Assembly (NCBI GenBank): GCA_027026255.1
Contig: JALVOT010000018.1
Span: 124,001-188,000 of the forward strand
Direction of reading: 5' to 3'
From: Caldifarciminota bacterium
GTDB lineage: Bacteria; Hydrothermota; Tepidihabitantia; SM23-42
Length of the DNA stretch: 64,000 nt
In this document: positions 1 through 64,000 of the stretch, piece after piece
Layout of the letters: every line of letters starts with the position of its first letter
How positions within the stretch are numbered: the first letter of the stretch is position 1
Translations under genes and position numbers: made by a program
Notes under the pieces: generated by a model
Told to the model about the DNA's origin: nothing
Database searches by the model: none
The model's input: the letters and a program-made list of their open reading frames with translations, nothing else

Positions 1-170
1 AATTCTCCTTCTACAAGCATAGTTCTAAAGAGGTTCTTTAATATGTTTAAAACCCTGTTTTTAAAAAAGATAAAAGACTGATTATCATTTATATCTATAT
101 TCCATCTTCTGTTGAAATTTTTTATCTTCCTCTTTAAAGATTTTATCTCTGGCTTCTTTGTTTTTTTCAT
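1..170 (-). CDS. N-terminal part of an unidentified protein, cut by the window edge
   Basis: An open frame begins with ATG at 170 on the minus strand and runs to the window edge without a stop, giving at least 56 residues. The N-terminus is very basic (MKKTKKPEIKSLKRK), followed by a segment containing FKNRVLNIL. The start lies 10 nt after the stop of the DUF1828-like gene, so it is probably the fourth gene of the same operon. I do not recognise the family. The FKNR-type helix is only faintly reminiscent of helical abortive-infection domains, which is inference. Composition is as AT-rich as the rest of the operon. Confidence 0.5.
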   Translation of the reverse strand, partial: MKKTKKPEIKSLKRKIKNFNRRWNIDINDNQSFIFFKNRVLNILKNLFRTMLVEGE

Positions 171-180
171 CTTTAACTTC

Positions 181-945
181 CTATAACGCAAGTTCCTCAA
201 CATAATCATCTCTTCGACTCCAAATCAAAGATTTTATATTATACCGCTCAAGTGCACTTATCAAGTCAGGATTTATCGGTTGTACTATATCATTTAAAAC
301 TCCATAAGCGGTAGAATCAGAAGCTCTTACTTCTTTTGTATCTGTCCATGAAAATATTAAAGATGTGATGTTCTGGCGATTAGGGCGATTTATAGCTCTT
401 AATATCCTCTCTGGTTTTGTTTTTGACGCTGGAATTACAAAATCAAAGAAATGCATAAATCCACTTCTTCCTGTGAAATTCACTGAGGGGGTAAAACGAA
501 TTTCATTAAGTTTGAGGTATTTTTCAACATCTTCTCTAAAGATACTTGCTACCATTGGAGCAGCCATTACAAAAAGGTCGTTTATAGATAGTATTGCTTG
601 GATAAGATTATGTTTTTTTTGAGGAAAATTGTCGGGTCTTGCCTTTACAACAAGCTCATCTTCCATAAGACGAACACCAAAGCCATTTAATATTGAGTGA
701 AGCATTTGTTTCCTCTTTTCTGTTGTAAATTCACATCCACTTAACTTGAGGTCTGCTATAGTATACCCGTCATCTGTTAAAATAATTCCTCCATCTGACT
801 TTTTTACATATATTCGCAAGTGGTCATTATGTCTATCAAGAAAAGGAGTTGTAATTTCACAAATGCCATTTATATCTTCTACATTAATTTTTTCCCGAAG
901 CCATTCAATATAAGCATTAACCAAATCCTGACAATATTTTATCAT
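181..945 (-). CDS. DUF1828/DUF1829 domain protein
   Basis: This 254-residue protein has the layout of the DUF1828 (N-terminal) plus DUF1829 (C-terminal) family. The N-terminal part has the TPFLDRHNDHLRIYV and DDGYTIADL segments, and the C-terminal part has FDFVIPASK and the FSWTDTKE region. No signal peptide or membrane segment is seen. Its function is not known; members are found on prophages and in defence-like loci. The start overlaps the preceding gene by 4 nt (ATGA), so translation is probably coupled. It is the third gene of the helicase-nuclease operon. Family assignment is from remembered motifs, not a search. Confidence 0.75.
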   Translation of the reverse strand: MIKYCQDLVNAYIEWLREKINVEDINGICEITTPFLDRHNDHLRIYVKKSDGGIILTDDGYTIADLKLSGCEFTTEKRKQMLHSILNGFGVRLMEDELVVKARPDNFPQKKHNLIQAILSINDLFVMAAPMVASIFREDVEKYLKLNEIRFTPSVNFTGRSGFMHFFDFVIPASKTKPERILRAINRPNRQNITSLIFSWTDTKEVRASDSTAYGVLNDIVQPINPDLISALERYNIKSLIWSRRDDYVEELAL

Positions 946-1439
946 ATAAACAACCCCTTTTGTATTGCAGGTGGTTCAATAATATTACAGTAACGAAAAA
1001 AGTCTTCTAAAGTTCTAAAGAGGTCCCCTGTATTAGGGAATTTATCAGACGGGGCAGGTATTGCCCATTTATCCATAAAGCCTTCTACATATAGATGTAA
1101 ATGGGGACACTGTATAGTCTGCCCATTATACGGAGTAAGATAGGGTAAAGGGATTGAAGTAACTTCTGGATTTGTATGAGGAGAACCATCAATATCAAGC
1201 CGTACAAGAATAATTATCTTACGGTAGCGTTCTTGATAGGTACATTTGGTAAGTCTGATTCTCCCTTTTTTATTAACATCTATTAAAAAAGATTCCATTT
1301 CATTAATTGAAACAATAGGTATGGTTAAAATTTCTCCAGCAGGGGGGAAATTATAATAAGTGTCCGTAGTTTTCTTCTTCTGTATAGAAATTAAGACGTC
1401 TGCTTCACTTTGAGTTAACATCTTTACTTCCGTATTCAT
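942..1439 (-). CDS. Small protein between helicase-nuclease and DUF1828 protein (possibly DUF6978-like)
   Basis: This 165-residue soluble protein has a conserved-looking core (YRKIIILVRLDIDGSPHTNP, then CPHLHLYVEGFMDKWAIP) and an ending that includes DLFRTLEDFFRYCNI. I recall a family of unknown function (DUF6978) with such His-containing segments that co-occurs with DUF1828 proteins, but the assignment is tentative. It overlaps the helicase gene by 35 nt and the DUF1828 gene by 4 nt, which indicates one co-translated operon. The position suggests a partner or regulator of the helicase-nuclease. No catalytic motif is evident. Confidence 0.65.
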   Translation of the reverse strand: MNTEVKMLTQSEADVLISIQKKKTTDTYYNFPPAGEILTIPIVSINEMESFLIDVNKKGRIRLTKCTYQERYRKIIILVRLDIDGSPHTNPEVTSIPLPYLTPYNGQTIQCPHLHLYVEGFMDKWAIPAPSDKFPNTGDLFRTLEDFFRYCNIIEPPAIQKGLFI

Positions 1440-4044
1440 AAATTGCCTCTTTAATTTTATTTATATTTACCACCCCTATTTCATCTTTATCAGTAAATAA
1501 AATTTCATATTTCAGTTTATCTGGATTTAAACTTTCAATCTCTCTGACCTTTGCGGCTTTTAATCCATTTTCACCATCTATTTCATCTTTTTTAAGCTTT
1601 TCCATTTTTATTTCTACAATTATCATCTTTCCGTTTTTCTTTCTTATCAAAAAATCAGGAAAATAAGGATGATATTTATTATCTTTACCTTTATATTCAA
1701 AAAAGAAGTCTGTTTTATCGGTATCAGTTATTGCTCCTGTAAAGTAAATGTCTTCAATATCTGCAGGGTCTTCATTTAACATATTTAATAGGTTGATAAA
1801 AAAGTCTTTTTCTGGATTTGAATCAAAATTATAAGGAGAATAGTGGAAACCAAGTTCTAATTGGTACCATCCTTTATTCTGTTTTTTAAAATTTTCATAT
1901 CTCAGGAGAAGATTTTGTTTATCCTTATGGTATACAATTTCTGTTACATAAAATGTCTCCCCCCTTTTTTCTTCTTTGCTAAAACTTTTAGGTTTAATCA
2001 AAGCAAGTGCGACTTCAATTTCTTCTTCTGTTATAGTATAATTTTTAAGATTTTCTTCCAGTTGTTTTTTTATCTCAAAAGCGTGGCTTTCAGGAATTTC
2101 TTCCTCTGGATATAGGTTTTTTAATTTTTCATAAATCATCATAAGGGGCAATCTATATAGTAATGAAAGTTCAACAGCGAAGGTGTAAGTATCAACAAAA
2201 TTTTCCTTTATTACAAATTTTTCATCTTTCTGGGTTATCAATACTCCTCTTCTATCCGGAATGTCCTTTAAATCATAAATAATTTTCTTGAATCCTTCGG
2301 TTGTAATTGCTGGTTTTTTTAGTTTTATTTGTTTAAAATCTACTTTCTTATCAAAAGGAACAACCTTTCTTATTTTCTTTTTAAGAAGGACAGGGGGAAT
2401 TACAATTTTTCTTAAAATTAACCTTTCTTTTCTAAAATCAGGGGAGGTTAAATTTAATTCCTGAAGTGTTTCTCCATAAATTTCTTTTAATTCAGAATCT
2501 AAAATTTCTACATTAGCCTTGGATAAATATATTTTCGCTTTATAAATATTTCCGGGTGTTTGTCTCAAACAGCGAGAAGCAGCTTGAAGGCAGAAATTAG
2601 TGCTAGTTTTAAGTTTTCTTGCCAAAGCCGTTGCATATAAGGAAAGGCAGTTCCAGCCTTCTGTTCCTTTATTTACAAGAAGAAAAACTCTGTAGGGTAT
2701 GTGAGGATCATTTATTCTATTATCAAACAGGTCTTTTATTTCATTTTTTGATTCGTTGTGTACTTCCAAAACAATGGATGGGTTTTCCCCTATTTCTACT
2801 AATGTTTTTTCTACAATTGGTTTAGCATTTCGCAAATCTTCTATTTTAGGAAAATAAAGAGCCAGTTTTGATGGACTACCATCATAAATTTTCACATATT
2901 TATAATTTTTAAAGAAATCAGTAATCACATCATGGATGAAATATTCATCTTTAACATCAGGATATGCAACAATATTGCCTTTTACATCCTTTAGTATACC
3001 ATCTTTTATCCCCTGGGATAAACCATACCAGTAGATTACATCTTTTAAAATTTGTTTTTTATAATAAGGCGTGCCTGTGGTATTAATTACAATTAACAGA
3101 TTAGTTCGTTCGGCGAGATAATTTACTGTTTGACGGACTCTTTTCAATTCTTTCCCAAGCTTCATCCCATAAGTATGGTGGGCCTCATCAGAGAATATGG
3201 CGAGATTAGATAAAGAAGTAATTGTTTGGAGTCTTTGATTTGCTATCAATTCTTTTCTATCTTCTGTTGCTCTTTCTTCTTTCTTAAACAAGTTATTTTT
3301 AATATTTTCCTTTCTGAGCATTATTTTTTCTGTATTCGAGATAACTATATTATAACTGCTTCCTTTAATTATAGGAATACCCTTTTCTCCGTCTCTTGTG
3401 TAGGTAAATTTAACTGATGTTATAAATTCTTTATATAATCGCGGGGGGAGGATTTTTTCATAAGGGATGTCAGAAAGCTCTTTTAATGCACCTAATATGG
3501 TTTTTCCAGGAGCAAAGACTAATACATTTTTAACAAAATTTGATTTTTCAGAATAATTAAGTGCCATTACAAATTCTGTAGCAATAATTGTTCCGATTAG
3601 AATGGTCTTTCCTGCTCCCATTGCTAAAGCTAATATATAACTTGGGTATTCTAGTAAAAGTGTTTCTCTAAGGGATTCCAATCTATATTGTCTAACAAAA
3701 TCATCATCCGATTTTATTTTTTTAAATATTAGATCTATATCACCTTTACTTAGAATTTTTATTAAATCTTCCTGAGAAATGTTAATGTTTAAAGCTTTAA
3801 AAAGTTCTGCAGGATTTTCATAGAGTTGTTCATATAAATCAAAAATATGAGGAGTTCCTTTAACGAGTCTCAAATACCAGTATGTTTCGAGCGCTTCAAA
3901 TTGTGCTTTTCTTAAAAACCGCAAATTTTTTATCTTTGGATTAAAATTGAAATCAAAGATTTCGGATATTGTAGGAAAATCGGATTGATAATTGTTTTTC
4001 CGCCATTCAAGTACTTTTGATTTTAATATACTATACAGAGTCAT
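1405..4044 (-). CDS. Type III restriction-like DEAD/DEAH helicase with C-terminal PD-(D/E)XK nuclease
   Basis: This ~880-residue superfamily-2 enzyme has a Walker A motif (GAGKT near residue 147), a DEAH box (SDEAHHTYG), and a motif VI-like QAASRCLRQ. Near the C-terminus, PDFLIRKKNGKMIIVEIK has the D...ExK spacing of a PD-(D/E)XK nuclease. This is the layout of the Res subunit of type III restriction enzymes, but no methyltransferase gene is present on either side. I prefer the ATG at 4044, which follows GGAG by 10 nt; a TTG at 4050 would add two residues. The gene is strikingly AT-rich and heads an operon with two or three small genes. A role in DNA defence is inferred. Confidence 0.85.
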   Translation of the reverse strand: MTLYSILKSKVLEWRKNNYQSDFPTISEIFDFNFNPKIKNLRFLRKAQFEALETYWYLRLVKGTPHIFDLYEQLYENPAELFKALNINISQEDLIKILSKGDIDLIFKKIKSDDDFVRQYRLESLRETLLLEYPSYILALAMGAGKTILIGTIIATEFVMALNYSEKSNFVKNVLVFAPGKTILGALKELSDIPYEKILPPRLYKEFITSVKFTYTRDGEKGIPIIKGSSYNIVISNTEKIMLRKENIKNNLFKKEERATEDRKELIANQRLQTITSLSNLAIFSDEAHHTYGMKLGKELKRVRQTVNYLAERTNLLIVINTTGTPYYKKQILKDVIYWYGLSQGIKDGILKDVKGNIVAYPDVKDEYFIHDVITDFFKNYKYVKIYDGSPSKLALYFPKIEDLRNAKPIVEKTLVEIGENPSIVLEVHNESKNEIKDLFDNRINDPHIPYRVFLLVNKGTEGWNCLSLYATALARKLKTSTNFCLQAASRCLRQTPGNIYKAKIYLSKANVEILDSELKEIYGETLQELNLTSPDFRKERLILRKIVIPPVLLKKKIRKVVPFDKKVDFKQIKLKKPAITTEGFKKIIYDLKDIPDRRGVLITQKDEKFVIKENFVDTYTFAVELSLLYRLPLMMIYEKLKNLYPEEEIPESHAFEIKKQLEENLKNYTITEEEIEVALALIKPKSFSKEEKRGETFYVTEIVYHKDKQNLLLRYENFKKQNKGWYQLELGFHYSPYNFDSNPEKDFFINLLNMLNEDPADIEDIYFTGAITDTDKTDFFFEYKGKDNKYHPYFPDFLIRKKNGKMIIVEIKMEKLKKDEIDGENGLKAAKVREIESLNPDKLKYEILFTDKDEIGVVNINKIKEAIYEYGSKDVNSK

Positions 4045-4185
4045 CGTCAATTAGCTCCATTTCCTAAAAATCCCCACTGTTGGGAATACAAGACTCAGTG
4101 TAGATTCTCCTATTTTGAAAATACCCATGAGACTTAAAGCCACGCCCTTTAAAGTGAAGGAGTTTATTATTATCATCACGGTTAT

Positions 4186-4213
4186 ATAATACTCCTTTTA
4201 AAAATTCTGTCAA
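4186..4213 (-). promoter_or_regulatory. Promoter of the helicase-nuclease operon
   Basis: On the minus strand TTGACA (4208-4213) is followed by a 16-bp spacer and TATTAT (4186-4191). The leader to the helicase start is about 140 nt, much longer than at other promoters here. It contains a small hairpin followed by five Ts near 4061-4081, which could attenuate transcription. Confidence 0.5.
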
Positions 4214-4420
4214 GTAATATTATCTGAAACAAGGAACATGATCTTAAATAATTATGAATATCGCAGGCCAAGTCAGACATCATCCTAATCTTTTTCCCTA
4301 TGCTTTGGCCTCATTGCCATAGCCTCCTTTCATCAATAAATTCTGAACCTCTCAAATTCATCATAATCCAGTCCCCATATATATATATACCGAAAAATCG
4401 CTATTTTTTTACAATTAATT
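4214..4420. other. Gene-free stretch upstream of the helicase operon
   Basis: About 200 bp between the helicase promoter and the secB-containing repeat. It contains a short TA run near 4380-4389 but no supported gene, strong hairpin or promoter. Confidence 0.5.
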
Positions 4421-4944
4421 TACCTTTCCCACATTCCTGAAGCGTCTTTGACGCTTCCTTTAATTCCCTTATTCTTATTATGCAAAAAAATGCATAAATG
4501 TCAAGAATTTTCACTATCTCTTAATAAATTTGTTTGTAAAACGAAAAGGTATGTTTTCCATAACAACTATGTTGGTATCTGTATTGTGTCCAGCACAAGC
4601 GGCGGTAAGTGCATATTCAGTGTCATCTGGTGCACGCATTGTCTGAAATATGGCCAGGTATGCAGACGAAGACTGCTCCTGGCAAAAATGTCAAAGTATG
4701 ATTTCTTCATAGGTTTTTTAATACTATATCTTAAAAGGTAATGCACTTCAATTTCCAGGCCGGGCTTTTCAGCACCTTTTTTAGTACCTTGCAGGGTATA
4801 TATCTGTAATACCTCAATTTCTTGGGGGCCGCTTATTGTGTAACTTGCCTTGTCCTTAATTGAGAGACTGGCTGGAGGCCTGAAGTCTTTCATCAATATT
4901 GCCTTCAGAAATGTCATCTTGATGTCATCAAGGGTCAAACCTTT
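4421..4944. repeat. 524-bp direct repeat, copy A (secB body and 3' flank)
   Basis: This segment aligns without gaps (constant offset of 1803 bp) to 6224-6747 and is nearly identical. It covers all but the first ~16 codons of secB and about 145 bp downstream. The flank includes a perfect 8-bp hairpin (GAAGCGTC/GACGCTTC, 4439-4457). The end at 4944 falls inside secB, where copy B switches to radC-like sequence. Confidence 0.9.
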
Positions 4945-4992
4945 AATGAAATCTCTATATTCACGCTTTAATGCTTTAGTTTTTTTCATCAT
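4567..4992 (-). CDS. secB: SecB-like chaperone of a toxin-antitoxin-chaperone module
   Basis: This 141-residue protein ends in a SecB-like segment (LHTWPYFRQCVHQM, then LPPLVLDTIQ), recalling the conserved PYAR..V...R..FPPL.L region of SecB. It follows hicB by 9 nt and hicA-hicB overlap, so all three form one operon. In known toxin-antitoxin-chaperone (TAC) systems a SecB-like chaperone stabilises an aggregation-prone antitoxin. It could instead be a housekeeping export chaperone, but the position directly after a HicB with a C-terminal extension favours TAC. A second, 5'-truncated copy lies at 6370. Confidence 0.75.
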   Translation of the reverse strand: MMKKTKALKREYRDFIKGLTLDDIKMTFLKAILMKDFRPPASLSIKDKASYTISGPQEIEVLQIYTLQGTKKGAEKPGLEIEVHYLLRYSIKKPMKKSYFDIFARSSLRLHTWPYFRQCVHQMTLNMHLPPLVLDTIQIPT

Positions 4993-5001
4993 AACCTCGC
5001 A

Positions 5002-5553
5002 TCAGGATTTTATTGTTCCAGGTTCTTCCCATTTCATTTTTGGGATTTTCTTCTTTTCCGATAGTGAATCATATGCAGCCTCTGGTTGGCTGATTCTCAT
5101 AGACTCGTATTTAAATTCGTATTCTGCTTTTGTTCTTTTCTCGATTTTCCATACAGCGGTTTTTATTTCCGTTTTGATTTCTTCCAGAGTTACCCGTTCA
5201 GATAGAAGCGCCAATACCATTTGATTCAGACTAACACCCTCTTTTTTAGCCAGTTTAGCAATATGTCGGTGCAGTGAAGCTGGAATACGAACAAGAAATT
5301 TACCGCTATATTTTTCCATTTCTTCTGGAAGTGGAATTTCTTTACCAATTTCAAGTGCGGATTCAATCCACAACTCTTTCGCTTCTTCAATATTTTTCAT
5401 CAACTCCTCTATTGTATCTCCCTGAGTCATACATCCGGGAAGTTCCTGGATTTCTGCAAAATATCCACCTGCTTCTTCTGGAATAATCCTTATTGTATAT
5501 GGAAGCTTCATATAATCTCTCAGAAGCTTGTTTTTGTCATCTGTGGCTTTCAT
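5002..5553 (-). CDS. hicB: HicB-like antitoxin with RHH domain and C-terminal extension
   Basis: This 183-residue protein has three parts. Residues ~17-65 form a HicB fold (IIPEEAGGYFAEIQELPGC). Residues ~85-120 are a ribbon-helix-helix DNA-binding domain (FLVRIPASLHRHIAKLAKK). Residues ~121-183 are an extra tail rich in Lys, Glu and aromatics (WKIEKRTKAEYEFKYE). Ordinary HicB proteins end soon after the RHH domain. In TAC systems such tails act as chaperone-addiction regions, so this tail may bind the adjacent SecB-like protein (inference). It overlaps hicA by 17 nt. It should repress its own promoter through the palindrome at 5801-5816. Confidence 0.85.
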   Translation of the reverse strand: MKATDDKNKLLRDYMKLPYTIRIIPEEAGGYFAEIQELPGCMTQGDTIEELMKNIEEAKELWIESALEIGKEIPLPEEMEKYSGKFLVRIPASLHRHIAKLAKKEGVSLNQMVLALLSERVTLEEIKTEIKTAVWKIEKRTKAEYEFKYESMRISQPEAAYDSLSEKKKIPKMKWEEPGTIKS

Positions 5554-5788
5554 ACCACTCCTTTAGGTTTAATCTTTCTATAATTCTTCTTAGATAGGTT
5601 CTTTTAACTTTCCTTCCCTTTTTTGCAACCACGATTAAGAATTCTTGTCCCTTTTTGTAGTTGAAATGGTCTCCTTTCACTTTAAATTTCCTCCATCCAA
5701 ACTTGTTGAGAATGAGCTTCACCTCGTTGAATCTCATCTCGGATGGCTTGTGCAGCATCTTTCTGACCAATTTTCTTATCTTTGACAT
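5537..5788 (-). CDS. hicA: HicA-like mRNA interferase toxin
   Basis: This 83-residue basic protein has the HicA double-stranded-RNA-binding-like fold. It carries VKGDHFNYKK, with His41 at the catalytic position of the usual G-S-H motif, and an ILNKFGW segment before it. HicA toxins cleave mRNA and are neutralised by HicB. The -10 box ends 9 nt before the ATG, so the transcript would have almost no leader. Gene order toxin-antitoxin-chaperone matches described TAC modules. Confidence 0.85.
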   Translation of the reverse strand: MSKIRKLVRKMLHKPSEMRFNEVKLILNKFGWRKFKVKGDHFNYKKGQEFLIVVAKKGRKVKRTYLRRIIERLNLKEWYESHR

Positions 5789-5797
5789 TCACATTCC

Positions 5798-5826
5798 ATT
5801 ATACTATATATAGTATCATCTGTCAA
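5798..5826 (-). promoter_or_regulatory. hicA promoter
   Basis: On the minus strand TTGACA (5821-5826), a 17-bp spacer and TATAAT (5798-5803) precede hicA. The spacer is almost filled by a perfect palindrome. Confidence 0.75.
5801..5816. promoter_or_regulatory. 16-bp perfect palindrome, probable HicB operator
   Basis: ATACTATATATAGTAT is a perfect palindrome covering part of the -10 box and most of the spacer of the hicA promoter. Binding of the RHH antitoxin here would block RNA polymerase, as in autoregulated toxin-antitoxin operons. The role is inferred from position. Confidence 0.6.
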
Positions 5827-6146
5827 GAGGAAGATTTTTTCTCAGATAAAACCTCTTTTACGATTCTGCGCGCTATCTCAAATGCTGCTGCAATGCGGAT
5901 GATTTTAACATCACCGAGACCCTTAATTTGCAAAAATTTCTCCAAAGGTTGATTTGCCATTCCTTTAAATGAACCATATTTAGAAAGTATATCTTCTGCG
6001 ATTTTTTCAGCTGATTTCCCTTTAGTACCTGTAGAAATTAAAATTGCCAGGAGTTCAGTATCTGATAATGACTGAGGACCCTCTTCTCGTAGTTTACCAC
6101 CTGGGTGTCGCCATCTTTGCACCTTTTTCCTCCTATATTCTATCAA
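5823..6146 (-). CDS. Stand-alone RadC N-terminal (UPF0758) domain protein
   Basis: This 107-residue protein matches only the N-terminal part of RadC: the LSDTELLAILISTGTKG segment and a helix-hairpin-helix (KFLQIKGLGDVKIIRIAAAFE). It stops just before the JAB/MPN metalloprotease domain that makes up the rest of RadC. It lies directly upstream of the hicA promoter on the same strand. It is either a truncated gene or a domain kept for DNA binding. A 40-bp fragment of it recurs at 6749-6790, joined to the second secB copy. Confidence 0.8.
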   Translation of the reverse strand: MIEYRRKKVQRWRHPGGKLREEGPQSLSDTELLAILISTGTKGKSAEKIAEDILSKYGSFKGMANQPLEKFLQIKGLGDVKIIRIAAAFEIARRIVKEVLSEKKSSS

Positions 6147-6223
6147 TTAAACCTATTCCTGCCCAATCACTCTAATAATCTAATTCCAACCCAAAATCCA
6201 GCATTCGTAATTTTTAATATTCA

Positions 6224-6747
6224 TACCTTTCCCACATTCCTGAAGCGTCTTTGACGCTTCCTTTAATTCCCTTATTCTTATTATGCAAAAAAATGCATAA
6301 ATGTCAAGAATTTTCACTATCTCTTAATAAATTTGTTTGTAAAACAAAAAGGTATGTTTTCCATAACAACTAGGTTGGTATCTGGATGGTATCTAACACA
6401 AGCGGCGGCAAGTGCATATTCAGTGTCATCTGGTGCACGCATTGTCTGAAATATGGCCAGGTATGCAGACGAAGACTGCTCCTGGCAAAAATGTCAAAGT
6501 ATGATTTCTTCATAGGTTTTTTAATAGTATATCTTAAAAGGTAATGCACTTCAATTTCCAGGCCGGGCTTTTCAGCACCTTTTTTAGTACCTTGCAGGGT
6601 ATACATCTGTAATACCTCAATTTCCTGGGGACCGCTTATTGTGTAACTTACCTTGTCCTTAATTGAGAGACTGGCTGGAGGCCTGAAGTCTTTCATCAAT
6701 GTTGCCTTCAGAAATGTCATCTTGATGTCATCAAGGGTCAAACCTTT
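6224..6747. repeat. 524-bp direct repeat, copy B
   Basis: Gap-free, near-identical copy of 4421-4944 in the same orientation, including the 8-bp hairpin at 6242-6260. Its upstream end breaks inside secB and continues as radC-like sequence, so it looks like the remnant of a tandem duplication that later lost its middle. Confidence 0.9.
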
Positions 6748-6790
6748 CAGGAAGTATATATTCTGCGATTTTTTCAGATGATTTCCCTAA
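6370..6790 (-). pseudogene. 5'-truncated secB copy fused to a radC fragment
   Basis: Residues corresponding to SecB from TLDDIKMTF to the normal C-terminus are intact and almost identical to the gene at 4567. The first ~16 codons are replaced by sequence matching radC (6749-6790 against 5980-6020). No ATG is in frame upstream; a TTG at 6741 is the only likely start, and it lacks a well-placed ribosome-binding site. The simplest reading is an ancestral tandem duplication of radC-hicA-hicB-secB with an internal deletion from radC into secB. A short chaperone could still be made, so pseudogene status is probable, not certain. Confidence 0.75.
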
Positions 6791-6873
6791 TACAAAAGGT
6801 ATAATCGCCCAAAACCTAAAGCCGATTATACCCTCTCCTTAGTGTAATTATATTCATTATATTTTGCCTGCCC

Positions 6874-6901
6874 TTGACAATTGATTGATTTTGACTATAA
6901 T
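6874..6901 (+). promoter_or_regulatory. lexA-dinB promoter
   Basis: TTGACA (6874-6879), a 16-bp spacer, then TATAAT (6896-6901). The LexA box lies directly downstream, and GGAGG at 6926-6930 precedes the lexA ATG at 6935. Confidence 0.85.
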
Positions 6902-6907
6902 ATAATG

Positions 6908-6921
6908 TAAACAAATGTTCA
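6908..6921. promoter_or_regulatory. LexA (SOS) box
   Basis: TAAACAAATGTTCA fits the Gram-positive-type LexA operator GAAC-N4-GTTC with one mismatch. It sits between the -10 box and the lexA start, the usual place for autorepression. Confidence 0.75.
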
Positions 6922-6934
6922 CAACGGAGGCATA

Positions 6935-7489
6935 ATGAAGACAAGGCTCAAGATTCTTAAGGCGGTCCAGGATTTTATTGCCGAGAATGGATTCGCTCCA
7001 TCGATCCGGGAGATTGCCCGGCTTGTCGGACTTAAAAGCACCAAGGCAGTCAAGGTTCACCTTGATAATCTGGCAAAACAGGGCCTGATAGAAAAGGTAT
7101 CAGCCCAGGCAAGGGCAATACGGGTCAGACCAAAAGCCCTGCCCATTGTCGGCAGAATCACGGCGGGCCTGCCTGAACTCAGTTTTGAAGAACTTGAAGG
7201 ATATTTTGAACCGGAGAAGTGGCGGGGATGCTTTCTCTTAAAGGTGAAGGGTGACAGTATGATAAACGCCCGCATCTATGACGGCGACCTGGTGGTTGTT
7301 AAACCCACAAAACAGGTCCAGAATAATGATATCATCGTGGCAAACTTAGAAGACGAGACAACCATAAAAAGACTCAAAAAAACAGGCAATACATTTTTCC
7401 TGAAACCGGAGAATGACGCCTATCCCATAATCAAAAAACCATTTGAACCGATCGGCAAGGTTATCGGTGTAATCCGAAGGTTATCTTAG
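6935..7489 (+). CDS. lexA: LexA repressor
   Basis: This 184-residue SOS repressor has an N-terminal winged helix (GFAPSIREIARLVGLKS, residues 19-35) and a C-terminal S24-type self-cleaving domain. The Ala-Gly cleavage site is A77-G78 (GRITAGLPE). The catalytic dyad is Ser108 (KGDSMI) and Lys145 (TTIKRL). RecA-stimulated autocleavage would derepress this operon through the box at 6908-6921. dinB follows after 6 nt, so both are co-transcribed. Length and motifs are normal. Confidence 0.96.
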   Translation: MKTRLKILKAVQDFIAENGFAPSIREIARLVGLKSTKAVKVHLDNLAKQGLIEKVSAQARAIRVRPKALPIVGRITAGLPELSFEELEGYFEPEKWRGCFLLKVKGDSMINARIYDGDLVVVKPTKQVQNNDIIVANLEDETTIKRLKKTGNTFFLKPENDAYPIIKKPFEPIGKVIGVIRRLS

Positions 7490-7495
7490 ATAACT

Positions 7496-8650
7496 ATGTT
7501 CCTCTGTGCAGACCTGGATGCATTCTTTGTCTCTGTGGAACAGGCGGAAAATCCTGAATTAAAGGATAAACCGGTGGTTGTCGGCGGTTTACCTGAAGAA
7601 CGCGGGGTTGTCGCCTCAGCCTCGTATGAGGCAAGAAGATATGGAATCCATTCAGGTATGCCTACATCCCGGGCATATCGGTTATGTCCCGGGGCGATAT
7701 TCTTAAGGGGAAATTTCCGCCTCTATAATGAATACTCGGAAAGATTTTATGAAATCCTCACCCAATTTTCACCTGAGGTGAATATGGTATCGATTGATGA
7801 GGCATATATAAATATCAAAGGAACCAGAAGGCTGTTCGGAACCCCTGAACAGCTCGCTCACCGGTTAAAAAAAGAGGTCGAAAAGAGATTGGACCTCTGT
7901 GTAACCGTGGGTATTGCAAGGACAAAAGTGCTTTCCAAGATTGCCTGTGAAAGGGCAAAGCCTGATGGGCTTCTCTTTATTCCTGAGGATAAAGAACTTG
8001 AATTCCTCCTTCCGCTCAGGGTAAATCTCCTGCCGGGAATCGGGCCAAAGACCGATGAAATCCTGAAAAACCTCAACATAAATACCATCGCCGACCTTAT
8101 AAACGCCCCGGACCAGATGCTGGAAACCGCCTTAGGTAATTACTACAGGATAATAAAGTTCTTTATCAATGGAGGCGATTATGAGATTCAGGATACCAGG
8201 AAATCGATCAGTCGTGAGGTGACCCTGCCTGAAGATACAACAAATAAAGAACTCATCTATGCACTACTCCTCTATCTCACAGAACGAGCCTGTAATACAT
8301 TAAGAAGGCAGCATCTGGTTACTAAGGCATTGACCATAAAGATAAGGTTCTCAGACTTCAAAACCAAGACAAAAAGGACCAGAATACCTGGCACCGATGC
8401 CCAGCAGAGGATATTTGAATATGGAGCAGGATTACTGAAAAACTTATTAAAAGAGAAAAAGAGGGTAAGGCTTGTCGGCATCAGCCTTTCCCGATTCCAG
8501 AATGACCGATTTCAGGCTTCAATATTCAGGGTCCAGGACAACCGATTTGCCCGGCTAAACTATGCCTTAGATAAGACACGAGAAAAATTCGGCTTTAAAA
8601 GTATCATACCGGCAAGCACATTTATTCTCAAAGAACAAGACCTTCAATAA
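7496..8650 (+). CDS. dinB: DNA polymerase IV (Y-family translesion polymerase)
   Basis: This 384-residue Y-family polymerase has the first catalytic motif near the start (ADLDAFFVSVEQ, Asp6 and Asp8) and the second at SIDEAY (Asp101, Glu102). A helix-hairpin-helix follows (LLPGIGPKTDEIL), then a little-finger domain. It copies past damaged bases during the SOS response. It lies 6 nt downstream of lexA and so is controlled by the same LexA box. A C-terminal beta-clamp-binding peptide is not obvious. Confidence 0.95.
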   Translation: MFLCADLDAFFVSVEQAENPELKDKPVVVGGLPEERGVVASASYEARRYGIHSGMPTSRAYRLCPGAIFLRGNFRLYNEYSERFYEILTQFSPEVNMVSIDEAYINIKGTRRLFGTPEQLAHRLKKEVEKRLDLCVTVGIARTKVLSKIACERAKPDGLLFIPEDKELEFLLPLRVNLLPGIGPKTDEILKNLNINTIADLINAPDQMLETALGNYYRIIKFFINGGDYEIQDTRKSISREVTLPEDTTNKELIYALLLYLTERACNTLRRQHLVTKALTIKIRFSDFKTKTKRTRIPGTDAQQRIFEYGAGLLKNLLKEKKRVRLVGISLSRFQNDRFQASIFRVQDNRFARLNYALDKTREKFGFKSIIPASTFILKEQDLQ

Positions 8651-8746
8651 AAAGCCTCCAGGTCAGACCTGAAGATTTTACAATGGCTTGATGCACGATA
8701 TTGGAGATTCTTCAGCCGCCAAGATTTTTGGCGGACTCTGAATAAT

Positions 8747-8774
8747 ATAAAAAAAGGCGGGTGCTTCCGCACCC
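8747..8774 (-). terminator. Rho-independent terminator after the YkuD gene
   Basis: On the minus strand GGGTGC-GGAA-GCACCC is followed by GCC and a run of eight Ts, placed directly after the stop of the L,D-transpeptidase gene. Confidence 0.8.
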
Positions 8775-8775
8775 T

Positions 8776-9258
8776 TTATGCCCGAATATCAACCAGGGTG
8801 CCCCGTTTTATGATTCTAAAAAGTTCTATAATATCTTTATTCTTCATCCTTATACATCCATGTGATGCAGTCCTGCCGATCTTGTGCTCTTCAGCGGTTC
8901 CATGGATATAGATACAGCGCTGGAATGTATCAATCCCTTTACCCGCATTAACCCCGGGCTCTGTCCCTTTCAATCGCAGAATCCTTGTGGTTATCAAATC
9001 CCCTGCACTGTCCCTGCCGATCCGGGCAATTTTTCCGGTGCGCCGACGATTCCTGAGGATTTCTCCAAATCGGGCGTTTCTCCCGATTTTGCTGACAACA
9101 ATGTGCCTGCCCAAGGGCGTCTTAAAACTACCATCTCTATTGCCAACTCCGTATCGAGATGTGGAAACCGGATAGGACTTAAGAATCCTTTTACCTTTCT
9201 TTAAATAGAGTCTCTGTCGGGATATATCAACAATTATCATCATCTCTTCTTTACTCAT
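8776..9258 (-). CDS. L,D-transpeptidase (YkuD) family protein without signal peptide
   Basis: This 160-residue YkuD domain has the signature HGT...SHGCIRM (IYIHGTAEEHKIGRTASHGC), including the catalytic Cys and the conserved His residues. Known members cross-link peptidoglycan or attach proteins to it in the periplasm. Here the domain starts at once (MMIIVDISRQRLYL) and no signal peptide or membrane anchor is visible, so export is unexplained. The start may be the internal ATG at 9243, which follows AAGAAGAG. It is a single-gene unit closed by the terminator at 8747-8774. Confidence 0.85.
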   Translation of the reverse strand: MSKEEMMIIVDISRQRLYLKKGKRILKSYPVSTSRYGVGNRDGSFKTPLGRHIVVSKIGRNARFGEILRNRRRTGKIARIGRDSAGDLITTRILRLKGTEPGVNAGKGIDTFQRCIYIHGTAEEHKIGRTASHGCIRMKNKDIIELFRIIKRGTLVDIRA

Positions 9259-9344
9259 TAATATATCAATGGAACAATATCTTCAAATCTTTCCGTCCTG
9301 TAATATATTCATCAGCAGGGCAATAAGAGAAACAGGCCGTCATC

Positions 9345-9388
9345 GACTTTCCTGCCGGGACAATTAAAAGAGGCACAGCAGGAAAGTC
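9345..9388. repeat. 11-bp perfect inverted repeat downstream of the hydrogenase operon
   Basis: GACTTTCCTGC (9345-9355) and GCAGGAAAGTC (9378-9388) are perfect inverted repeats with a 22-nt loop, next to a small hairpin (GACC/GGTC, 9391-9403). They lie ~75 nt past the stop of the last hydrogenase gene. They may end the long transcript or protect its 3' end. No T run follows. Confidence 0.6.
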
Positions 9389-9462
9389 ACGACCTTAACG
9401 GTCAAGCACAATATCCGGAATGAGAATATAAAATTTTAAGGGTTGAAACCGAATCAGGAGTC

Positions 9463-10071
9463 TCAGTATCCCCAGACTTCGTTGAGGTAAACGCTCCTTC
9501 TGCAGGTCGGGCACAGAAATTTCAGATGCTCGCTCCGATAGGGCGGTATATCCGAAGCCTTGGGAATCGCCTCCTCACCGTACTCCTGGGAAAGAACAAG
9601 AAAGAGATTGGGATTTGCATAGGCAAGTTCACCGGCCCGCCGGGCAATCCACAAAAGATGCGCCCGGGTCGTTATTACTGTACCACACCGCTCACAGAAG
9701 ACCAGTTCCTTCTCAACCACCTCTTCATAACCTTCTTCCTTGGTAATCTGGGCAAGGTCATATTCCTGACTGTGATGGATACCCTCTTTTGTCGTGCAGT
9801 ATGTTACACACTGACCACAATAAATACATTTGTGGGGATAATAAATCTCGCGCCGGATTCCTTTAACCAGATCATCCTCCTGTGCCCGGGCACTTGCCGG
9901 ACAGACCTCAACACAGGCACCACAAAGCACACATTTATCCGGGTCGAATTCAACCTTTCCCCGATAGGTCGGTGCCGCCGGCGAAGGTTTAAAGGGAAAT
10001 TTTGATGTATATGGTCCAAAAACTATTGCCCGTATCGCCTCACCAAGTTCTCGAAGTTTTGGTTTGCGCAT
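9463..10071 (-). CDS. NuoI/MbhN-like ferredoxin subunit of the hydrogenase complex
   Basis: This 202-residue iron-sulfur protein has two ferredoxin motifs, CVLCGACVEVCPAS and CIYCGQCVTYCTT. The second carries Thr instead of Pro after its last Cys. A C-terminal pair of CxxC motifs (CERCGT and CPTCRR) could bind zinc or iron. It corresponds to the NuoI/HycF/MbhN subunit, which carries electrons toward the hydrogenase small subunit. It is the last gene of the 19-gene operon, 1 nt after mrpG; the extra CxxC domain is typical of hydrogenase forms, not of complex I. Confidence 0.88.
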   Translation of the reverse strand: MRKPKLRELGEAIRAIVFGPYTSKFPFKPSPAAPTYRGKVEFDPDKCVLCGACVEVCPASARAQEDDLVKGIRREIYYPHKCIYCGQCVTYCTTKEGIHHSQEYDLAQITKEEGYEEVVEKELVFCERCGTVITTRAHLLWIARRAGELAYANPNLFLVLSQEYGEEAIPKASDIPPYRSEHLKFLCPTCRRSVYLNEVWGY

Positions 10072-10072
10072 A

Positions 10073-10426
10073 TCAATCCTCCTTTGCTATCTGTTCACCA
10101 TCCAGCTTATCTTTACCGTAGGCATCCATAACCGATCCCTTCCACATCTTTGTTCCAAAGTGGAGCGAACCCTTCATCAGGGCATGTGCCGCAACCGGCG
10201 AGGTAAGCAGCAAGAATGCCCCACAGATGAGTGCCTTTATACCCATCGGACTGAATCCCTTCAAAAGAAAGATTCCAATCATAATTCCAAATGTTCCAAG
10301 GGTAACACACTTTGTTGCCGCTTGTAAACGATTATAGACATCAGGAAACCGCACCAGACCTATAGCACCGAGGATATCAAAAAATACACCAACCCAGATT
10401 ATGAACCAGCCGATCGGACTAATCAT
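10073..10426 (-). CDS. mrpG: MrpG/MnhG-like antiporter subunit
   Basis: This 117-residue membrane protein has three predicted helices and the family segment GLVRFPDVYNRLQAATK. It is the smallest-helix set of the Mrp Na+/H+ antiporter and corresponds to MbhC of archaeal membrane-bound hydrogenase. It overlaps mrpF by 8 nt. Within the complex it should help form the sodium-translocation unit coupled to hydrogen chemistry. Confidence 0.9.
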   Translation of the reverse strand: MISPIGWFIIWVGVFFDILGAIGLVRFPDVYNRLQAATKCVTLGTFGIMIGIFLLKGFSPMGIKALICGAFLLLTSPVAAHALMKGSLHFGTKMWKGSVMDAYGKDKLDGEQIAKED

Positions 10427-10673
10427 CGAGGCTCCTTTTCTCTAAATACTTGGCCAGAGCCAAGGTACCTATAAAACTGAATAGCGCAAGGGTAATCGAC
10501 AAATCCATCAGATAGGACAGGTTGTAAAAAAGCGCTGCTAAGGCGGTTATTCCGACAAAAAGGATTCCCATAATATCAACACCTACGGCACGGTCCGAAA
10601 TTGTAGGACCCTGGTATATTCTATAAAGGCATAAAAATCCACCAACGGCAAGGATGCTAACTAAAACACTCAT
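10419..10673 (-). CDS. mrpF: MrpF/MnhF-like antiporter subunit
   Basis: This 84-residue three-helix membrane protein has the MrpF hallmark YRIYQGPTISDRAVGVD. It corresponds to MbhB of archaeal membrane-bound hydrogenase. It overlaps both mrpE (4 nt) and mrpG (8 nt), consistent with a tightly coupled operon and stoichiometric assembly. Confidence 0.92.
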   Translation of the reverse strand: MSVLVSILAVGGFLCLYRIYQGPTISDRAVGVDIMGILFVGITALAALFYNLSYLMDLSITLALFSFIGTLALAKYLEKRSLDD

Positions 10674-11155
10674 TCGAATATCCTCCTCAAATATTTTTCA
10701 AAACGTCGGGCAATAATATTTGATGCCTCATCAATCTTCGGCGATTCAATCCAGATCCAGTGGATATAAAGGTATTGACCATCAATTTCACAGGTCATCG
10801 TTCCCGGCGTAAGAGTAATCGAATTTGCCAGAAAGACCTTTGCCACATCGGTCTTCAAATCGGTTTTAATCTTTACAATACCCGGCCTTATCGGTCTTTC
10901 CGGATGCAGGACTCGATACGCAACATCAATATTCGCCTTTATTATATACCAGATGAATACCGGAATATAGATGATAAACCAGAAGATACGATGGAGTTGT
11001 AAAAACTTTATGGGACGGGTCGTAAAATAGCCGCCAAAGATAATTGTGGTCAAAAGGGCGACTACTATTCCGGCAATAAGATGGTCCAGATGGACACTCA
11101 ATGTAAGAAGCAGCCAGAGACAAAAGGCAAAAACAAAGTAGAGAAGATATCTCAT
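10670..11155 (-). CDS. mrpE: MrpE/MnhE-like antiporter subunit
   Basis: This 161-residue protein begins with two hydrophobic helices, followed by the MrpE C-terminal region (SITLTPGTMTCEIDGQYLYIHWI), which is the most conserved part of the family. It corresponds to MbhA. It overlaps mrpF by 4 nt and lies 9 nt after mrpD. It is an accessory membrane subunit of the sodium-translocating module. Confidence 0.92.
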   Translation of the reverse strand: MRYLLYFVFAFCLWLLLTLSVHLDHLIAGIVVALLTTIIFGGYFTTRPIKFLQLHRIFWFIIYIPVFIWYIIKANIDVAYRVLHPERPIRPGIVKIKTDLKTDVAKVFLANSITLTPGTMTCEIDGQYLYIHWIWIESPKIDEASNIIARRFEKYLRRIFE

Positions 11156-11164
11156 ATTACCCCC

Positions 11165-12670
11165 TTAGAAATTCAGCGCAAAAGAACCAAACACAAGCTG
11201 GGCATATTCAAAACCCCTGAGTAATGCATGCGCAGCCGGACCAACAATAAAATTCATCAGCGTCTGGAAACCCAAACCGGTCAAAAGCATAACTATCACA
11301 AGAAAGACCATCGCAATCCGCATCGTAAACGGCGCCTTTTTAAGGCCGGCCATCTTCCCCTTTTTCATAAATACATTATTCTCAATCTTAAGCAGATACG
11401 CAAGGGTAAGAACACTCAAGCCGATAGCGATGATTGCCAGCCACAGCAACCCCGCCTTGATTGCACCAAGCACAATAAACAGTTTGGCAAAGAAACCGAC
11501 CAAAGGTGGAAGACCAATCAAAGAGAGGGCGCCGAATCTAAAACTCCAGGCTGTAGTCGACATCGACTCACCCAATCCCGCAAGTTTATCAAGTTCTCGA
11601 GTACCCGCCCTGTGCACCACCGCACCCGAGGTCAAAAACAGCAGTCCCTTCCCTAAGGCATGGGCAAGAATATAAAATACAGCACCGGCAACCCCGTAAT
11701 AATTGCCGATTCCAAATCCAATCATAATATAACCAATCTGGGAAACTGTAGAATAACCCAGGAGTCTTTTATAATCCTTCTGCTTGAGTGCAGTGAGTCC
11801 TGCCCAGGCGATTGACAACAATCCGAGTCCGATTAGTAAATTAAAGAAGGTCGGGGCGTTTGCCCGGGTCAGACCGAAGATATTATAAACAATGCGCGCC
11901 GTGGTATAAATACCCAGGACCTTGATAAATATTCCGGAAAGCAGACTTGAAACCGGTGCCGGGGCAGCAGGATGGGCATCAGGAAGCCAGGTATGAAACG
12001 GCACAAGTGCCGCCTTAATGGAAAAGGCAAATAGTAACATACCCAGAATCATCCAGAAGAAGGAATTCATTCCATTCCCCTGAATTGTATTAGAGATATC
12101 CGCAAGATTCAGGGTCGAGGTCCGGGCATATAATAGGGCGATTGCCAGCAAAAATGTCAAACCGCCGATCTCTCCCATCACCATATACTTAAAAGACGCC
12201 TCAAGTTCCTCCGCATCAACACCAAAGGCAACAAGACAATAGGAAGAGATCGCCGCAATCTCCAGGAAAACAAACATATTGAAGAGGTCACCGGTGATTG
12301 CAATACCCATCATTCCGGCAGTAATCAGCATATAGAGTGTATAAAACTTCCACTGTCCAGTGTAGTGGGCGATATAGCGCAGCGAAAAGAAACAACCGGT
12401 AAAGACGATTATTGAAATAACCAGCACCATCAATGCGCTGAAAGAATCAAATGCCATCACAATACCCAATGGTGGAGGCCAGTTTCCCATCTTGTAGACA
12501 ATCATCGAAGTTTCCTGGGTAAGGGTAACCCCATAAAGGGCAAGGATAAAGAGTGCAAAAGAGACAATGGTCGTAACAATCCAGACCAAGGATTTAGATA
12601 TCTTACCCAGAAGCGGAATGATAAATGCAGTTATTAAAGGAATGGTAAAGTATAAAGGAATAATTGACAC
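11165..12670 (-). CDS. mrpD: MrpD/NuoM-like proton/sodium-conducting subunit
   Basis: This 501-residue polytopic antiporter-like subunit has about 14 transmembrane helices. The core LVPFHTWLPDAHPAAPAPVS contains the conserved Lys and His of the proton path, and GYSTVSQIGYIMIG is the usual helix-12 region. It corresponds to MrpD and MbhH. It is one of three NuoL/M/N-type subunits in this operon, together with those at 14000 and 15897. Confidence 0.93.
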   Translation of the reverse strand: MSIIPLYFTIPLITAFIIPLLGKISKSLVWIVTTIVSFALFILALYGVTLTQETSMIVYKMGNWPPPLGIVMAFDSFSALMVLVISIIVFTGCFFSLRYIAHYTGQWKFYTLYMLITAGMMGIAITGDLFNMFVFLEIAAISSYCLVAFGVDAEELEASFKYMVMGEIGGLTFLLAIALLYARTSTLNLADISNTIQGNGMNSFFWMILGMLLFAFSIKAALVPFHTWLPDAHPAAPAPVSSLLSGIFIKVLGIYTTARIVYNIFGLTRANAPTFFNLLIGLGLLSIAWAGLTALKQKDYKRLLGYSTVSQIGYIMIGFGIGNYYGVAGAVFYILAHALGKGLLFLTSGAVVHRAGTRELDKLAGLGESMSTTAWSFRFGALSLIGLPPLVGFFAKLFIVLGAIKAGLLWLAIIAIGLSVLTLAYLLKIENNVFMKKGKMAGLKKAPFTMRIAMVFLVIVMLLTGLGFQTLMNFIVGPAAHALLRGFEYAQLVFGSFALNF

Positions 12671-12679
12671 CCTAACCTC

Positions 12680-13018
12680 CTATCCTTTTAACCTTTTGAT
12701 CTTTGAAATATCAAATGTCTTATACCGTTCGTAAATGCGCAGGGCAATCGCCAGCATAACCGCAGTCGTTCCCAGGGCAATAACAATTGCGGTAAGGACC
12801 AGTGCCTGGGGGATAGGATCGACAAAGTTATGCGTGGTATGGACCTTTGTGATAATCGGGGCAAGCGCACCACGCCGAAATCCAATCAGGGCAAAAAGAA
12901 GATTCACCGAATACTCAATCAGAGCAAAACCGATCACAATCTTTATCAAATTACGCTTGGTTACTATCGCATAAAGCCCGATAAGAAATAATGCTATGCA
13001 GAAAACGAAGATTGTCAT
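12680..13018 (-). CDS. mrpC: MrpC/NuoK-like antiporter subunit
   Basis: This 112-residue protein has three transmembrane helices and the MrpC/NuoK core (GFALIEYSVNLLFALIGFRRG, with a buried Glu), ending with DPIPQALVLTAIVI. It corresponds to MbhG. It starts exactly where mrpB ends (1-nt overlap) and precedes mrpD by 9 nt. It supplies the NuoK-like part of the ion path. Confidence 0.93.
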   Translation of the reverse strand: MTIFVFCIALFLIGLYAIVTKRNLIKIVIGFALIEYSVNLLFALIGFRRGALAPIITKVHTTHNFVDPIPQALVLTAIVIALGTTAVMLAIALRIYERYKTFDISKIKRLKG

Positions 13019-13452
13019 TAATCCTCCATTATATATTTAAATGCAGCCAGGGCAAGGAATATTGAAAAAAGCCCGGCACCAACCTTGATTCCAATCGCAA
13101 TATTACAGAGGGGAATTATCCCGGCGCTCAAAAGATGTAAGGGGGTTCCCCGGGGAATAAAATTCAGGAAGAAAACGCCGGTCAGTAAAAGACCGAGCAG
13201 GGCAATACCCACAAAAAGCAGGGCGCCCACGCTTTCAAAAACCGAAGAGATGATGCTTGATTTTTTTTCACCCGCCTTAGAACTTCCGTATGCCAGATAC
13301 TTAAGAACAAAAACACCGGCAATGATTACACCCCCGGCGAATCCGCCCCCCGGGGTAAGATGTCCATGAAGAATAATATATAGACCGTAGAGGAATATAA
13401 ATCCGATTACAATATTGGTAATGGTCTTAACGATTAAACTCATCCCCTTCAT
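13018..13452 (-). CDS. mrpB: MrpB/MnhB-like antiporter subunit
   Basis: This 144-residue protein has four transmembrane helices and the MnhB signature LYIILHGHLTPGGGFAGGVI. It corresponds to MbhF. It overlaps the MbhDE-like gene by 4 nt. The PGGGFAGG loop is a strong family marker. Confidence 0.93.
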   Translation of the reverse strand: MKGMSLIVKTITNIVIGFIFLYGLYIILHGHLTPGGGFAGGVIIAGVFVLKYLAYGSSKAGEKKSSIISSVFESVGALLFVGIALLGLLLTGVFFLNFIPRGTPLHLLSAGIIPLCNIAIGIKVGAGLFSIFLALAAFKYIMED

Positions 13453-13985
13453 TTCTGCCTCCTGCCGATTTTACGCATCAAAGCCACAACCCCGATCACG
13501 GAAGTGAAAAGCACGGTCGCCTCACCAAGGGTATCAAGGGCTCGAAAATCAAGGATTACATCAGCAACCAGGTTCGCACCTCCGGTCCGTGGAAGTCCAA
13601 GACTGATATATTGATTTGCAACCTTCATTATCGGATGACCAAACGGCGGCAGATTATTCAATGTTCTGACCATCGCAATGAAGAACAGGACTGCAAAAGC
13701 TCCATACAATACTACTGCCAGAACCTGTATTCCGGAAATCTTTTCTTTTATGGTTTCATCAATATGGGTTGTCCGCAGGATAACTGCAACAAATATAACA
13801 ATCGTCAGCACCTCAACAACAATCTGGACAATCGCCAGATCCGGAGCCTGAACCAGAATAAATATAATGGCAACAGAAAATCCAACCGCACCAAGGGAGA
13901 TGACTGCAGCCAGTAGGTCCTTAATCTCGGTTGCGATGATCCCCGCGACAAGCATAAATATTAGAAATAGATAAAGTTCAAGCAT
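13449..13985 (-). CDS. MbhD-MbhE fusion (DUF4040 plus MrpA C-terminal-like)
   Basis: This 178-residue membrane protein combines two pieces that are separate MbhD and MbhE proteins in archaeal hydrogenases and the C-terminus of MrpA in Mrp antiporters. Residues ~1-100 are DUF4040-like (QAPDLAIVQIVVEVLTIVIF). Residues ~115-178 carry the MbhE-like motif DFRALDTLGEATVLF. It lies 14 nt after the NuoL-like gene and overlaps mrpB by 4 nt. Together with the neighbouring NuoL-like subunit it reconstitutes a split MrpA. Confidence 0.82.
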   Translation of the reverse strand: MLELYLFLIFMLVAGIIATEIKDLLAAVISLGAVGFSVAIIFILVQAPDLAIVQIVVEVLTIVIFVAVILRTTHIDETIKEKISGIQVLAVVLYGAFAVLFFIAMVRTLNNLPPFGHPIMKVANQYISLGLPRTGGANLVADVILDFRALDTLGEATVLFTSVIGVVALMRKIGRRQK

Positions 13986-13999
13986 TCACACCCCCATCA

Positions 14000-15895
14000 T
14001 TAAAAGACCAAAATCAAAAGAATAATAATCCCACCCAAAAAGATCCAGCCCACATAGTTGTATAGTTCTCCGTTGTGAAGTAGTGATATAAATCCACCCA
14101 GGCCCGAGATTATCCTGCCGATGCCTTTATAGATTCCAACCAGAATACGGTTAATCACATCCTTGAAGATAATCGCCAGTCCGCTTGCGATGCCCACAAG
14201 ATAATTAAAGAAATCGAATGCTCCACCTTCACCAAACTGATAGGTTTTTTCTAAAAGGTCAAGGTTATGAAGCGATGAATAGAAATTTGGGCCGGTGATA
14301 CTGATCTCTTCAGGCTCGAGCACTTCACCACCGATAAATATCTGTTTTCTTTTCGGCTTCAACGCCGTGCCAAACATAAACACAATCAATCCCAGAATGA
14401 TGCCGACAAGAATCAATATCGTTGCCAGAATCGGCGACCAGAAACCGATACCATTCACCCGGAAAGGAATTGAAGGAAAGATAAGGTTGCTGAGCGGGAT
14501 ACGGTATGCAAAAATACCGAAAACAATACACAGCAGTGCGAGCAACAACGACGGAACAACCATCTCAAATCTTGCCTCCCTGACCTTATCCAGCGCCCTG
14601 GGACGTTCACCCAAAAATAGTGAATGAACCAGTTTCAAGAATGACGCCAGGGTCAAAACACTTCCGAATGTCGCAGCAATCAGAAAAATTGGCCATAAAT
14701 TCGACTCTTTACCAAACTTTATAATACCCTGATAAACCATCCATTTAGAAAAAAATCCATTCAACGGTGGAACACCGGAAATCGCCAATGACGCAATGAA
14801 AAATGCAAATAAGGTAATAGGCATCCTGGTCCCAAGTCCTCCAAGTTGATCCAGCTTTGTAGTCTTTGTTCGATACTCCACAGAACCAGCGGATAAAAAG
14901 AGACACGCCTTATATATTGCATTGTTCAGCATATGGAAAAGTCCGCCCGCTATACCAACCGGGATGCCGGTTCCGATCCCCAACACCATATATCCAACCT
15001 GTGAAACAGCATGGAATGAAAGTAAGCGCATTGTTTCTTTCTGGACCAAAGCCATACCCACTGCTGCAATGATGGTCACCGCACCAATTATCATCAGCAA
15101 AAGACGAATAGGTAATGAACCGCTGATGTCAAAAACAAAATAAGATATTCTTGTAAGCAAATATATACCGAGTAGTTTATCAAGACTCGCCGGAATATAT
15201 GCCATAGTCGATGCAGGCACAACCTTGGAAGATTCAGGAATCCAGCTGTGTAAAGGCATAGACCCCGCCTTGGCGATAGCCCCAACCATTATTAAAATAT
15301 AGGAAGCTATAAACCAGGAACTGGTGAGTTGAATGCGCGGGGATAAAGGCATATTAGCATTACCTGCCTTTACAAATAACATCACAATACCCAACATCAT
15401 AATAAAATCAGACACCCCGATAATTATTACAGCCTTGCGTGCAGCAAATGAACTGTCCTTTTTACCGACCAGTAATAGCCCATAAAGTGAAAATACAAGC
15501 AGGTTCCAGAAAATCAACAAGAAAATCAGATTACCGCTTAAGACAATACCATTGGCTGCAGATAAAGCCAGGGCGATATAGATATAATAGAACCTCTCCC
15601 GGGGATTTTTGGAAACCGCCTTTAATGAGTACAGCCATATCAAAAACGCAAAGACGGCGTTGAATAAAATAATCAAACCGGTCAGAGAATCAACATAGAA
15701 TCGAAAATCGATGCCGGCGAATGAAATCAAACTGAAAGAAATTATCTGGGTCCGGGATGCAATAAAGAAGCGCACGGCAAAGAACAGAGTGAGGAAAAAT
15801 CCCAGGAAGTTGAGTTCGCTGCGCAGGCGATTAATCAAAAGTCCCAGAAGACCACCAACAAGGGGCAGTAAAATCAAATAATAAATTTCATTCAT
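14000..15895 (-). CDS. NuoL/MrpA-type ion-conducting membrane subunit
   Basis: This 631-residue polytopic protein has about 16 helices. It carries the antiporter core with KAGSMPLHSWIPESSKVVPAS (conserved Lys and His in the proton path) and SFHAVSQVGYMVLGIG. The C-terminal ~150 residues have extra helices beyond the common 14-helix unit. It resembles NuoL/HyfB-type subunits and, with the DUF4040 protein that follows, replaces MrpA. It starts 1 nt after the stop of the upstream subunit. Confidence 0.9.
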   Translation of the reverse strand: MNEIYYLILLPLVGGLLGLLINRLRSELNFLGFFLTLFFAVRFFIASRTQIISFSLISFAGIDFRFYVDSLTGLIILFNAVFAFLIWLYSLKAVSKNPRERFYYIYIALALSAANGIVLSGNLIFLLIFWNLLVFSLYGLLLVGKKDSSFAARKAVIIIGVSDFIMMLGIVMLFVKAGNANMPLSPRIQLTSSWFIASYILIMVGAIAKAGSMPLHSWIPESSKVVPASTMAYIPASLDKLLGIYLLTRISYFVFDISGSLPIRLLLMIIGAVTIIAAVGMALVQKETMRLLSFHAVSQVGYMVLGIGTGIPVGIAGGLFHMLNNAIYKACLFLSAGSVEYRTKTTKLDQLGGLGTRMPITLFAFFIASLAISGVPPLNGFFSKWMVYQGIIKFGKESNLWPIFLIAATFGSVLTLASFLKLVHSLFLGERPRALDKVREARFEMVVPSLLLALLCIVFGIFAYRIPLSNLIFPSIPFRVNGIGFWSPILATILILVGIILGLIVFMFGTALKPKRKQIFIGGEVLEPEEISITGPNFYSSLHNLDLLEKTYQFGEGGAFDFFNYLVGIASGLAIIFKDVINRILVGIYKGIGRIISGLGGFISLLHNGELYNYVGWIFLGGIIILLILVF

Positions 15896-15896
15896 A

Positions 15897-17105
15897 CTAC
15901 ATTCCTCCTGCCAACAAAAAGCTCATCGGTTTGTAAAAGAAGATACCACAAAGCAAAGACACCAGGGCAAGAATAAATACCACAGTAATGCCGGTATAGC
16001 TCGGTCTCTTAAACTTAATCTTCTTTGATTCACACTTATCACCGAAAAACAGTTCATGATAGAAACGGGTGCTGTATAACAGGGTAAAGACAGCGGCAAT
16101 AATCGCCCCGGCACCGAATACCGCCGAATGCTCAACCGCCCCGATAATCACATTCAGTTTCGAGAAGAAACCAATCATCGGGAAGAATCCAACAATTGAA
16201 CCGACGAGAAACGCCATCGCCACCGCCAGGGTCGGAGAGGCCCTTAATAGACAGGAGATATTTTTCAAATTATCACTGCCGGTTGAATCCTCGACAATGC
16301 CCACACCATAAAACAACCCTGATTTTGCAAGGGCATGGGCAAGAATATAAAGCATACCGCCAACAACCCCGAAGGTTCCACCCACTGCAAAGGCAAGCAG
16401 GATAAAACCGATCTGACTGATTGTTGAAAATGCCAGCAAGTTTCTCAAATTATCAGAACGGAGTGCTATACCACCAGCAATGATACTCGAGGCGATTGCA
16501 ATCCAGGCAACGGTATTGAAAAAAGACGCCGAGAAAAAGGTGCCGGTTACAAAAAGTCTCATAAAGACAATCACACCAAGGTTTTCACCAATCCCGGCAA
16601 GACAACCACCAATTGCTGAAGGCACGGTTCGGTATGCCGGAGCAAGCCAGATATGTAAAGGAACCGTAACCGATTTCGTAAGAATTCCTATAAGAACAAA
16701 AATCGCTGCGGTGTTGTTGATGACCCGAATCTGGAAGATATTAAAAGTTCCATTATCAAGATATATCATCAGCAAACCGAGCAGCATAATTGTCGCCGCC
16801 CCGAAATTGAGTATAAATGATAGATCACCGGCAGAAAGGTCCTGGTCTGCACGATAATATGCAACCGCACGCCAGATCGCAAAAGTCGATATCTCCCAGA
16901 ATATGAACATCAATAATAGGTTATAAGTAAGGGCGATACCTATACCCGAACCGACCAGAAGCAAGAGCATCAGATAATATTCCAAACGATGCCCCTTCTC
17001 CCGCATTGTTGCCAGGCCGTAGATAAATGACATCAGACCGATAAAACCGAATAGTATCGTAAGAAAAATTCCAAATTTATCAACAAAAAAATCAAATCCA
17101 ATCAT
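15897..17105 (-). CDS. NuoN/HyfF-like membrane subunit
   Basis: This 402-residue polytopic subunit is shorter than a complete NuoM/N but keeps the antiporter core (KSVTVPLHIWLAPAYRTVPSA and AFSTISQIGFILLAFAVGG). It overlaps the hydrogenase large-subunit gene by 4 nt. It is the third antiporter-like subunit in the operon. Which of the three contacts the catalytic module cannot be decided from sequence. Confidence 0.88.
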   Translation of the reverse strand: MIGFDFFVDKFGIFLTILFGFIGLMSFIYGLATMREKGHRLEYYLMLLLLVGSGIGIALTYNLLLMFIFWEISTFAIWRAVAYYRADQDLSAGDLSFILNFGAATIMLLGLLMIYLDNGTFNIFQIRVINNTAAIFVLIGILTKSVTVPLHIWLAPAYRTVPSAIGGCLAGIGENLGVIVFMRLFVTGTFFSASFFNTVAWIAIASSIIAGGIALRSDNLRNLLAFSTISQIGFILLAFAVGGTFGVVGGMLYILAHALAKSGLFYGVGIVEDSTGSDNLKNISCLLRASPTLAVAMAFLVGSIVGFFPMIGFFSKLNVIIGAVEHSAVFGAGAIIAAVFTLLYSTRFYHELFFGDKCESKKIKFKRPSYTGITVVFILALVSLLCGIFFYKPMSFLLAGGM

Positions 17106-18280
17106 TTTCTATACCTCTCCCTTAATCTCTCTGTCTTTTTCCATGATAGCTGCAATAAGTCCTTGCCTGTATATTTCTCTTTTCCATCCTCATAGGCAAC
17201 CATTGTCCGTTCAGTGCAACAGTAACAGGGGTCTACGGCAGCCAGAACCAGGGTTGCATCAGCAATTGAATATCCCTTTACTGCAACCACATTCGAGGCG
17301 ATATTCATAAAACTCGGCGCCCTGACCTTATGTCGGACCGGCATATTTGAACCATCAGAACGGACATAATGGAAAACCTCACCACGCGGTGCTTCATGAT
17401 GACCGATTCCTTCACCCGGTGGTATACCATCCACCCTGGTCTCAATCGGTCCATCCGGCATATTTTTAAGACACTGGCGCACAATCTTTATCGATTCATC
17501 ACACTCAAGCAGTCTCACAACCGCCTTGGCCAGAACATCCCCATCTTTGCCAACCACAATATCCCAATCCACCTTATCATAGGCATCATAAGGGTCATCC
17601 TTACGCACATCAATCGCATATCCCGAGCCTCGGGCTGTAGGTCCGGTAACTGCATAGGCAATCGCATCCTCTTTCTTTAATATACCGACACCCTCAAGCC
17701 TCGCCCTGATAACCGGGTCATCAAGGATTGCCTTGGTAAACATCGCATTCTTTTTCTCAAGCATATCCAGGTACTTCTCGATTTTGGGATAATCTTCCGG
17801 TTTGATATCCCGACGCGCCCCGCCGATCTTATTTATTGCATAATGATTGCGATTACCCATTATCAACTCGAAAAGATCAAGCAACGGCTCACGATAACGC
17901 CAGACCCACATCCAGACTGTATTATATCCGATGAAATGGCCTGCCAGGCCGAGCCAGAGATAATGGGAATGTATACGTTCTAATTCACCAATGATCGTCC
18001 TGATATACTTTGCCCTGGGTGGTGGTTCAATATGTGCACAATCCTCTACCGCCAGCACATACGCATAAGGATGGGAGTCAGAACAGATTCCGCAGATTCG
18101 TTCCACAAGGAATGGCACCTGATCCCAGGTCAAAGTCGGAGAGATATATTCGTGACCGCGATGGTTATATCCGATATTAATCTCCAAATCTACCACCTTC
18201 TCCCCTTCAACAATCAATTTAAAGAATTCAGGCTCCTCCTGCAGAGGATGATATGGACCGATTGGAACAACCCTTCTCAA
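17102..18280 (-). CDS. Group 4 [NiFe] hydrogenase large subunit (NuoD/MbhL-like)
   Basis: This 392-residue catalytic subunit has both Cys pairs that hold the Ni-Fe site: RICGICSDSH (Cys63, Cys66) and DPCYCCTER (Cys352, Cys355). NuoD of complex I lacks them, so this is a true hydrogenase. After the second motif 34 residues remain (TMVAYEDGK... onward), resembling the C-terminal peptide removed during maturation of HycE. A matching protease gene opens the operon. It overlaps its neighbours by 4 nt on both sides. It should reduce protons or oxidise H2 on the cytoplasmic side. Confidence 0.95.
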   Translation of the reverse strand: MRRVVPIGPYHPLQEEPEFFKLIVEGEKVVDLEINIGYNHRGHEYISPTLTWDQVPFLVERICGICSDSHPYAYVLAVEDCAHIEPPPRAKYIRTIIGELERIHSHYLWLGLAGHFIGYNTVWMWVWRYREPLLDLFELIMGNRNHYAINKIGGARRDIKPEDYPKIEKYLDMLEKKNAMFTKAILDDPVIRARLEGVGILKKEDAIAYAVTGPTARGSGYAIDVRKDDPYDAYDKVDWDIVVGKDGDVLAKAVVRLLECDESIKIVRQCLKNMPDGPIETRVDGIPPGEGIGHHEAPRGEVFHYVRSDGSNMPVRHKVRAPSFMNIASNVVAVKGYSIADATLVLAAVDPCYCCTERTMVAYEDGKEKYTGKDLLQLSWKKTERLRERYRK

Positions 18281-18762
18281 TGCTCCTCCTTTAATCCTTC
18301 AATCTTAATCTTTTTATGTTCATTCATATAATCACGGCGAAGCGGACAGAGCCCCTGGGGCCAGGTTTCTGCAGTCAACAGCGGTTTTAAATTGGGATGG
18401 CCAATAAAATCGACGCCCAAAAGTTCCTGGATCTCACGTTCAATCCAGTCTGCTGCAGGGAGAAAATCTGTCAGACTCCTTATCTTTGGATCATCCTTGG
18501 GTACCACAGTCTTGATATTATAATAGGTTCCTGAAGGGTCATGGCTGAAATGGTAAATAATCTCAATACCCTCTCTTGTGTCAATTCCGGTCGCAATTGA
18601 AAGACGCAGTCCTTTTTCGAACAGGAACTTTGCAAATTCATAAACCCCTTCGCGCGAAATTCTGATATAGGTGCGCCTTGGAGAATGAATCTTAATCAGA
18701 ACTTCCGGAAATTTTTTGCTGATTTCTTCTAAAAATTTCTTCGAATATTCTTTCTTCATCAT
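18277..18762 (-). CDS. NuoC/MbhK-like hydrogenase subunit
   Basis: This 161-residue protein of the complex I 30-kDa family has the conserved WIEREIQELLGVDFIGHPNL segment and the ending PLRRDYMNEH. It is a separate polypeptide, whereas in HycE it is fused to the large subunit. It lies between the small- and large-subunit genes, each overlapping by 4 nt. It is a structural subunit of the peripheral arm without its own cofactor. Confidence 0.92.
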   Translation of the reverse strand: MMKKEYSKKFLEEISKKFPEVLIKIHSPRRTYIRISREGVYEFAKFLFEKGLRLSIATGIDTREGIEIIYHFSHDPSGTYYNIKTVVPKDDPKIRSLTDFLPAADWIEREIQELLGVDFIGHPNLKPLLTAETWPQGLCPLRRDYMNEHKKIKIEGLKEEH

Positions 18763-19175
18763 AACCTCTTCAATGCCTTAACAACACCCATAATAATAGC
18801 CTCAGGTTTGGGTGGACATCCCGGGATATAGACATCAACCGGAATATGTTTATCATATGGACCAACCACATTATATGAAGATTCAAAGATATGGGGATGG
18901 CAGGCACAACTTCCAACTGCAATCACCAGACAGGGTTTCGGTGTCTGTTCATAAACCCTTAATACCCTGGGTAGAGTCTTACGATTAATCACCCCGGTTA
19001 CCAGCAGGGCATCAGCGTGGCGGGGTGAACCGACAAGAACAATACCGAATCGTTCAACATCCCAGCGCGGGGTGAGAATATCCAGTATCTCAATATCACA
19101 ATTATTGCAGGCTGCTGCAGCAAGATGAAATACCCAGGGTGACTTCTTAAGACCAAGTAATTTAAGATTTCCCAT
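18759..19175 (-). CDS. Hydrogenase small subunit (NuoB/MbhJ-like)
   Basis: This 138-residue protein binds the proximal [4Fe-4S] cluster. Cys23 and Cys26 (ACNNCDIE), Cys90/Cys92 (VGSCACH) and Cys120 (IPGCPPKPE) provide the ligands. It hands electrons to the Ni-Fe site in the large subunit. It follows the NuoH-like gene by 11 nt and overlaps the NuoC-like gene by 4 nt. The short length, without the extra ferredoxin domains of group 1-3 small subunits, is typical of group 4 enzymes. Confidence 0.94.
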   Translation of the reverse strand: MGNLKLLGLKKSPWVFHLAAAACNNCDIEILDILTPRWDVERFGIVLVGSPRHADALLVTGVINRKTLPRVLRVYEQTPKPCLVIAVGSCACHPHIFESSYNVVGPYDKHIPVDVYIPGCPPKPEAIIMGVVKALKRL

Positions 19176-19186
19176 AACCGCTCTCC

Positions 19187-20107
19187 TTATAAACCATAAA
19201 AGGCAAAAATCAAACCAATTATAGAAAAGATGCCGAGTCCCAGCCAGAAGAATTTCAAAGATTGATCAATCCTTAATCGCGGATTCGTATTTTTAACTAA
19301 AACAATAAGCACAACAAGCACCAAAAATTTCAAGACCGCCCACCAATCGGCGAATCCTCCCCAGAGCACCGAGATAAAAAAGAGGGGTAAAAGGAAAAAC
19401 ATCATCGCCCGGGTAAGTTTGTAAACGGCAAGGGCAACCCCGGAATATTCAATATAAGGACCTGCCATAATCTCCTGTTCGGCCTCCGGGATATCAAACG
19501 GCACAAAGCTCAATTTCGCCTGCATAGTGAAGAAGATCACCACACCGGCGATAATTCCTGAAATAGAATAGAGGAAAGAACCGGATGTATGCTGGGCAAT
19601 TATGATATCACCGAACTTGATATGCCCTCCTGCCTTCAGGATGATAATCGCCAGAGAAATCAGAAACGGCAGTTCATAGGCAAAATACTGGGTCATCTCA
19701 CGCGAGGCGCCGACACTGGCCAAGGGATTTCGCGAGGCTGAACCACCCAGAATAACCCCAATCGGTGGTAATGCCAGAAGGTAGATAATCACAATCAAAT
19801 CACCGACAAATGATGTATGGGGATTAAAATTCATTGAGAATAACATTACCGCAAGAATCGACATTCCAATAAGTCCCAGAATCGGACCAAGGAGAAATAT
19901 TATCTTTGAACTACCTTCGGGAATTATCGTCTCTTTCAATAACAGTTTCAAAAAATCTGCATAGGGCTGATACCAGGGTGGGCCAACCCGCCAGTGGACC
20001 CGTGCTGTAACCTTGCGATCGATCCAGGTTACAAAAAGTCCCACGACTGCGGTAAATAGAAATCCGGGAAATATAATATAAGAGAATAAAGTTTTTATTA
20101 TATTCAT
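19187..20107 (-). CDS. NuoH/MbhM-like membrane anchor
   Basis: This 306-residue protein has about eight helices and the NuoH signature regions: WIDRKVTARVHWRVGPPWYQ near the N-terminus and VPFDIPEAEQEIMAGPYIEYSG in the middle, with acidic residues of the quinone/coupling loop. In membrane-bound hydrogenases this subunit joins the hydrogenase to the ion-pumping membrane arm. It overlaps the ferredoxin gene before it by 4 nt. Confidence 0.94.
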   Translation of the reverse strand: MNIIKTLFSYIIFPGFLFTAVVGLFVTWIDRKVTARVHWRVGPPWYQPYADFLKLLLKETIIPEGSSKIIFLLGPILGLIGMSILAVMLFSMNFNPHTSFVGDLIVIIYLLALPPIGVILGGSASRNPLASVGASREMTQYFAYELPFLISLAIIILKAGGHIKFGDIIIAQHTSGSFLYSISGIIAGVVIFFTMQAKLSFVPFDIPEAEQEIMAGPYIEYSGVALAVYKLTRAMMFFLLPLFFISVLWGGFADWWAVLKFLVLVVLIVLVKNTNPRLRIDQSLKFFWLGLGIFSIIGLIFAFYGL

Positions 20108-20574
20108 TGTCTTCTCCTGAAGAATGGATTCCTGGAAACAAATCTGACACCAACTTCGTGTTTTTCAATCTTTTTATCGGTCAGAAGCTGTAAAGCACCC
20201 GAAGAACAGGCGGATACACATCTTGGTCCTTCAGCACGGTCAGAACAGAGACTGCACTTCTGGGAGATATGGCGCACCAATGGAGCATCAATCACACCGA
20301 AAGGACAGGCAAATGCACAACTCTTACATCCGATACAGAGAAATGATGACCTTATAACCAGACCGGTTTTCTCATCCCGGATTATTGCTGCAACCGGACA
20401 TGCCGTCATACAAAGTGCCTCTTTACAATGACGACAGGCAAGGGGCAGATATGCAATGCCCTGAAGTTCACCGTGCCTTATTCGTGCCTCACCCTTAAAT
20501 GCTGCCTTACAAGCCGCCTCACAACTGCGGCACCCACAACAAAGATCCAGATCAAGGACTATTCTTTTTTCCAT
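20104..20574 (-). CDS. HycB/CooF-like four-cluster ferredoxin
   Basis: This 156-residue protein has four Cys clusters in the order CCGCRSCEAAC, CRHCKEALCMTACP, CIGCKSCAFACP and CSLCSDRAEG...CVSAC, the pattern of HycB, CooF and DMSO-reductase electron-transfer subunits. It overlaps the molybdopterin-fold gene by 16 nt and the NuoH-like gene by 4 nt. It probably wires the soluble oxidoreductase module (20559-23937) to the hydrogenase. Confidence 0.9.
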   Translation of the reverse strand: MEKRIVLDLDLCCGCRSCEAACKAAFKGEARIRHGELQGIAYLPLACRHCKEALCMTACPVAAIIRDEKTGLVIRSSFLCIGCKSCAFACPFGVIDAPLVRHISQKCSLCSDRAEGPRCVSACSSGALQLLTDKKIEKHEVGVRFVSRNPFFRRRQ

Positions 20575-22133
20575 ATTTTCACCTCGGTAGGTTCAAAATT
20601 TACCAGTTCCTGATGAATCTCAAAATCAAAGAGTTCCCTTACATCCGGGGTCTCAGCAGGAATAGAAACAACCCCACAGGGCACATCAATACTCAGTTTT
20701 ACCACCACCTCGGCAAGACCATTTTTGGACTGCACATAAACCCTGTCTCCGGTGCGGACCTTCAGTTCCTCACCATCCACCGGATTAATCTTCAACTGCG
20801 GTGTCTCAAAAAATCCCATAAAGTTAAAGGCAATCTTCTCACCCAGCAGGAGATAACCTCTGGTCTTTTTGGTGCTTTTTTCCACTACCGCGCCAATCCG
20901 CTCTTTAAGGTCAATCTTCAATTCCGGCTCATTTATACCTGAAACCTTCTTGGTTACTCCACCCATCATATCGAGCAATGCCTTCACATCCATTGTTCCA
21001 CTCGCCGGTTTTATCTCACCACTCAATTTTGCCGGGCCAAAGGTAGTAATAATCGTCCCTTCTTTTTCCAAATTCAATACCGCAGGCAGACCATCTATGC
21101 CATCAAACTTCAGGGTTGATGTCGCACAGACATTCAATCCCTTCACCCCCTTCAGGACCTGGGGATAATAATAAGGAAATAATTCACCAAAATTTATAAG
21201 ATATTTAATCTTTCTCTTTTTTATTAAGTTGTAGACCGCACCAAAATGTTCATTTCCAGGAAACCCGATAAACTCAAAAAGCGGCATTACCGGCTTGCCG
21301 CTGAATTTGCTGAAACGAATCAATGCCTCAGTAAAAAGAACCGGATCATAGGTATGGCCGAATGCCAAACTTACGATAATAAGGCCGTTTTCTGCAGATT
21401 TGAAACTCTGACTGACCTCATCAATAATGCTCGATTCAATCCCGGTGGTCCCGGCAAGGTCAATATCACCCGATTTCTCCCGGGCAAGGCCAAGCAATAA
21501 AAGGGGCTCGGTTCCGGCACGAACCTTTAAGAAATCAGTGGCGAATCCTGCGGTATGGGTATTTATTGAATCAATCACCACCAGACGGTTTTTCCGATCC
21601 GATAATTTCCAGTTAATCAGTGTCTTTGAAATCATCGGGGCCTGATTAAATGGGTCACCCAGAACAACAATTTGCTGTGCCCTGTCGATCTGGTCCAGAC
21701 CCACCGGCTTTCTGCGTTTGATAAATACCTTGAAAAATCTTTCCGGTTCAAAATAGGTGGATGCGATATGGCTAATTCCGGCACCTTTACAAAAACCCAA
21801 AATCGCCTGATGCTCCTCTTCTGTAATATTACGGTCAAAACAAACCGCCACCTTATCAGGTTTAGCCAGAATATCCTTTAGTTCCTGTTTAATCCTTACC
21901 CAATCTACAGCCCGACCGCTTTTGACTGGAACCGTAAGGCGTCGGGGGTGGTTCAGGAAAACTCCGGCTGCACTACCCCGGGGACATAATCTTCCCCCGG
22001 TATTGCCATCACTTAAATATTCAACACCCTTTACACCAAAATCATCAAATACCACACCAAATTCACAGCCGAAACTGCAGAATGGACAGATGGTTTTTAT
22101 TACCGACTTTGTCTCGGGATCAATAATTTTCAT
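20559..22133 (-). CDS. Molybdopterin-oxidoreductase-fold protein (NuoG/formate-dehydrogenase-like), probably without FDH activity
   Basis: This 524-residue protein has an N-terminal [4Fe-4S] motif (CPFCSFGCEFG and GRLCPRGSA) and a C-terminal molybdopterin-dinucleotide-binding barrel (MNPV-like INPVDGEELKVRTGDRVYV to the end). It is ~150-250 residues shorter than typical formate dehydrogenases. At the expected catalytic position after the Fe-S domain (around ISHIASTYFEPE) there is no Cys, and no in-frame TGA for Sec. It is more like the degenerate domain of NuoG or like FwdB-type proteins. Its substrate, if any, is unknown. Confidence 0.8.
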   Translation of the reverse strand: MKIIDPETKSVIKTICPFCSFGCEFGVVFDDFGVKGVEYLSDGNTGGRLCPRGSAAGVFLNHPRRLTVPVKSGRAVDWVRIKQELKDILAKPDKVAVCFDRNITEEEHQAILGFCKGAGISHIASTYFEPERFFKVFIKRRKPVGLDQIDRAQQIVVLGDPFNQAPMISKTLINWKLSDRKNRLVVIDSINTHTAGFATDFLKVRAGTEPLLLLGLAREKSGDIDLAGTTGIESSIIDEVSQSFKSAENGLIIVSLAFGHTYDPVLFTEALIRFSKFSGKPVMPLFEFIGFPGNEHFGAVYNLIKKRKIKYLINFGELFPYYYPQVLKGVKGLNVCATSTLKFDGIDGLPAVLNLEKEGTIITTFGPAKLSGEIKPASGTMDVKALLDMMGGVTKKVSGINEPELKIDLKERIGAVVEKSTKKTRGYLLLGEKIAFNFMGFFETPQLKINPVDGEELKVRTGDRVYVQSKNGLAEVVVKLSIDVPCGVVSIPAETPDVRELFDFEIHQELVNFEPTEVKIWKKE

Positions 22134-22945
22134 ATGAACGGCTCCTCAATATCCTTGATGTCTTTCCAGGTAAGGACTGGTCCATCCTTACACACATAAA
22201 ATTTCCCTACCCGACAGTGATTGCACTTGCCAATACCACAGGACATATTTTTCTCCATCGACAGATAGATATGTTCATCCTTAAAACCCGCCTCAACCAG
22301 CCTCTGGGTTACAAACTTCATCATCAGTGGAGGACCGCAAACAATTGTCGGCGCTGAATTCACATTAACCGGAATCTCATCGAGGATAACCGTAATCACA
22401 CCAACCTTCCCTTTCCAGGAATCATCTCCCCTGTCAACCGTAAGAAGAATATCCACCTTATCGATCTTCTGCCACTCAGGAATCAATTTCTTGTAGACAA
22501 TATCCTGGGGAGTTCGGGCGCCATACCTGATATAGATTTTTTTGTAATGCTTGATATTATGAACCAGGGCGAGAAAAAGAGAACGCAGCGGAGCAAATCC
22601 CACACCTCCACCAACAATAAAAATCTCCTTTTTCTTAAATGCATCAAGTGGATATGGTTTACCAAATGGTCCCCGTACCCCTATACTATCACCGGGTTTG
22701 AGTTCAAAAAGTGCACTGGTAACCCGACCCACCTTCATAATCGTAAACTCCAGATCTTCGGCATAAGGAGAGGAAGAAGGAGTAAATGGCGCCTCACCAA
22801 CGCCGGGAACGGTCAGTTCTGCAAACTGTCCGGCGGAAAAATCGATCGGCCTTCCATCCAGCACAAATGTCGTAATACTGGGGGTTTCCGGGATAATCTC
22901 TTTTATTTTTGTGGGGATAGGATAATAAGGGTTTATAACTGCCAT
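22130..22945 (-). CDS. Sulfhydrogenase gamma-like FAD/NAD(P)-binding subunit
   Basis: This 271-residue protein has a ferredoxin-reductase FAD domain, an NAD(P)-binding domain (IFIVGGGVGFAPLRSL), and a C-terminal [2Fe-2S] site (MSCGIGKCNHCRVGKFYVC). This is the layout of HydG of Pyrococcus sulfhydrogenase and of PyrK. It overlaps the molybdopterin-fold gene by 4 nt and the beta-like subunit gene by 13 nt. It should exchange electrons between NAD(P)H and the Fe-S chain. NADH versus NADPH preference cannot be told from sequence. Confidence 0.92.
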   Translation of the reverse strand: MAVINPYYPIPTKIKEIIPETPSITTFVLDGRPIDFSAGQFAELTVPGVGEAPFTPSSSPYAEDLEFTIMKVGRVTSALFELKPGDSIGVRGPFGKPYPLDAFKKKEIFIVGGGVGFAPLRSLFLALVHNIKHYKKIYIRYGARTPQDIVYKKLIPEWQKIDKVDILLTVDRGDDSWKGKVGVITVILDEIPVNVNSAPTIVCGPPLMMKFVTQRLVEAGFKDEHIYLSMEKNMSCGIGKCNHCRVGKFYVCKDGPVLTWKDIKDIEEPFI

Positions 22946-23937
22946 AAAATCTCCCTGATATCAATCTTTGCCATACAACCTGAGTTGCAACGTCCACACC
23001 CGGTGCAGGCATAAATCTCTTCATACTGGTAAAAATAGGTGAATTTGCACAAAAATCGATTCCAGAAACGTTCGTCAAATTTCGGCCGGGGATTCATTCC
23101 ACCACCAACCCGGGCATAGCCTGAATAATAGCATCCATCCCAGACCCTGACCCTTTCAATATTCTTGCCCTTTTTATAATCCGCCAATAAAAAACAGTAG
23201 CAGGTTGGACAGGAAAAAAGACAGCTCAAACACTCAACACACTCATCCCGGGCCTGACGCACCTTTTCTTCATCCACCTGTTCAACTGCCTGAGCCAGAC
23301 CGGCCCTGAACTGCTTTTCGTTTATCGCACGCAACTTCTGAACGGCTGAACGCCGTATCATTTGCCGCTCCTTTTCATCACCCTTATCAGGTTCAGTAAA
23401 AAGGTCCTGGAACTGCTTAATAATCTCCTCGCCCTTTTTAGTAAAGGTTTCAAAGAGAAGTCCTGATTCAATTTCAGTGAAGTTCAAATCAGCTGTGGCT
23501 TCGGCATAGGGATTGATACCCACTAAATTACAAAAACAGGTATCAGCCGGTTCAGGGCAATCTGCTGATATAATAATCGTATTTTCACGGCGTGCCTTGT
23601 ATAAAGGATCAATCGGTTCCCATTTTAAGAAAATCCGGTCATAAACATCCACCCCGCGCAGGTCACAACTTTTAACCCCGAAAAGCACCTGGTGCGGAGC
23701 AGAAATCTTCTCATCATCGGGATATCTGGCAACTGTTGAACGACTTGGTAAAAAGAAATGCTTTATATTTTCCGCAGTTCTTATCCCTTTAAATTCCGGA
23801 AGAAAATCCTTATCCGGGTCAAAACGGACAAGATGGGTATTACCATCTCTTAATTGAGAATAGTAAACCGGACCTTTCCGGGATAAACCCTGGATAAAAT
23901 CTAATATTTTATTGGATGGCAGTAGATAAAATTTCAT
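22933..23937 (-). CDS. Sulfhydrogenase beta-like 4Fe-4S dicluster subunit
   Basis: This 334-residue protein has an N-terminal domain with the conserved GVKSCDLRGVDVYD and CxC-containing (DTCFCNLVG) segments. Two ferredoxin motifs follow near the C-terminus: CVECLSCLFSCPTCYC and CTGCGRCNSGC. It matches HydB of sulfhydrogenase and AsrA of anaerobic sulfite reductase. It pairs with the FAD subunit downstream and passes electrons toward the ferredoxins. It overlaps the protease gene before it by 29 nt. Confidence 0.9.
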   Translation of the reverse strand: MKFYLLPSNKILDFIQGLSRKGPVYYSQLRDGNTHLVRFDPDKDFLPEFKGIRTAENIKHFFLPSRSTVARYPDDEKISAPHQVLFGVKSCDLRGVDVYDRIFLKWEPIDPLYKARRENTIIISADCPEPADTCFCNLVGINPYAEATADLNFTEIESGLLFETFTKKGEEIIKQFQDLFTEPDKGDEKERQMIRRSAVQKLRAINEKQFRAGLAQAVEQVDEEKVRQARDECVECLSCLFSCPTCYCFLLADYKKGKNIERVRVWDGCYYSGYARVGGGMNPRPKFDERFWNRFLCKFTYFYQYEEIYACTGCGRCNSGCMAKIDIREILWQL

Positions 23938-24394
23938 AGATACCCATTATATCTAAATTATTTCTTCCATCAATTAATTTCAATGCCTCGAGAATCTTGT
24001 GCGAGAGCTCTTTTGTCTTCGGAGTAAACTCAGTATAGCTCGACGGAGGAACCCCTAAAAATATTATATCCTTAATTCCACCTTCACGCAGAAATTGATA
24101 GACCGCACTAAATGGCAGAGTATGGGTCGAAACCGAAAGTACATTCGTCTTCATAATTTCTTCGTTCCTTAATATCATCGGCTCTTTTTTTTCATTACGG
24201 ACGGTGTCAAGGAAAATCACCAGGTCCGCACCTGAGGATACCATCTTATTCAAATAATTCTCAGGATAGAGTCCGCAATCTAACTTTTTAATCTTTTCTG
24301 TCTCTTCGATATTTTTTATTATGTATGGGCCAAATCCATCATCCCCCCTATCTAAATTTCCTAAGCCGCATAAAAGGACCCGCAAATTTTTCAC
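23909..24394 (-). CDS. hycI: Hydrogenase maturation protease (HycI family)
   Basis: This 161-residue peptidase family M52-like protein has GLGNLDRGDDGFGP (first Asp ligand), VIFLDTV (second Asp) and STHTLPFS (His ligand). Such proteases clip the C-terminal peptide of the large subunit after nickel insertion; the large subunit at 17102 keeps 34 residues after its last Cys motif. It starts with GTG at 24394, 12 nt after the -10 box, so the leader is only ~5 nt. It is the first gene of the operon; no hyp genes are in the window. Confidence 0.92.
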   Translation of the reverse strand: MKNLRVLLCGLGNLDRGDDGFGPYIIKNIEETEKIKKLDCGLYPENYLNKMVSSGADLVIFLDTVRNEKKEPMILRNEEIMKTNVLSVSTHTLPFSAVYQFLREGGIKDIIFLGVPPSSYTEFTPKTKELSHKILEALKLIDGRNNLDIMGIYEILSTAIQ

Positions 24395-24406
24395 TTCTTA
24401 AGTTTT

Positions 24407-24434
24407 ATTATATATAAAAAAGAACAAAAGTCAA
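24407..24434 (-). promoter_or_regulatory. Promoter of the 19-gene hydrogenase operon
   Basis: On the minus strand TTGACT (24429-24434), 16-bp spacer and TATAAT (24407-24412) stand upstream of the protease gene. No other promoter of this type was seen inside the operon, where genes mostly overlap. Confidence 0.75.
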
Positions 24435-24661
24435 CAATAAAAAAATTAAAAAAATGACGCCGAATGAAGCGAAGTCTTCATCCTGAAAGTAAGACTTCAT
24501 CGGAAACCGGAAACTTTATTCGGAAAGTCATTCGCCACCGCGAATGGAATGTCGAATTAAAGCACCGGATGAATCAAAAAATTGGAATTCTTCGCTCAAC
24601 AAATGACCAGGCCGGCGGCAACAACATACACCAAATAACGATTCCGGATAAGTCAGACCAC
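24435..24661. other. Divergent intergenic region
   Basis: About 230 bp between the divergent promoters of the hydrogenase operon and the cupin gene. It holds a perfect 8-bp hairpin (GAAGTCTT 24471-24478, AAGACTTC 24491-24498). A 75-codon open frame on the plus strand here has no start signals and no recognisable domain. Confidence 0.5.
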
Positions 24662-24689
24662 TTGACATCAGGAAATAAATTCTTATATT
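24662..24689 (+). promoter_or_regulatory. Leaderless promoter of the cupin-ERCC4 operon
   Basis: TTGACA (24662-24667), 16-bp spacer, TATATT (24684-24689), then 6 nt to the ATG at 24696 with no Shine-Dalgarno. Confidence 0.8.
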
Positions 24690-24695
24690 AAATAT

Positions 24696-25058
24696 ATGCT
24701 GATAAGAAAATTGAAAAACCTGGAAGAATTTACTGCCCAGGACCGTTCTTCATTAAAAGAGATTCTCAATGGTAAAAAAGAACCCTTAAAGATTCATTAC
24801 AGCCTTGCCTGGGCATCAGTAAAACCAGAAGAAAAAACCCTTGCCCATAAATTAAAATATACTGAAGTCTATTATATCCTGAAGGGCCTGGGCAGAATGC
24901 ATATCAACGAAGAGACCCGGGAAGTAGAGAAAAACGATGCGATTTATATCCCGCCGGATTCAATTCAGTTCATCGAAAATATCGGAACCGAAGACCTTGA
25001 ATTCCTCTGCATTGTTGATCCGGCCTGGGAAATAAGTGCCGAAACGGTTATCAGATGA
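24696..25058 (+). CDS. Cupin-domain protein
   Basis: This 120-residue single cupin has the two conserved motifs: the first around KYTEVYYILKGLGRMHINE and the second around IYIPPDSIQFIENIG, but with few of the usual His metal ligands (HKLKYTE, no HxH). It could be a small-molecule or sugar-binding protein or an isomerase-like enzyme; function is not predictable. The ATG lies 6 nt after the -10 box, so the mRNA should be leaderless. It overlaps the ERCC4-type nuclease gene by 4 nt. Confidence 0.85.
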   Translation: MLIRKLKNLEEFTAQDRSSLKEILNGKKEPLKIHYSLAWASVKPEEKTLAHKLKYTEVYYILKGLGRMHINEETREVEKNDAIYIPPDSIQFIENIGTEDLEFLCIVDPAWEISAETVIR

Positions 25059-25894
25059 AACAGGAAGATAGAGTGCTGCACTGGATTATGTTTAAACAGG
25101 ATAATAAGAGATTTCCCTATCGTCTCTATATCGAAGAATCACCCGGCCGGTTTCTGGGCCTCAGTGTTCAGGATAAATGGCCTGGTCCAAACCAAAAAAT
25201 CTACTGCCTGTCCCGGGGATACTCAAAGCCTGAAGAGCTGCCGGATGAAGACCCCATTCAAGATGTAACAATCAAAAAAATCAGCCGCTATGGCAAAAAA
25301 TTGAATATCATACTTGATCGCAAAATAAAAAAACGGTGCTGGTTTCTGTTCATAAAAAAGGAATATAAGACAAGACCGGGCCAATATTATGAGCAGGTCT
25401 TCTGGATTACCCGGTCTTCTGCAGTAAAGAAGCGCCCCGGTGCCTATATCCCTAAGGTAAAACAGGATATCTTTTGTGAGATTATTGTTGATAAACGGGA
25501 ACGATACCCCTATAAATTTGGCTATGCGAAGATAAAAAAGGAGAACCTGGCTGCAGGTGATTATGCGCTTATTAAATACGGCAGGATAATTGCCGTTGCA
25601 GAAAGAAAGACCCTTGATAACTTCCTCCATGAAATCGGCGCCCTTGATGCATTGCAGGCAAGTCTTGAGGAGATGAGCCTTTACCCCTTCAAGGCGGTGG
25701 TATTTGAATCACCGTTCAGTGATTTTATGAATCCCAAAAAGATAAAACCCTATAAGGCCGGTTTTATTGCCGATATTCTGATTGACCTGACCGTAAGATT
25801 TCCTCAGATTCAATTTATCTTCTGTGAAAACCGCAAATTTGCCCGGGAATGGGTCTATCGCTGGTTTCTAAGGATAAACAGCGCTGAAGAATAA
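25055..25894 (+). CDS. ERCC4-type nuclease domain protein
   Basis: This 279-residue protein has a C-terminal ERCC4/XPF-like nuclease domain. IIVDKRERYPYKFG carries the first acidic group, AAGDYALI the second, and AVAERKTLDNFL is the ERKxxxD-like motif. The N-terminal ~145 residues are basic and unassigned. ERCC4 nucleases cut branched DNA in archaea and eukaryotes; bacterial stand-alone forms are poorly studied. Coupling by a 4-nt overlap to a cupin gene is odd and gives no clear pathway. Confidence 0.8.
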   Translation: MKQEDRVLHWIMFKQDNKRFPYRLYIEESPGRFLGLSVQDKWPGPNQKIYCLSRGYSKPEELPDEDPIQDVTIKKISRYGKKLNIILDRKIKKRCWFLFIKKEYKTRPGQYYEQVFWITRSSAVKKRPGAYIPKVKQDIFCEIIVDKRERYPYKFGYAKIKKENLAAGDYALIKYGRIIAVAERKTLDNFLHEIGALDALQASLEEMSLYPFKAVVFESPFSDFMNPKKIKPYKAGFIADILIDLTVRFPQIQFIFCENRKFAREWVYRWFLRINSAEE

Positions 25895-25977
25895 ATACCC
25901 CCAAAAAACCCCGAATTTCAATAAATGTTTCGAAAAATCAAGAGAAAAATTCAAAAACAGGCATCTGAAAATATCCC

Positions 25978-26005
25978 TTGACATTCTCCATATTTCAGAT
26001 ATAAT
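25978..26005 (+). promoter_or_regulatory. Promoter of a candidate small RNA
   Basis: TTGACA (25978-25983), 16-bp spacer, TATAAT (26000-26005): a match to the consensus of this genome, yet no protein start follows. The only in-frame GTG is closed after three codons. Confidence 0.7.
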
Positions 26006-26011
26006 AAACCA

Positions 26012-26090
26012 TCTCGAGAGAACAAGTGTCGAAATAATAGATTCATTTCCCCTCCCGGTCGCGACCTGCGGGTCGCGGCCGGAACTTTTA
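26012..26090 (+). ncRNA. Candidate small RNA ending in a GC-rich hairpin
   Basis: A strong promoter at 25978-26005 would start a ~80-nt transcript. It ends at an almost perfect 12-bp hairpin (26055-26066 with 26071-26082, loop TGCG, one G-T mismatch) followed by AACTTTT. No open frame is present. It lies just upstream of the HD-GYP promoter, so read-through could also affect that gene. The hairpin may instead be a dispersed palindromic repeat. Confidence 0.4.
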
Positions 26091-26100
26091 AGTTAAAAAC

Positions 26101-26128
26101 TTGACAATTCACCAAAATTAATTATATT
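26101..26128 (+). promoter_or_regulatory. Leaderless promoter of the HD-GYP gene
   Basis: TTGACA (26101-26106), 16-bp spacer, TATATT (26123-26128), then 5 nt to the GTG at 26134. The overlapping ATG at 26132 is followed at once by a stop, so GTG is the start. Confidence 0.8.
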
Positions 26129-26133
26129 CAAAT

Positions 26134-26790
26134 GTGAGAAATTATAAACCCAGGGCACGACTTCACATCGATGAAATCATCAGTTGTCTAAGTGCAGTAG
26201 TTTCAACCCTGCAGGAAAATCCTGAGCAGGCGTTAAAGAACCTGCGCAAGATTGGAAAGGCAATTGATGACCAGGTTCCATATCGGGACGGTCACAATCT
26301 TCGAGTAACCGATTACTGCCTTATGATCGCCCAGGAATTAGGATTTGATGAAAATGAAAAGGTTGTGCTTGAGGTCGCAGCAATCCTCCATGACTTTGGT
26401 AAGATTGGAATTGATGAAAATATTCTGCTTCAGCCCCGTAAATTGACCTCTGAAGAAAAAGAACAGGTAGGACTTCATGTAATGCGGGGATATTATATAC
26501 TTGCCGGGTTCAATGAATTGATTGAGGCCTTAAAAGGAATAAAAAGCCATCATGAATGTTATGATGGAACCGGATATCCTGAAGGACTTTCCCGGGAAGA
26601 AATTCCATTAATCGGCAGAATCATTGCAGTTGCCGATGCCTATGATGCAATGACCTCGGACCGGCCCTATCATAAGGCATTAACAAAATCCGAGGCGATT
26701 GCAGAATTGAAAAAACAATCCGGATATCAATTTGACCCGACGATTGTCCGGTTGTTTATCAAATGTATAAAAAAGAAAATAGAAAAGTAA
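26134..26790 (+). CDS. HD-GYP domain phosphohydrolase
   Basis: This 218-residue protein has an HD-GYP domain: LHDFGKIGI (His86, Asp87) and HHECYDGTGYPEGL (GYP at 147-149). Such enzymes hydrolyse cyclic di-GMP, or in some cases related dinucleotides. There is no receiver or sensor domain; the ~50 N-terminal residues are helical and may link it to a partner. It starts with GTG on a leaderless transcript. Its stop abuts the stop of the convergent PhzF-like gene with no space between. Confidence 0.93.
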   Translation: MRNYKPRARLHIDEIISCLSAVVSTLQENPEQALKNLRKIGKAIDDQVPYRDGHNLRVTDYCLMIAQELGFDENEKVVLEVAAILHDFGKIGIDENILLQPRKLTSEEKEQVGLHVMRGYYILAGFNELIEALKGIKSHHECYDGTGYPEGLSREEIPLIGRIIAVADAYDAMTSDRPYHKALTKSEAIAELKKQSGYQFDPTIVRLFIKCIKKKIEK

Positions 26791-27714
26791 TTATGATGGG
26801 GTAAGTATATAGCCGGTAAAGGTTAGAACTGCATTACCTCCAACCCACACCTGGTAGATCTTACCCCCGGTGCCTTCAATGTGAACAAATACCTTACCCT
26901 GCCTTTGCTGTAAATAACCCTGTTCAACCACAATACGGGTAAAATTTGTTGATTCAAGCAACTTATGACGAAACAAATAACATCCCAATGAACCGGCTGC
27001 CGCCCCGGATATTACATACTCACTTACCCCCAGGGAAGGTGAAAAATGCCGCACAAATGCGGTATTACCAGGTTCAAATGTTTCCAGACAGAAAACAATG
27101 ATTCCCTGAATATCCAATCTGGTGCAGTAACTATCCATCAGGGCAAAGTGCGGACTGATATTACGCATATTATTCAATGAACGAACCGGCACTATCAAAT
27201 CATAGGTTCCAGTAGAAATCACATCAAAAGGAAAACCGGAGATATTTATATCATTTGGAGTAAGCCCAAGAAACTTTGCAATCGGTACCGGATTAACATC
27301 CAGATCCATATAATTGGGCTTGGCTAAAGTCATTGTTGCCCACACAATTTTATTATTACGCACCCTCACCTTAACCTGTTGAATTCCGGTCTTGGTGCGC
27401 TGGCGGATTGTTGTTTCGGGTTCCTTTAATAAAACAACATCTTCACCGCCCAGGGCGAAATATGTAGCAATTGCAGCATGTCCGGAAAAATTAACTTCAC
27501 TTGAACCGGTAAAGAATCTTAAAAAGATATCTGCCTCCTTAGTTGATTCGGAAAATACAAATGCGGTATCTGATACCGGATTGAGGTCATTCGCCAATCT
27601 ACGCATCTCTGTATCGGATAGATCATCCGCACCCATTATCACCCAGGCAGGATTCCCTCCATAAGGAACCGTGGTAAACGCACTCAATCGTTTTGCCTTT
27701 ATCCACTTCGGCAT
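26791..27714 (-). CDS. PhzF family epimerase/isomerase-like protein
   Basis: This 307-residue protein has the PhzF fold: an N-terminal segment (FTTVPYGGNPAWVIM), the catalytic-region Glu motif (SEVNFSGHAAIATYF) and a glycine-rich YVISGAAAGSLGCYL segment like the conserved SGSA region. The substrate is unknown; PhzF relatives act on small metabolites, and phenazine synthesis is not implied because no other phz gene is near. It is a single-gene unit with a leaderless start. Confidence 0.88.
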   Translation of the reverse strand: MPKWIKAKRLSAFTTVPYGGNPAWVIMGADDLSDTEMRRLANDLNPVSDTAFVFSESTKEADIFLRFFTGSSEVNFSGHAAIATYFALGGEDVVLLKEPETTIRQRTKTGIQQVKVRVRNNKIVWATMTLAKPNYMDLDVNPVPIAKFLGLTPNDINISGFPFDVISTGTYDLIVPVRSLNNMRNISPHFALMDSYCTRLDIQGIIVFCLETFEPGNTAFVRHFSPSLGVSEYVISGAAAGSLGCYLFRHKLLESTNFTRIVVEQGYLQQRQGKVFVHIEGTGGKIYQVWVGGNAVLTFTGYILTPS

Positions 27715-27720
27715 ATTAAA

Positions 27721-27748
27721 ATTTTATATATAATTTATCTATTGTCAA
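27721..27748 (-). promoter_or_regulatory. Leaderless promoter of the PhzF-like gene
   Basis: Minus strand: TTGACA (27743-27748), 16-bp spacer, TAAAAT (27721-27726), 6 nt to the ATG at 27714. Confidence 0.8.
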
Positions 27749-27764
27749 TACCTAATTTCTAAAG

Positions 27765-27783
27765 CCCCGGGCCTCGCCCGGGG
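27765..27783. terminator. GC-rich hairpin after the HEAT-repeat gene
   Basis: CCCCGGGC-CTC-GCCCGGGG is a perfect 8-bp hairpin 8 nt past the stop of the HEAT gene. On that strand it is followed by CTTTAG, a weak T stretch. It probably ends the HEAT transcript before the PhzF promoter. Confidence 0.5.
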
Positions 27784-27790
27784 TCAGGAA

Positions 27791-28642
27791 CTAAAAACTT
27801 ATGTTTTTAAGTAATGGATGAGATTCTTTTTTGATCAATCTTTTATCGGCTAATACTTTATAAACAAAATACCTTACTCCAGCAGAACTATGATTGGAAA
27901 ATCGCCTCAATACTTTTTCCGCCCCGATCTTTTGCAGAGCAAGTGCGATAAAGTAGTCGGTCTTCCAATCCCTGCCCATCGCCCCAATTAAAGGCTTTAC
28001 TGCTGGCCTGCCAATTCGTTTCAGCCCTTCAACCGCATTATAACGCACCCCATAAAATGGATCACTCAGTCCTTTGATTAAATAATCGACATCCTCTTCA
28101 GTGGCAATCTGAGATAAGGCATAATAGGCAGATTTTCTGACCGCGGAGATTGTATCATTCAATCCAATAAGAATATACTTTACCCCCCTTCTCGACTTTG
28201 TCTTTCCTAAGGCAGTAAATGCACCAGACCTTATCTGCCATAAAGTATCATAGATAAACTTTGAAACCGGCTCAATTATCTCTTCAGTCCCGATCTCACC
28301 CAGAATCCAGAGCGACTCTTTCAGACTCCGACATTCCCCATCACTTCCACGATAATCAAGCCTTGCTGTGATATAGGGAATCGCCGGCTTACCAACCTTC
28401 TTCAAGATATTCTTCAGGGTATGCCTTTCCATTGCAGATTTTGTATCAAACTTAGAGACAAGAAAGGTTAATGTAGTATCCCTGAAACTTGAATCCTTAG
28501 AAAGTTCAATAAAGCGTTCAAATGCAGAATCCTTTACCGCTTTAAACTGAACCAAAGATGTAGTGGCCTTATTATACAAATCCTCAAAATCAATCTCCTG
28601 GTGAAAAATAGCCATTACAATCAAAAAGAGACTCACCATCAC
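27791..28642 (-). CDS. HEAT-repeat protein, probably secreted
   Basis: This 283-residue protein has a short hydrophobic N-terminus (VSLFLIVMAIF) and several HEAT-like helical repeats, visible as repeated phrases such as GKTKSRRGVKYILIGL, VRKSAYYALSQI, VRYNAVEGLKRIGRPAVKPLIGAM. HEAT arrays act as protein-binding scaffolds. It follows the D-x-x-G-N-D-x-Y repeat protein by 9 nt, so the two are co-transcribed. The start is GTG 28642 or ATG 28639; GGGGG stands immediately upstream. Confidence 0.75.
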   Translation of the reverse strand: MMVSLFLIVMAIFHQEIDFEDLYNKATTSLVQFKAVKDSAFERFIELSKDSSFRDTTLTFLVSKFDTKSAMERHTLKNILKKVGKPAIPYITARLDYRGSDGECRSLKESLWILGEIGTEEIIEPVSKFIYDTLWQIRSGAFTALGKTKSRRGVKYILIGLNDTISAVRKSAYYALSQIATEEDVDYLIKGLSDPFYGVRYNAVEGLKRIGRPAVKPLIGAMGRDWKTDYFIALALQKIGAEKVLRRFSNHSSAGVRYFVYKVLADKRLIKKESHPLLKNISF

Positions 28643-28651
28643 CCCCTGTCT

Positions 28652-30364
28652 CTATTGCCAATCAATACCGATTCCATATTTACCATTTTGCCATAACGAT
28701 TTATCCTTACCGGAACGATAAAAGTCCTTACCGGAAATATCCATCAGCACCCCGATACTGCCATATTCCCGACGATAATTACCATAACCCTGGGTATTGG
28801 AAGTCCGCTTTATCGCATAGGTATCATCACCCTGCTCATCAATCAGTATCCCTACACCGTTGGCATTACCCGCACCCTGACTAAGATCAAATGCCGCATA
28901 GGTATCATCACCCTTAATATCATATAACAGACCTAATGATAGGTCATGGCCACAACCCTGTGATACACCCTTGGAAATATAATTATCATTACCTGATTTA
29001 TCAATCAAAAGACCGATTGTAATATGGGTCCCTGCACCCTGAGCATATTGATATGCGATATAATCATCATTACCTGCACCATCCACAATCGCACCCAGTC
29101 CATACCAATAACTTGACCCCTGAGTAAAGATATCACCAAGGTAATAATCATTACCGTTCTGATCAAAGATAAAACCGAGTCCGGCTGAGAGTTCAGGACG
29201 ATATCCAATACTGAACCCCTGGGAGAATGAAAGATAATGGTCAAGATATCTTATCTCATCCAGATACTTTTCGTGCATAATATAAAGGTCATTACCATCC
29301 TGGTCCGCAAGTATTCCAATACCATATGTTGAAGCAAAACCCTGCGCATATAAACATCCTTCATATATATCATTCCCCTCAAAATCCTTTAAAATCCCGA
29401 TACCAAATCCCCCCGCGCCCTGGATAAATGTATCACCGCGGTAGTGGTCATTTCCCTTTTTATCAATCAGGATACCCAGCCCAAATATTCCGGTTCCAAG
29501 TGAAAAATTCCTGCCGTTATATTGGTCATTACCCGCTTCATCAATAAGGATTGAAATTCCAAATCTTGCACCGCCGATTGTATAATCTTCACCTTCATAT
29601 TGGTCATCTCCCCCATAATCGAGCACGATATGCAGCCTTCCTCTGGATACAGGAAATTGATATTTATCATCCCCACCCAGATCAATAATCACGGCAAAAT
29701 CTCTTTTATAGATATTGGCACCGGAATCTCCAATCACGAAGGCGCCGAAATCAAATTTTCTGTAATATAAAACCCGGCCTTTAACCCCGGGTATCTTTTT
29801 TGGTTTAAAAGGAAATTTTTCAAGTTGAAACTTCTCTATCGCCTGTTCAAGCATTATCCCGGCCTGAAAGATTAAGTCATAATTAACTTTGGTTGCATTC
29901 TCCTTAAGATAAAGAACCAATGAATCATATTCTGCCTCTGCCTTCTTTTCTTCATCAATCGAGCCGGTGGGTTCAGGGGAAAATACTGCAAGTTTTCCAA
30001 ATACCGAACCGACTTCTTCTGGTGTCTTTACAAAGGCAGAATCAAGAAACCGGTTGCAAAGACTTAAGCAATTAACAAACCCCTTTTCACTTAAACTGCC
30101 GCCGCTTTTAAAACCATAAAGTTTAACAAGTGTTTCTAAAAACTGTTCCGGAGATTGAAACCAGCAACTATCATTTAAGGAGTTGACAAAATTGATGCTG
30201 GCAAGCGGCCTTTTTAAGAGTGAATCAACAATTGCAAATCGAAATGGGTCTTTTATTGTATAATCATCACGGAATGCGATATCCTCCTGACTCAGACCGA
30301 TAAACTGCAGAGTTGAATCAAGATAGCAACTCCAGGTCTGTGTCAATAAAAAGAGTATAAACAT
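28652..30364 (-). CDS. Secreted protein with twelve [LIV]xDxxG(N/D)DxY repeats
   Basis: This ~570-residue protein has a short signal-peptide-like N-terminus (MFILFLLTQTWS) and a helical first ~200 residues. About 340 residues of a regular repeat follow, each ~24-45 residues long and ending in phrases such as LIDEAGNDQYNG, LKDFEGNDIYEG, LYDIKGDDTYAA. I count twelve. Between them QG.G..YGIG segments recur. The pattern suggests a beta-solenoid, perhaps with bound calcium as in RTX repeats, but the motif differs from GGxGxD. I do not recognise a named family. The second ATG (30364) is chosen because it lies 6 nt after the -10 box. Confidence 0.75.
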   Translation of the reverse strand: MFILFLLTQTWSCYLDSTLQFIGLSQEDIAFRDDYTIKDPFRFAIVDSLLKRPLASINFVNSLNDSCWFQSPEQFLETLVKLYGFKSGGSLSEKGFVNCLSLCNRFLDSAFVKTPEEVGSVFGKLAVFSPEPTGSIDEEKKAEAEYDSLVLYLKENATKVNYDLIFQAGIMLEQAIEKFQLEKFPFKPKKIPGVKGRVLYYRKFDFGAFVIGDSGANIYKRDFAVIIDLGGDDKYQFPVSRGRLHIVLDYGGDDQYEGEDYTIGGARFGISILIDEAGNDQYNGRNFSLGTGIFGLGILIDKKGNDHYRGDTFIQGAGGFGIGILKDFEGNDIYEGCLYAQGFASTYGIGILADQDGNDLYIMHEKYLDEIRYLDHYLSFSQGFSIGYRPELSAGLGFIFDQNGNDYYLGDIFTQGSSYWYGLGAIVDGAGNDDYIAYQYAQGAGTHITIGLLIDKSGNDNYISKGVSQGCGHDLSLGLLYDIKGDDTYAAFDLSQGAGNANGVGILIDEQGDDTYAIKRTSNTQGYGNYRREYGSIGVLMDISGKDFYRSGKDKSLWQNGKYGIGIDWQ

Positions 30365-30370
30365 CATTCT

Positions 30371-30398
30371 ATTATAATATATTTTATTGAAAAATCAA
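30371..30398 (-). promoter_or_regulatory. Leaderless promoter of the repeat-protein/HEAT operon
   Basis: Minus strand: TTGATT (30393-30398), 16-bp spacer, TATAAT (30371-30376). The ATG at 30367 is 3 nt away and the ATG at 30364 is 6 nt away; the latter fits the spacing used elsewhere. Confidence 0.7.
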
Positions 30399-30505
30399 GA
30401 ATCGACATTCATAAATTGTAAGAATAATAGTAATGACTCTATTTGCGGTATCACAACATACTCAATCTATATCTTCAATATCGATGGAATAAACAGGTAA
30501 AATAG

Positions 30506-31690
30506 TTATTCATACGGGACATATTTAAGATAAACCGCCCATCTATACATATCACTCAAATTTCTCTCGTTGTAAAAATCAAACAGAAGATAATCATTGA
30601 GCTTCCATTGTATGCCGAATGTGTATTTAAAAACAAGTGTATGACTGTTGTATCGGGTCAGTGTCGAAAAGCTATCCCATTTCTTATCTCCTATGTATGA
30701 ATAAATTATTCCCGTGCCGATACGAAATGTAACTTTATTTACACTATACTCAACCGCCATTGGTATTGATAACGAATTTCTCCGTCCTTCCAGCCTGATA
30801 TCGGTGTCAGCCTGAAATGTCCGCTGCCACAATAGAATATCACGGATACCAAAAACAAAAAGATTCTGATCATCAATCGGGATTCCTCTGGCGAATCCGA
30901 TTTGTCCGATAAGAGTGCGGGCAAAGAACGAACTTTGTAATTCAACAGCGGACAGATGTTCGAATATTGAGTAAGGTAAAGCATCAATGTCCGCATTAGA
31001 AGTCGGTCCACCAAACACGAAGTAGAAAGAGCTAAACCTGTTTGTCGAAATGCTGTTACGATAGTAGATTCCAATGTTTCCTGTATACAATATTAAATAC
31101 TTTTCATATTTCTCTCCTAAATCATAGTAGCGCATATTTCTATACGAATAATAAATACCGCCACACACCTTATGAATTATATCAACATATCTATTAATTT
31201 TGCATACAGCATTGGCACTTATTAAATATTTTGCAGTACGAGTGGTATCAAAATGAGCTTCACTGTATTTCGTCCGCTTACAAACATAACTTTCATCATT
31301 ATACAAATTCCAGACATTCCCGGCAAGAAATCTCAGAAGTTTACCCCTCATATCCACCATCCAAAAATCTTTGATATAAAAACCGGTTACATTATGAGAT
31401 GAACGATTTTCAATTTTATTATTTCTATATTCACCCCAGTATTGACCAGCCCAGCCAAATCTTTTTGTCAATAGACGCAATGTTATTGGAGTATGCAGAC
31501 TGCGTTGATGTTGATATGAAATACCGGCCAACTGTTTGCCGCCCAGTAGATTTGGATTCAGATAAAGGTCGGTTTCGTAATCAGGAATTAAATTCACAAA
31601 ATCGATACCCAATGCCTTCATACGGAGTGAGTAATTAACACCATAACATATACATATAGCGGTTAAAAACAAACATAACACCCTGTTCAT
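30506..31690 (-). CDS. Outer-membrane beta-barrel protein of unknown family
   Basis: This 394-residue protein has a clear signal peptide (MNRVLCLFLTAICICYG) and then alternating short polar/aromatic strands typical of a barrel (WAGQYWGEYRN, FRIGTGIIYSYIG, LYLKYVPYE-like ending). The start is the ATG at 31690, 4 nt after AGGAGG; a frame extending to 31774 would put the signal peptide 28 residues inside. The function is not recognisable. It is transcribed divergently from the metalloprotease-barrel gene. Confidence 0.75.
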   Translation of the reverse strand: MNRVLCLFLTAICICYGVNYSLRMKALGIDFVNLIPDYETDLYLNPNLLGGKQLAGISYQHQRSLHTPITLRLLTKRFGWAGQYWGEYRNNKIENRSSHNVTGFYIKDFWMVDMRGKLLRFLAGNVWNLYNDESYVCKRTKYSEAHFDTTRTAKYLISANAVCKINRYVDIIHKVCGGIYYSYRNMRYYDLGEKYEKYLILYTGNIGIYYRNSISTNRFSSFYFVFGGPTSNADIDALPYSIFEHLSAVELQSSFFARTLIGQIGFARGIPIDDQNLFVFGIRDILLWQRTFQADTDIRLEGRRNSLSIPMAVEYSVNKVTFRIGTGIIYSYIGDKKWDSFSTLTRYNSHTLVFKYTFGIQWKLNDYLLFDFYNERNLSDMYRWAVYLKYVPYE

Positions 31691-31706
31691 AAAACCTCCT
31701 GAGGTA

Positions 31707-31734
31707 ATTATTCTCAGATTCACAAAAAAGTCAA
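31707..31734 (-). promoter_or_regulatory. Promoter of the barrel gene
   Basis: Minus strand: TTGACT (31729-31734), 16-bp spacer, AATAAT (31707-31712). The ~10-nt leader contains AGGAGG, so this gene is not leaderless. Confidence 0.65.
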
Positions 31735-31782
31735 GCAGAAATTTTAGCGCTTCAGGCTGCTGAGAATGATTCAATAAATAAT

Positions 31783-31809
31783 TGACAAACCTGAATATCT
31801 GCCTATAAT
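31783..31809 (+). promoter_or_regulatory. Leaderless promoter of the metalloprotease-propeller-barrel gene
   Basis: TTGACA (31782-31787), 16-bp spacer, TATAAT (31804-31809), 6 nt to the ATG at 31816, no Shine-Dalgarno. Confidence 0.8.
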
Positions 31810-31815
31810 CAATTT

Positions 31816-34587
31816 ATGAATCTCACCCTCCTGCTTGGAATATTTATATTTTCCCAATACTTCGGGCAGAATAAGATTCAATACAGGGACTTCAACTTCA
31901 ATATTCTCCATACCGAACATTTTGACATCTATTTTTATCAGGGTGGTGAGGCAATCGCACAATTCGCCGAAGATGTGCTTGAAGACGGCTATGATATATT
32001 GAGTAAAGACCTGGGTGTTGATGTCGATTTCACAATTCCGGTAATCCTTTATAAATCTCCCAATGATTTCTCCCAGACCAATGTTACATTACAATTGATA
32101 GAAGAATCAGTCGGCGGCTTTACCGAAATTCTGAAAAATCGGATGGTGATTCCCTTTAACGGTGATTACAAAGAACTGCGCCATGTCCTGGTGCACGAAC
32201 TCACCCATGTCTTTCAATTTGTAATATTTTTCCCATCAAGATTGGAAGCATTATTCAGCGGCGACATCTTCTATTCCATCCCTCTCTGGGTGATGGAAGG
32301 CAATGCAGAATTTGAATCCTTAGAATGGGATATTGAAACCGATATTATAATCCGTGATTTAATAATGAACAATAAGATGATACCGATAGATAAACTTGAA
32401 AATTATGGTGGCTATATAATCTACAAAGAAGGTCAGGCATTTTATTATTATATCGCACAGCGCTACGGACGGAAGAAGGTCGGTGAATTCCTCCATCTGT
32501 TGAAAATGAAGAAGAATCTCCGGACCGCATTCACCACCCTCTTTGGTTTAACCCCTGAAGATTTTAACAAACGGTGGATAAAATTCTACCAGCGAAGATA
32601 CTGGCCCAAAATTGAACTTCAGGAAAACTTTGAGAAGTTTGCCCGGGTGGTCTTTAACCATAAAAAAACCCATTCCAGTTATAACACCTCAGCTACAATC
32701 TCACCACGCGGTGATAAGATTGCATTTATCAGTGACCAGGGTGGAACCGCAGAAATAATTGTTATCTCCAGCATTGACGGCCAGGTTATAAAACACCTCG
32801 TCCGCTCAGAATATTCTGCAGGATATGAAGGACTCCATCTTTATCAGGGTGGATTATCCTGGTCCCGGGATGGTCGGTTCATTACATTCGCCGCCAAATC
32901 ACGCGGCAGGGATATCCTTTATATAATCAAGGCACGCAATGGTCGGGTATATAAAAAATTCGCCTATGACCTGGATGGTATTTATGCACCAAAGTTTTCT
33001 CCGGATGGCAAAAAAATAACATTTTGTGGACTGAAAGATTCTCAGACAGATATTTACATCTGTGATATAAAATCGGGCATCATAGAAAAGGTTACCGATG
33101 ACATTTATACTGATAAATTTCCGAATTTTGGCGTAAATGAATCCCTTGTATTCGTCTCAGACCGACCCGATTCCAATGAGGAGTATCATTATGGAAGTTA
33201 TGCACTATTCCTCTATTATAATGGTGATATAAAAAGATTGACGCCGCGCACCGCTTATTTGACCTCACCGTTCTTTGGCCCGGACTCGGGTATCTACTTT
33301 GTTGCTGATTATGATTCCGCATATAATCTTTACTACTTTTCTGAAACAGAAAATGCAATCACCAAAAAAACAAATATATTCTCCGGCATCTATTATCCTT
33401 CAGCATCATACAGCGGCAATAAAATCGCCTTTACCCATTATAATGAATACGGCTATGATATCTGTGTGGTAAAAGACCCTTTGTCAAAAATGGAAGATTG
33501 CAAAACGCCCGAGGAGAAAGTCAATCCGGCAACCTATAAATGGTCAAATCTTGATTCGAGCCGGATAAAAAAATATCGGACACGATTCACCTTTGACTAT
33601 TTTATCGCCAGCGCCTCATACTATTATACCCTGGGATTTTCCGGAGTCGGACAGATCGCCCTCAGTGATATCCTGGGTAATCATCTCATTCAATTCAGTT
33701 CCAACTTTTACGGCAGCCTGACCAGTTCTGATATATTTTTAAATTATTGGTATCTGAAAAAGAGAACTGATTATGGTCTGGCACTATATCAATACCTCAA
33801 CTACTTCTCTGAATATCCTGACCTTATAATCTGGCGTCACCTGGGAATTGGCGGTATAATGCAGTATCCATTTGACCGCTTCTTCCGCGCCGAACTTGGA
33901 TTGTATGCCTATAAGGTATATGAAACAAGATGGTATGACTTCTTTCCATATTACTATTCAAATATCTACAAAAAGAGCAGCTATAATTTTATATATCCTG
34001 ATGTCGCCCTTGTCTTTGATAACGCAAAATGGGGTGCTACTGCACCACACCGTGGTTTACGGATGAGGCTTGAGGCATATGCTACGGTTTTCAGTAGTTA
34101 TAAAATCAGAAATGCCTTATTCGATTTTCGTAAATATTTCCCGCTTTCACCCCGGGCGAGTTTTGCAACCAGATTAACCCTGCTCGGCAGTTTCGGCCCG
34201 GATATTGATTACTGGTCTATCGGCGGACCCAATTCCCTGCGCGGCTATGGATACTATGCATTCAGCGGCCCGAAACTGGGATTTTTAAATCTCGAATATC
34301 GATTTCCATTTATCGACCGTTTAAAACTTGCCTTCCCCCTGCCCATTGAAATACAGAATATCCGGGGTGTACTATTTACAGACTTCGGCGGTGTCTACAC
34401 CGACTCCTTCACCGTATATGATACTGCTGGAGGATTTCATCTCAAGGATTTAAAGATGGGTATCGGCGCCGGGCTGAGGTTTACCCTTATGTATATAATC
34501 TTTCGTCTCGATTTCGGCAGGGCCTGTAACCTCCAGAAATTTACAGATGACTGGAAGTTCTACTTCACCCTGGGTCCTGACTGGTAG
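31816..34587 (+). CDS. Metalloprotease-like, TolB-type propeller and outer-membrane barrel fusion
   Basis: This 923-residue protein has three parts. After a signal peptide, residues ~20-270 form a peptidase MA-like domain with LVHELTHVF (His127, Glu128, His131) and a likely third ligand in EGNAEFE (Glu165). Residues ~285-560 hold PD40/TolB-type propeller blades (SPRGDKIAFISDQGG, SPDGKKITFCG). Residues ~600-923 look like a BamA/surface-antigen barrel (SLRGYGYYAFSGPKLGFLNLEYRFPF; RLDFGRA near the end). A protease and propeller displayed from an outer-membrane barrel is inferred. Its 3' end overlaps the convergent radical SAM gene by 23 nt. Confidence 0.85.
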   Translation: MNLTLLLGIFIFSQYFGQNKIQYRDFNFNILHTEHFDIYFYQGGEAIAQFAEDVLEDGYDILSKDLGVDVDFTIPVILYKSPNDFSQTNVTLQLIEESVGGFTEILKNRMVIPFNGDYKELRHVLVHELTHVFQFVIFFPSRLEALFSGDIFYSIPLWVMEGNAEFESLEWDIETDIIIRDLIMNNKMIPIDKLENYGGYIIYKEGQAFYYYIAQRYGRKKVGEFLHLLKMKKNLRTAFTTLFGLTPEDFNKRWIKFYQRRYWPKIELQENFEKFARVVFNHKKTHSSYNTSATISPRGDKIAFISDQGGTAEIIVISSIDGQVIKHLVRSEYSAGYEGLHLYQGGLSWSRDGRFITFAAKSRGRDILYIIKARNGRVYKKFAYDLDGIYAPKFSPDGKKITFCGLKDSQTDIYICDIKSGIIEKVTDDIYTDKFPNFGVNESLVFVSDRPDSNEEYHYGSYALFLYYNGDIKRLTPRTAYLTSPFFGPDSGIYFVADYDSAYNLYYFSETENAITKKTNIFSGIYYPSASYSGNKIAFTHYNEYGYDICVVKDPLSKMEDCKTPEEKVNPATYKWSNLDSSRIKKYRTRFTFDYFIASASYYYTLGFSGVGQIALSDILGNHLIQFSSNFYGSLTSSDIFLNYWYLKKRTDYGLALYQYLNYFSEYPDLIIWRHLGIGGIMQYPFDRFFRAELGLYAYKVYETRWYDFFPYYYSNIYKKSSYNFIYPDVALVFDNAKWGATAPHRGLRMRLEAYATVFSSYKIRNALFDFRKYFPLSPRASFATRLTLLGSFGPDIDYWSIGGPNSLRGYGYYAFSGPKLGFLNLEYRFPFIDRLKLAFPLPIEIQNIRGVLFTDFGGVYTDSFTVYDTAGGFHLKDLKMGIGAGLRFTLMYIIFRLDFGRACNLQKFTDDWKFYFTLGPDW

Positions 34588-35872
34588 GGCTCTGCGTCAA
34601 AAGACCCTTTATTCTTTGATATAACTCATTCTTATATTCCGGATAGAACCAGGCATAAAAAAGGTTATTATGAAACAGCGGGTCGGTGTGCTCATCAAAA
34701 CCTGTTTTTTTGTACTCTTCAGTAAATGGTATTGGAGAAAATTCACAGAGATGGGGATGGATACCAAGTTGATGACACAAATTTATCGAAGCGATAGCCT
34801 CCTGGTAATCCTGTCCAGGTATACCATACAATATATAGGTATGAATGGCATCAGCAGGAAAACCGACCGTCTTTAATAGTTTAACCGCTTTCAGAAACTC
34901 CCGGGTGCTCACCTTTCCTCCGGTCCTCTTTTGAACTTCCGGATTTGTTGTCTCTAAACTCAAATAGATTGTCTTAAAATTTGCCTTTAACATCAATTCC
35001 GCCAGCTCTTTATTTATATAGCGGCAATGCAGCCCATTTGAGGTATGAAATTTCAAGTTATAATTACCGGCAATTATCTTTTTCAGTAATAAAGTAAAAT
35101 TTTTATTATATAAAAGGGCATCGTCAAAAAATGCAATATTACTACATCGTTGATTAAAGAATATGAGCTGTTCAAAAATTTGTTGTTCAGGAAAGGATTT
35201 AAATTCTGGAAAAAGAAAATTTGTTGCGCAGTAGGTGCAGTGAAAAGGACAACCCCGTGAGGTAAGGATGACACCGTAATCCAGTTTATTATATAAAGAA
35301 AAATCAGGTAATAACCAGGCAGTGGATTTTGTTGAAACTGGATAATCCAGGTTGGAAAGCAATTCTAACAACCCCTGTTCAGCAGGTCCGGTAAAGACAA
35401 TATCTGCCCCGGAGTATTTCTCGGCGTGTGTTTTGCATAATGTCGCATAGATTCCACCTAAGATAACTTTACGACGGGGGAACTTCTCTTTAATCAACCT
35501 TATCACCTCAAAGACACCCGGATACCAATAGGTCATACTTGATGTCACGAATATTATATCCGGTTCATCAAGCCGGTTGATAACCTCAACAAAAATCTTT
35601 TTTGGTATACCGTATCTTTTGTAGTATCGCGCTATATTCTTATACAACTTCGGCTTGTCAACAACCTCATAATAATATTTGCCCCGACCGTAGTCATCAG
35701 TCCGGGTGTTGGTTTGAAAATACGGACTTCTGCGGTCCAGACAATCAATCAGTTCAACCTTAAAACCCGCCTCTTTCAGAAGCCGGGCGACAATCAAAAG
35801 ACCAAGCGGTTTATTCCAGAAGTCAAATGCCTTAAAATCATAGATCCAGGGATTGATTAGTAATGCCCGCAC
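34565..35872 (-). CDS. B12-binding-type radical SAM protein
   Basis: This ~435-residue protein has an N-terminal cobalamin-binding-like Rossmann domain (ARLLKEAGFKVELIDCLD) and a radical SAM core with CPFHCTYC (CxxxCxxC, cluster ligands). Related proteins modify lipids, sugars or antibiotics by methylation or rearrangement; the substrate is unknown. I start it at GTG 35872, which lies 5 nt after a TAAAAT -10 box. The longer frame from TTG 35905 would place its start inside the -35 element. The 3' end overlaps the convergent gene by 23 nt. Confidence 0.85.
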   Translation of the reverse strand: MRALLINPWIYDFKAFDFWNKPLGLLIVARLLKEAGFKVELIDCLDRRSPYFQTNTRTDDYGRGKYYYEVVDKPKLYKNIARYYKRYGIPKKIFVEVINRLDEPDIIFVTSSMTYWYPGVFEVIRLIKEKFPRRKVILGGIYATLCKTHAEKYSGADIVFTGPAEQGLLELLSNLDYPVSTKSTAWLLPDFSLYNKLDYGVILTSRGCPFHCTYCATNFLFPEFKSFPEQQIFEQLIFFNQRCSNIAFFDDALLYNKNFTLLLKKIIAGNYNLKFHTSNGLHCRYINKELAELMLKANFKTIYLSLETTNPEVQKRTGGKVSTREFLKAVKLLKTVGFPADAIHTYILYGIPGQDYQEAIASINLCHQLGIHPHLCEFSPIPFTEEYKKTGFDEHTDPLFHNNLFYAWFYPEYKNELYQRIKGLLTQSPTSQDPG

Positions 35873-35877
35873 ACCAT

Positions 35878-35905
35878 ATTTTATATAAATAGTATGAAAT
35901 ATCAA
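35878..35905 (-). promoter_or_regulatory. Leaderless promoter of the radical SAM gene
   Basis: Minus strand: TTGATA (35900-35905), 16-bp spacer, TAAAAT (35878-35883), 5 nt to the GTG at 35872. This moves the start 11 codons inward. Confidence 0.65.
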
Positions 35906-35920
35906 GTAGTATAAAAAGAT

Positions 35921-37528
35921 TTATTTTTGCAAATTTGATGAAGCATTCTTTCTCTTCAGTTTCTTTTGTATTTCATTTAAAAATTCCTGGGGAACCTCTG
36001 AACCGAGTTTTTTGCATTTTATTAAATCCTGCAATGCGCGCTCAAATTCTTTCTTCATAAAATAGGCGATCGCCCGGTTGTAATAGGCATCGGCAAAACC
36101 GGGATCGATTTTGAGCACCCGGGTAAAATCGGCTATCGCCTTATCAAACTCTCCGACCGATGCATAGAGACTTCCCCGGTTATTATATACTGCAGTAAAG
36201 TTTGTGTCTAAGGATAGGGCACGGTTAAAGTCACTCAATGCATTATTATATTGATGAATCTGGGCATAATAGATCCCCCTGTTATTATACAACCTTGCCA
36301 TTGATGGATATTTTTTTATAGCATCACTCCACAATGTAATTCCGTCTTTCCATACCCGGCATCTTTTATTGGAAAGGAACGATAACAGACAAATCACCGC
36401 AATGATTAAAATTGTTAATATAATTTTAAAAGGTCTGATGGCCTTTGCCTTCAAATAATACCAGGCTTCAGCGATGATGTAAAATAGTCCAATAAGCGGC
36501 AGATATGTATAGCGGTCAGCAATGGGTTGTCCTACCGGAATGATCTGTATTACCGGCAGAATAGTTATGGCAAAAAACAGGCTTCCGAATATCAATTTTT
36601 TATTATCCCTTTTTAAAAAAAGACCAAAAATAATCAACAAAACTATTATTACCGGTATAAAGCTAAAAAACGGTGATTCCCATCGGGGCAATTCAGACGG
36701 TGCAGGATAGAAACAGGAAAGCCGCACCGGCATAATGGTCTTATATAAATAGAACACCACAATGCGCAGGGGCGATATGATATTATGAAAAATGGCAGAC
36801 AATATATTATGTCTTACTGCACCCACTGTCTGCTGTCCAAAAAAGGCAATGATTGCAAAAATTACTGATAAAACAAATAGTGGAATCTTATTGACAACAA
36901 AATTTTTATCAAATCTTTGATAGAGAAAATAATCGATTATCAATAACACAAAGGGCAGGGTAATTGCGGTGGGTTTTGAAAGTAGTGATAAAACAAAAAA
37001 TATCACAGTCAAATAATAGAATTTCTTTGACCTTATTTTCTGATAATATAAATAAAGAATAATTCCCGCCAAAAAGAAGAGTGTAAACAGTAATTCCTTT
37101 CGTGCACTGACCCAGGCAACCGATTCTATATGGAGGGGGTGAACAGCAAAAAGGATTGTGGTTAAAAAACTAATACCCAAATCGTCGGTTAAGAGCATAA
37201 AAAGATAAAAGACAAGCAGGCAGTTAATCAGATGCAAGACGAGATTGGTCATATGATAGGCAAATGGAGAAAGATGGGCAGATCGGTAATTTAATGCGAA
37301 TGAGAGTATACTTAGGGGCATATAACTGCCATAGCAATATGTAGTGAAAATCTTTAAAATACTTTTTACTGCCAATGACCTTATCTGTGTATTTCCAACA
37401 ACATACTCATTATCATCCCAGTTTGTAAAACCATTATGCAGGCAGGGATACAGAGTGAGTATGGTGATTATCAAAATCAGGAATATACTGATTATAATAA
37501 ATTGACGCTGTTTAAAACTTTTTTGCAT
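35921..37528 (-). CDS. TMTC-like integral membrane protein with C-terminal TPRs
   Basis: This 535-residue protein has about ten transmembrane helices in its first ~400 residues. A short acidic loop after the first helix (NGFTNWDDNEYVVGN) and SVAWVSARKELLFTLFF resemble the GT-C glycosyltransferase-like TMTC/DUF1736 family. Residues ~405-510 contain three TPR units (ARLYNNRGIYYAQIHQYNNAL and two more). Relatives mannosylate proteins in eukaryotes; bacterial ones are uncharacterised. It is transcribed alone from a leaderless promoter. Confidence 0.82.
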   Translation of the reverse strand: MQKSFKQRQFIIISIFLILIITILTLYPCLHNGFTNWDDNEYVVGNTQIRSLAVKSILKIFTTYCYGSYMPLSILSFALNYRSAHLSPFAYHMTNLVLHLINCLLVFYLFMLLTDDLGISFLTTILFAVHPLHIESVAWVSARKELLFTLFFLAGIILYLYYQKIRSKKFYYLTVIFFVLSLLSKPTAITLPFVLLIIDYFLYQRFDKNFVVNKIPLFVLSVIFAIIAFFGQQTVGAVRHNILSAIFHNIISPLRIVVFYLYKTIMPVRLSCFYPAPSELPRWESPFFSFIPVIIVLLIIFGLFLKRDNKKLIFGSLFFAITILPVIQIIPVGQPIADRYTYLPLIGLFYIIAEAWYYLKAKAIRPFKIILTILIIAVICLLSFLSNKRCRVWKDGITLWSDAIKKYPSMARLYNNRGIYYAQIHQYNNALSDFNRALSLDTNFTAVYNNRGSLYASVGEFDKAIADFTRVLKIDPGFADAYYNRAIAYFMKKEFERALQDLIKCKKLGSEVPQEFLNEIQKKLKRKNASSNLQK

Positions 37529-37535
37529 TATTAAA

Positions 37536-37563
37536 ATTATACATAATCATATTATCAAGTCAA
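37536..37563 (-). promoter_or_regulatory. Leaderless promoter of the TMTC-like gene
   Basis: Minus strand: TTGACT (37558-37563), 16-bp spacer, TATAAT (37536-37541), 7 nt to the ATG at 37528. Confidence 0.8.
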
Positions 37564-37571
37564 CCGAGGAA

Positions 37572-37621
37572 TGCAAACGTTAACAGACATCGTTACCAGT
37601 TTAGATATAAAAGGGATTTAA
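37572..37621. repeat. 50-bp direct repeat, left copy
   Basis: Matches 41251-41300 in the same orientation with two differences. In one plus-strand frame the left copy belongs to an uninterrupted ~47-codon stretch (NRHRYQFRYKRDLRKIPEII, then GLPGYIKELVKL) that ends with TAG near 37712; the right copy is closed by a stop after QFR. It may be the tail of a lost mobile-element gene. Confidence 0.75.
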
Positions 37622-37640
37622 GAAAAATACCTGAAATAAT

Positions 37641-37696
37641 AGGCCTTCCTGGGTATATTAAAGAGTTAGTAAAACTTTCTAAAACCAGGGAAGGCC
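37641..37696. repeat. 12-bp inverted repeat
   Basis: AGGCCTTCCTGG (37641-37652) and CCAGGGAAGGCCT (37684-37696) form inverted arms with one bulged G and a 31-nt loop, next to the left direct repeat. Confidence 0.6.
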
Positions 37697-37712
37697 TGTG
37701 GATTTATGATTA

Positions 37713-37969
37713 GTGAAGATAATTTATTATAATCCTTTTTTAGTAAAACGCAATAGTTCGAATATAAACGGAGTCAGCCTGTGAAGCGCTGACCCCATAT
37801 TGCCCACATCACTAAAAATCGACTCCCAGGTTGAATTTATGTACCTGCCCTTTTTTCCACTTACGAAGTGGAAAATTTCCCGTCTTTAACTTACATGCGA
37901 AGATTTGACCCAGGTCGGCATATTTCAAATAAGTTTATAATGCCAAAATCTTATTGGGAGAAACCTATA
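37713..37969. other. Gene-free stretch with small hairpins
   Basis: No supported gene. Two hairpins are visible: GTCAGC/GCTGAC (37773-37793) and a perfect 10-bp arm hairpin TTTTCCACTT/AAGTGGAAAA (37853-37875). Confidence 0.5.
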
Positions 37970-38735
37970 TCATCTTAACATAATGGCTTTTTCTGTAATA
38001 ATATCTTCACCAGTATCAATTCTTACGAAATAAATACCAGCTGGATATTTTTCTGCTTTAATAGTGATTTCATTCACACCTATCTTCAGTTTATTGTCAA
38101 AAATCTCATCTACTAACCTGCCTGCCACATCAAACATTTTGATTATCACTCGACGCTCATCAGGTGAATTGAGTCTTACTTTTAAATCTGCTTTCGTAGG
38201 ATTTGGAAAAACTCCTTGAAATAGAAACGGATTATTGGATTTTATTTCATTACTCTGGGGCCCACCAGCAAAACCACCGGTTAATTCTATACCCTTATCA
38301 CCACCAAATTCATATAAAGATATTTCTCCACAAACCACATACTTACCGACAAAAATCCGCCAGATGTCAAGATTAATTTCACCATCCTGATAAAGCCGGC
38401 TCGGCAGCTCTATCGAGACCCGTGTAACTTTTCCGGGATACACTAATGCTAAATCAAGTGGCAACCAGTCCACAGAAAGGAGTTGTAGAAGAAAACATCT
38501 ATTTTTACCATTTAGAGTCTTGCGCAGTTTTATGTTATGAGTAACCACTCCCTTATAGTATCCCAGTCAGCCGCTGACTTACTACAATAATGAAGCGCAT
38601 GAGTAACAGTTGTATCTGGATATCTGTAATCCCAAACAAGATGTATACGGTCACCGAAAAATTCAAGGTCTGGATAGTAACATCCATCAAACTCGATTAT
38701 TTCTTTATCCCTCCATATGTCACTTTCCCGATTCT
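37970..38735 (-). pseudogene. Frameshifted remnant of a secreted protein with type IX sorting domain
   Basis: The last ~80 residues are a typical type-IX-secretion C-terminal sorting domain (GVFPNPTKADLKVRL, MFDVAGRLVDE, YPAGIYFVRIDTG). Upstream, a second frame encodes sialidase/BNR-like sequence (GDRIHLVWDYRYPD, HALHYCSKSAADWDTIRE) and runs into a stop near 38530. The frame that continues (GVVTHNIKLRKT) starts at the same place. So one indel broke the gene, and the 5' part beyond ~38735 is missing. The 3' open frame alone (192 codons to 38548) has no signal peptide. Confidence 0.7.
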
Positions 38736-39895
38736 GTTAAATCCACTTGGACCAGAAGGAACACTGGGACCACGCAGAAATACTAAAGGCATACAATAAA
38801 AAGGTGTTGAAACACCACCAATCGTATAACTAAAATGTCCGTTGTTATCAGTAAGACAGGGGCCATAATACTGCGCCCTCTCACCCTTATAATAACCCCT
38901 AAAGTATACTTTTACATATCTCAAAGGCATATCAACAGTAGTGGTATCCAGACCTATGTCTTTATCAACAAGATGCTTCTTATATTTGATAGTCCCGGTT
39001 AGTGTAACATCAGTTTTTTGCCTCGGAGTAGAATTAGAGCCAGCACTATTAACAGTATCACTACTCCGCCCAGGACGAAAAAAGTTTATCCTGCCTTTCT
39101 CTTTTGCCTCTTCAACCACTTTATCCACGGCATCCCATTTTTCAAGACCCTGCTCTCTCATCAACTTTCTTGCCTTTACCAATATTGGCACTGATTCCTC
39201 TTTTTTACCTATGCCATAGCGCACTATCATTTGAACCTCTACATCATGAAGCATCTCAAGCGCTTCCTCATCGGTTAAGGTTGAATCAAGCTGTTTAAGT
39301 GAATCAATCTGTAATCTAACCTTCTTTGCCGCGGCTTCCGGCAGAATATACTTCGTGTGCATACCAGCAACAACATCGTAGGTATATTCAGGCGGCAAGG
39401 GCGGTCTTGGACGGCGAGACCAATATTCTTTATATGAAACAAAAGTATTGGTTAAAGTATCAAAATAGAGAGTGAATTCAGCAGATGCTAAATTAGCAAT
39501 ATATTCAATCTTTCCCGAAGGCATTTTAAAACCATTTTTCAAATCTCGAACATTGGCAATTGCCCATATTCCAGCTACTGGACGATAAAACTTGGCTTTT
39601 ACTACCACTCGCTTTGTTTCGCCTTTTTTAATTAAACCAGCATAACCAGAGTTTCCTATAAGTTTTGTGTTCTCACTCAACGGTATAAAGGATATTTGGA
39701 ACTCGGGTGCATCAACACTTGATGTAACTTCAAAAGTCAGGGTAACAATCTCGCCTTCTTTAGGCTCTTCAGGATGCCAAGAAAGTTTTCCACTTGAACC
39801 CGGCGCATCTGAACTGGAATGGCGTCTATGTGTCCTCGTTGGGCATTTATTAGCACAGTTATTATTGATAGAATAAATAAGATTTTTCTACACAT
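38697..39895 (-). pseudogene. Frameshifted paralogue of the 39888-40802 secreted protein
   Basis: The open frame at 38697-39680 encodes a protein closely similar to the next gene but lacks a signal peptide. The missing N-terminus is present in another frame: ATG at 39895 begins MCRKILFILSIITVLINAQR. The frame must then shift near 39845 to reach APGSSGKLSWHPEEPKEGEI. One indel therefore separates signal peptide and body. After the shared domain it carries a unique C-terminal part with a carboxypeptidase-regulatory-like strand pattern (YVKVYFRGYYKG, TDNNGHFSYTIGG). A sequencing error is possible. Confidence 0.75.
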
Positions 39896-40802
39896 TTCTT
39901 CCTCCTAAATTATCCTTGAAATCCACAATATTTACTGGTTCTGCTCTCTCAAAGCACGGACAAACATTGCAATTATGACAAGTACAATTACTACCAATAA
40001 AATCAGGACGAAAAAAGTTGAGTTTGCCTCTCTCTTTCGCCTCTTCAACCACTTTATCCACGGCGTCCCATTTAGAAAGATTTTGTTCTCTCATTAGTTT
40101 TCTGGCTTTGATTAATATCGGTATCGCCTCTTCTTTTCTATGAATGCCATATCTAACTACCATTGGCTCACCAATATCATGTAACATCTGCAATGCCTCT
40201 TCATCAGTGAGTGTAGAATCTAACTGCTTGAGTGAATCCATTTGTGCCCTCAGTTTCTTTGCCTCTCTCTCAGGGAGAACAACTCCTGTATGCATACCAG
40301 CAACAACATCGTAGGTATATTCAGGCGGCAAGGGCGGTCTTGGACGGCGAGACCAATATTCTTTATCTGTAACAAAGGTATTGGTTAAGGTATCAAACAG
40401 TAGAGAAAAATTCATATGAGCAAGATCACCCCAACTCCTTTTGTATTGTTCCGGACTAAAAATTGCCCTTGCCATTATGAACACGCCTCCAAATGGCCGG
40501 AAGAATTTCACTTGTGTTTTGAAAAACTTAGTTTCACCTTTTTTAATGGAAGTCCTGAGAGTCTCTTTACCAATAATCTTTGCATTTCCTATAGGATGAA
40601 AACCTATATGCAGATTATTAGTAGAAACATCAACACCAGATGTAACTTCGAGAGTGATGTCTACTATTTCGCCTTCTTTAGGCTCTTTGGGATGCCAAGA
40701 AAGTTTACTTGAACCAGGTAAAGGTATTGTTGCATCATCATACCGCTGGGCACTTAACAACCCAGTTATTACCATTAATACAAACAAAACTTTGCTGACC
40801 AT
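39888..40802 (-). CDS. Secreted protein of unknown family (tandem paralogue)
   Basis: This 304-residue protein has a signal peptide (MVSKVLFVLMVITGLLSAQ) and an immunoglobulin-like N-terminal region (PKEGEIVDITLEVTSG). A conserved helical region follows (RRPRPPLPPEYTYDVVAGM, LKQLDSTLTDEEALQMLHD, KWDAVDKVVEEAKERGKLNF). The end is Cys-rich (NCTCHNCNVCPCFE). AGGAGG lies 5 nt before the ATG. I do not recognise the family. A 76-bp stretch (40291-40366) is identical to 39358-39433 of its neighbour although flanking DNA differs. Confidence 0.75.
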   Translation of the reverse strand: MVSKVLFVLMVITGLLSAQRYDDATIPLPGSSKLSWHPKEPKEGEIVDITLEVTSGVDVSTNNLHIGFHPIGNAKIIGKETLRTSIKKGETKFFKTQVKFFRPFGGVFIMARAIFSPEQYKRSWGDLAHMNFSLLFDTLTNTFVTDKEYWSRRPRPPLPPEYTYDVVAGMHTGVVLPEREAKKLRAQMDSLKQLDSTLTDEEALQMLHDIGEPMVVRYGIHRKEEAIPILIKARKLMREQNLSKWDAVDKVVEEAKERGKLNFFRPDFIGSNCTCHNCNVCPCFERAEPVNIVDFKDNLGGRNV

Positions 40803-40909
40803 TGTTCCTCCTATGTTATTATAAAGTATGCATAGGTTATACAGATTTTTTTATCCTGAAGACAATGATAGAAATCAGTACTGTGGTAAGAATTAATGTA
40901 AATGTTATC

Positions 40910-40975
40910 AGGACGAAAAAAGTTTATCCTGCCTTTCTCTTTTGCCTCTTCAACCACTTTATCCACTGCGTTCCC
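40910..40975 (-). pseudogene. Fragment of a third paralogue
   Basis: A stretch encoding AVDKVVEEAKEKGRINFFRP is almost identical in DNA to part of the 38697-39895 copy and is embedded in unrelated sequence on both sides. It is a leftover of a third tandem copy. The surrounding 63-codon frame has no family resemblance outside it. Confidence 0.75.
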
Positions 40976-41001
40976 ATGTCGCATCAAGACACATTCTCCC
41001 A

Positions 41002-41044
41002 CTACAATCCCAAAAACTAAAAGGATTGTAGAATTTATTTTTTA
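41002..41044 (+). terminator. Hairpin with T-rich tail
   Basis: CTACAATCC (41002-41010) and GGATTGTAG (41023-41031) form a perfect 9-bp hairpin followed by a T-rich run on the plus strand. No plus-strand gene lies upstream in this area, so its use is unclear. Confidence 0.5.
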
Positions 41045-41059
41045 ATAGCACCCCAGATA

Positions 41060-41189
41060 GTTCTGATTTGCACCTGCCTGCACCAGGCGGGTCAGAACCC
41101 ATTATTAAGTTTTTTTAAAACCAGGTTCCTGAAAAGCATCCAGGACTTAAAGCCTTGATGCACCAAAACAGGAACAGACCATTTTTTTT
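41060..41189 (+). ncRNA. Two compound hairpins each followed by a T run
   Basis: The first hairpin pairs GTTCTGA (41060-41066) with TCAGAAC (41092-41098) and contains an inner GCCTG/CAGGC stem; T7 follows at 41110. The second pairs GTTCCTG (41125-41131) with CAGGAAC (41169-41175), contains an inner GCATC/GATGC stem with A-rich internal loops, and is followed by T8 at 41182. They could be an RNA element or a terminator pair. No promoter of the local consensus was found just upstream. Confidence 0.35.
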
Positions 41190-41250
41190 CAAAGAACCAT
41201 AAATCAGCATAATATTATGTCCATAATCTCTTGATGTGTCAAGTATTTTT

Positions 41251-41300
41251 TGCAAACGTTAATAGACATCGTTACCAGTTTAGATAAAAAAGGGATTTAA
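41251..41300. repeat. 50-bp direct repeat, right copy
   Basis: Second copy of 37572-37621 in the same orientation with two differences. The two copies bracket the decaying paralogue cluster at 37.97-41.0 kb. Confidence 0.75.
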
Positions 41301-41370
41301 AAATATTAAATAGACTTTTAATTGCAACATAAAAGTTCTGTGTTGGTATTGAGAATTTAATTTTTAACGA

Positions 41371-41404
41371 TTCTTGTATTCCGGTAATTACCGGAACACA
41401 AGAA
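41371..41404. repeat. 34-bp near-perfect palindrome
   Basis: Arms of 17 bp meet without a spacer at the central TAATTA-like core and differ at one position (arm begins TTCTTGT, centre CCGGTAATTACCGG). It lies in gene-free DNA. It could be a protein-binding site, a transposon end-pair or a cruciform. Confidence 0.7.
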
Positions 41405-41462
41405 TAGATATATCCCATAGTTTTTTATTTATGGAAAGAATAATAGTATGTAACTTAGTTCA

Positions 41463-41511
41463 CAATCTCCGTATCTTTGCAATTGCTGAGATATGGAGAT
41501 ACAAGAGATTG
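41463..41511. repeat. Interrupted inverted repeat
   Basis: CAATCTC-C-GTATCT (41463-41476) pairs with AGATAC-AA-GAGATTG (41497-41511), leaving a 20-nt loop. Confidence 0.6.
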
Positions 41512-41768
41512 TAGTCTATATCAATATTTTCACGGATAATCTTAGATAATCTCACTAGTAGTTCTTTCTGGAAAGGTGGTAAGGATGTGTGTGCGCATTA
41601 CAATAATTTCGCCTGACTTCCGGTGGTTTTATGGTCTATTTGATTCCTGAATCCGAAATTCCATTATCCTTTATCCTGGAAAGTGCATCACGGATCAATT
41701 CATTATTACAATTCTTTATTACGACGCAGCATTTTGTTATCCTGCATCCTTAATCAATCCTTCTGGTC

Positions 41769-41850
41769 GGGACGAGACGCCCCTTGGCTTACTCATTTTA
41801 GCCCGCAGGTCGTCTCGACCTGCGGTGCTTCGGGGCGGGACGCCCCATGG
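41769..41850. repeat. GC-rich palindromic repeat cluster
   Basis: A perfect 10-bp hairpin CCGCAGGTCG-TCT-CGACCTGCGG (41803-41825) lies between two similar GC-rich direct repeats (GAGACGCCCCTTGGCT-like near 41773 and GGGACGCCCCATGGCT-like near 41837). Related palindromes occur at 26055-26082 and inside the element at 49476-49854. Confidence 0.65.
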
Positions 41851-41930
41851 CTGGATTATATCCTAAAAATCAAAATACAAAATCAAGGCTTGATAAGTAA
41901 TATTATTAATCTGTCGTTTCAAAAATTGAA

Positions 41931-42347
41931 TTATTCACCAATAATCTTGATTAAAACCCTTTTATCCCGTCTGCCGTCAAACTCACCGTAGAAAATCTGC
42001 TCCCAGGGACCAAAATCGAGTCTTCCATTGGTAACTGCAACCAGAACCTCCCGCCCCATCAACTGCCTCTTTATATGGGCATCACCATTTGTCTCACCGG
42101 TCCGGTTATGCTGATAAAGTTCAGGATTATGCGGGACATATCTTTCTAACCACTCAAAATAATCCTTATGAAGACCCGGCTCATCATCATTGATAAAGAC
42201 ACTTGCGGTTATATGCATTGAATTGACAAGGCATAACCCTTCTTTTATACCGCTCTCCTTTAACGCCTCTTCTATCCGGGATGTAATATTTATAAACTCC
42301 ACCCTTTTTCTGGTATGAAACCACAACTCCTTTCGATAACTCCTCAT
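41931..42347 (-). CDS. yjbQ: YjbQ/UPF0047 family protein
   Basis: This 138-residue protein is of the UPF0047/YjbQ family, with [34 protein letters not shown] and [16 protein letters not shown]. Conserved His, Asp and Glu residues form a putative metal site. Members have weak thiamine-phosphate synthase activity, but the physiological role is unsettled. AGGAGG-like GGAGG lies 5 nt before the ATG. It follows the glyA-like gene by 75 nt on the same strand and may share its promoter. Confidence 0.92.
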
Positions 42348-42422
42348 AAAATCCTCCAGAATCTTATAAAATTATTTTAAGTCGAATCTAACTCCTTTAT
42401 CAAAAATCAGACATAAAACTCT

Positions 42423-43871
42423 CTACGAAAGGAGCGATGCGGATTGGTTCAGATTCTGGACAAACTGTTTAAAGAAGTCCGGCTCGGGGAAAATGCTGGA
42501 AAGGATGCGCGCGCATAAAGATGCTGCCTCATCCAGAGGAATGCAGTACTGCATATTCAAAAATCCCTTTCGAAAATCACTGACCTCTTTTTTAAGATTT
42601 TTATTTTCTTTAATCACATCTGCAATATATTGAGCCAGGGGTTCAAAATCCTTCTCCTTCATCCCGAATCTGGTCATCTCCTGAACACCCATCCTGATAC
42701 CACTCGCATCAAGAAAACTTTCATCATCAGGCAGTGCCTGATAATTGACAATGATATTATTCTCTTCTAATCTTCGGGCAAGCTCATTACCCGCGCCGAA
42801 TTTCTTAACCCTGATCACAACCTGATGGGTCTGGGTAAATCCATCTGATTCATCACCTTCCACATCAATCCCCTTTTCCTTTAATGCCTTTGCAAATGCC
42901 CGGGCATTATTCAAAACCTGGGTTTGATACTCTTTCTTAAAGGCATTCATTTCATAGGTCGCCATCAAAAGGCCGACCAGTGTGCCTAAATGATGATTAC
43001 TGGTTGAACCGGGAAATGCCCGGCCCTTAATATCAATCCAGAGTTTGGCAAGGGGACTTTCCTTATCAATATTTACCGCAATCACACCACGCTGTGAACC
43101 GAAAAATGTCTTATGGGTACTACCGGTAACAATATCAGCCCCCTCAATAAACGGCTCCTGCATTGCCCCATAAAGACCCAAGACATGTGCCATATCATAC
43201 ATAATAACCGGCCTGGGATCCCAGTTTTTTACAATATCGTAAACAAACTTAACCGGCTCTTTATATAAAAACATACTCTTTCCAAAGACAATCAATTCCG
43301 GTCTTTCCTTTTCCAGAATTCGAGCGAGTTCATCGGTATCAGTTTTATATAGATTATCCCTGCGCACCGGAAAATTTATTACCCGCTCTTTTTTAGTTAC
43401 CGGGTCTTCTTCAACATAGTTAAAAAGGGCACCCATCGGCTGGGAACTGAGATGGCCGCCATTATTTAAACCGTTATTCATTACAAGTTTCAGACGCCTG
43501 AATGGCTCTCCTTGCTTGCGACCCCGATTAATAAACTTGACCACCGACTTAAAAACAACCTCATTCGCCATCTGGCCGCTGATCGGACGCACCTCCACCC
43601 GGGGACATCCAAAATATTCTGCCAGCTCTTTTCTCAACTCCTCTTCAATATCACGGATAAAATCTATACCCTGATAAAAATAGATTTCCTTTCCTTTCAT
43701 CGTGCGATGTTCAGCATACCGACCCGACGGGTCGGATATCTCACACAACTTCACCAAAGGACTCGGTGTCGTCTCTGAAGGAATTAGATTGATGCATTCC
43801 TTCTGGCGCCAAAAATTATTCCTGATTAATCTTTCAACCAGATTATTCACCTTTTCCTTAAAGTCTGGCAT
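42423..43871 (-). CDS. glyA: Serine hydroxymethyltransferase-like PLP enzyme
   Basis: This 482-residue fold-type I PLP enzyme has SHMT landmarks: NLIPSE near residue 29, RYAEH, and STHKTFFGSQRG, where the Lys after TH would bind PLP. It is longer than and divergent from the usual bacterial GlyA (THKTLRGPRGG), with a C-terminal extension ending NQSASLLS. SHMT converts serine and tetrahydrofolate to glycine and methylene-THF; a related activity on another amino acid is possible. GGAGG precedes the ATG, in a ~15-nt leader. Confidence 0.8.
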   Translation of the reverse strand: MPDFKEKVNNLVERLIRNNFWRQKECINLIPSETTPSPLVKLCEISDPSGRYAEHRTMKGKEIYFYQGIDFIRDIEEELRKELAEYFGCPRVEVRPISGQMANEVVFKSVVKFINRGRKQGEPFRRLKLVMNNGLNNGGHLSSQPMGALFNYVEEDPVTKKERVINFPVRRDNLYKTDTDELARILEKERPELIVFGKSMFLYKEPVKFVYDIVKNWDPRPVIMYDMAHVLGLYGAMQEPFIEGADIVTGSTHKTFFGSQRGVIAVNIDKESPLAKLWIDIKGRAFPGSTSNHHLGTLVGLLMATYEMNAFKKEYQTQVLNNARAFAKALKEKGIDVEGDESDGFTQTHQVVIRVKKFGAGNELARRLEENNIIVNYQALPDDESFLDASGIRMGVQEMTRFGMKEKDFEPLAQYIADVIKENKNLKKEVSDFRKGFLNMQYCIPLDEAASLCARILSSIFPEPDFFKQFVQNLNQSASLLS

Positions 43872-43891
43872 ATAAACCTCCTATCCTGCTA

Positions 43892-43919
43892 ATACTACTC
43901 CTAAAAAGATAATTGTCAA
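43892..43919 (-). promoter_or_regulatory. Promoter of the glyA-like gene
   Basis: Minus strand: TTGACA (43914-43919), 16-bp spacer, TAGTAT (43892-43897), then a short leader with GGAGG. Confidence 0.65.
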
Positions 43920-44104
43920 GATAAATTTTGAAAAATAATGTTTTTTGTCATAGGCATTATTCACCGTTCCATACAAACCATTCAAATAACCTAACAGAAT
44001 TTTATTATCTTTACGATTGTGAAAATAACCGGTTTTAACCCCTGCATCGTATAAAGAAGATACCGATAATCAGAACCCCGGCCTTTGCCGGCTTTTAAAA
44101 ACCC
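43920..44104. other. Divergent intergenic region with small GC hairpin
   Basis: Contains CCGGC-CTTT-GCCGG (44078-44091) followed by CTTTT on the plus strand, terminator-like, but no gene precedes it on that strand. Otherwise nothing supported. Confidence 0.4.
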
Positions 44105-44132
44105 TTGCCATTAATAGAATTTAATGTATAAT
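44105..44132 (+). promoter_or_regulatory. Leaderless promoter of plsC-ispH
   Basis: TTGCCA (44105-44110), 16-bp spacer, TATAAT (44127-44132), 8 nt to the ATG at 44141. A TTG at 44132 lies inside the -10 box, so it cannot be the start of this transcript. Confidence 0.75.
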
Positions 44133-44140
44133 TGAATGTT

Positions 44141-44719
44141 ATGGGTGTGAAATGGTTTTTCTCCTGGATTCTGTTGTTTCCCTTATTAAAGTTGATGACC
44201 GGTTTTGTAGTATCCGGTTCGGTTCCGCGTAAAGGTCCGTTAATAATCGCTTCAAATCATACATCATTTCTTGACCCACCGGTTCTGGGCATCGTTGTCT
44301 GCCGGGAGGTCTATTTTCTGGCAAAACCGGGGTTATTTAAGGTCTCAAGACTCTTTGCCTGGCTGATCAAGACCTATAACGCCCTTTCCTTAGAAGGAAC
44401 CAAAGGATTGAGAAAGGCAATCAGATTGATGAAAAAAGGAAAGGCGGTGGTTATCTTTCCTGAAGGGACACGTTCCAGAAAGGGTGTGCTCCTGCCATTT
44501 CAGTCCGGGGTTGGTTATCTGGCGATAAACTTTAATATCCCCGTGGTTCCGGTCTATATTGAAAATTCCAATCGAAATTTTTTTTCCCTTATACTTCGAT
44601 TGTATAGATTAAAAATAAAATTTGGTAAACCGCTCTATCCTGATGGTTATAAAAAATCTCGAGAGGATTTTGAAGATTTTACTGAAAAGATCAGAAATGC
44701 AATATTAGAATTAATATGA
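44141..44719 (+). CDS. plsC: 1-acyl-sn-glycerol-3-phosphate acyltransferase-like
   Basis: This 192-residue acyltransferase has the NHTSFLDP (HxxxxD) catalytic motif and FPEGTRSRKG substrate-binding motif of PlsC. It transfers an acyl chain to lysophosphatidic acid at the inner membrane; a hydrophobic N-terminal segment anchors it. I use the ATG at 44141 because the -10 box ends 8 nt upstream. It overlaps ispH by 4 nt. The plsC-ispH neighbourhood also occurs in other bacteria. Confidence 0.9.
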   Translation: MGVKWFFSWILLFPLLKLMTGFVVSGSVPRKGPLIIASNHTSFLDPPVLGIVVCREVYFLAKPGLFKVSRLFAWLIKTYNALSLEGTKGLRKAIRLMKKGKAVVIFPEGTRSRKGVLLPFQSGVGYLAINFNIPVVPVYIENSNRNFFSLILRLYRLKIKFGKPLYPDGYKKSREDFEDFTEKIRNAILELI

Positions 44720-45534
44720 AGATATATAAAGCGCGACACGGTGGTTTCTGTTTTGGCGTAAAGAGGGCAATCAGGCTTGCACTCGATGCCGTAAAAAATG
44801 GTGAGTCCATCTATTCATTCGGTCCTTTAATCCATAACCGCCTTGCAGTGGATGAACTCCAGAAAAAGGGGATTATTACGGTAAAAGGTATCAGGGAAAT
44901 AAAAAATAAACGGGTGATTATCCGCTCCCATGGTATAAATCCAGAAATCCTGAAACAGCTACAAAAAAAAGGATTTGAAATCATTGATGCCACCTGTCCC
45001 CGGGTGCGTCGTGCCCAGCGCTTTGTTGAAAAACTTATTGATGAAGGTTATTTTGTTATTATTATAGGAGAAAAGGACCATCCCGAAATAAAAGGACTCC
45101 TCGGCTATGCCAGAGGAGAGGCAATCATATTTAATGAAACCTTAAAAATCAAAAAATACAAGCTCGGTATCGTTCCCCAGACCACCCTGGATATTGAACA
45201 CTTTAATCAGGCAATCTCCCATATTCTTCCCAATGCAACAGAAGTAAAAATTTTTAATACAATCTGCCACGAGACCGTGCTCAGAATCAGGGAGGCAAAG
45301 CGTCTTGCCCGTAAATGTGATGCAATGATTGTGGTGGGTGGAAAAAACAGTGCCAATACTACCAGATTATATGAAGTATGCCGACACTACAAACCATCCT
45401 ATCATATCGAGTCGGCAAAGGAAATCTCAAAAACCTGGTTTAAGGATGTAAAGACCGTTGGTATAACCGCCGGTGCATCGACACCCAAAAAACAGGTGGA
45501 CCAGGTGGTCAAGCGTTTAAAAAAACTTTTTTGA
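44716..45534 (+). CDS. ispH: 4-hydroxy-3-methylbut-2-enyl diphosphate reductase
   Basis: This 272-residue enzyme makes IPP and DMAPP in the last step of the MEP isoprenoid pathway. Three Cys bind its [4Fe-4S] cluster: Cys12 (GGFCFGVKRA), Cys94 (DATCPRV) and Cys184 (NTICHET). SHG, HPE and GITAGAST motifs are present. Length is standard. It is translationally coupled to plsC. Confidence 0.96.
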   Translation: MKIYKARHGGFCFGVKRAIRLALDAVKNGESIYSFGPLIHNRLAVDELQKKGIITVKGIREIKNKRVIIRSHGINPEILKQLQKKGFEIIDATCPRVRRAQRFVEKLIDEGYFVIIIGEKDHPEIKGLLGYARGEAIIFNETLKIKKYKLGIVPQTTLDIEHFNQAISHILPNATEVKIFNTICHETVLRIREAKRLARKCDAMIVVGGKNSANTTRLYEVCRHYKPSYHIESAKEISKTWFKDVKTVGITAGASTPKKQVDQVVKRLKKLF

Positions 45535-45573
45535 TATCTGATTAAAACCCTTAATAGACGATATTCAGATATC
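45533..45573. terminator. Inverted repeat between convergent genes
   Basis: GATATCTGA (45533-45541) and TCAGATATC (45565-45573) are perfect 9-bp arms spanning the ends of ispH and the ABC permease gene. It could end both transcripts, though no T run follows directly. Confidence 0.45.
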
Positions 45574-47214
45574 CCTTCTCTGAAAAGATTTTATGCCCAG
45601 ATAAAGGGGTCCGGCAATGGTGAAGATATTAAAAAGCAAAAATCCGGCAAGGCTCAAGATAATCAGGGGATAACTGAGCGGTTTTTTGAGATAGGTATTT
45701 GAAAGATAATTATAGGCAGGAATCGCCAGGATTACAATCGTAATTCCAACATACCCGATACTTACCAGAGCGGCAATAATCCCTCCGGTTCCCGCCGCAA
45801 TCCTTGAAGGATTATCTTCATTGAATTGAGGATAGTGCGCACCCCAGCCCAGATTTATTGACACCAGAGAAGCAGCAACCAGAACAGCAGCTATCGGCAG
45901 CATAATATAGAATTTCGGGTCGGTCTTAATCAGTATATTTGAGAAAAATAATAAACCTTCAATAAGAATAATTGTTACAAAAAGATTAAAAAGATATTTT
46001 ATCTTGATTATCCGGGCGAATGAAATCGGTGAGGAACGGAGAAGCCAGATACCGTATTGTTCAAGACTGATTGACGGAAAGATAAAGCGCACACCCAGGG
46101 TGGCAAGAATAAAGCAGATATAGGCAAAATTTGCAAATGAGACGACGGTTCGCCATAAAGGAATCGTAAAATAGATGGGAGTCCGACGCAGGGAGAAGAT
46201 ATAGATAATAAGTAGTATAAAAAATATTCCAAGTTGAACCCACTGAATCGGCTCCCTCACAAAAACCAGTATATCCTTTAAGAGAAAAGTCTTTGCATCT
46301 CCATAATAATGATACAGGACTGAATGAATCTTTTTCATCCGGGATTGATATTCACCGACCAGCATCCAGGAACGGGTATAGAAAAACCGGGCAAGATAAA
46401 ATGCAATAATTACAAATGTTGATGTAACCGACAGCAGAAGAAGAAAATAAAAATGAAATCGTGCTGAACCCTGGCTCAATGTTCCAAGGATATAACCAAC
46501 CCAGGTCGAGGGAAGATAAATCCCGCCAACCGTAGTCAGATTTTCAGCAAACATTAATAGGTCGCGCTGATTTTCAGTTGCAAAAACTTTTAAAAGGTCG
46601 GGATTATTAATACGGATGTAAAAGAATGTCAGACCGAGAATTAAACCGAACAGAATAAAGATAACATCCCGGGACCTCAGTTTCGGCAGGAGACATCGGA
46701 TAATAAAGATTAAACTTGTAGCAATTGTTCCCGGTATTATTAAATAGATAATAACCGAAAAAATTGCCAGCGGATAATATTGAAATGGTGCACGCAAAGT
46801 AATTCCGTAGGAAAAGATAAGAGGTAATATTATGATTAATGTTGCCCAGGAGGCATAAACACAATTTTCAAAGAGTTTAGCAAGATATATAGCACCCGGT
46901 CTTATAGGCAGGGCAAAGAGCAACTGCAGTTCCCGGCTGTTATAAAATGTAGAGAGGGAAGTGATGATATTACTGAGCAGAAGCATTATGAAAAATATAA
47001 AAAACACCATCTGGATTATCTTATTCATCAACACCGGGCCGATGATTTCCACAGATAAAAGATAATTAAATATGCGAAAGAAGAAATAGTATGCCCCGCC
47101 CAGGAATACACCAAATACCAAGATGAACGACAATATTCTGATTAAGTTAAGAGATTTAACCGAGGATTTAAAAGAGATAATCCTGGCATTCAGAAGCAAT
47201 AAAAATTCCGACAT
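45565..47214 (-). CDS. ABC-2-type transporter permease
   Basis: This 549-residue membrane protein has about twelve helices, an arrangement of large ABC-2 type permeases. It includes NSRELQLLFALPIRPGAIYLAKLFE, the conserved cytoplasmic loop that meets the ATPase. It starts immediately after the ATPase gene (adjacent nucleotides). The exported substrate is unknown. With ~12 helices it may act as a fused dimer with the ATPase. Confidence 0.82.
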   Translation of the reverse strand: MSEFLLLLNARIISFKSSVKSLNLIRILSFILVFGVFLGGAYYFFFRIFNYLLSVEIIGPVLMNKIIQMVFFIFFIMLLLSNIITSLSTFYNSRELQLLFALPIRPGAIYLAKLFENCVYASWATLIIILPLIFSYGITLRAPFQYYPLAIFSVIIYLIIPGTIATSLIFIIRCLLPKLRSRDVIFILFGLILGLTFFYIRINNPDLLKVFATENQRDLLMFAENLTTVGGIYLPSTWVGYILGTLSQGSARFHFYFLLLLSVTSTFVIIAFYLARFFYTRSWMLVGEYQSRMKKIHSVLYHYYGDAKTFLLKDILVFVREPIQWVQLGIFFILLIIYIFSLRRTPIYFTIPLWRTVVSFANFAYICFILATLGVRFIFPSISLEQYGIWLLRSSPISFARIIKIKYLFNLFVTIILIEGLLFFSNILIKTDPKFYIMLPIAAVLVAASLVSINLGWGAHYPQFNEDNPSRIAAGTGGIIAALVSIGYVGITIVILAIPAYNYLSNTYLKKPLSYPLIILSLAGFLLFNIFTIAGPLYLGIKSFQRRDI

Positions 47215-47946
47215 CTATTCTTCAGTAAGTTTCAGATATATCTCTTCAATATTTTTCCGGCCACTAATCTCGGCAAGTTCTTCTAAGGTGCCGGTAAATT
47301 TCAATTCCCCATGATTTATAATACCAAGCCGGGTGGCGACTTCCCGGGCAAAGGAAAGGGTATGGGTGGAGATAAACAGTGTCTTTTTTTGATCCTTCAA
47401 AGAAAGAAAGGTCTCACGCACAGTCCGGGCGGTCTTAGGGTCAAGACCCACTAAGGGTTCATCAATTAAAATAAGAACAGGATTGTGCAGCAGTAATTGG
47501 CACATTATAATCCGTTGCTTCATTCCATGGGAATAACCCTCAGACAGCTCATCAATCCACTCTCCAATATCAAACTTTTCAAATAACTCTTTCGAACGCT
47601 TCTCATAATCCGCCTTTTTGACCCGATAGATACTGGCAACCAGGTTTATAAATTCCCGACCGGTCAGTTTGGGATAGATAAATGGTTCATCCGGCACATA
47701 TCCGATCAGAGATTTCGCCTTTATAGGGGACTCTTTTATATTTATACCCTCAATAAATATCTCACCCTGGGTAGGATGGAGCAGACCCGTAATAAGCTTC
47801 AGGGTGGTGGTCTTACCCGCACCATTTGGTCCCAAAAGAACAAATATTTCACCCGGACTCAATTCGAGGTTTAAGCCTTTTAATGCCCAGAATCCATTGA
47901 ACTCTTTTTTCAGGTCTTTTATTATTAATCTTTTTGAATCATTCAT
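47215..47946 (-). CDS. ABC transporter ATP-binding protein
   Basis: This 243-residue ATPase has Walker A GPNGAGKTT, a signature variant LSEGYSHGMKQR, Walker B LILIDEPLVGLDP and an H-loop His (STHTLS). It belongs to the drug/ABC-2 export subfamily. It overlaps the transglutaminase-like gene before it by 4 nt and directly abuts the permease gene. It energises the permease. Confidence 0.93.
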   Translation of the reverse strand: MNDSKRLIIKDLKKEFNGFWALKGLNLELSPGEIFVLLGPNGAGKTTTLKLITGLLHPTQGEIFIEGINIKESPIKAKSLIGYVPDEPFIYPKLTGREFINLVASIYRVKKADYEKRSKELFEKFDIGEWIDELSEGYSHGMKQRIIMCQLLLHNPVLILIDEPLVGLDPKTARTVRETFLSLKDQKKTLFISTHTLSFAREVATRLGIINHGELKFTGTLEELAEISGRKNIEEIYLKLTEE

Positions 47947-49418
47947 TCAGAATCGGATATATGAAAATCCAGGACCTCAATCGTTAATTTTCCCACCACC
48001 TTTAAAACCCCTGCCTGTTCAGAAATTCCACCCTCTTTCAATTTTAGATGACCGACATCAGCCGGAAACTGATTAAATGTAGGGTCAACCGGCACCCACT
48101 TTCCCAACCAGACCGCACACCAGGCATGATAATAATAGGCGGAACCATTAAGATTAATCAAACCAACATATATTTTTGCAGGAATGCCTGCAGCCCGCGC
48201 CAGGGCAGTAAATAGTATAGAATGCTCATTACAATCACCCTTCTTTGTCGCCAGGACATCAAGGGCTGAAGGTAAAGATGCAGTAGGGTCTTTTTTAAGC
48301 ATTTTATAGACACCGTCTGTCAACTTCGCAGCCGCCATTTTTGCATCCTTTTCATCACCGATGATATCCTTTGCAGCCTTTATAATCTTCTCATCCCGGC
48401 ATTGGATAAAGACCGTGGGTTTAAGATACTCTTTCTCTTCTTGAATCGGGATTGTAAGCACAGGAAGCTCTTCAATCCTTGGCCGCCTAAATTCCAAGGT
48501 AATCGGCGAATCTGAGACAAGAATCTGATAATCATCAACGAGGTCAAGCCCCCCGGTATCGATATTTTTCAGACTGATCTTTAAATAATCAAGTTTTCTC
48601 GGGTCAGGGATCGGTTCTTTTAGTTTTACGGAAAAAAATGAGAGGAGGTCAAATGCATCAGCAGGTTTTATCTCAGCAAGTGCCTCAGTCTTGGACAACC
48701 GAATCGTCTCCATATGCATTGCCGGAACCGCCTGTTTGATCATCTGATAATTATCATCAATCCAGAGGATTGAACTCATTCCCATAATATCAAGTTCAAC
48801 CCGGGTTCCTTCCATCTCCCTGCCCAGAACATCAACCTTCTCCTTACCCACAACCTTCAATCGTGCCTGGGTTGATGATTGGGTGGTTGGATCAAAATAG
48901 GGAATGGTTATCTCATCACCCGGCTTTAATCCCCTTTTTTTAATCACCTCTGGTAAGGCGTCCGGGAAATAAGGTTTTTCTTTAAGTTCCCTGGTCTGGG
49001 TATATTTTTTACCCTGGATAAAGGTAGTCAGGTAAAGTCTATTTCCTTCAATTTTACCTTCAAGACGTTGTTCTTCAGTATTCTTTAAAATTAAAGAAAA
49101 ATCCTTTAAGGTATATTCTCTATCAGTGCGGGCAAAGATATGGGTCGTCAGGGTCCTGGGCTGGGTCATCATAAATAGAGTCATCCGGGTGATATTTTCC
49201 ACCGTAAGGCCGGTATCGGTTCGGGTAATTCTGGAAAATGAATATCCGACTTTATTATTATTAATAAAGATTCCCGACCATTCTTCTTCAGAACCAGCTG
49301 GAGTCTCTACCTTCAGCTGGAGTGAAGAACCTGTCTTAGGACTCAGTCTGGTCAAAAAATAGACCGCACTGCCGAATATTATAACAATAATAATAGTAAT
49401 AGTAATATTTTTTTTCAT
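47943..49418 (-). CDS. Transglutaminase-like domain protein, membrane anchored
   Basis: This 491-residue protein has an N-terminal membrane anchor (ITITIIIVIIFGSAVYFL), a long beta-rich region, and a transglutaminase-like core. The triad is Cys in GDCNEHSILF, His in YYYHAWCAV and Asp in WVPVDPTF. Such domains act as proteases, peptide ligases or binding modules in the envelope. It is co-transcribed with the ABC exporter, suggesting it acts on the exporter's substrate or in envelope maintenance. AGGAGA precedes the ATG. Confidence 0.85.
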   Translation of the reverse strand: MKKNITITIIIVIIFGSAVYFLTRLSPKTGSSLQLKVETPAGSEEEWSGIFINNNKVGYSFSRITRTDTGLTVENITRMTLFMMTQPRTLTTHIFARTDREYTLKDFSLILKNTEEQRLEGKIEGNRLYLTTFIQGKKYTQTRELKEKPYFPDALPEVIKKRGLKPGDEITIPYFDPTTQSSTQARLKVVGKEKVDVLGREMEGTRVELDIMGMSSILWIDDNYQMIKQAVPAMHMETIRLSKTEALAEIKPADAFDLLSFFSVKLKEPIPDPRKLDYLKISLKNIDTGGLDLVDDYQILVSDSPITLEFRRPRIEELPVLTIPIQEEKEYLKPTVFIQCRDEKIIKAAKDIIGDEKDAKMAAAKLTDGVYKMLKKDPTASLPSALDVLATKKGDCNEHSILFTALARAAGIPAKIYVGLINLNGSAYYYHAWCAVWLGKWVPVDPTFNQFPADVGHLKLKEGGISEQAGVLKVVGKLTIEVLDFHISDSE

Positions 49419-49435
49419 AAACTCTCCTTAGCTTA

Positions 49436-49463
49436 ATTATAGCGATTAAATCTATCGGGTCAA
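49436..49463 (-). promoter_or_regulatory. Promoter of the transglutaminase-ABC operon
   Basis: Minus strand: TTGACC (49458-49463), 16-bp spacer, TATAAT (49436-49441), with AGGAGA in the leader. The target duplication of the inserted element begins 4 bp upstream of the -35. Confidence 0.75.
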
Positions 49464-49475
49464 GAATCTATTGGT

Positions 49476-49854
49476 CTGACTCCTCTCCACTTTTTGTCTC
49501 GATTTTTTGTAAACTATGTTACAATATAGCCGAGGGGCGTCTCGCCCCGAGGCAGGGCGCCTGGCGAGCTGCCGGAGTTTCTGAAACGAGTTAAGAATGA
49601 CAAACCTCCAGCGGGCGGCGGGGACGCCGCCCGCGCTGAGAAAAATAGAAGCACCACCAGCCCTGGTAAAAATTGAACCGGGCGAAGATGGTAGAGAAAT
49701 TTTTCAAATGACCAATAAAATAATATAAAAAAAGTAAAACGAAGTTGTTGAATATTTTTCGTCCTGATTTAATAATCTCAGAGAAGTTTATTCTATCCAG
49801 AATACCGTTGCAATCAATCCAGGAGGCACAATGAAAAAAGTGGAGAGGAGTCAG
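49476..49854. mobile_element. 379-bp non-autonomous element (MITE-like) with 20-bp TIRs and 9-bp target duplication
   Basis: The left end CTGACTCCTCTCCACTTTTT (49476-49495) is repeated in inverted form at 49835-49854. TCTATTGGT flanks the element on both sides (49467-49475 and 49855-49863). That is the structure of a transposon insertion with a 9-bp target duplication. The inside has no transposase and no long open frame. It carries GC-rich hairpins (GGGGCG/CGCCCC at 49534-49548 and a 10-bp perfect hairpin at 49611-49634). It sits between the RND gene stop and the next promoter. Confidence 0.85.
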
Positions 49855-49866
49855 TCTATTGGTCTT

Positions 49867-52557
49867 TTAAGTATTTTTTCCAGATTTATATTTGAGACTT
49901 ATAATTGAAGGCAGGAAAATAATTGTGGTAAGAAAACAGGCAGCCACCCCCAAGGTCAAAAGTAGACCCAAACTGACAAAACCCTGATACTTTGAAACCA
50001 TAAGGCTGCCGAATCCGGCAATAGTTGTAAGAGAGGTAAGAAGGATGGCCTTGCCCGTGCTTCTTAAAACCACCGGGGTTTTATTAAATCCCTCAAAAAT
50101 GTAACGGTGGATTAAATGGACGCCGTCGTCAATCCCGATGCCGACGATCATCGGGATACCCATAACATTGACAACATTGAACATCGCCCCAAACGATTGC
50201 AAAAGCCCGACCATCCAAATACCCCCGGCAATCAAAGGGATAATCCCCAACAGGGCAAGCCACAAACTGCGAAAATCCATCCATAGTAACAAAAAAACAA
50301 TAAAAATTGTAAAAATAGTTGCTCTAAGTCCATCCCGACCAATGTAGTTTATCAGTTTTAAAAACATTGGTGGAAGACCGGTGCTTTTGGAACTTATTCT
50401 TCCGAGCTGTCTGGTAAAGGTCGTCAAATATTGGTAGTTCCAGACATATCCCCTGGGATATATTATGACAAGATACTGGTCACCCGATTTATTAATAAAA
50501 TGATTTTTTATCTGATCGGGCAGGTTATCAAGGGTGATATATTGTGAATTCGCCATTTTCAATATTCTTTTTTTCAAACCCTCAAGAAAATTTTTCTGAA
50601 AGACATTGAGGCGCCCAAGTGCCTGGTCTGGTTCTTTTTTTATCTTCTCAACGATAGTAAGAATCAGATTATCTGCATCTTCTTTATCCGGTCTACCAAT
50701 GATGCTCTGACATTTTCTGTCAACCCGATCCTGACCGCCCGTAAAGGCGAGCTGGCCGAGTTCGTATATGTTCATATCTAAACGTTCCAGTTCTTCAATT
50801 ATTTTATTAAGATTATTTTTGCTGTTCGCTTTATACCCTGCATTTGCTGCCTGTTGATGAATTCTTTCAATGTATAATCTACGCCTTTTCTGTTCCTGAA
50901 GTGTCGGCAAATACTCACTGATACTGTTTACCGCACCAACCGAAGGCATCGCTTTGGCTCTTTTCACAACAGCCCGTGCCTCATCAATTGAAGATGCAGC
51001 CACCATAGCAAAATCAGGGCTCAAATCAAATGCCTTAATGATTGTATCCTGAAGGGCAACGGTTGGTAAACCCTCAGGTTCAATATTGAGCATATTGTAG
51101 TCAAAGCGGACCCGGAATGCCTGATACAGCATATATCCGGTGATTGCGCAACCGATCAGGAGAAACAGCATCGGTCTGCTGACAATCAACCGACCGATAT
51201 TCTCAAGGGCGGTGAACTCAATATGGTGCGTTTTGCTCGGCCGTCTACTCACTCTGGTCATAACCCTCTCGCGGGCAATGAGCAATGCAGGCAGCAGGAT
51301 GATTGTTACCAGCATTGCACAGATAATACCAATACCCAGGACAATACCCATCTCCTTTATTCCCCTGGTGACTGAAATCGTCAGGGCGAAGAATGCACAG
51401 GCGGTGGTCAATGCACCGGTGACAATCCCTGGACCTGCCCGGATTAACGCCTGTTCCATCGCCAAACCCGGTTCCTTATCAATTACCCTCCGTTCTGAAT
51501 AGAGGGAGATAATATGAATTGAATAATCAATACCCAGGCCGATCAGAATGACTGCGAACATCGAGGTCATAAGATTAAGCCGACCCAGAAAAAGACCGAC
51601 GAGCCCGGCCGCAATGACAACTGAAACAATAAGATTGAGCGCAGCAAGAACTGGTGACGACCACATCCGGAAGGTGAGAATGAAGAGAACAAGCACAAGC
51701 ACCAAAGCAATAATCGAAGCGATCCTCATATCCCGAGTGGTATATTCCATCTCATCCTTCTGCAGGGGAATCATCCCGGTGATTCCAGCTCTGACATCAG
51801 AAAAGTCTTTGCCTGCCTTATCAATGATTTTTTGTATTGCCATCGTCGCCTTGATATCTTCATCAACATTCATTGATGAAAATGTCGGTTTGATATTTAT
51901 GAGCAGGGTTGTTTTATCCTGTGAGATTATATAAGGATCACCAAGGAGAAAACGGTCTGCGGCAGCATCCACTCGGGCAGAATCGACCTCTTTTAAAATC
52001 AGAAAACCATTAAGGGTATGAAGCAAATACTCAAGGCCATCAAGATAACGGACTGCTTTATCCTCTTTTTCTCTGGTACTTAATGGCTCCTCTTCTTCAA
52101 TATAGGTCTTTTCAAAATTATTGTTGATTTCCTTTAAAAGCGGAAGCAGATTGAGGTCTTTGAAAAGTGTAAGGTTCTGTTCCAGATCCTTTGCCTTACT
52201 GAGCATAAATCCGTGTTCGGCAAAAAATTGCTTGTCAATCTTATAATCTACCCTTTCCACATAATCGGTTAACTTTTCAATTTCAGGGGCAATCCGCTCG
52301 GCAAATTTCTTAATCTGTGCTTCCTTACCCTGCACCACAACGATAATTGTGGAGGTGCTTTTATATTCCTTTAAGACCCGGTTAAACTCCTTTACCATAG
52401 GGTCTCCCGCAGGCAGAAGGTCGGCCCAGTGCATCTCCATCTTAATCTGTGACGCCGGGATTGCAGCAAGGACAGTAATGAACAGGATTGCGGTGATAAC
52501 CAGCCAGGGATGAGCCGCCGCGAAATGTGCCCAATTTTTGAGTATTCTTTCTCTCAT
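49867..52557 (-). CDS. RND/MMPL superfamily exporter
   Basis: This 896-residue protein has the duplicated six-plus-six helix layout with a large periplasmic loop after helices 1 and 7. The conserved cores ILIGLGIDYSIHIISLYSE and MIVGIGIDDGVHLIHRYIF carry the proton-path Asp residues. It resembles HpnN/MMPL-type lipid exporters. Its operon partners are a LolA-like lipoprotein-sorting protein and an outer-membrane barrel, so it probably moves a lipid or lipoprotein to the outer membrane. Its start overlaps the end of the barrel gene by one nucleotide. Confidence 0.9.
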   Translation of the reverse strand: MRERILKNWAHFAAAHPWLVITAILFITVLAAIPASQIKMEMHWADLLPAGDPMVKEFNRVLKEYKSTSTIIVVVQGKEAQIKKFAERIAPEIEKLTDYVERVDYKIDKQFFAEHGFMLSKAKDLEQNLTLFKDLNLLPLLKEINNNFEKTYIEEEEPLSTREKEDKAVRYLDGLEYLLHTLNGFLILKEVDSARVDAAADRFLLGDPYIISQDKTTLLINIKPTFSSMNVDEDIKATMAIQKIIDKAGKDFSDVRAGITGMIPLQKDEMEYTTRDMRIASIIALVLVLVLFILTFRMWSSPVLAALNLIVSVVIAAGLVGLFLGRLNLMTSMFAVILIGLGIDYSIHIISLYSERRVIDKEPGLAMEQALIRAGPGIVTGALTTACAFFALTISVTRGIKEMGIVLGIGIICAMLVTIILLPALLIARERVMTRVSRRPSKTHHIEFTALENIGRLIVSRPMLFLLIGCAITGYMLYQAFRVRFDYNMLNIEPEGLPTVALQDTIIKAFDLSPDFAMVAASSIDEARAVVKRAKAMPSVGAVNSISEYLPTLQEQKRRRLYIERIHQQAANAGYKANSKNNLNKIIEELERLDMNIYELGQLAFTGGQDRVDRKCQSIIGRPDKEDADNLILTIVEKIKKEPDQALGRLNVFQKNFLEGLKKRILKMANSQYITLDNLPDQIKNHFINKSGDQYLVIIYPRGYVWNYQYLTTFTRQLGRISSKSTGLPPMFLKLINYIGRDGLRATIFTIFIVFLLLWMDFRSLWLALLGIIPLIAGGIWMVGLLQSFGAMFNVVNVMGIPMIVGIGIDDGVHLIHRYIFEGFNKTPVVLRSTGKAILLTSLTTIAGFGSLMVSKYQGFVSLGLLLTLGVAACFLTTIIFLPSIISLKYKSGKNT

Positions 52558-53717
52558 CAGAAATAGATTCGGCCTCTTAATAGAAAACCCGGACCGAGGT
52601 TGCTGCCGTAGGCCTTGCCTTCTTCACCGATATAAAGATTAAACATAAATGTAAAATCAACATTTTCCAGAATATTGTAATTAAAAGTTGGTATGAATGC
52701 ACCACTCCGGTCAGAGACAACCACAATTACAGAACCACCAACATTGAACAGGTCATTCAATGGATACTGGAAATACCCATAGACCTGGTCCTGGGCGAGT
52801 GTTTTATTTTCACCGGAAAAGAATCGCATCCAGTCATTCAAATCATATGCTCTATAATCGGTTTTACCTGACGAATTTCGATGATATTCAAGAAGAAAAT
52901 ATAACCCTGAATTAAATGTATAATCAAATCCGACAATAGATTCATAGAAATTTGATGAACTCTCAAGTCGATTATACGCCGCCTCGGCCCAGACACCAAA
53001 ACCGAGAACCTCTCCGACAATATCACCACCGATGATGATTCGCCTCTGCCTGGTCTGTAAAAAGTGATAGTAATCGGTCAATATCATCGGAATGTCACCA
53101 CCGACAAGGGATAAATCAAAACGGCCTATGCCACTCTTTATGCGCACAAACTTACCGGATTCTTCAAAGTTAATGTCGAGTGGTGATAATACCATCATCA
53201 GATTGCATCTTCTGCTTAGAGAAATATCACCCCGGATTCCATTATGGCCTGTTTGTTCATAAGTTGGGTCAAAGACATTTTTTCTATTATATATATCGGT
53301 GGGATTTGAAAAATAACCGGCACCTACGGATAACTGCTGCTTACCCACGGTTACCGCAAAATGGGTATTTGAAATTCGTGCGTATATGTTATCAAGGAAT
53401 AAGGTGTCGGTGTAGGAAAAATTATAAAAAAGTCTCATCTCCGGAGGCACTTGAGCAGAAATCCGCCCTGGAATAAAATTGAGTAGATTCCAGTTTTTCT
53501 CACCAAAATAGAGCAGAAATATTACATCCGCACCAAAGTCGAGATACTCAGTTGTATTATTTTTTAAGTCAATCCTGAGTTTATTCGATTGGAAATGGTA
53601 ATATCTCCTGAACTGGTATATACCATTGTACTGGGGTTCAAAATAACCGAAGATTTCAGGACCCCGGGCATCAACCAGGACGGATGTTAAGAAGAGAATG
53701 ATAACAATCCCTTTCAC
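52557..53717 (-). CDS. Outer-membrane barrel protein (DUF1302-like)
   Basis: This 386-residue protein has a signal peptide (MKGIVIILFLTSVLVDA) and a strand-rich sequence with many aromatic residues, ending in the aromatic GRIYF typical of barrels. FAVTVGKQQLSVGAGYFSNPTDIYN resembles DUF1302-type proteins, which co-occur with LolA-like and RND genes. It overlaps both neighbours (4 nt and 1 nt). It probably provides the outer-membrane part of the lipid-handling system. Confidence 0.75.
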   Translation of the reverse strand: MKGIVIILFLTSVLVDARGPEIFGYFEPQYNGIYQFRRYYHFQSNKLRIDLKNNTTEYLDFGADVIFLLYFGEKNWNLLNFIPGRISAQVPPEMRLFYNFSYTDTLFLDNIYARISNTHFAVTVGKQQLSVGAGYFSNPTDIYNRKNVFDPTYEQTGHNGIRGDISLSRRCNLMMVLSPLDINFEESGKFVRIKSGIGRFDLSLVGGDIPMILTDYYHFLQTRQRRIIIGGDIVGEVLGFGVWAEAAYNRLESSSNFYESIVGFDYTFNSGLYFLLEYHRNSSGKTDYRAYDLNDWMRFFSGENKTLAQDQVYGYFQYPLNDLFNVGGSVIVVVSDRSGAFIPTFNYNILENVDFTFMFNLYIGEEGKAYGSNLGPGFLLRGRIYF

Positions 53718-54481
53718 TTCTGCATACCCAGTTCAGTGAAGAGGTCATCGGAAATTTTAAGATTATATGAGACCTCAGTAAATTCCATAACAGTCTTTGT
53801 ATTATCCAGTTTGTTATACATAACAAATTTCATTGGGGTATAGATTCCATCAATCAATTTGATATTACTTAAAATAAGTTCCTTCTCCAGAATCCCGGGA
53901 TTTTCATCCTGATAATAATCAATCACAAGGGGAATAAGATATTCCTTATCAACCCACAGCATAAGCCTTGAATATCCGGCAGAACTTTTAACTTTACGAG
54001 TCAGTTCAAGTTTATAACATTGGCGCCCTTCCTTTTTTTCGTCATCTTTTCTTACCGCATTGTATTCGTCAACAAAGGCATTGGATGCTCCCAGGTCCTC
54101 ATAAGAAAAGTCACTTCCTTTAAGTTTCTGTCTTCTTGCATGACTTGCAAGTTTACGAATCCTTTTGGTCCGGGGAAAGTAGACCCAGATATCTCGGGCA
54201 TCATTGAGCATTAATATTGTCTGACCCTTGATACGACTGGGGCTGATATACTTCAAAAGTGATTTCTCACCATGGTCTTTGGAAAATAGTTTATAGATAA
54301 AGATTCGTTTCTTCTGAGTAGTTGTCATTATTGTCATCTTAACCTTTGCCTTTGAAGTTTGTGGATTCAGCCTGACGCTCATCTCTTTAATTATCTCCTC
54401 AGCAGTCAGTGCCTTCTGCTCATTACCGTACAGAAGGCCTGAAAATATAAACAAGCCGGCACATATTATAATCTCTTTCAT
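53714..54481 (-). CDS. LolA-like outer-membrane lipoprotein-sorting protein
   Basis: This 255-residue protein has a signal peptide (MKEIIICAGLFIFSGLLYG) and a LolA/LolB-like half-barrel. Conserved phrases include LTAEEIIKEMSVRLNP, RDIWVYFPRTKRIRKLAS and GSDFSYEDLG, as in the outer-membrane lipoprotein-sorting family. It should carry a lipid or lipoprotein across the periplasm. The start is the ATG at 54481, 5 nt after GGAGG; an upstream ATG at 54502 would add seven residues in front of the signal peptide. It is first in the operon. Confidence 0.85.
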   Translation of the reverse strand: MKEIIICAGLFIFSGLLYGNEQKALTAEEIIKEMSVRLNPQTSKAKVKMTIMTTTQKKRIFIYKLFSKDHGEKSLLKYISPSRIKGQTILMLNDARDIWVYFPRTKRIRKLASHARRQKLKGSDFSYEDLGASNAFVDEYNAVRKDDEKKEGRQCYKLELTRKVKSSAGYSRLMLWVDKEYLIPLVIDYYQDENPGILEKELILSNIKLIDGIYTPMKFVMYNKLDNTKTVMEFTEVSYNLKISDDLFTELGMQK

Positions 54482-54513
54482 AAATACCTCCATCGTTTGC
54501 ATACTATAAATTT

Positions 54514-54541
54514 ATTATATCCATTTCTTTTTTATAGTCAA
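54514..54541 (-). promoter_or_regulatory. Promoter of the LolA-barrel-RND operon
   Basis: Minus strand: TTGACT (54536-54541), 16-bp spacer, TATAAT (54514-54519). The leader of ~25 nt contains GGAGG. Confidence 0.75.
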
Positions 54542-54580
54542 TACAAAACCGGGGAAGACAGATTTCAGGTTCTTTAATCG

Positions 54581-54608
54581 TTGACACAGACTTTGATTTA
54601 AGTAAAAT
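54581..54608 (+). promoter_or_regulatory. Leaderless promoter of larA-like/ppiD-like operon
   Basis: TTGACA (54581-54586), 16-bp spacer, TAAAAT (54603-54608), 5 nt to the ATG at 54614. Confidence 0.8.
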
Positions 54609-54613
54609 ATAGC

Positions 54614-55876
54614 ATGCAATTGAGATACGGCTCAGGCACAATCGATTTTGAAATATCCGAGAAGCATTTCTGCGGCATCCTGGAGTCTGAAAAAGAAAAG
54701 CCCGCTTCAGTCGAGGACTTACTAAAAAAAGCCGTTACAGAACCGATAAATGCACCAAGACTGGGTAAACTCCTGCGTAAAAACAGACCAACCGATTTGG
54801 TGATTATCGTTTCGGATATCAGCCGTTCGATTGCCAATTACAAAAAAATCTTGAAGTTTCTTGTTGGAGAAATTGTTGATGCGGGCGTTGATGAAAAGAA
54901 TATACATTTTATCATTGCAATCGGCACCCACCGAACGCACACCCCGGAAGAAAATAAAAAACTTTTCGGCGAACTCTTTGATGAGTTTGAGTTCATCTTT
55001 CATAACTGTAATAAGGATTTGGTAACTATTGGAAAGACAAGCACCGATTTATCAATTGAAGTAAATAAAAGGGCAAGGGATGCGGATTTTGTGCTTCTGA
55101 GCGGTCGGGTTGATTTTCATTACCTTGCAGGATTCTCGGGTGGTAGAAAATCGATCCTGCCCGGCATCTCCTCTTATGATACAATCAGGACAAACCACTC
55201 AAAGTTGCGCCGAGAGGGTGTCGCGCCCGGAGAACTGAAAAATAATATCATCGCCCAGGAAATGGCTGAAGCATTAGAACTTTTTAAACCCGATTATTTG
55301 GTGAATGTCGTAGAAACCACGGAAAGGGAAACTTCCCGGATCTTCTTTGGCAATCCGGTATCTGCCTTTGAACAGGCTGTAGAATATTTCTGCAGCCGGA
55401 GAAATCAATCCATTAATCAACTCGGTGATTGTGTCCTGGTCAGTGCCGGGGGTTATCCCCAGGATAACAATTTTTATAACAGCCATAAATCCTTAAATCT
55501 GGCAATCCATTCAATCAAACCGGGTGGTAGTGTCATCCTGGTTGCCCGATGTCAGGATGGTATGGGCAATGAGAAATTTTTAAAATTGATGCAAGAACAT
55601 AATATCGACCAGCTGCTTAATTATCCTGAAGAAAAAATTGAAATCGGCGGACATCGTGCATTTGTTACCGCCAAAATTTTAAAACAGTATAAGGTCTATG
55701 TGCTTTCTGAAATTTCACCCAAAATACTCAAATCCATTGGGTTCATACCAATAAATAAAATAGAAGAAGGTATTGAGAATATAAAGAAAGAAACTGGTGA
55801 TAATTTCAAACTTTACATTATACCCAACGGCAAGACAGTCCTGCCGGTCTTAAAAAATCAGAGGAGGCAATTATGA
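54614..55876 (+). CDS. larA: LarA-family nickel-dependent lactate racemase-like protein
   Basis: This 420-residue LarA homologue has GTHRTHTPEE (His106, His109) and AGFSGGRKSILPGI with Lys179, the residue that links the nickel-pincer cofactor in LarA. His195 in IRTNHSK matches the axial ligand. LarA relatives racemise or epimerise 2-hydroxy acids. The larB, larC and larE genes for the cofactor are not in the window. Translation is coupled to the PpiD-like gene by a 4-nt overlap; the reason for this pairing is unclear. Confidence 0.88.
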   Translation: MQLRYGSGTIDFEISEKHFCGILESEKEKPASVEDLLKKAVTEPINAPRLGKLLRKNRPTDLVIIVSDISRSIANYKKILKFLVGEIVDAGVDEKNIHFIIAIGTHRTHTPEENKKLFGELFDEFEFIFHNCNKDLVTIGKTSTDLSIEVNKRARDADFVLLSGRVDFHYLAGFSGGRKSILPGISSYDTIRTNHSKLRREGVAPGELKNNIIAQEMAEALELFKPDYLVNVVETTERETSRIFFGNPVSAFEQAVEYFCSRRNQSINQLGDCVLVSAGGYPQDNNFYNSHKSLNLAIHSIKPGGSVILVARCQDGMGNEKFLKLMQEHNIDQLLNYPEEKIEIGGHRAFVTAKILKQYKVYVLSEISPKILKSIGFIPINKIEEGIENIKKETGDNFKLYIIPNGKTVLPVLKNQRRQL

Positions 55877-57579
55877 TGCAACAATTAAGAAAAAGGACAA
55901 GGTTGGTTCTCTTTATTGCAGTTGCTGCATTTGTCCTTTTGATATTCTTTAACTGGGGATTGAATGTAAGCGGACGCCGGGGCAGACAGTCAAAAAATGT
56001 TGCCAGGATTGACGGCATCTCTATCTCCTATCAGGACTATATAAACTATATCCGTAACAAAGAAAATAGAAAAGAAGGAATCACCCGGGATAAAATCTGG
56101 CCTATGCTTATTGATGATATAATGTGGGCAAAATTGATCAAGCAAGAACACATTAAGGTGACCGATGAAGAGCTCTGGTCAATTATAAAAAACAATCCAC
56201 CCCCGGAAATCTACAACTCGGAATATATGAAGGATGAAAGTGGAAAATTCGACTGGAACAAATATTATCAACTCCTGAAGTCTCCCCAGAGTCTTCAGTG
56301 GCTATATCAATATGAAAGACAATTGCGTAATGAACTTCCCAAGGAAAAGCTCCGTTTCCTGCTTACCACCCTGGGCTGGGTATCTCCATTTGAAGACAGT
56401 ATCTTGCTCACCTGGCCGAATACAAAATACGACCTCTCTTTTATCTCGATATCACTTTACAAAATACATACCAAGGCTCAAATCAGTGATGAAGAGATAA
56501 AAAAGTATTTTGAAGAACACAAAAAAGAGTTTGTCATTCCGAAACGAAAAATACTGAAGTATGTCTTCTTCCCAAGAAGACCCTCACCCGCAGATACTGC
56601 TGAGGCCCGGGAGCGCCTTGAAGACTTCCTTGCCGAAGTAAAAGCAGGTGAAGACTTCTTCAAACTCGCCCGGGATGTATCTGATGATACCCTTATCCAA
56701 TACAAATTTGAAAATGAATCAGTGGTTAAGCCATACCTTTTGAAGGTTTACAAAAATCTTAAAGACGGTGAGGTATCCGATATCTTCAAGAGTGCCCACG
56801 GTTTTGAGGTTATCAAGCGGGTTCATAAAGGACTTATCTATCGGGTAAAGGCAAATATTGAAATCTCTGCAACAACAATCGATGATATCTACGATCGTAT
56901 CAATGCCTTTAAGGAATCGGTTAAAGAACTGGGTTTTGACTCCACCGCCGCAGATTTTAAGATACCGGTGCGCCGGACCAATCCATTTACTGCAGATAAT
57001 GTAAACTTCCCGCTGAACAACAGGAAGAAACTCCAGGACTTTGTGGCAAAGGCCGGTCCCAAAGATATCGGCGGTCCATTCAACAGCATAGGTGGATACT
57101 ATCTCTTTGCCCTCGATTCAGTGATCCCGGCAAAAAAATTGACACTGAAGGATGCACGACCAAGGATTATGGCAAAACTGGAAAATAAAGTTTTGAAGGA
57201 TACCCTGAGGCAGTATCTGACCCGACTCTACAACGAACTTCAGTCCGGTAAGACAATGTCTGAACTCAGCAGGGCCGATACAATGATATCATTTCAATCC
57301 GGAATAAAAGACCAGACCCTGCTCCAGATTGCCACTGCCTATGGCGGAGAATTTGCCGGTGTAGTGGCATCATTAAACGAAAAAGAGATTTCTCACCCGC
57401 TCATCACGGACTGGGCTGGTTATATCATCCGCTGCGATCGCAAGGTAGTACTTCCGGCCGATACAAATATGGTGCGCATGCTCCAGTATAAACTTCAGGA
57501 ACGCCTCAGCTTTATCACCCAGGAACTCTTCACCCCGGAAAACATTGAAGATAATCGCGACGACTTCTTCCTTGAATAA
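55873..57579 (+). CDS. PpiD/SurA-like periplasmic peptidyl-prolyl isomerase
   Basis: This 568-residue protein is anchored by one N-terminal helix (LVLFIAVAAFVLLIFF, residues ~12-28). It has a SurA-N-like chaperone region (VARIDGISISYQDYINYIR) and a parvulin domain around residues 220-325 (KILKYVFFPRR, EDFFKLARDVSDD, SDIFKSAHGFEVIKRV). It should assist folding of exported outer-membrane proteins. AGGAGG lies 6 nt before the first ATG, in the last codons of larA. It converges with lptD, 3 nt apart at the stops. Confidence 0.88.
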   Translation: MMQQLRKRTRLVLFIAVAAFVLLIFFNWGLNVSGRRGRQSKNVARIDGISISYQDYINYIRNKENRKEGITRDKIWPMLIDDIMWAKLIKQEHIKVTDEELWSIIKNNPPPEIYNSEYMKDESGKFDWNKYYQLLKSPQSLQWLYQYERQLRNELPKEKLRFLLTTLGWVSPFEDSILLTWPNTKYDLSFISISLYKIHTKAQISDEEIKKYFEEHKKEFVIPKRKILKYVFFPRRPSPADTAEARERLEDFLAEVKAGEDFFKLARDVSDDTLIQYKFENESVVKPYLLKVYKNLKDGEVSDIFKSAHGFEVIKRVHKGLIYRVKANIEISATTIDDIYDRINAFKESVKELGFDSTAADFKIPVRRTNPFTADNVNFPLNNRKKLQDFVAKAGPKDIGGPFNSIGGYYLFALDSVIPAKKLTLKDARPRIMAKLENKVLKDTLRQYLTRLYNELQSGKTMSELSRADTMISFQSGIKDQTLLQIATAYGGEFAGVVASLNEKEISHPLITDWAGYIIRCDRKVVLPADTNMVRMLQYKLQERLSFITQELFTPENIEDNRDDFFLE

Positions 57580-57582
57580 CGC

Positions 57583-59595
57583 CTATTCTATGATATAACC
57601 CAGAAGCCCTTTACCAATCTGGACCTCAGGAATCTCTTTAATCTGAACCTTAAAGTCATAACGCCAGACATCGCCCAGTTGATTAAAGGTGAAGACAATC
57701 TGCCAGCAGTGCAGGTCGCGCTCGAAATTAAGCTTATAATCAATAAACCTCTTTGTCTTCCAGTCATATCGGGCGGAATATGAAATATTCCATTTTCTCG
57801 TGGGGTTTAATTTACCGTTAAACCATACCTGATAGGTTCCATCTTTTGTATAACTCTGATTCAAATTTATTGAAAAGAAACTCAGGTTTAAAGAGATGAA
57901 ATTCGCTATCTTGTAGGTATAATTATGGTTATAAAAATCCCATTGTCCGTTGATCTTTACATTAAATTTACTGATCGGTTTGGGAAAGGGATTTTTTACA
58001 AATTCCAGAGAAAATTGAAACGGCGTTAATGAATCGGTCTGAAGATTATACGCACTACCGAGATTTATCCTGAATATTTGTGCTTTTTTTAACTCCTCAC
58101 CCAACTTTGCCTCGAACTCCTGGCCCAGACCAAAACCCAGCTGATTTATTGGAGGAAATTGCGGGATACCAAAAATCTGAGGAAATCGTCCGGTATGAAA
58201 ATCAGGTGTATAAGAATATACAACCCGGGGATGCAGTTTATGTAAAACCCCATGGATACCGAAAAATTCCATATCAAAGATGCGATAGAGATTTGTTGTC
58301 GCCGTTGTGGTAAATGCATAGGCAGCACGGATGGGTAAATTATTTCCCGAACTATCTTCATTAAATCCCGCAAGGTCGAGGTTAATACGCGGGGAAATCG
58401 TAAAGAGATTTAGCACATTCTGTTTAAATGAAGGGGCGGTGCTGATATCGGCGCCTATATTCAGGGTAGTATCAAGGGGTGATTGAAATCGTTCCCGGCT
58501 GAAATGTCCGTTAACTGAATAGTTTATCGTTGAAAAAATCATTCTTGAAGGTGTGGTGAATGAATAAAAAGGGAATTTTTCCGTAATTGTGCTGTCGGCA
58601 ATTTTTTCTTTCCGTTCATAGAAAAGGCTGTTTTTTATGTTGCGAAAATCGCGGGTGATGGTTGCCTGTGATGAAATCTCTTTTTGTAACCACAACACGG
58701 TAGTATCCGTGAAATCCTGCTGATATTGATTATCACTGATATAGTGAATATCACAATTGAAACTTGACCCCAGAAGAAAATATGCCGAATTGTTTCGTGC
58801 CTCAATACTGTATCTTTTTCTGCCCGTACCGATCTCTTTAATATATGAACTGTGAATCGTGCCTTTGGTAAAAGGATTATAATCCCAGACCGCTTCAAGA
58901 TGGGGCATTATCCCCTTCTTCTCCATTGCATCCACCTGAAGTGTAACATCTGCATAATCGGAGATAACAAAGTAATAAGCAAAACCGCGGATAAATTTCC
59001 CAAAATCACGCGAGTTTCCGGCATGGAACGGCAGAAGTCCGGATTTGCGTTTCTTTGAGATGGGGACGAACCAGAACGGCGCAGCCATAATCGGAACATC
59101 CTGGATATAGAGAAAAATCGGTCGGGCGATTACCATATCCCCAAGATAGACCTTCATCCGGGGGGAGAAGAAATAATAATGGGGTGGATTACAGTTACAG
59201 GTTGTGTATACACCGTCATAGGCATTAATAACATTCTCACTCACCCAGATTACCCTCTTACCGTTGAGATATCCCTTTCCGATCTGTGTATGGGCGTTGG
59301 TCATCAATGCCTTCTTATTTTCGATATTGTATTTTAGATAATCACCCTTGATTGAATCGTCTTTCTGCCTGAGGTCACAATCACCAAACGCCTCAAGGAC
59401 ATTTTTATCAATATGATAATATGCACTATCTGAAGTCAGTTTGATATCCTGATAGGTAATCACCGAAGAATCCGAAAGGATTATCAAGGATTTTTCCAAA
59501 TCGTAAAAAATCTCCTTTGCCTGATAATGGATTATATCAACCGTGTCAACCAGGCTCGTGTCAGCTGCCAGTCCGAGCCATAAAATTATGATCAT
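57583..59595 (-). CDS. lptD: LPS-assembly protein LptD-like
   Basis: This 670-residue protein has a signal peptide and an OstA-like beta-jellyroll (residues ~25-110: LTSDSAYYHIDKNVLEAFGDC, KGDYLKYNIENKKAL). A barrel containing the LptD-typical GDMVIARPIFLYIQDVPIMAAPFWFVP follows. It inserts lipopolysaccharide or a similar lipid into the outer membrane, which argues for a diderm cell. It overlaps the AAA/TPR gene by 4 nt and is the last gene of the deoB operon. Confidence 0.9.
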   Translation of the reverse strand: MIIILWLGLAADTSLVDTVDIIHYQAKEIFYDLEKSLIILSDSSVITYQDIKLTSDSAYYHIDKNVLEAFGDCDLRQKDDSIKGDYLKYNIENKKALMTNAHTQIGKGYLNGKRVIWVSENVINAYDGVYTTCNCNPPHYYFFSPRMKVYLGDMVIARPIFLYIQDVPIMAAPFWFVPISKKRKSGLLPFHAGNSRDFGKFIRGFAYYFVISDYADVTLQVDAMEKKGIMPHLEAVWDYNPFTKGTIHSSYIKEIGTGRKRYSIEARNNSAYFLLGSSFNCDIHYISDNQYQQDFTDTTVLWLQKEISSQATITRDFRNIKNSLFYERKEKIADSTITEKFPFYSFTTPSRMIFSTINYSVNGHFSRERFQSPLDTTLNIGADISTAPSFKQNVLNLFTISPRINLDLAGFNEDSSGNNLPIRAAYAFTTTATTNLYRIFDMEFFGIHGVLHKLHPRVVYSYTPDFHTGRFPQIFGIPQFPPINQLGFGLGQEFEAKLGEELKKAQIFRINLGSAYNLQTDSLTPFQFSLEFVKNPFPKPISKFNVKINGQWDFYNHNYTYKIANFISLNLSFFSINLNQSYTKDGTYQVWFNGKLNPTRKWNISYSARYDWKTKRFIDYKLNFERDLHCWQIVFTFNQLGDVWRYDFKVQIKEIPEVQIGKGLLGYIIE

Positions 59596-61376
59596 TCCTT
59601 GAGGATTTCTTTGTAACCATCCAGAACAACCTTGTAATATTTTAAGGCCGTCTCCTCATCGCCCAGGGCGCGATAGATATCAGCCAGGCCCTCATTTATT
59701 GCCACCAGCACCTCTAAATTTGCAAGTTCGCGCTGATGCTGACATAACTCCAGAGCCTTTTTGTAGTATTCAATACCTGAATCATAAGCGCCCTTTCTTA
59801 CAACCAGTTGTGCCGATTTTATCAAATACTCAATTGCCTTATTATAGACCTCAGCCTGCTGAAAATGGTAGGCGGCAAGTTCATCATAGCCTTCAAGTTT
59901 ACTATAATAATCTGCAAAATGCTGGTGCCGTTTCTTTTTATCCGGAATGAGGTCATAAATTTCATTATAGAATAGAGGATTTATAAATAAATAATAATTA
60001 AGAAAACGACGCAGAAAGCCCTTCTTTACAAAATATTCAAAGAGACCAAGATTTTCCTTTTTGATGGGGAATTCATCCGGCATAATTTTACTACCCGAAA
60101 TCGCAAGGTTATATACAAAATCCTTTTCATCACCCAACATTTCTACCCTTCTCTTTACTACGGTCTTAAAATCATGAAAGGCAAGGTTAAATCCGCTGAT
60201 TGATGTCTCACCCCGATACTGATTATAAAAATAGTTAAGCCTCTCCTCCTTATAAAGTCGCAGAAACTGACTGATATGTAAAGGAGTGGTAGCCGCAAAT
60301 TTAATCTCTTCACCAATCTCGTTCTTAACGAGATTCACCAGGTCCTGCCGATCAATCTCACGCAGTTCAAACTCCTTAATCCCTGTAATATTTATCTGGG
60401 AAAGGGCTGAAGAGAATATAAAACGGACATTTTCATCAGCCAGTTTCAGAATGAGATTCTGCATAAAATTGATTGAGGACGGGTCTATATTTTCAACATC
60501 CTCGATAACTATGACGACCGGTTTGTTCCAGGAAACCCTTTTAATAATCTCCGCAATATTTGTCGTTACAAGATCGACCCGCACGCGCAGATTCACCTTC
60601 TCCAATATCGTCTCCTCTTCACTTAAATCCAGAAAATCAAGCACTGCAAGATAGGAGGTGCCGATATCCTCAACACCAAGTTCTTTAAGATATTTTTCAA
60701 TCGCCTGCTGTTTTTCTCCGATTGATTTCACATCTTCAATCTCTAATAACTGTTCAACAAGTTCCATAATCGGTTCCAAACTCAGACGCCGAACGATTGA
60801 AGGGCATACCGTGCGCAGTATCAGCTTCTCATCCTGCCATTTTTCGGTAAACTGGTCAAGAAAGATTGTCTTTCCGATTCCGTTTGATCCAATAATTAAA
60901 ACCGCATTAGAAACACTCAAAAGATTCTCTAAGGCATCAATCTGGCCGGTACGGGAAATCATATCCTCTAATTTTATCTTTTTAGGAAATTTCAGTTCGG
61001 CCAGAGGCTGATCAATCCTGCAGACAAGAATCTGACTGGTCATCCCTTCAATCGTAAGCATACCTAAGGATGTTATCTCAAAATCACTGAGTAACTCTTG
61101 TTCGGTTTCTTCAGAAATCAGAATCTCACCAAACTTTGCAATCCGGGAAAGCCCCCGGGCAAGACCTGGATACCGGGAAAATCCGAGTCTTATCTCAGGA
61201 TAGAACTCACGCAACTTCATTAGTGTTGCAATAATCCTTATATCTTCAGATTGACCAAAGATTAAATCCTTTTCAATTCCCAAAACCCGGGCTGAAAATT
61301 GTTCTAAATTCTCAATGATGTCATAAAATTTTTCTTTATTCAATTCCCGTATAAAAATACTAAAAAAGTAATTCAT
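59592..61376 (-). CDS. AAA/NTPase with cyclase-like N-terminus and TPR C-terminus
   Basis: This 594-residue protein has a degenerate class III nucleotide-cyclase-like end region at residues ~70-125 (GLSRIAKFGEILISEETEQEL), without the catalytic half. A P-loop NTPase follows (LIIGSNGIGKTIFLDQF, then VVIVIEDVENIDPSS as Walker B). TPR helices fill residues ~490-590 (YDSGIEYYKKALELCQ, DEETALKYYKVVLDGYK). This resembles signalling ATPases fused to adenylate cyclases, but the cyclase domain is decayed. The gene overlaps both neighbours (cdd and lptD) by 4 nt. Its role next to lptD is unknown. Confidence 0.78.
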   Translation of the reverse strand: MNYFFSIFIRELNKEKFYDIIENLEQFSARVLGIEKDLIFGQSEDIRIIATLMKLREFYPEIRLGFSRYPGLARGLSRIAKFGEILISEETEQELLSDFEITSLGMLTIEGMTSQILVCRIDQPLAELKFPKKIKLEDMISRTGQIDALENLLSVSNAVLIIGSNGIGKTIFLDQFTEKWQDEKLILRTVCPSIVRRLSLEPIMELVEQLLEIEDVKSIGEKQQAIEKYLKELGVEDIGTSYLAVLDFLDLSEEETILEKVNLRVRVDLVTTNIAEIIKRVSWNKPVVIVIEDVENIDPSSINFMQNLILKLADENVRFIFSSALSQINITGIKEFELREIDRQDLVNLVKNEIGEEIKFAATTPLHISQFLRLYKEERLNYFYNQYRGETSISGFNLAFHDFKTVVKRRVEMLGDEKDFVYNLAISGSKIMPDEFPIKKENLGLFEYFVKKGFLRRFLNYYLFINPLFYNEIYDLIPDKKKRHQHFADYYSKLEGYDELAAYHFQQAEVYNKAIEYLIKSAQLVVRKGAYDSGIEYYKKALELCQHQRELANLEVLVAINEGLADIYRALGDEETALKYYKVVLDGYKEILKE

Positions 61377-61789
61377 AGTTTAAAAGGCCTTTTAATCAGT
61401 GTCTTTAATGGATAAAATTTAAATGCTCCATTTGTATTCATCGTTGCAACCACAAGTTCAGGTGAAAATTCATACAGGGTCTGAAGACAGGCACCACAGG
61501 GCAGAATAAATTCGAACTCTGGTGAATACAAAAGCAGCAACAAGAATTTTCTATATCCTGAGGAGACCGCCTTGAATAGGGCGACCCGTTCTGCACACAT
61601 ACTCAAGGAATAAGAACTATTTTCAATATTCACCCCGGTAAAGATTTCACCCCCTTCACAATAGAGCCCGGCACTCACCGGAATAGAAGAATACGGTGCA
61701 TAGGCATTGGCGATGCCCTTCTTCACCAGTTTAATCATCTGGCTTGCCAGTTTTTTATGAGAGGCAGTCATCAAGGAAGTCTTCGCCAT
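61373..61789 (-). CDS. cdd: Cytidine deaminase
   Basis: This 138-residue enzyme has the zinc site CAER (proton shuttle Glu in MCAERVALF) and PCGACLQ, with NAYAPYSSIPVSA at the N-terminus. It converts cytidine or deoxycytidine to the uridine form in pyrimidine salvage. I start at ATG 61789, 8 nt after AAGG; the gene overlaps the end of deoB by 35 nt. A shorter start at 61771 is possible. Pairing with deoB is a nucleoside-catabolism context. Confidence 0.92.
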   Translation of the reverse strand: MAKTSLMTASHKKLASQMIKLVKKGIANAYAPYSSIPVSAGLYCEGGEIFTGVNIENSSYSLSMCAERVALFKAVSSGYRKFLLLLLYSPEFEFILPCGACLQTLYEFSPELVVATMNTNGAFKFYPLKTLIKRPFKL

Positions 61790-62921
61790 AATGTATACCT
61801 TCAATATCAAGGTATCGGGCAATCGTCTTTGCCAGGTCTGAAAAAGACCCGCGGATACCCAGATTCACTCCCGGCACCTTTCCTGAACAGGCAAGAATCG
61901 GAACATATTCACGGGAATGGTCGGTTGAAGGCGTGGTTGGGTCATTGCCGTGGTCTGCAGTAATAAAAATGAGGTCTTGAGGACTTTTCTTTTCTATTAT
62001 CTTTCTCAAACCAGGGTCAATCTCAATAAGACCATTCTTAAATCCTTCGATATTATTGCGGTGTCCCCAATCCATATCAAACTGCACAAAATTTGCCACA
62101 ATCAATCCCTGTTTCAATTCATCCATCGCCTTGAGCACATAATCAACACACTCAAGGTCATTCACTGAATGATAAGAACGGTCATATCCACGATGACTGA
62201 ATAGATCATCTACCTTACCAATCACAATCACCCCAAGCCCTTTTTTCCGGGCGAGGTCAAGCAGGGTCGGTTCTGGAGGCGGCAGGGAAAAATCCCGCCG
62301 GTCCTTGGTCCGATAAAAATCTGGTGCGGAACCGGCAAATGGCCGGGCGATAACCCGGGCGACACCATGCTCGCCCTGCATAACCTCCCTTGCAATCTCA
62401 CAAAATTTGTATAACTGTTCTAAACTGAAGACATCAATATGGCAGGCAATCTGTAAAACACTGTCCGCCGAGGTGTAGACAATCGGTGATTTTGTCCTTA
62501 TATGTTCCTCGCCCAGTTCTTTTATAATCTCGGTGCCGGAGGCGGGTTTGTTACCCAGAATCTTATGGCCGAATTTTGATTCAAGTTCTTTAATGATTTC
62601 ATCCGGGAAGCCATCTGGATATGTAGGAAACGGCTTTTTTAATATAACACCAAACAACTCCCAGTGTCCCGATGTAGAATCCTTACCCGCTGACCTTTCC
62701 GCCATCTTCCCATAGCAGGCCCTGGGATTTTTCACCTTTTTAACACCCTCAATATCTGCAATATTACCCAGACCAAGTTCTTCTAAAAATGGCAGGTTAA
62801 GTCCACCACAACTCTTTGCAAGGTTTACCAGGGTATTACTACCCTGATCACCGTACTCTTTTGCATCAGGCAGTTCACCAATACCCACACCATCTAAGAT
62901 GAGCACAATTGCCCGCTTCAT
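61755..62921 (-). CDS. deoB: Phosphopentomutase
   Basis: This 388-residue alkaline-phosphatase-superfamily enzyme begins VLILDGVGIGELPDA (metal-binding Asp) and contains GKDSTSGHWELFG (active-site Thr) and FITADHGNDPTTPSTDHSREYVP (metal ligands). It interconverts ribose-1- and ribose-5-phosphate, or the deoxy forms, in nucleoside breakdown. It is the first gene of the operon with cdd, the AAA/TPR gene and lptD, and has a leaderless start. Confidence 0.96.
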   Translation of the reverse strand: MKRAIVLILDGVGIGELPDAKEYGDQGSNTLVNLAKSCGGLNLPFLEELGLGNIADIEGVKKVKNPRACYGKMAERSAGKDSTSGHWELFGVILKKPFPTYPDGFPDEIIKELESKFGHKILGNKPASGTEIIKELGEEHIRTKSPIVYTSADSVLQIACHIDVFSLEQLYKFCEIAREVMQGEHGVARVIARPFAGSAPDFYRTKDRRDFSLPPPEPTLLDLARKKGLGVIVIGKVDDLFSHRGYDRSYHSVNDLECVDYVLKAMDELKQGLIVANFVQFDMDWGHRNNIEGFKNGLIEIDPGLRKIIEKKSPQDLIFITADHGNDPTTPSTDHSREYVPILACSGKVPGVNLGIRGSFSDLAKTIARYLDIEGIHYGEDFLDDCLS

Positions 62922-62928
62922 TAATCAA

Positions 62929-62956
62929 ATTATATTCATAAATATTAAATTGTAAA
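62929..62956 (-). promoter_or_regulatory. Leaderless promoter of the deoB operon
   Basis: Minus strand: TTTACA (62951-62956), 16-bp spacer, TATAAT (62929-62934), 7 nt to the ATG at 62921. Confidence 0.78.
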
Positions 62957-63194
62957 GGAATAAAATAGATTGGTCTTTGAAGTCGAATCTCTAAATTCTC
63001 CAGGAATTCGTGCCGACCCTTGTTATCCAGCGGTTATGACTTTCTGATTGTTGCTGTAGAATGACACAACCAGGGTGTTTTACATTCCTGAATATTTCCA
63101 TTACCTAAACGGCATGTAATGATTGAGGGATATATTAAGTTCCGCCGTAAGCCGAAGCCACATATTGTCCGGTTAAACGATGAGACCGACTTCT
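62957..63194. other. Intergenic region without supported gene
   Basis: About 240 bp. A 33-codon plus-strand frame from ATG 63119 (MIEGYIKFRRKPKPH...) lacks a ribosome-binding site and promoter. Nothing else is visible. Confidence 0.5.
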
Positions 63195-63797
63195 CTATCC
63201 GGCACCCCTCCATTCATTGAATGCTGCTACAACCAGAAGAATCAAACTGACTAATAGAAATAATAATTCATATTTCGACAATCTGATTTCTTTAAAACTC
63301 CGTATTTTCTTGAATTTTTCACCACGCCATCTCCCCGCATGATACATAACTAAATTCACCGTGGCAACACATCCAAAAATGTAAGCTGAAAATTCCGGAA
63401 ATCCGATTTGCAGAAACAACAGCCACCCTCTCGGTGTGTGGGTTGATATACCTCCGCCAAAAGAGTTTGTTCCAGCAAAAAGCCCCATTATAATAGTATT
63501 GGCATATAGTGGTAAATAACCGAAAGTGAGTGTTCGAACTCTATAATGATTCCCCCCTACTATAATGCATAGTATAAACAGATTGTAAACTAAAGTTTTA
63601 GTAAAGGAGGAAAGGAAAGATTCTTTTCCTTTAAACACCATAAATGATGGTAAGGGCAGCTCTTTCATAATGCCCTCCGGCAGAAAAAGAAAACCGAAAA
63701 CATAGGCGAGCATCAGCAAAACAAAGAAAAACAGAAAAGCATAGCCGGTTCTCACCCAGAGATTTTTATGACCCAGATTTCTTATGGGATTCTTCAT
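63195..63797 (-). CDS. Integral membrane protein, SpoIIM-like
   Basis: This 200-residue protein has about five transmembrane helices. YNLFILCIIVGGNHYRVRTLTFGYLPLYANTIIMGLF recalls the N-N...G..N....G pattern of the SpoIIM/DUF95 family, and the last helix is followed by a short polar tail. The assignment is weak. GAGG lies 10 nt before the ATG at 63797. The role is unknown; the region upstream holds several inverted repeats. Confidence 0.6.
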   Translation of the reverse strand: MKNPIRNLGHKNLWVRTGYAFLFFFVLLMLAYVFGFLFLPEGIMKELPLPSFMVFKGKESFLSSFTKTLVYNLFILCIIVGGNHYRVRTLTFGYLPLYANTIIMGLFAGTNSFGGGISTHTPRGWLLFLQIGFPEFSAYIFGCVATVNLVMYHAGRWRGEKFKKIRSFKEIRLSKYELLFLLVSLILLVVAAFNEWRGAG

Positions 63798-63837
63798 TTC
63801 TCAACCCCTCTTAAGCCTGGGCATTCCACTTAATGTG

Positions 63838-63967
63838 CAGCGGGTATCTGAAGTTTATCCAAAAGGCGATTTTGGAAAAAGATGCAAAGTATCGTAGCCG
63901 GATACCCGCTTGTCAGGTGAAAACGTGAGCCCCAAAGCACCGTCAGGGAACGGAAAGACAGACGGTG
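63838..63967 (+). ncRNA. Candidate structured RNA at the window end
   Basis: Three nested or adjacent stems are present. GCGGGTATC (63840-63848) pairs with GATACCCGC (63901-63909). Inside, TCCAAAA/TTTTGGA (63858-63876) forms a hairpin. CACCGTC (63938-63944) pairs with GACGGTG (63961-63967). The order closing stem, hairpin, GATGCAAAG, GTAGCCGG, closing stem resembles part of the c-di-GMP-I riboswitch, but the second hairpin of that class is missing. A gene under its control would start beyond 64000. A short coding frame (YLKFIQKAILEKDAK) also crosses it. Confidence 0.3.
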
Positions 63968-64000
63968 TATCAATCCTCCCCTTTTGTTCTTGCCATACTT

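Follow-up and report, generated by a model that had tools for sequence, protein, structure and literature searches.

Very probable absence of formate oxidation by a formate dehydrogenase-like subunit encoded in a group 4 [NiFe] hydrogenase operon of candidate division WOR-3

The stretch of DNA analyzed here (64,000 nucleotides, positions 124001-188000 of contig C18, referred to as the window) comes from a genome of 2.1 Mb that is 99.13% complete (G000) and whose named relatives belong to candidate division WOR-3/Stahlbacteria. A run of genes on the minus strand of the window, from 24394 to 9463, includes as its fourth member an open reading frame (20559..22133) for a 524-amino-acid protein of the molybdopterin fold. 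This FdhA-like protein, which is very probably cofactor-less and which we call the MPT subunit, was characterized from its reading frame, Pfam matches, an alignment, and a structural model. Three genes precede it, encoding a HycI-type hydrogenase maturation protease (23909..24394), a HydB/ShyB-like iron-sulfur subunit (22933..23937), and a HydG/AsrB-like FAD/NAD(P)-binding subunit with a [2Fe-2S] motif (22130..22945), the last of which runs 4 nt into the MPT frame. The HydB-HydG pair is of the sulfhydrogenase beta/gamma type. On its other side, a gene for a HycB-like protein with four 4-Cys cluster motifs (20104..20574) overlaps the MPT gene by 16 nt. It is followed by genes for a NuoH/HycD-like membrane subunit (19187..20107), a NuoB/HycG-like small subunit (18759..19175), a NuoC-like subunit (18277..18762), and a NuoD-type [NiFe] hydrogenase large subunit with the motifs RICGIC and DPCYCCTER (17102..18280). 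The rest of the run encodes two antiporter-like subunits, one matching Proton_antipo_M (15897..17105) and one of the NuoL/MrpA type (14000..15895), followed by MbhD/MbhE-like (13449..13985), MnhB-like (13018..13452), and MnhC/NuoK-like (12680..13018) proteins, an MrpD-like antiporter subunit (11165..12670), and MnhE-like (10670..11155) and MnhG-like (10073..10426) proteins. It closes with a NuoI/HycF-like ferredoxin bearing a C-terminal CxxC ... CPxC quartet (9463..10071). All of these genes lie on the minus strand. Elsewhere in the window, a 300-nt direct repeat (4421-4720 and 6224-6523, 97% identical) flanks a HicB-like gene (5002-5553) and a fragment that resembles RadC by eye, and an 881-amino-acid protein with a ResIII domain is encoded at 1405-4050.

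Four Ni-ligand cysteines, the HycI protease, and Hyp maturation, with HypD present in the genome, mark the enzyme as a group 4 [NiFe] hydrogenase. The Ni-ligand motifs, or close variants of them, were present in all 37 large subunits read from relatives. HypD was not found in four related genomes that are 91 to 98% complete (G098, G099, and G100 of family f7 and G102 of f9), and the large subunits there keep all of the Ni-ligand cysteines. The gene order HydB-HydG-MPT-FeS-NuoH-B-C-D is conserved, and HydG lay in the same fetched stretch as the MPT gene in 37 of 40 loci. In the other three, HydG (67 to 71% identity) is found elsewhere in the genome. The operon is split at these loci (L049, L050, and L068 of G136, G138, and G137, respectively), with MPT-FeS-NuoB apart from HydB-HydG and NuoH not in the stretch. 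The NAD-type and [2Fe-2S] motifs of HydG were found in 70 of 70 proteins. Its FAD-type motif, searched with a rough pattern, was found in 65 of 70, and in four of the five failures the pattern had fallen on an over-long open frame. The HycB-like partner had as its best PDB match the HycB of formate hydrogenlyase (E = 8.7e-20).

The MPT frame is free of internal stops over 20559..22133, and the plus strand across the same interval is interrupted by them. With no stop inside the frame, an in-frame selenocysteine codon was ruled out. A degraded copy or pseudogene was also rejected, given an uninterrupted frame and a family that is conserved across 66 of the 147 genomes of the phylum (E ≤ 1e-20). 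Two Pfam domains scored above their curated cut-offs: PF04879 (Molybdop_Fe4S4) at residues 11 to 61 and PF01568 (Molydop_binding) at residues 445 to 497, the latter being the C-terminal barrel at 20643..20801. PF00384 matched neither the MPT subunit itself nor anything in the genome, and its absence from the genome therefore says little. The [4Fe-4S] motif, C16-x2-C19-x3-C23 ... C50-P-R52-G (21984..22088), has cysteine at C16, C19, C23, and C50 in 61, 61, 59, and 61 of 61 full-length homologs, respectively, and both exceptions carry Asp at the third position. Asp at this position was seen in three divergent members of family f30 (L047, L048, and L130), which branches in the trees as the sister group of all the rest. 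The remaining cysteines, at residues 98, 115, 336, and 486, are Cys in only 2, 27, 2, and 1 of the 61 homologs. Besides the cluster cysteines and glycines, R65 and E356 are invariant in the alignment, in 34/34 family members and 28/28 other rows. A salt-bridge pair has been described for NarG and is retained in NuoG (PMC5123574), and going by the alignment with the FdhF and NuoG rows, R65/E356 appear to be its counterpart. The first-pass annotation of this locus had described a short protein that keeps the [4Fe-4S] motif and the cofactor-binding barrel, and these data bear it out. The protein has 524 residues versus 715 for FdhF, with approximately 23, 72, and 67 residues absent between shared landmarks in the alignment.

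That annotation had also noted that the protein carries neither Cys nor Sec where formate dehydrogenases (FDHs) have their catalytic residue, had called for an alignment, and had held that the answer decides whether the complex uses formate. In an alignment of E. coli FdhF, NuoG, NapA, FDHs of the same phylum, and 34 MPT family members, the place of FdhF selenocysteine 140 is occupied by Ser125-Thr126 (21756..21761), without a Cys. Specifically, FdhF U140 corresponds to T126, H141 to Y127, K44 to R52, and R333 to F286. The U140 column is free of Cys in all 34 family members. RGQNNVQG, the FDH motif that holds the active-site Arg (R333 of FdhF), is likewise missing from all 34; FdhF and 10 FDH rows from this phylum have it. 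A Cys stands one column upstream of the U140 column in 9 of the 34, all of them from family f10 and none from the genome of the window. At the position of the f10 Cys, the MPT subunit has Ser125. Shifting a 5-residue gap by one residue would put the f10 Cys on the catalytic column, and f10 members may thus retain a vestige of the catalytic Cys. Profiles of known enzymes scored well under their cut-offs on the MPT subunit, at 67.1 bits versus 666.25 for TIGR01591 (FDH alpha) and 22.7 bits versus 327.8 for TIGR03129 (FwdB), and a FwdB-like protein was ruled out on the latter score.

Profile searches of the genome returned no match to MoaC, MoeA_N, the MoaA C-terminal domain, or FdhD, and none to pyruvate formate-lyase. 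Among the 66 genomes with the MPT gene, MoaC was found in one (a 35-residue fragment), MoeA_N in two (one under the cut-off), and MoaA and FdhD in none, and no genome held more than one of the four. Four genomes that carry the MPT gene at a strength weaker than 1e-20 (G125, G126, G127, and G129) also have no match to any of them. Among the 81 other genomes of the phylum, where absence of the MPT gene is judged at the 1e-20 cut, MoaC was found in 21, MoeA_N in 24, and MoaA in 21; because the genomes are related, a Fisher test on these counts does not yield a fair probability. As positive controls, the four profiles had matches in 11, 11, 11, and 8 of 14 known genomes. Because the catalytic Cys/Sec, the RGQNNVQG motif, and the pterin and FdhD genes are all absent, the MPT subunit very probably carries no Mo/W-pterin and does not oxidize formate. 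The question of formate use posed in the first-pass annotation can thus be answered with a very probable no.

Should the MPT subunit nevertheless be a working FDH or another Mo/W enzyme, the complex would be a formate hydrogenlyase. The best profile matches of the protein are indeed FDHs (F420-dependent FDH, E = 3.5e-48), its operon encodes the FHL-like partners HycB and HycF, and a survey from 2025 attributes FDH to WOR-3, with an F420-linked FDH in 33 genomes from one of the subgroups (PMC12542636). Against this, there is no catalytic Cys/Sec and no RGQNNVQG, the positions of K44, H141, and R333 are substituted, the pterin-synthesis and FdhD genes are missing, and the TIGR01591 score is 67 against a cut-off of 666. 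On the grounds of residues, motif, and missing genes we rejected an active FDH. The earlier suggestion of an enzyme for another substrate fails as well, since any Mo/W enzyme with this fold would depend on the pterin pathway that is absent here. We give very little credence to this reading as a whole.

An AlphaFold2 model of the MPT subunit, built from 33 sequences (pLDDT 93.6, pTM 0.92), predicts the FDH/NuoG fold. Searched with this model, solved structures gave three best VIA matches tied within about 1 Z: the FDH ForCE1 (Z 26.8, rmsd 3.7, 506 aligned), ElpA (Z 26.5, rmsd 2.7, 322 aligned), and Nqo3 of T. thermophilus (Z 26.2, rmsd 3.2, 443 aligned). By sequence profile, the nearest solved chains are FDHs (F420-FDH, 3.5e-48), followed by NuoG (1.3e-15) and HydA (1.1e-13). 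In a tree of the fold, the MPT family forms one clade (100/99) apart from the catalytic FDHs and from the NuoG-like rows. This tree, from which archaeal FDHs were absent and two rows (REF_L124_0 and REF_L101_1) were left out, does not fix the order among the MPT, FDH, and NuoG-like groups; an origin of the MPT family from FdhA apart from NuoG is our reading rather than a result. Viral contigs contained no relative of the MPT subunit, and neither did genome contigs searched with the MPT sequence (P0001) alone. With a second query (A2), the genome contigs yielded 29 loci, 28 of them titled WOR-3, Stahlbacteria, or TA06 and one "uncultured bacterium"; relatives in Saganbacteria, Omnitrophica, and Zixibacteria lie outside the reach of this search.

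What the MPT subunit has retained and what it has lost are the same as in NuoG. Like NuoG/Nqo3, it has a molybdopterin fold that would be without Moco, a [4Fe-4S] motif at the FS0/N7 place, the R/E pair, and a place in what would be an NADH-input module. In contrast to NuoG/Nqo3, it starts with Molybdop_Fe4S4 at residue 11 and has no N-terminal ferredoxin domains, its partners are HydB-HydG rather than NuoE-NuoF, and its profile match to NuoG is far weaker than that to FDH (1.3e-15 versus 3.5e-48). ElpA of the methanogen Elp-Hdr complex is likewise a cofactor-less FdhA relative in a working electron-input arm (PMC12350162). However, ElpA is cut to about 340 amino acids without a C-terminal domain, whereas the MPT subunit keeps PF01568. 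ElpA also partners with ElpB, ElpC, and HdrABC and has F420H2 as its donor, whereas the MPT operon has no Hdr or FdhB-like neighbor. A noncatalytic FdhF/NuoG-like domain in an electron-transfer complex is found again in StnC and in HydA (of Stn and NiFe-HydABCSL), and the FdhF domain of StnC is described as catalytically inactive (PMC10482914). Unlike the MPT subunit, these domains are fused to GltD or ferredoxin domains and belong to soluble bifurcating complexes. By analogy, NuoG, ElpA, and StnC are precedents for an MPT subunit that would be a pseudoenzyme. In related genomes, longer NuoG/HydA-like proteins (about 730 to 880 amino acids; L111-L115, L121, and L122) also have no Cys at the catalytic column, and a 1,091-amino-acid protein of family f37 (L148, 1231-4506) with GltD-like and NuoG/FdhF-like parts looks StnC-like by eye.

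The operon as a whole can be set beside E. coli formate hydrogenlyase (FHL). Both pair an FdhA-fold subunit with a HycB-type four-cluster protein, and both have a HycF-type ferredoxin bearing a CxxC..CPxC quartet and a group 4 [NiFe] hydrogenase. The MPT complex differs in having no Sec/Cys, no RGQNNVQG, and no pterin genes, and in its added HydB-HydG and Mrp/Mbh membrane arm. Thus, the four-cluster HycB-like protein and the HycF-like quartet of an FHL-type complex are both found here, but an active FDH is not. A closer counterpart is the group 4 hydrogenase locus of Saganbacteria RX5A, for which a 2019 paper lists a hydrogenase, Mrp, an unclassified molybdopterin oxidoreductase, cooF, asrA, and asrB (PMC6349859). 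Set side by side by description rather than by sequence, this locus very likely has the same gene set as the MPT operon. The cluster type is therefore already in print with the MPT counterpart unclassified, and the account of the locus in that paper does not comment on its catalytic residue. Our search of the literature found no demonstration that the FDH-like subunit of such a locus lacks the catalytic residue or the cofactor, or that it was lost together with two clusters. For group 4 NiFe hydrogenases in Stahlbacteria, it found no paper.

Related operons that lack the MPT subunit offer a comparison. In one related clade (f33 in part, f35, f36, and f37), the HycB-like gene comes immediately after HydB-HydG and leaves no space for an MPT gene: in five such loci, the two genes are separated by gaps of 136 and 311 nt or overlap by 13, 13, and 55 nt. 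In the NuoD tree described below, G143 and G145 are labeled as being without the gene though their contigs do not reach across the HydG-FeS junction; in G144 this junction is split over two contigs. In five of six operons without the MPT subunit, the first and fourth 4-Cys motifs (I and IV) are both absent from the HycB-like partner; two-motif proteins are found in L134, L135, L136, and L140 (f37, f33, and f35). The exception is L141 (G141, f36), where the MPT gene is absent and all four partner motifs are kept. By comparison, all four motifs were present in 62 of 62 readable partners from operons with the MPT subunit. Three of the 64 such partners had failed the motif script: one has four motifs by eye (L010, with ACSFG for ACPFG), one was masked (L014), and one meets a contig end (L143). 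The C-terminal quartet of the HycF-type protein does not covary with the MPT subunit and is present with and without it.

In the NuoD tree, the loci without the MPT subunit fall into a single clade (100/100), placed between f30 and the rest, both of which have the gene. The HydG tree likewise groups them in a single clade (95/96), in which G141 branches first. Eight duplicate loci were removed for the NuoD tree, and its root rests on long-branched outgroups. Given one clade in both trees, the joint loss of the MPT subunit and the clusters counts as a single event. On these trees, the simplest reading is that an ancestral MPT subunit was lost once and that the partner clusters were lost later, although a copy too diverged for the 1e-20 cut may lie elsewhere in the genomes of this clade. 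Motifs I and IV are, we assume, the cluster pair of the HycB-like protein that faces the catalytic subunit. Joint loss fits a place for the MPT subunit on the electron path, such that its removal made the adjacent clusters useless.

We consider it probable that the MPT subunit is a pseudoenzyme, stripped of catalytic Cys/Sec, cofactor loops, and cofactor but still with its [4Fe-4S] cluster, and that it serves as a relay between HydB-HydG and the HycB-like protein and [NiFe] site. The absent catalytic residue and cofactor pathway, the FDH/NuoG fold of the model, and the partner cluster loss support the first-pass suggestion of a structural or electron-relay subunit like NuoG. The MPT subunit would take the place that FdhF has in FHL, docked on the four-cluster HycB-like protein, and its motif predicts a bound [4Fe-4S] cluster. 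In FHL, electrons pass from FdhF (A1) to HycB (B1-B4) and on to HycF and HycG and the [NiFe] site (PMC9474812). Here, they would enter from the sulfhydrogenase-type HydG (FAD, NAD(P)H) through HydB and not from formate, with NAD(P)H rather than another compound as the putative donor. The predicted order is NAD(P)H, HydG, HydB, the MPT [4Fe-4S] cluster, the HycB-like clusters, NuoB, and [NiFe]. The reaction would be reversible, could run in this direction, and may be coupled through the Mbh/Mrp membrane arm to ion pumping.

A kept cluster alone is no proof of a relay, because cluster N7 of NuoG, the equivalent of the MPT cluster, lies off the electron path (PMC9474812). The MPT subunit could instead be a pure scaffold that holds HydBG to the hydrogenase, its cluster off the path like N7, which is at the same place, and electrons jumping from HydB directly to the HycB-like protein. 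N7 is important for stability (PMC5123574). Moreover, HydB, HydG, and the hydrogenase are all retained in operons without the MPT subunit, and coupling thus does not depend on it. Yet two of the four partner clusters vanish with it in five of six operons, as would be expected of clusters on a path through it. Across 61 homologs, the four cluster cysteines are also nearly invariant, and the protein has no N-terminal ferredoxin domains able to carry a NuoG-type bypass. On balance, we think a pure scaffold unlikely. Less likely still is that the MPT subunit is a docking site and second entry for reduced ferredoxin in a confurcating enzyme that uses ferredoxin and NAD(P)H together. Mbh hydrogenases are ferredoxin driven (PMC6349859), and StnC, with its inactive FdhF-like domain, works in an electron-bifurcating enzyme (PMC10482914). 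However, we saw neither another flavin subunit nor a bifurcating module of the HydBC type in the MPT operon, nor any sequence mark of a ferredoxin site.

A broader scenario can be put forward tentatively, as one that we hold possible while leaning slightly against it. Through the emptying of its FDH and the docking of HydBG, an FHL may have become a hydrogenase that is linked to NAD(P)H and moves ions. A NuoG-like relay would in this way have arisen a second time, alongside the descent from an ancestor of the FHL type that has been proposed for complex I. A side branch would then have shed the relay and two partner clusters, shortening the wire.

The WOR-3 hydrogenase is thus very probably not formate using, though the nearest solved relatives of its MPT subunit are FDHs. 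This bears on the subunit left unclassified in the Saganbacteria locus (PMC6349859) and, if the annotations there rest on the MPT gene, on the formate oxidation published for WOR-3 (PMC12542636). Complexes with the MPT subunit and their sister complexes without it make a natural pair for asking what role NuoG-like relics play. The same pair serves for asking how an FHL-type complex becomes NAD(P)H driven, a question that has been raised for complex I (PMC9474812).

Follow-up and report, generated by a model that had tools for sequence, protein, structure and literature searches.

A 379-bp element without a transposase gene (49476-49854) lies immediately outside the -35 box of a promoter in the window, the 64,000-nucleotide stretch of DNA analysed here. 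The locus raises the question of whether this adjacency is a chance outcome of one insertion or the result of a preference of the element. The original prediction had mentioned it as a side remark; far from being incidental, it reflects a targeting rule that the whole family follows. The features of the locus are listed below.

47943-49418, minus strand: gene downstream of the targeted promoter, 491 aa, transglutaminase-like by inspection
49436-49441, minus strand: -10 box TATAAT of the targeted promoter, spacer 16
49463-49458, minus strand: -35 box of the targeted promoter, TTGACC, located 12 nt outward from the left terminal inverted repeat (TIR)
49464-49466, minus strand: 3-nt gap between target duplication and -35 box
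49467-49475, no strand: left copy of the target duplication, 9 bp, TCTATTGGT
49476-49495, plus strand: left TIR, 20 bp, exact, CTGACTCCTCTCCACTTTTT
49476-49509, plus strand: homology to the left end of an autonomous insertion sequence (IS) of relative G011, 94% over element positions 1-34
49534-49548, plus strand: GC hairpin 1, GGGGCG-TCT-CGCCCC, element positions 59-73
49575-49601, minus strand: degraded REP-like palindrome, GTCATTCTTAACTCGTTTCAGAAACTC
49611-49634, plus strand: GC hairpin 2, GCGGGCGGCG-GGGA-CGCCGCCCGC, element positions 136-159
49622-49648, plus strand: 27-bp unit, GGACGCCGCCCGCGCTGAGAAAAATRG
49721-49831, plus strand: remnant of an IS transposase C-terminus with one stop, 65% amino acid identity to residues 220-256, own transposase fragment (L031)
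49835-49854, minus strand: right TIR, 20 bp, exact match to CTGACTCCTCTCCACTTTTT
49855-49863, no strand: right copy of the target duplication, 9 bp, TCTATTGGT
49867-52557, minus strand: upstream neighbour gene, 896 aa, RND-type by inspection

On the minus strand the site reads, in order, duplication (ACCAATAGA), TTC, TTGACC, 16 nt, TATAAT and the 491-aa gene. Perfect 20-bp TIRs and a 9-bp duplication had been described around the 379-bp body, and both pairs are indeed exact; the GC hairpins and the lack of a transposase gene in the body were found as described. The insertion had been placed 4 bp from the -35 box. The adjacency holds, but TTGACC begins 3 bp beyond the duplication, and this gap has the same length at nearly all copies. 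On the other side, the stop codon of the RND gene (49867-49869) lies 3 bp past the right duplication copy. The idea that the element itself supplies the promoter was rejected, as the promoter lies in unique flank outside the duplication.

Orthologues of the 491-aa gene are present in 22 of the 23 genomes searched. Its orthologue in G001, the closest relative (81%), has the same promoter and no element. Since the upstream neighbour there is a different gene, the pre-insertion sequence is not directly readable, and none of the orthologues in relatives was adjoined by an RND orthologue. The claim that the element separates two envelope operons holds for the present layout. In G002, an element with the same TIRs lies 12 nt before the orthologous promoter, and in G026 a same-TIR element occupies the same intergenic region at offset 12 from a divergent promoter.

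The element is no single-copy sequence, the case that had been named as refuting the prediction: about 40 copies are present in the 2.1-Mb genome, which one order-level relative places in the WOR-3/Caldifarciminota lineage. Its TIR pattern gave 75 matches at up to 2 mismatches (reversed control, 0), BLAST with the whole element gave 46 matching pieces, and the transposase with the same ends was recovered as one broken fragment (L031). Copies with both ends measure 312-475 bp, plus one 239-bp pair, most have 9-bp duplications, and by inspection almost all are intergenic. Being short and multicopy, with TIRs and target-site duplications and no transposase gene, the element is a miniature inverted-repeat transposable element (MITE), and the many copies support the non-autonomous character originally predicted. 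A recent insertion, also predicted, was not borne out. Across 30 aligned copies the pairwise identity averages 90%, the copies closest to the one in the window match it at about 94-95% of ungapped columns, and the genome yielded no intact transposase; the insertion is therefore not demonstrably recent. Once the local transposase had decayed, the MITE probably no longer moved.

Some copies have unusual surroundings. L002, L017 and L018 (G000 contig C4) have in common a near-identical right flank of about 200 bp. This flank can be read as the remains of a protein, and the MITE is probably carried there by another mobile element. The copy L035 (G000:C9:21500-24000; 1403-2460) lacks matching duplications and is separated by 27 nt from a CRISPR-like array with at least 16 units of a 30-bp repeat (GTTTCAATTCCTCATAGGTAGACTATTAAT). 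Three MITE palindromes spaced roughly 215-225 bp apart at G000:C17:143204-143670 (within L151) are apparently a tandemly duplicated MITE fragment.

Judged by its sequence, the MITE descends from an insertion sequence of the IS4 family that resembles IS10. An IS of G011 has a left end that matches element bases 1-34, and window positions 49721-49831 read as transposase residues 220-256. The L031 remnant in the same genome has a matching right TIR, lacks the left end and is broken by a frameshift (alignment by eye); an intact transposase was not found in this assembly, whose 18 contigs could hide one. An IS of G026 (L125, 1183 bp) has the same TIRs as the element and an intact 365-aa ORF. With a same-ended transposase present, broken at home and intact in a relative, the mobilisation in trans that had been predicted gains support.

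The transposase signature Y(2)R(3)E(6)K is legible as YRRRMTIEEGFRDLK, YGRRMLIEEGFRDLK and YGHRMRIEESFRDFK. Pfam DDE_Tnp_1 was matched with 51-62 bits (cut-off 23), and NCBIfam IS4_2 with 154.8 bits by L119 (cut-off 152) and with 146.2 bits, just below, by L125. Pfam and NCBIfam searches of the transposases gave IS4-type matches and no Mutator-type family. The core of a predicted transposase model, of modest overall confidence, had the Tn5 transposase as its best fold match, and a sequence search of solved structures returned nothing relevant. The IS10 subgroup is characterised by CT ends, a 9-bp duplication, the YREK motif and a single transposase ORF (PMC2266710). The ends here begin with CT and the duplication is 9 bp, as in that subgroup of the IS4 family; the autonomous ISs measure 1173, 1183, 1256 and 1260 bp, against a subgroup criterion of 1200-1350 bp.

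The targeting rule was formulated as a sigma70-type promoter that points outward and whose -35 box lies at exactly 12 nt from the TIR (the 9-bp duplication plus 3), promoters being called as consensus matches. A scan of the outward flanks revealed such a promoter at one end of nearly every copy. Offset 12 was found at 42 of 84 unique ends in the own genome and at 22 of 45 in relatives, and almost none at other offsets in either set. In a hold-out of 40 further stretches, excluded from forming the rule, 31 of 57 new ends were at offset 12 and at most 2 at any other. Pooled, 83 of 163 unique ends lie at offset 12 and 0-4 at other offsets, with a background of about 0.3 per offset (log10 P about -175). 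Since there is a single promoter side per element, no more than about half of all ends could be expected to show the offset. Promoters facing the element were not enriched, with at most 2 at any offset.

Among 47 duplication-flanked elements, 44 had the promoter at one end, two at both and one (L006) at neither. In single-promoter elements it lay at the left end in 29 and at the right end in 28, so that both orientations are equally common. Elements without matching duplications comprised six with promoters at both ends and three with none, as would be expected after recombination between copies. One element of G011 (C45; L200, 410-643) has a perfect duplication and lies between divergent promoters, with a -35 box 12 nt from both ends.

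The rule is not confined to this MITE. Of 65 genomes of the class, 16 contain the pattern TIR-N12-TTGACA (control matches, 0). Autonomous IS ends (L119, L120, L125, L128) follow it, as do MITEs of relatives with different cargo and a second IS subfamily (L178, L183) with other TIRs and perfect 9-bp duplications. One of the autonomous ISs (L120, G011:C51) is followed, at a distance of 12 nt, by the -35 box of a promoter apparently driving a putative tRNA gene. The insertion sites compared across these genomes show the family inserting at a constant position with respect to sigma70-type promoters, in either orientation and with the promoter preserved. By rough extrapolation from about 14 strong promoters in the 64-kb window, including the element's own, some 460 would exist genome-wide, of which about 10% are occupied.

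How the site is found can be outlined as follows. The element keeps the IS ends and a 3' piece of the transposase gene, and palindromic and repeat sequence has replaced the middle. The IS transposase would move the MITE in trans by cut-and-paste, its staggered 9-bp cut leaving 3 nt before the -35 hexamer and thereby sparing the promoter. RNA polymerase bound at the promoter may bring the complex of transposase and ends to the site, through its sigma region 4 or alpha C-terminal domain. If the spacer is 16 nt and the usual numbering applies, the duplicated 9 bp would lie at about -46 to -38, the position of the proximal UP element, with its centre near -42. The alpha C-terminal domain of the polymerase binds UP elements at -46 to -38, and class II activators sit near -42. 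The duplication would coincide with the position of this domain, which suggests docking beside sigma region 4. That an IS4/IS10-like MITE moved in trans, with its transposase-end complex docked via promoter-bound RNA polymerase, has in our view somewhat better than an even chance of being correct.

The most serious rival is that the transposase itself reads TTGACA, with C or A preferred just before it, 3 nt beyond the cut, and that insertions at coding sites were lost by selection. The -35 box is near enough to the cut for contact and within reach of the transpososome, so polymerase is not strictly required. The -35 hexamer is the most conserved part of the target, the invariance of TTG being by construction in an alignment anchored on it, and 43 of 47 sites have C or A at position -1. 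Of 48 element-adjacent -35 boxes, 40 are followed, at spacing 16, by a -10 box that matches at 5/6 positions or better, vs 14 of 102 TTGAC sites of the window (Fisher p 9e-17). Most intergenic TTGAC sites are promoters anyway, 13 of 19 in the window having such a -10 box, and recognition of TTGACA with loss of gene-disrupting insertions could therefore give much of this enrichment. For the same reason direct reading keeps about a third of the likelihood. Against it, 82 of 101 window TTGAC sites are inside genes, whereas promoters are the site of 46 of the 47 copies flanked by duplications, and selection alone would have to purge nearly all coding insertions. Weak -35 boxes (TTGATT, TTGAAT, TTGTCA) at sites with a perfect TATAAT also count against direct reading of the hexamer.

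A host function, as regulatory RNA, insulator or terminator, that keeps the element at promoters so that its position reflects that function is far less probable. The middle of the element consists of the GC hairpins, the degraded REP-like palindrome and the 27-bp unit, which in other copies occurs in variable tandem number like a minisatellite. Intact palindromes of the GTCATTCTTAACTCGTTTCAGAAACTC type are scattered over G001 and G002 and also lie within MITEs of G001; related palindromes are found in MITEs of both G001 and G011. Dozens of copies of the REP-like palindrome (GTCATTCCGAACTTGTTTCGGAATCTC) occur in the G002 genome, often less than 100 bp from contig ends, and it therefore probably breaks assemblies. 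The strong folding of the element (z about -8) and the roughly estimated occupancy of strong promoters would suit a function in the host. A structured RNA is nevertheless unsupported: an Rfam search of the element matched no family, hairpin 1 is nearly invariant among copies, and the hairpins, which hardly vary, showed no meaningful covariation among copies (1 of 16 pairs with a double change) and so give no evidence for RNA function. A terminator or insulator was rejected, as no intrinsic terminator was found in or near the element. The equal frequency of both orientations and the sharing of the rule by autonomous ISs and by MITEs with different cargo likewise argue against a host function. 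Least credible of all, random insertion with survival only just upstream of promoters would account for the intergenic copies, since insertion upstream of a -35 box spares the gene, but it predicts survivors at many distances and is refuted by the exact offset; moreover, single copies of IS4 relatives in Thermus, cyanobacteria and Psychrobacter (about 25-29% identity) had no offset-12 promoter.

Bacterial promoter-upstream integration is already known, as far as found in the open-access literature searched, for Mutator-like elements only. TnGBS, ISLre2 and ISKra4 have Mutator-like p-MULT transposases and insert 15-17 nt (peak 16) ahead of the -35 box at sigmaA promoters, and they have been proposed to dock on the polymerase initiation complex (PMC3942029). 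Like these, the present elements are DDE transposons that keep a constant spacing to the -35 box on its upstream side, and near-perfect inverted repeats go with insertion both ways round in both groups. They differ in an IS4/Tn5-like instead of a Mutator-like transposase, in a distance of 12 instead of 15-17 nt, and, compared with the conjugative element TnGBS, in comprising ISs and many MITEs. Promoter-upstream targeting by IS4-type elements was not reported in the open-access literature found, and the word 'promoter' is absent from the 2008 review of the IS4 family (PMC2266710). What is new is an apparently independent IS4/Tn5-type lineage with promoter targeting at 12 nt and abundant MITEs. 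Whether this lineage independently evolved tethering to RNA polymerase at -46 to -38, leaving the promoter undamaged and placing MITEs on about one in ten strong sigma70 promoters of a WOR-3-lineage genome, we consider an evenly balanced question.

With IS10-subgroup members of the IS4 family such as ISTth2 of Thermus (PMC6352166) the family has in common YREK, 5'-CT ends, the 9-bp duplication and a single ORF; its ISs are slightly shorter (1173-1260 bp) than is usual in that subgroup, and the offset-12 promoter is absent from the ISTth2 copy and the cyanobacterial relatives examined. BrickBuilt of Porphyromonas gingivalis (about 20 copies) is likewise a bacterial intergenic MITE with an internal variable-number tandem repeat, but it is unrelated in sequence, and a fixed position relative to host promoters is not described for it (PMC4596501). 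In uncultured bacteria, elements of the present kind mark sigma70-type promoters at single-base resolution, and a dedicated promoter-targeting transposase would serve as a promoter-mapping tool; the sharp offset makes the mechanism directly testable. As an analogy only, the yeast retrotransposons Ty1 (PMC10050235) and Ty3, which are eukaryotic retroelements linked to RNA polymerase III, also integrate just upstream of polymerase-bound promoters, a harmless niche. A second, unrelated transposase superfamily with another fixed distance suggests that this safe-haven strategy evolved repeatedly, as the comparison with yeast Ty elements illustrates.
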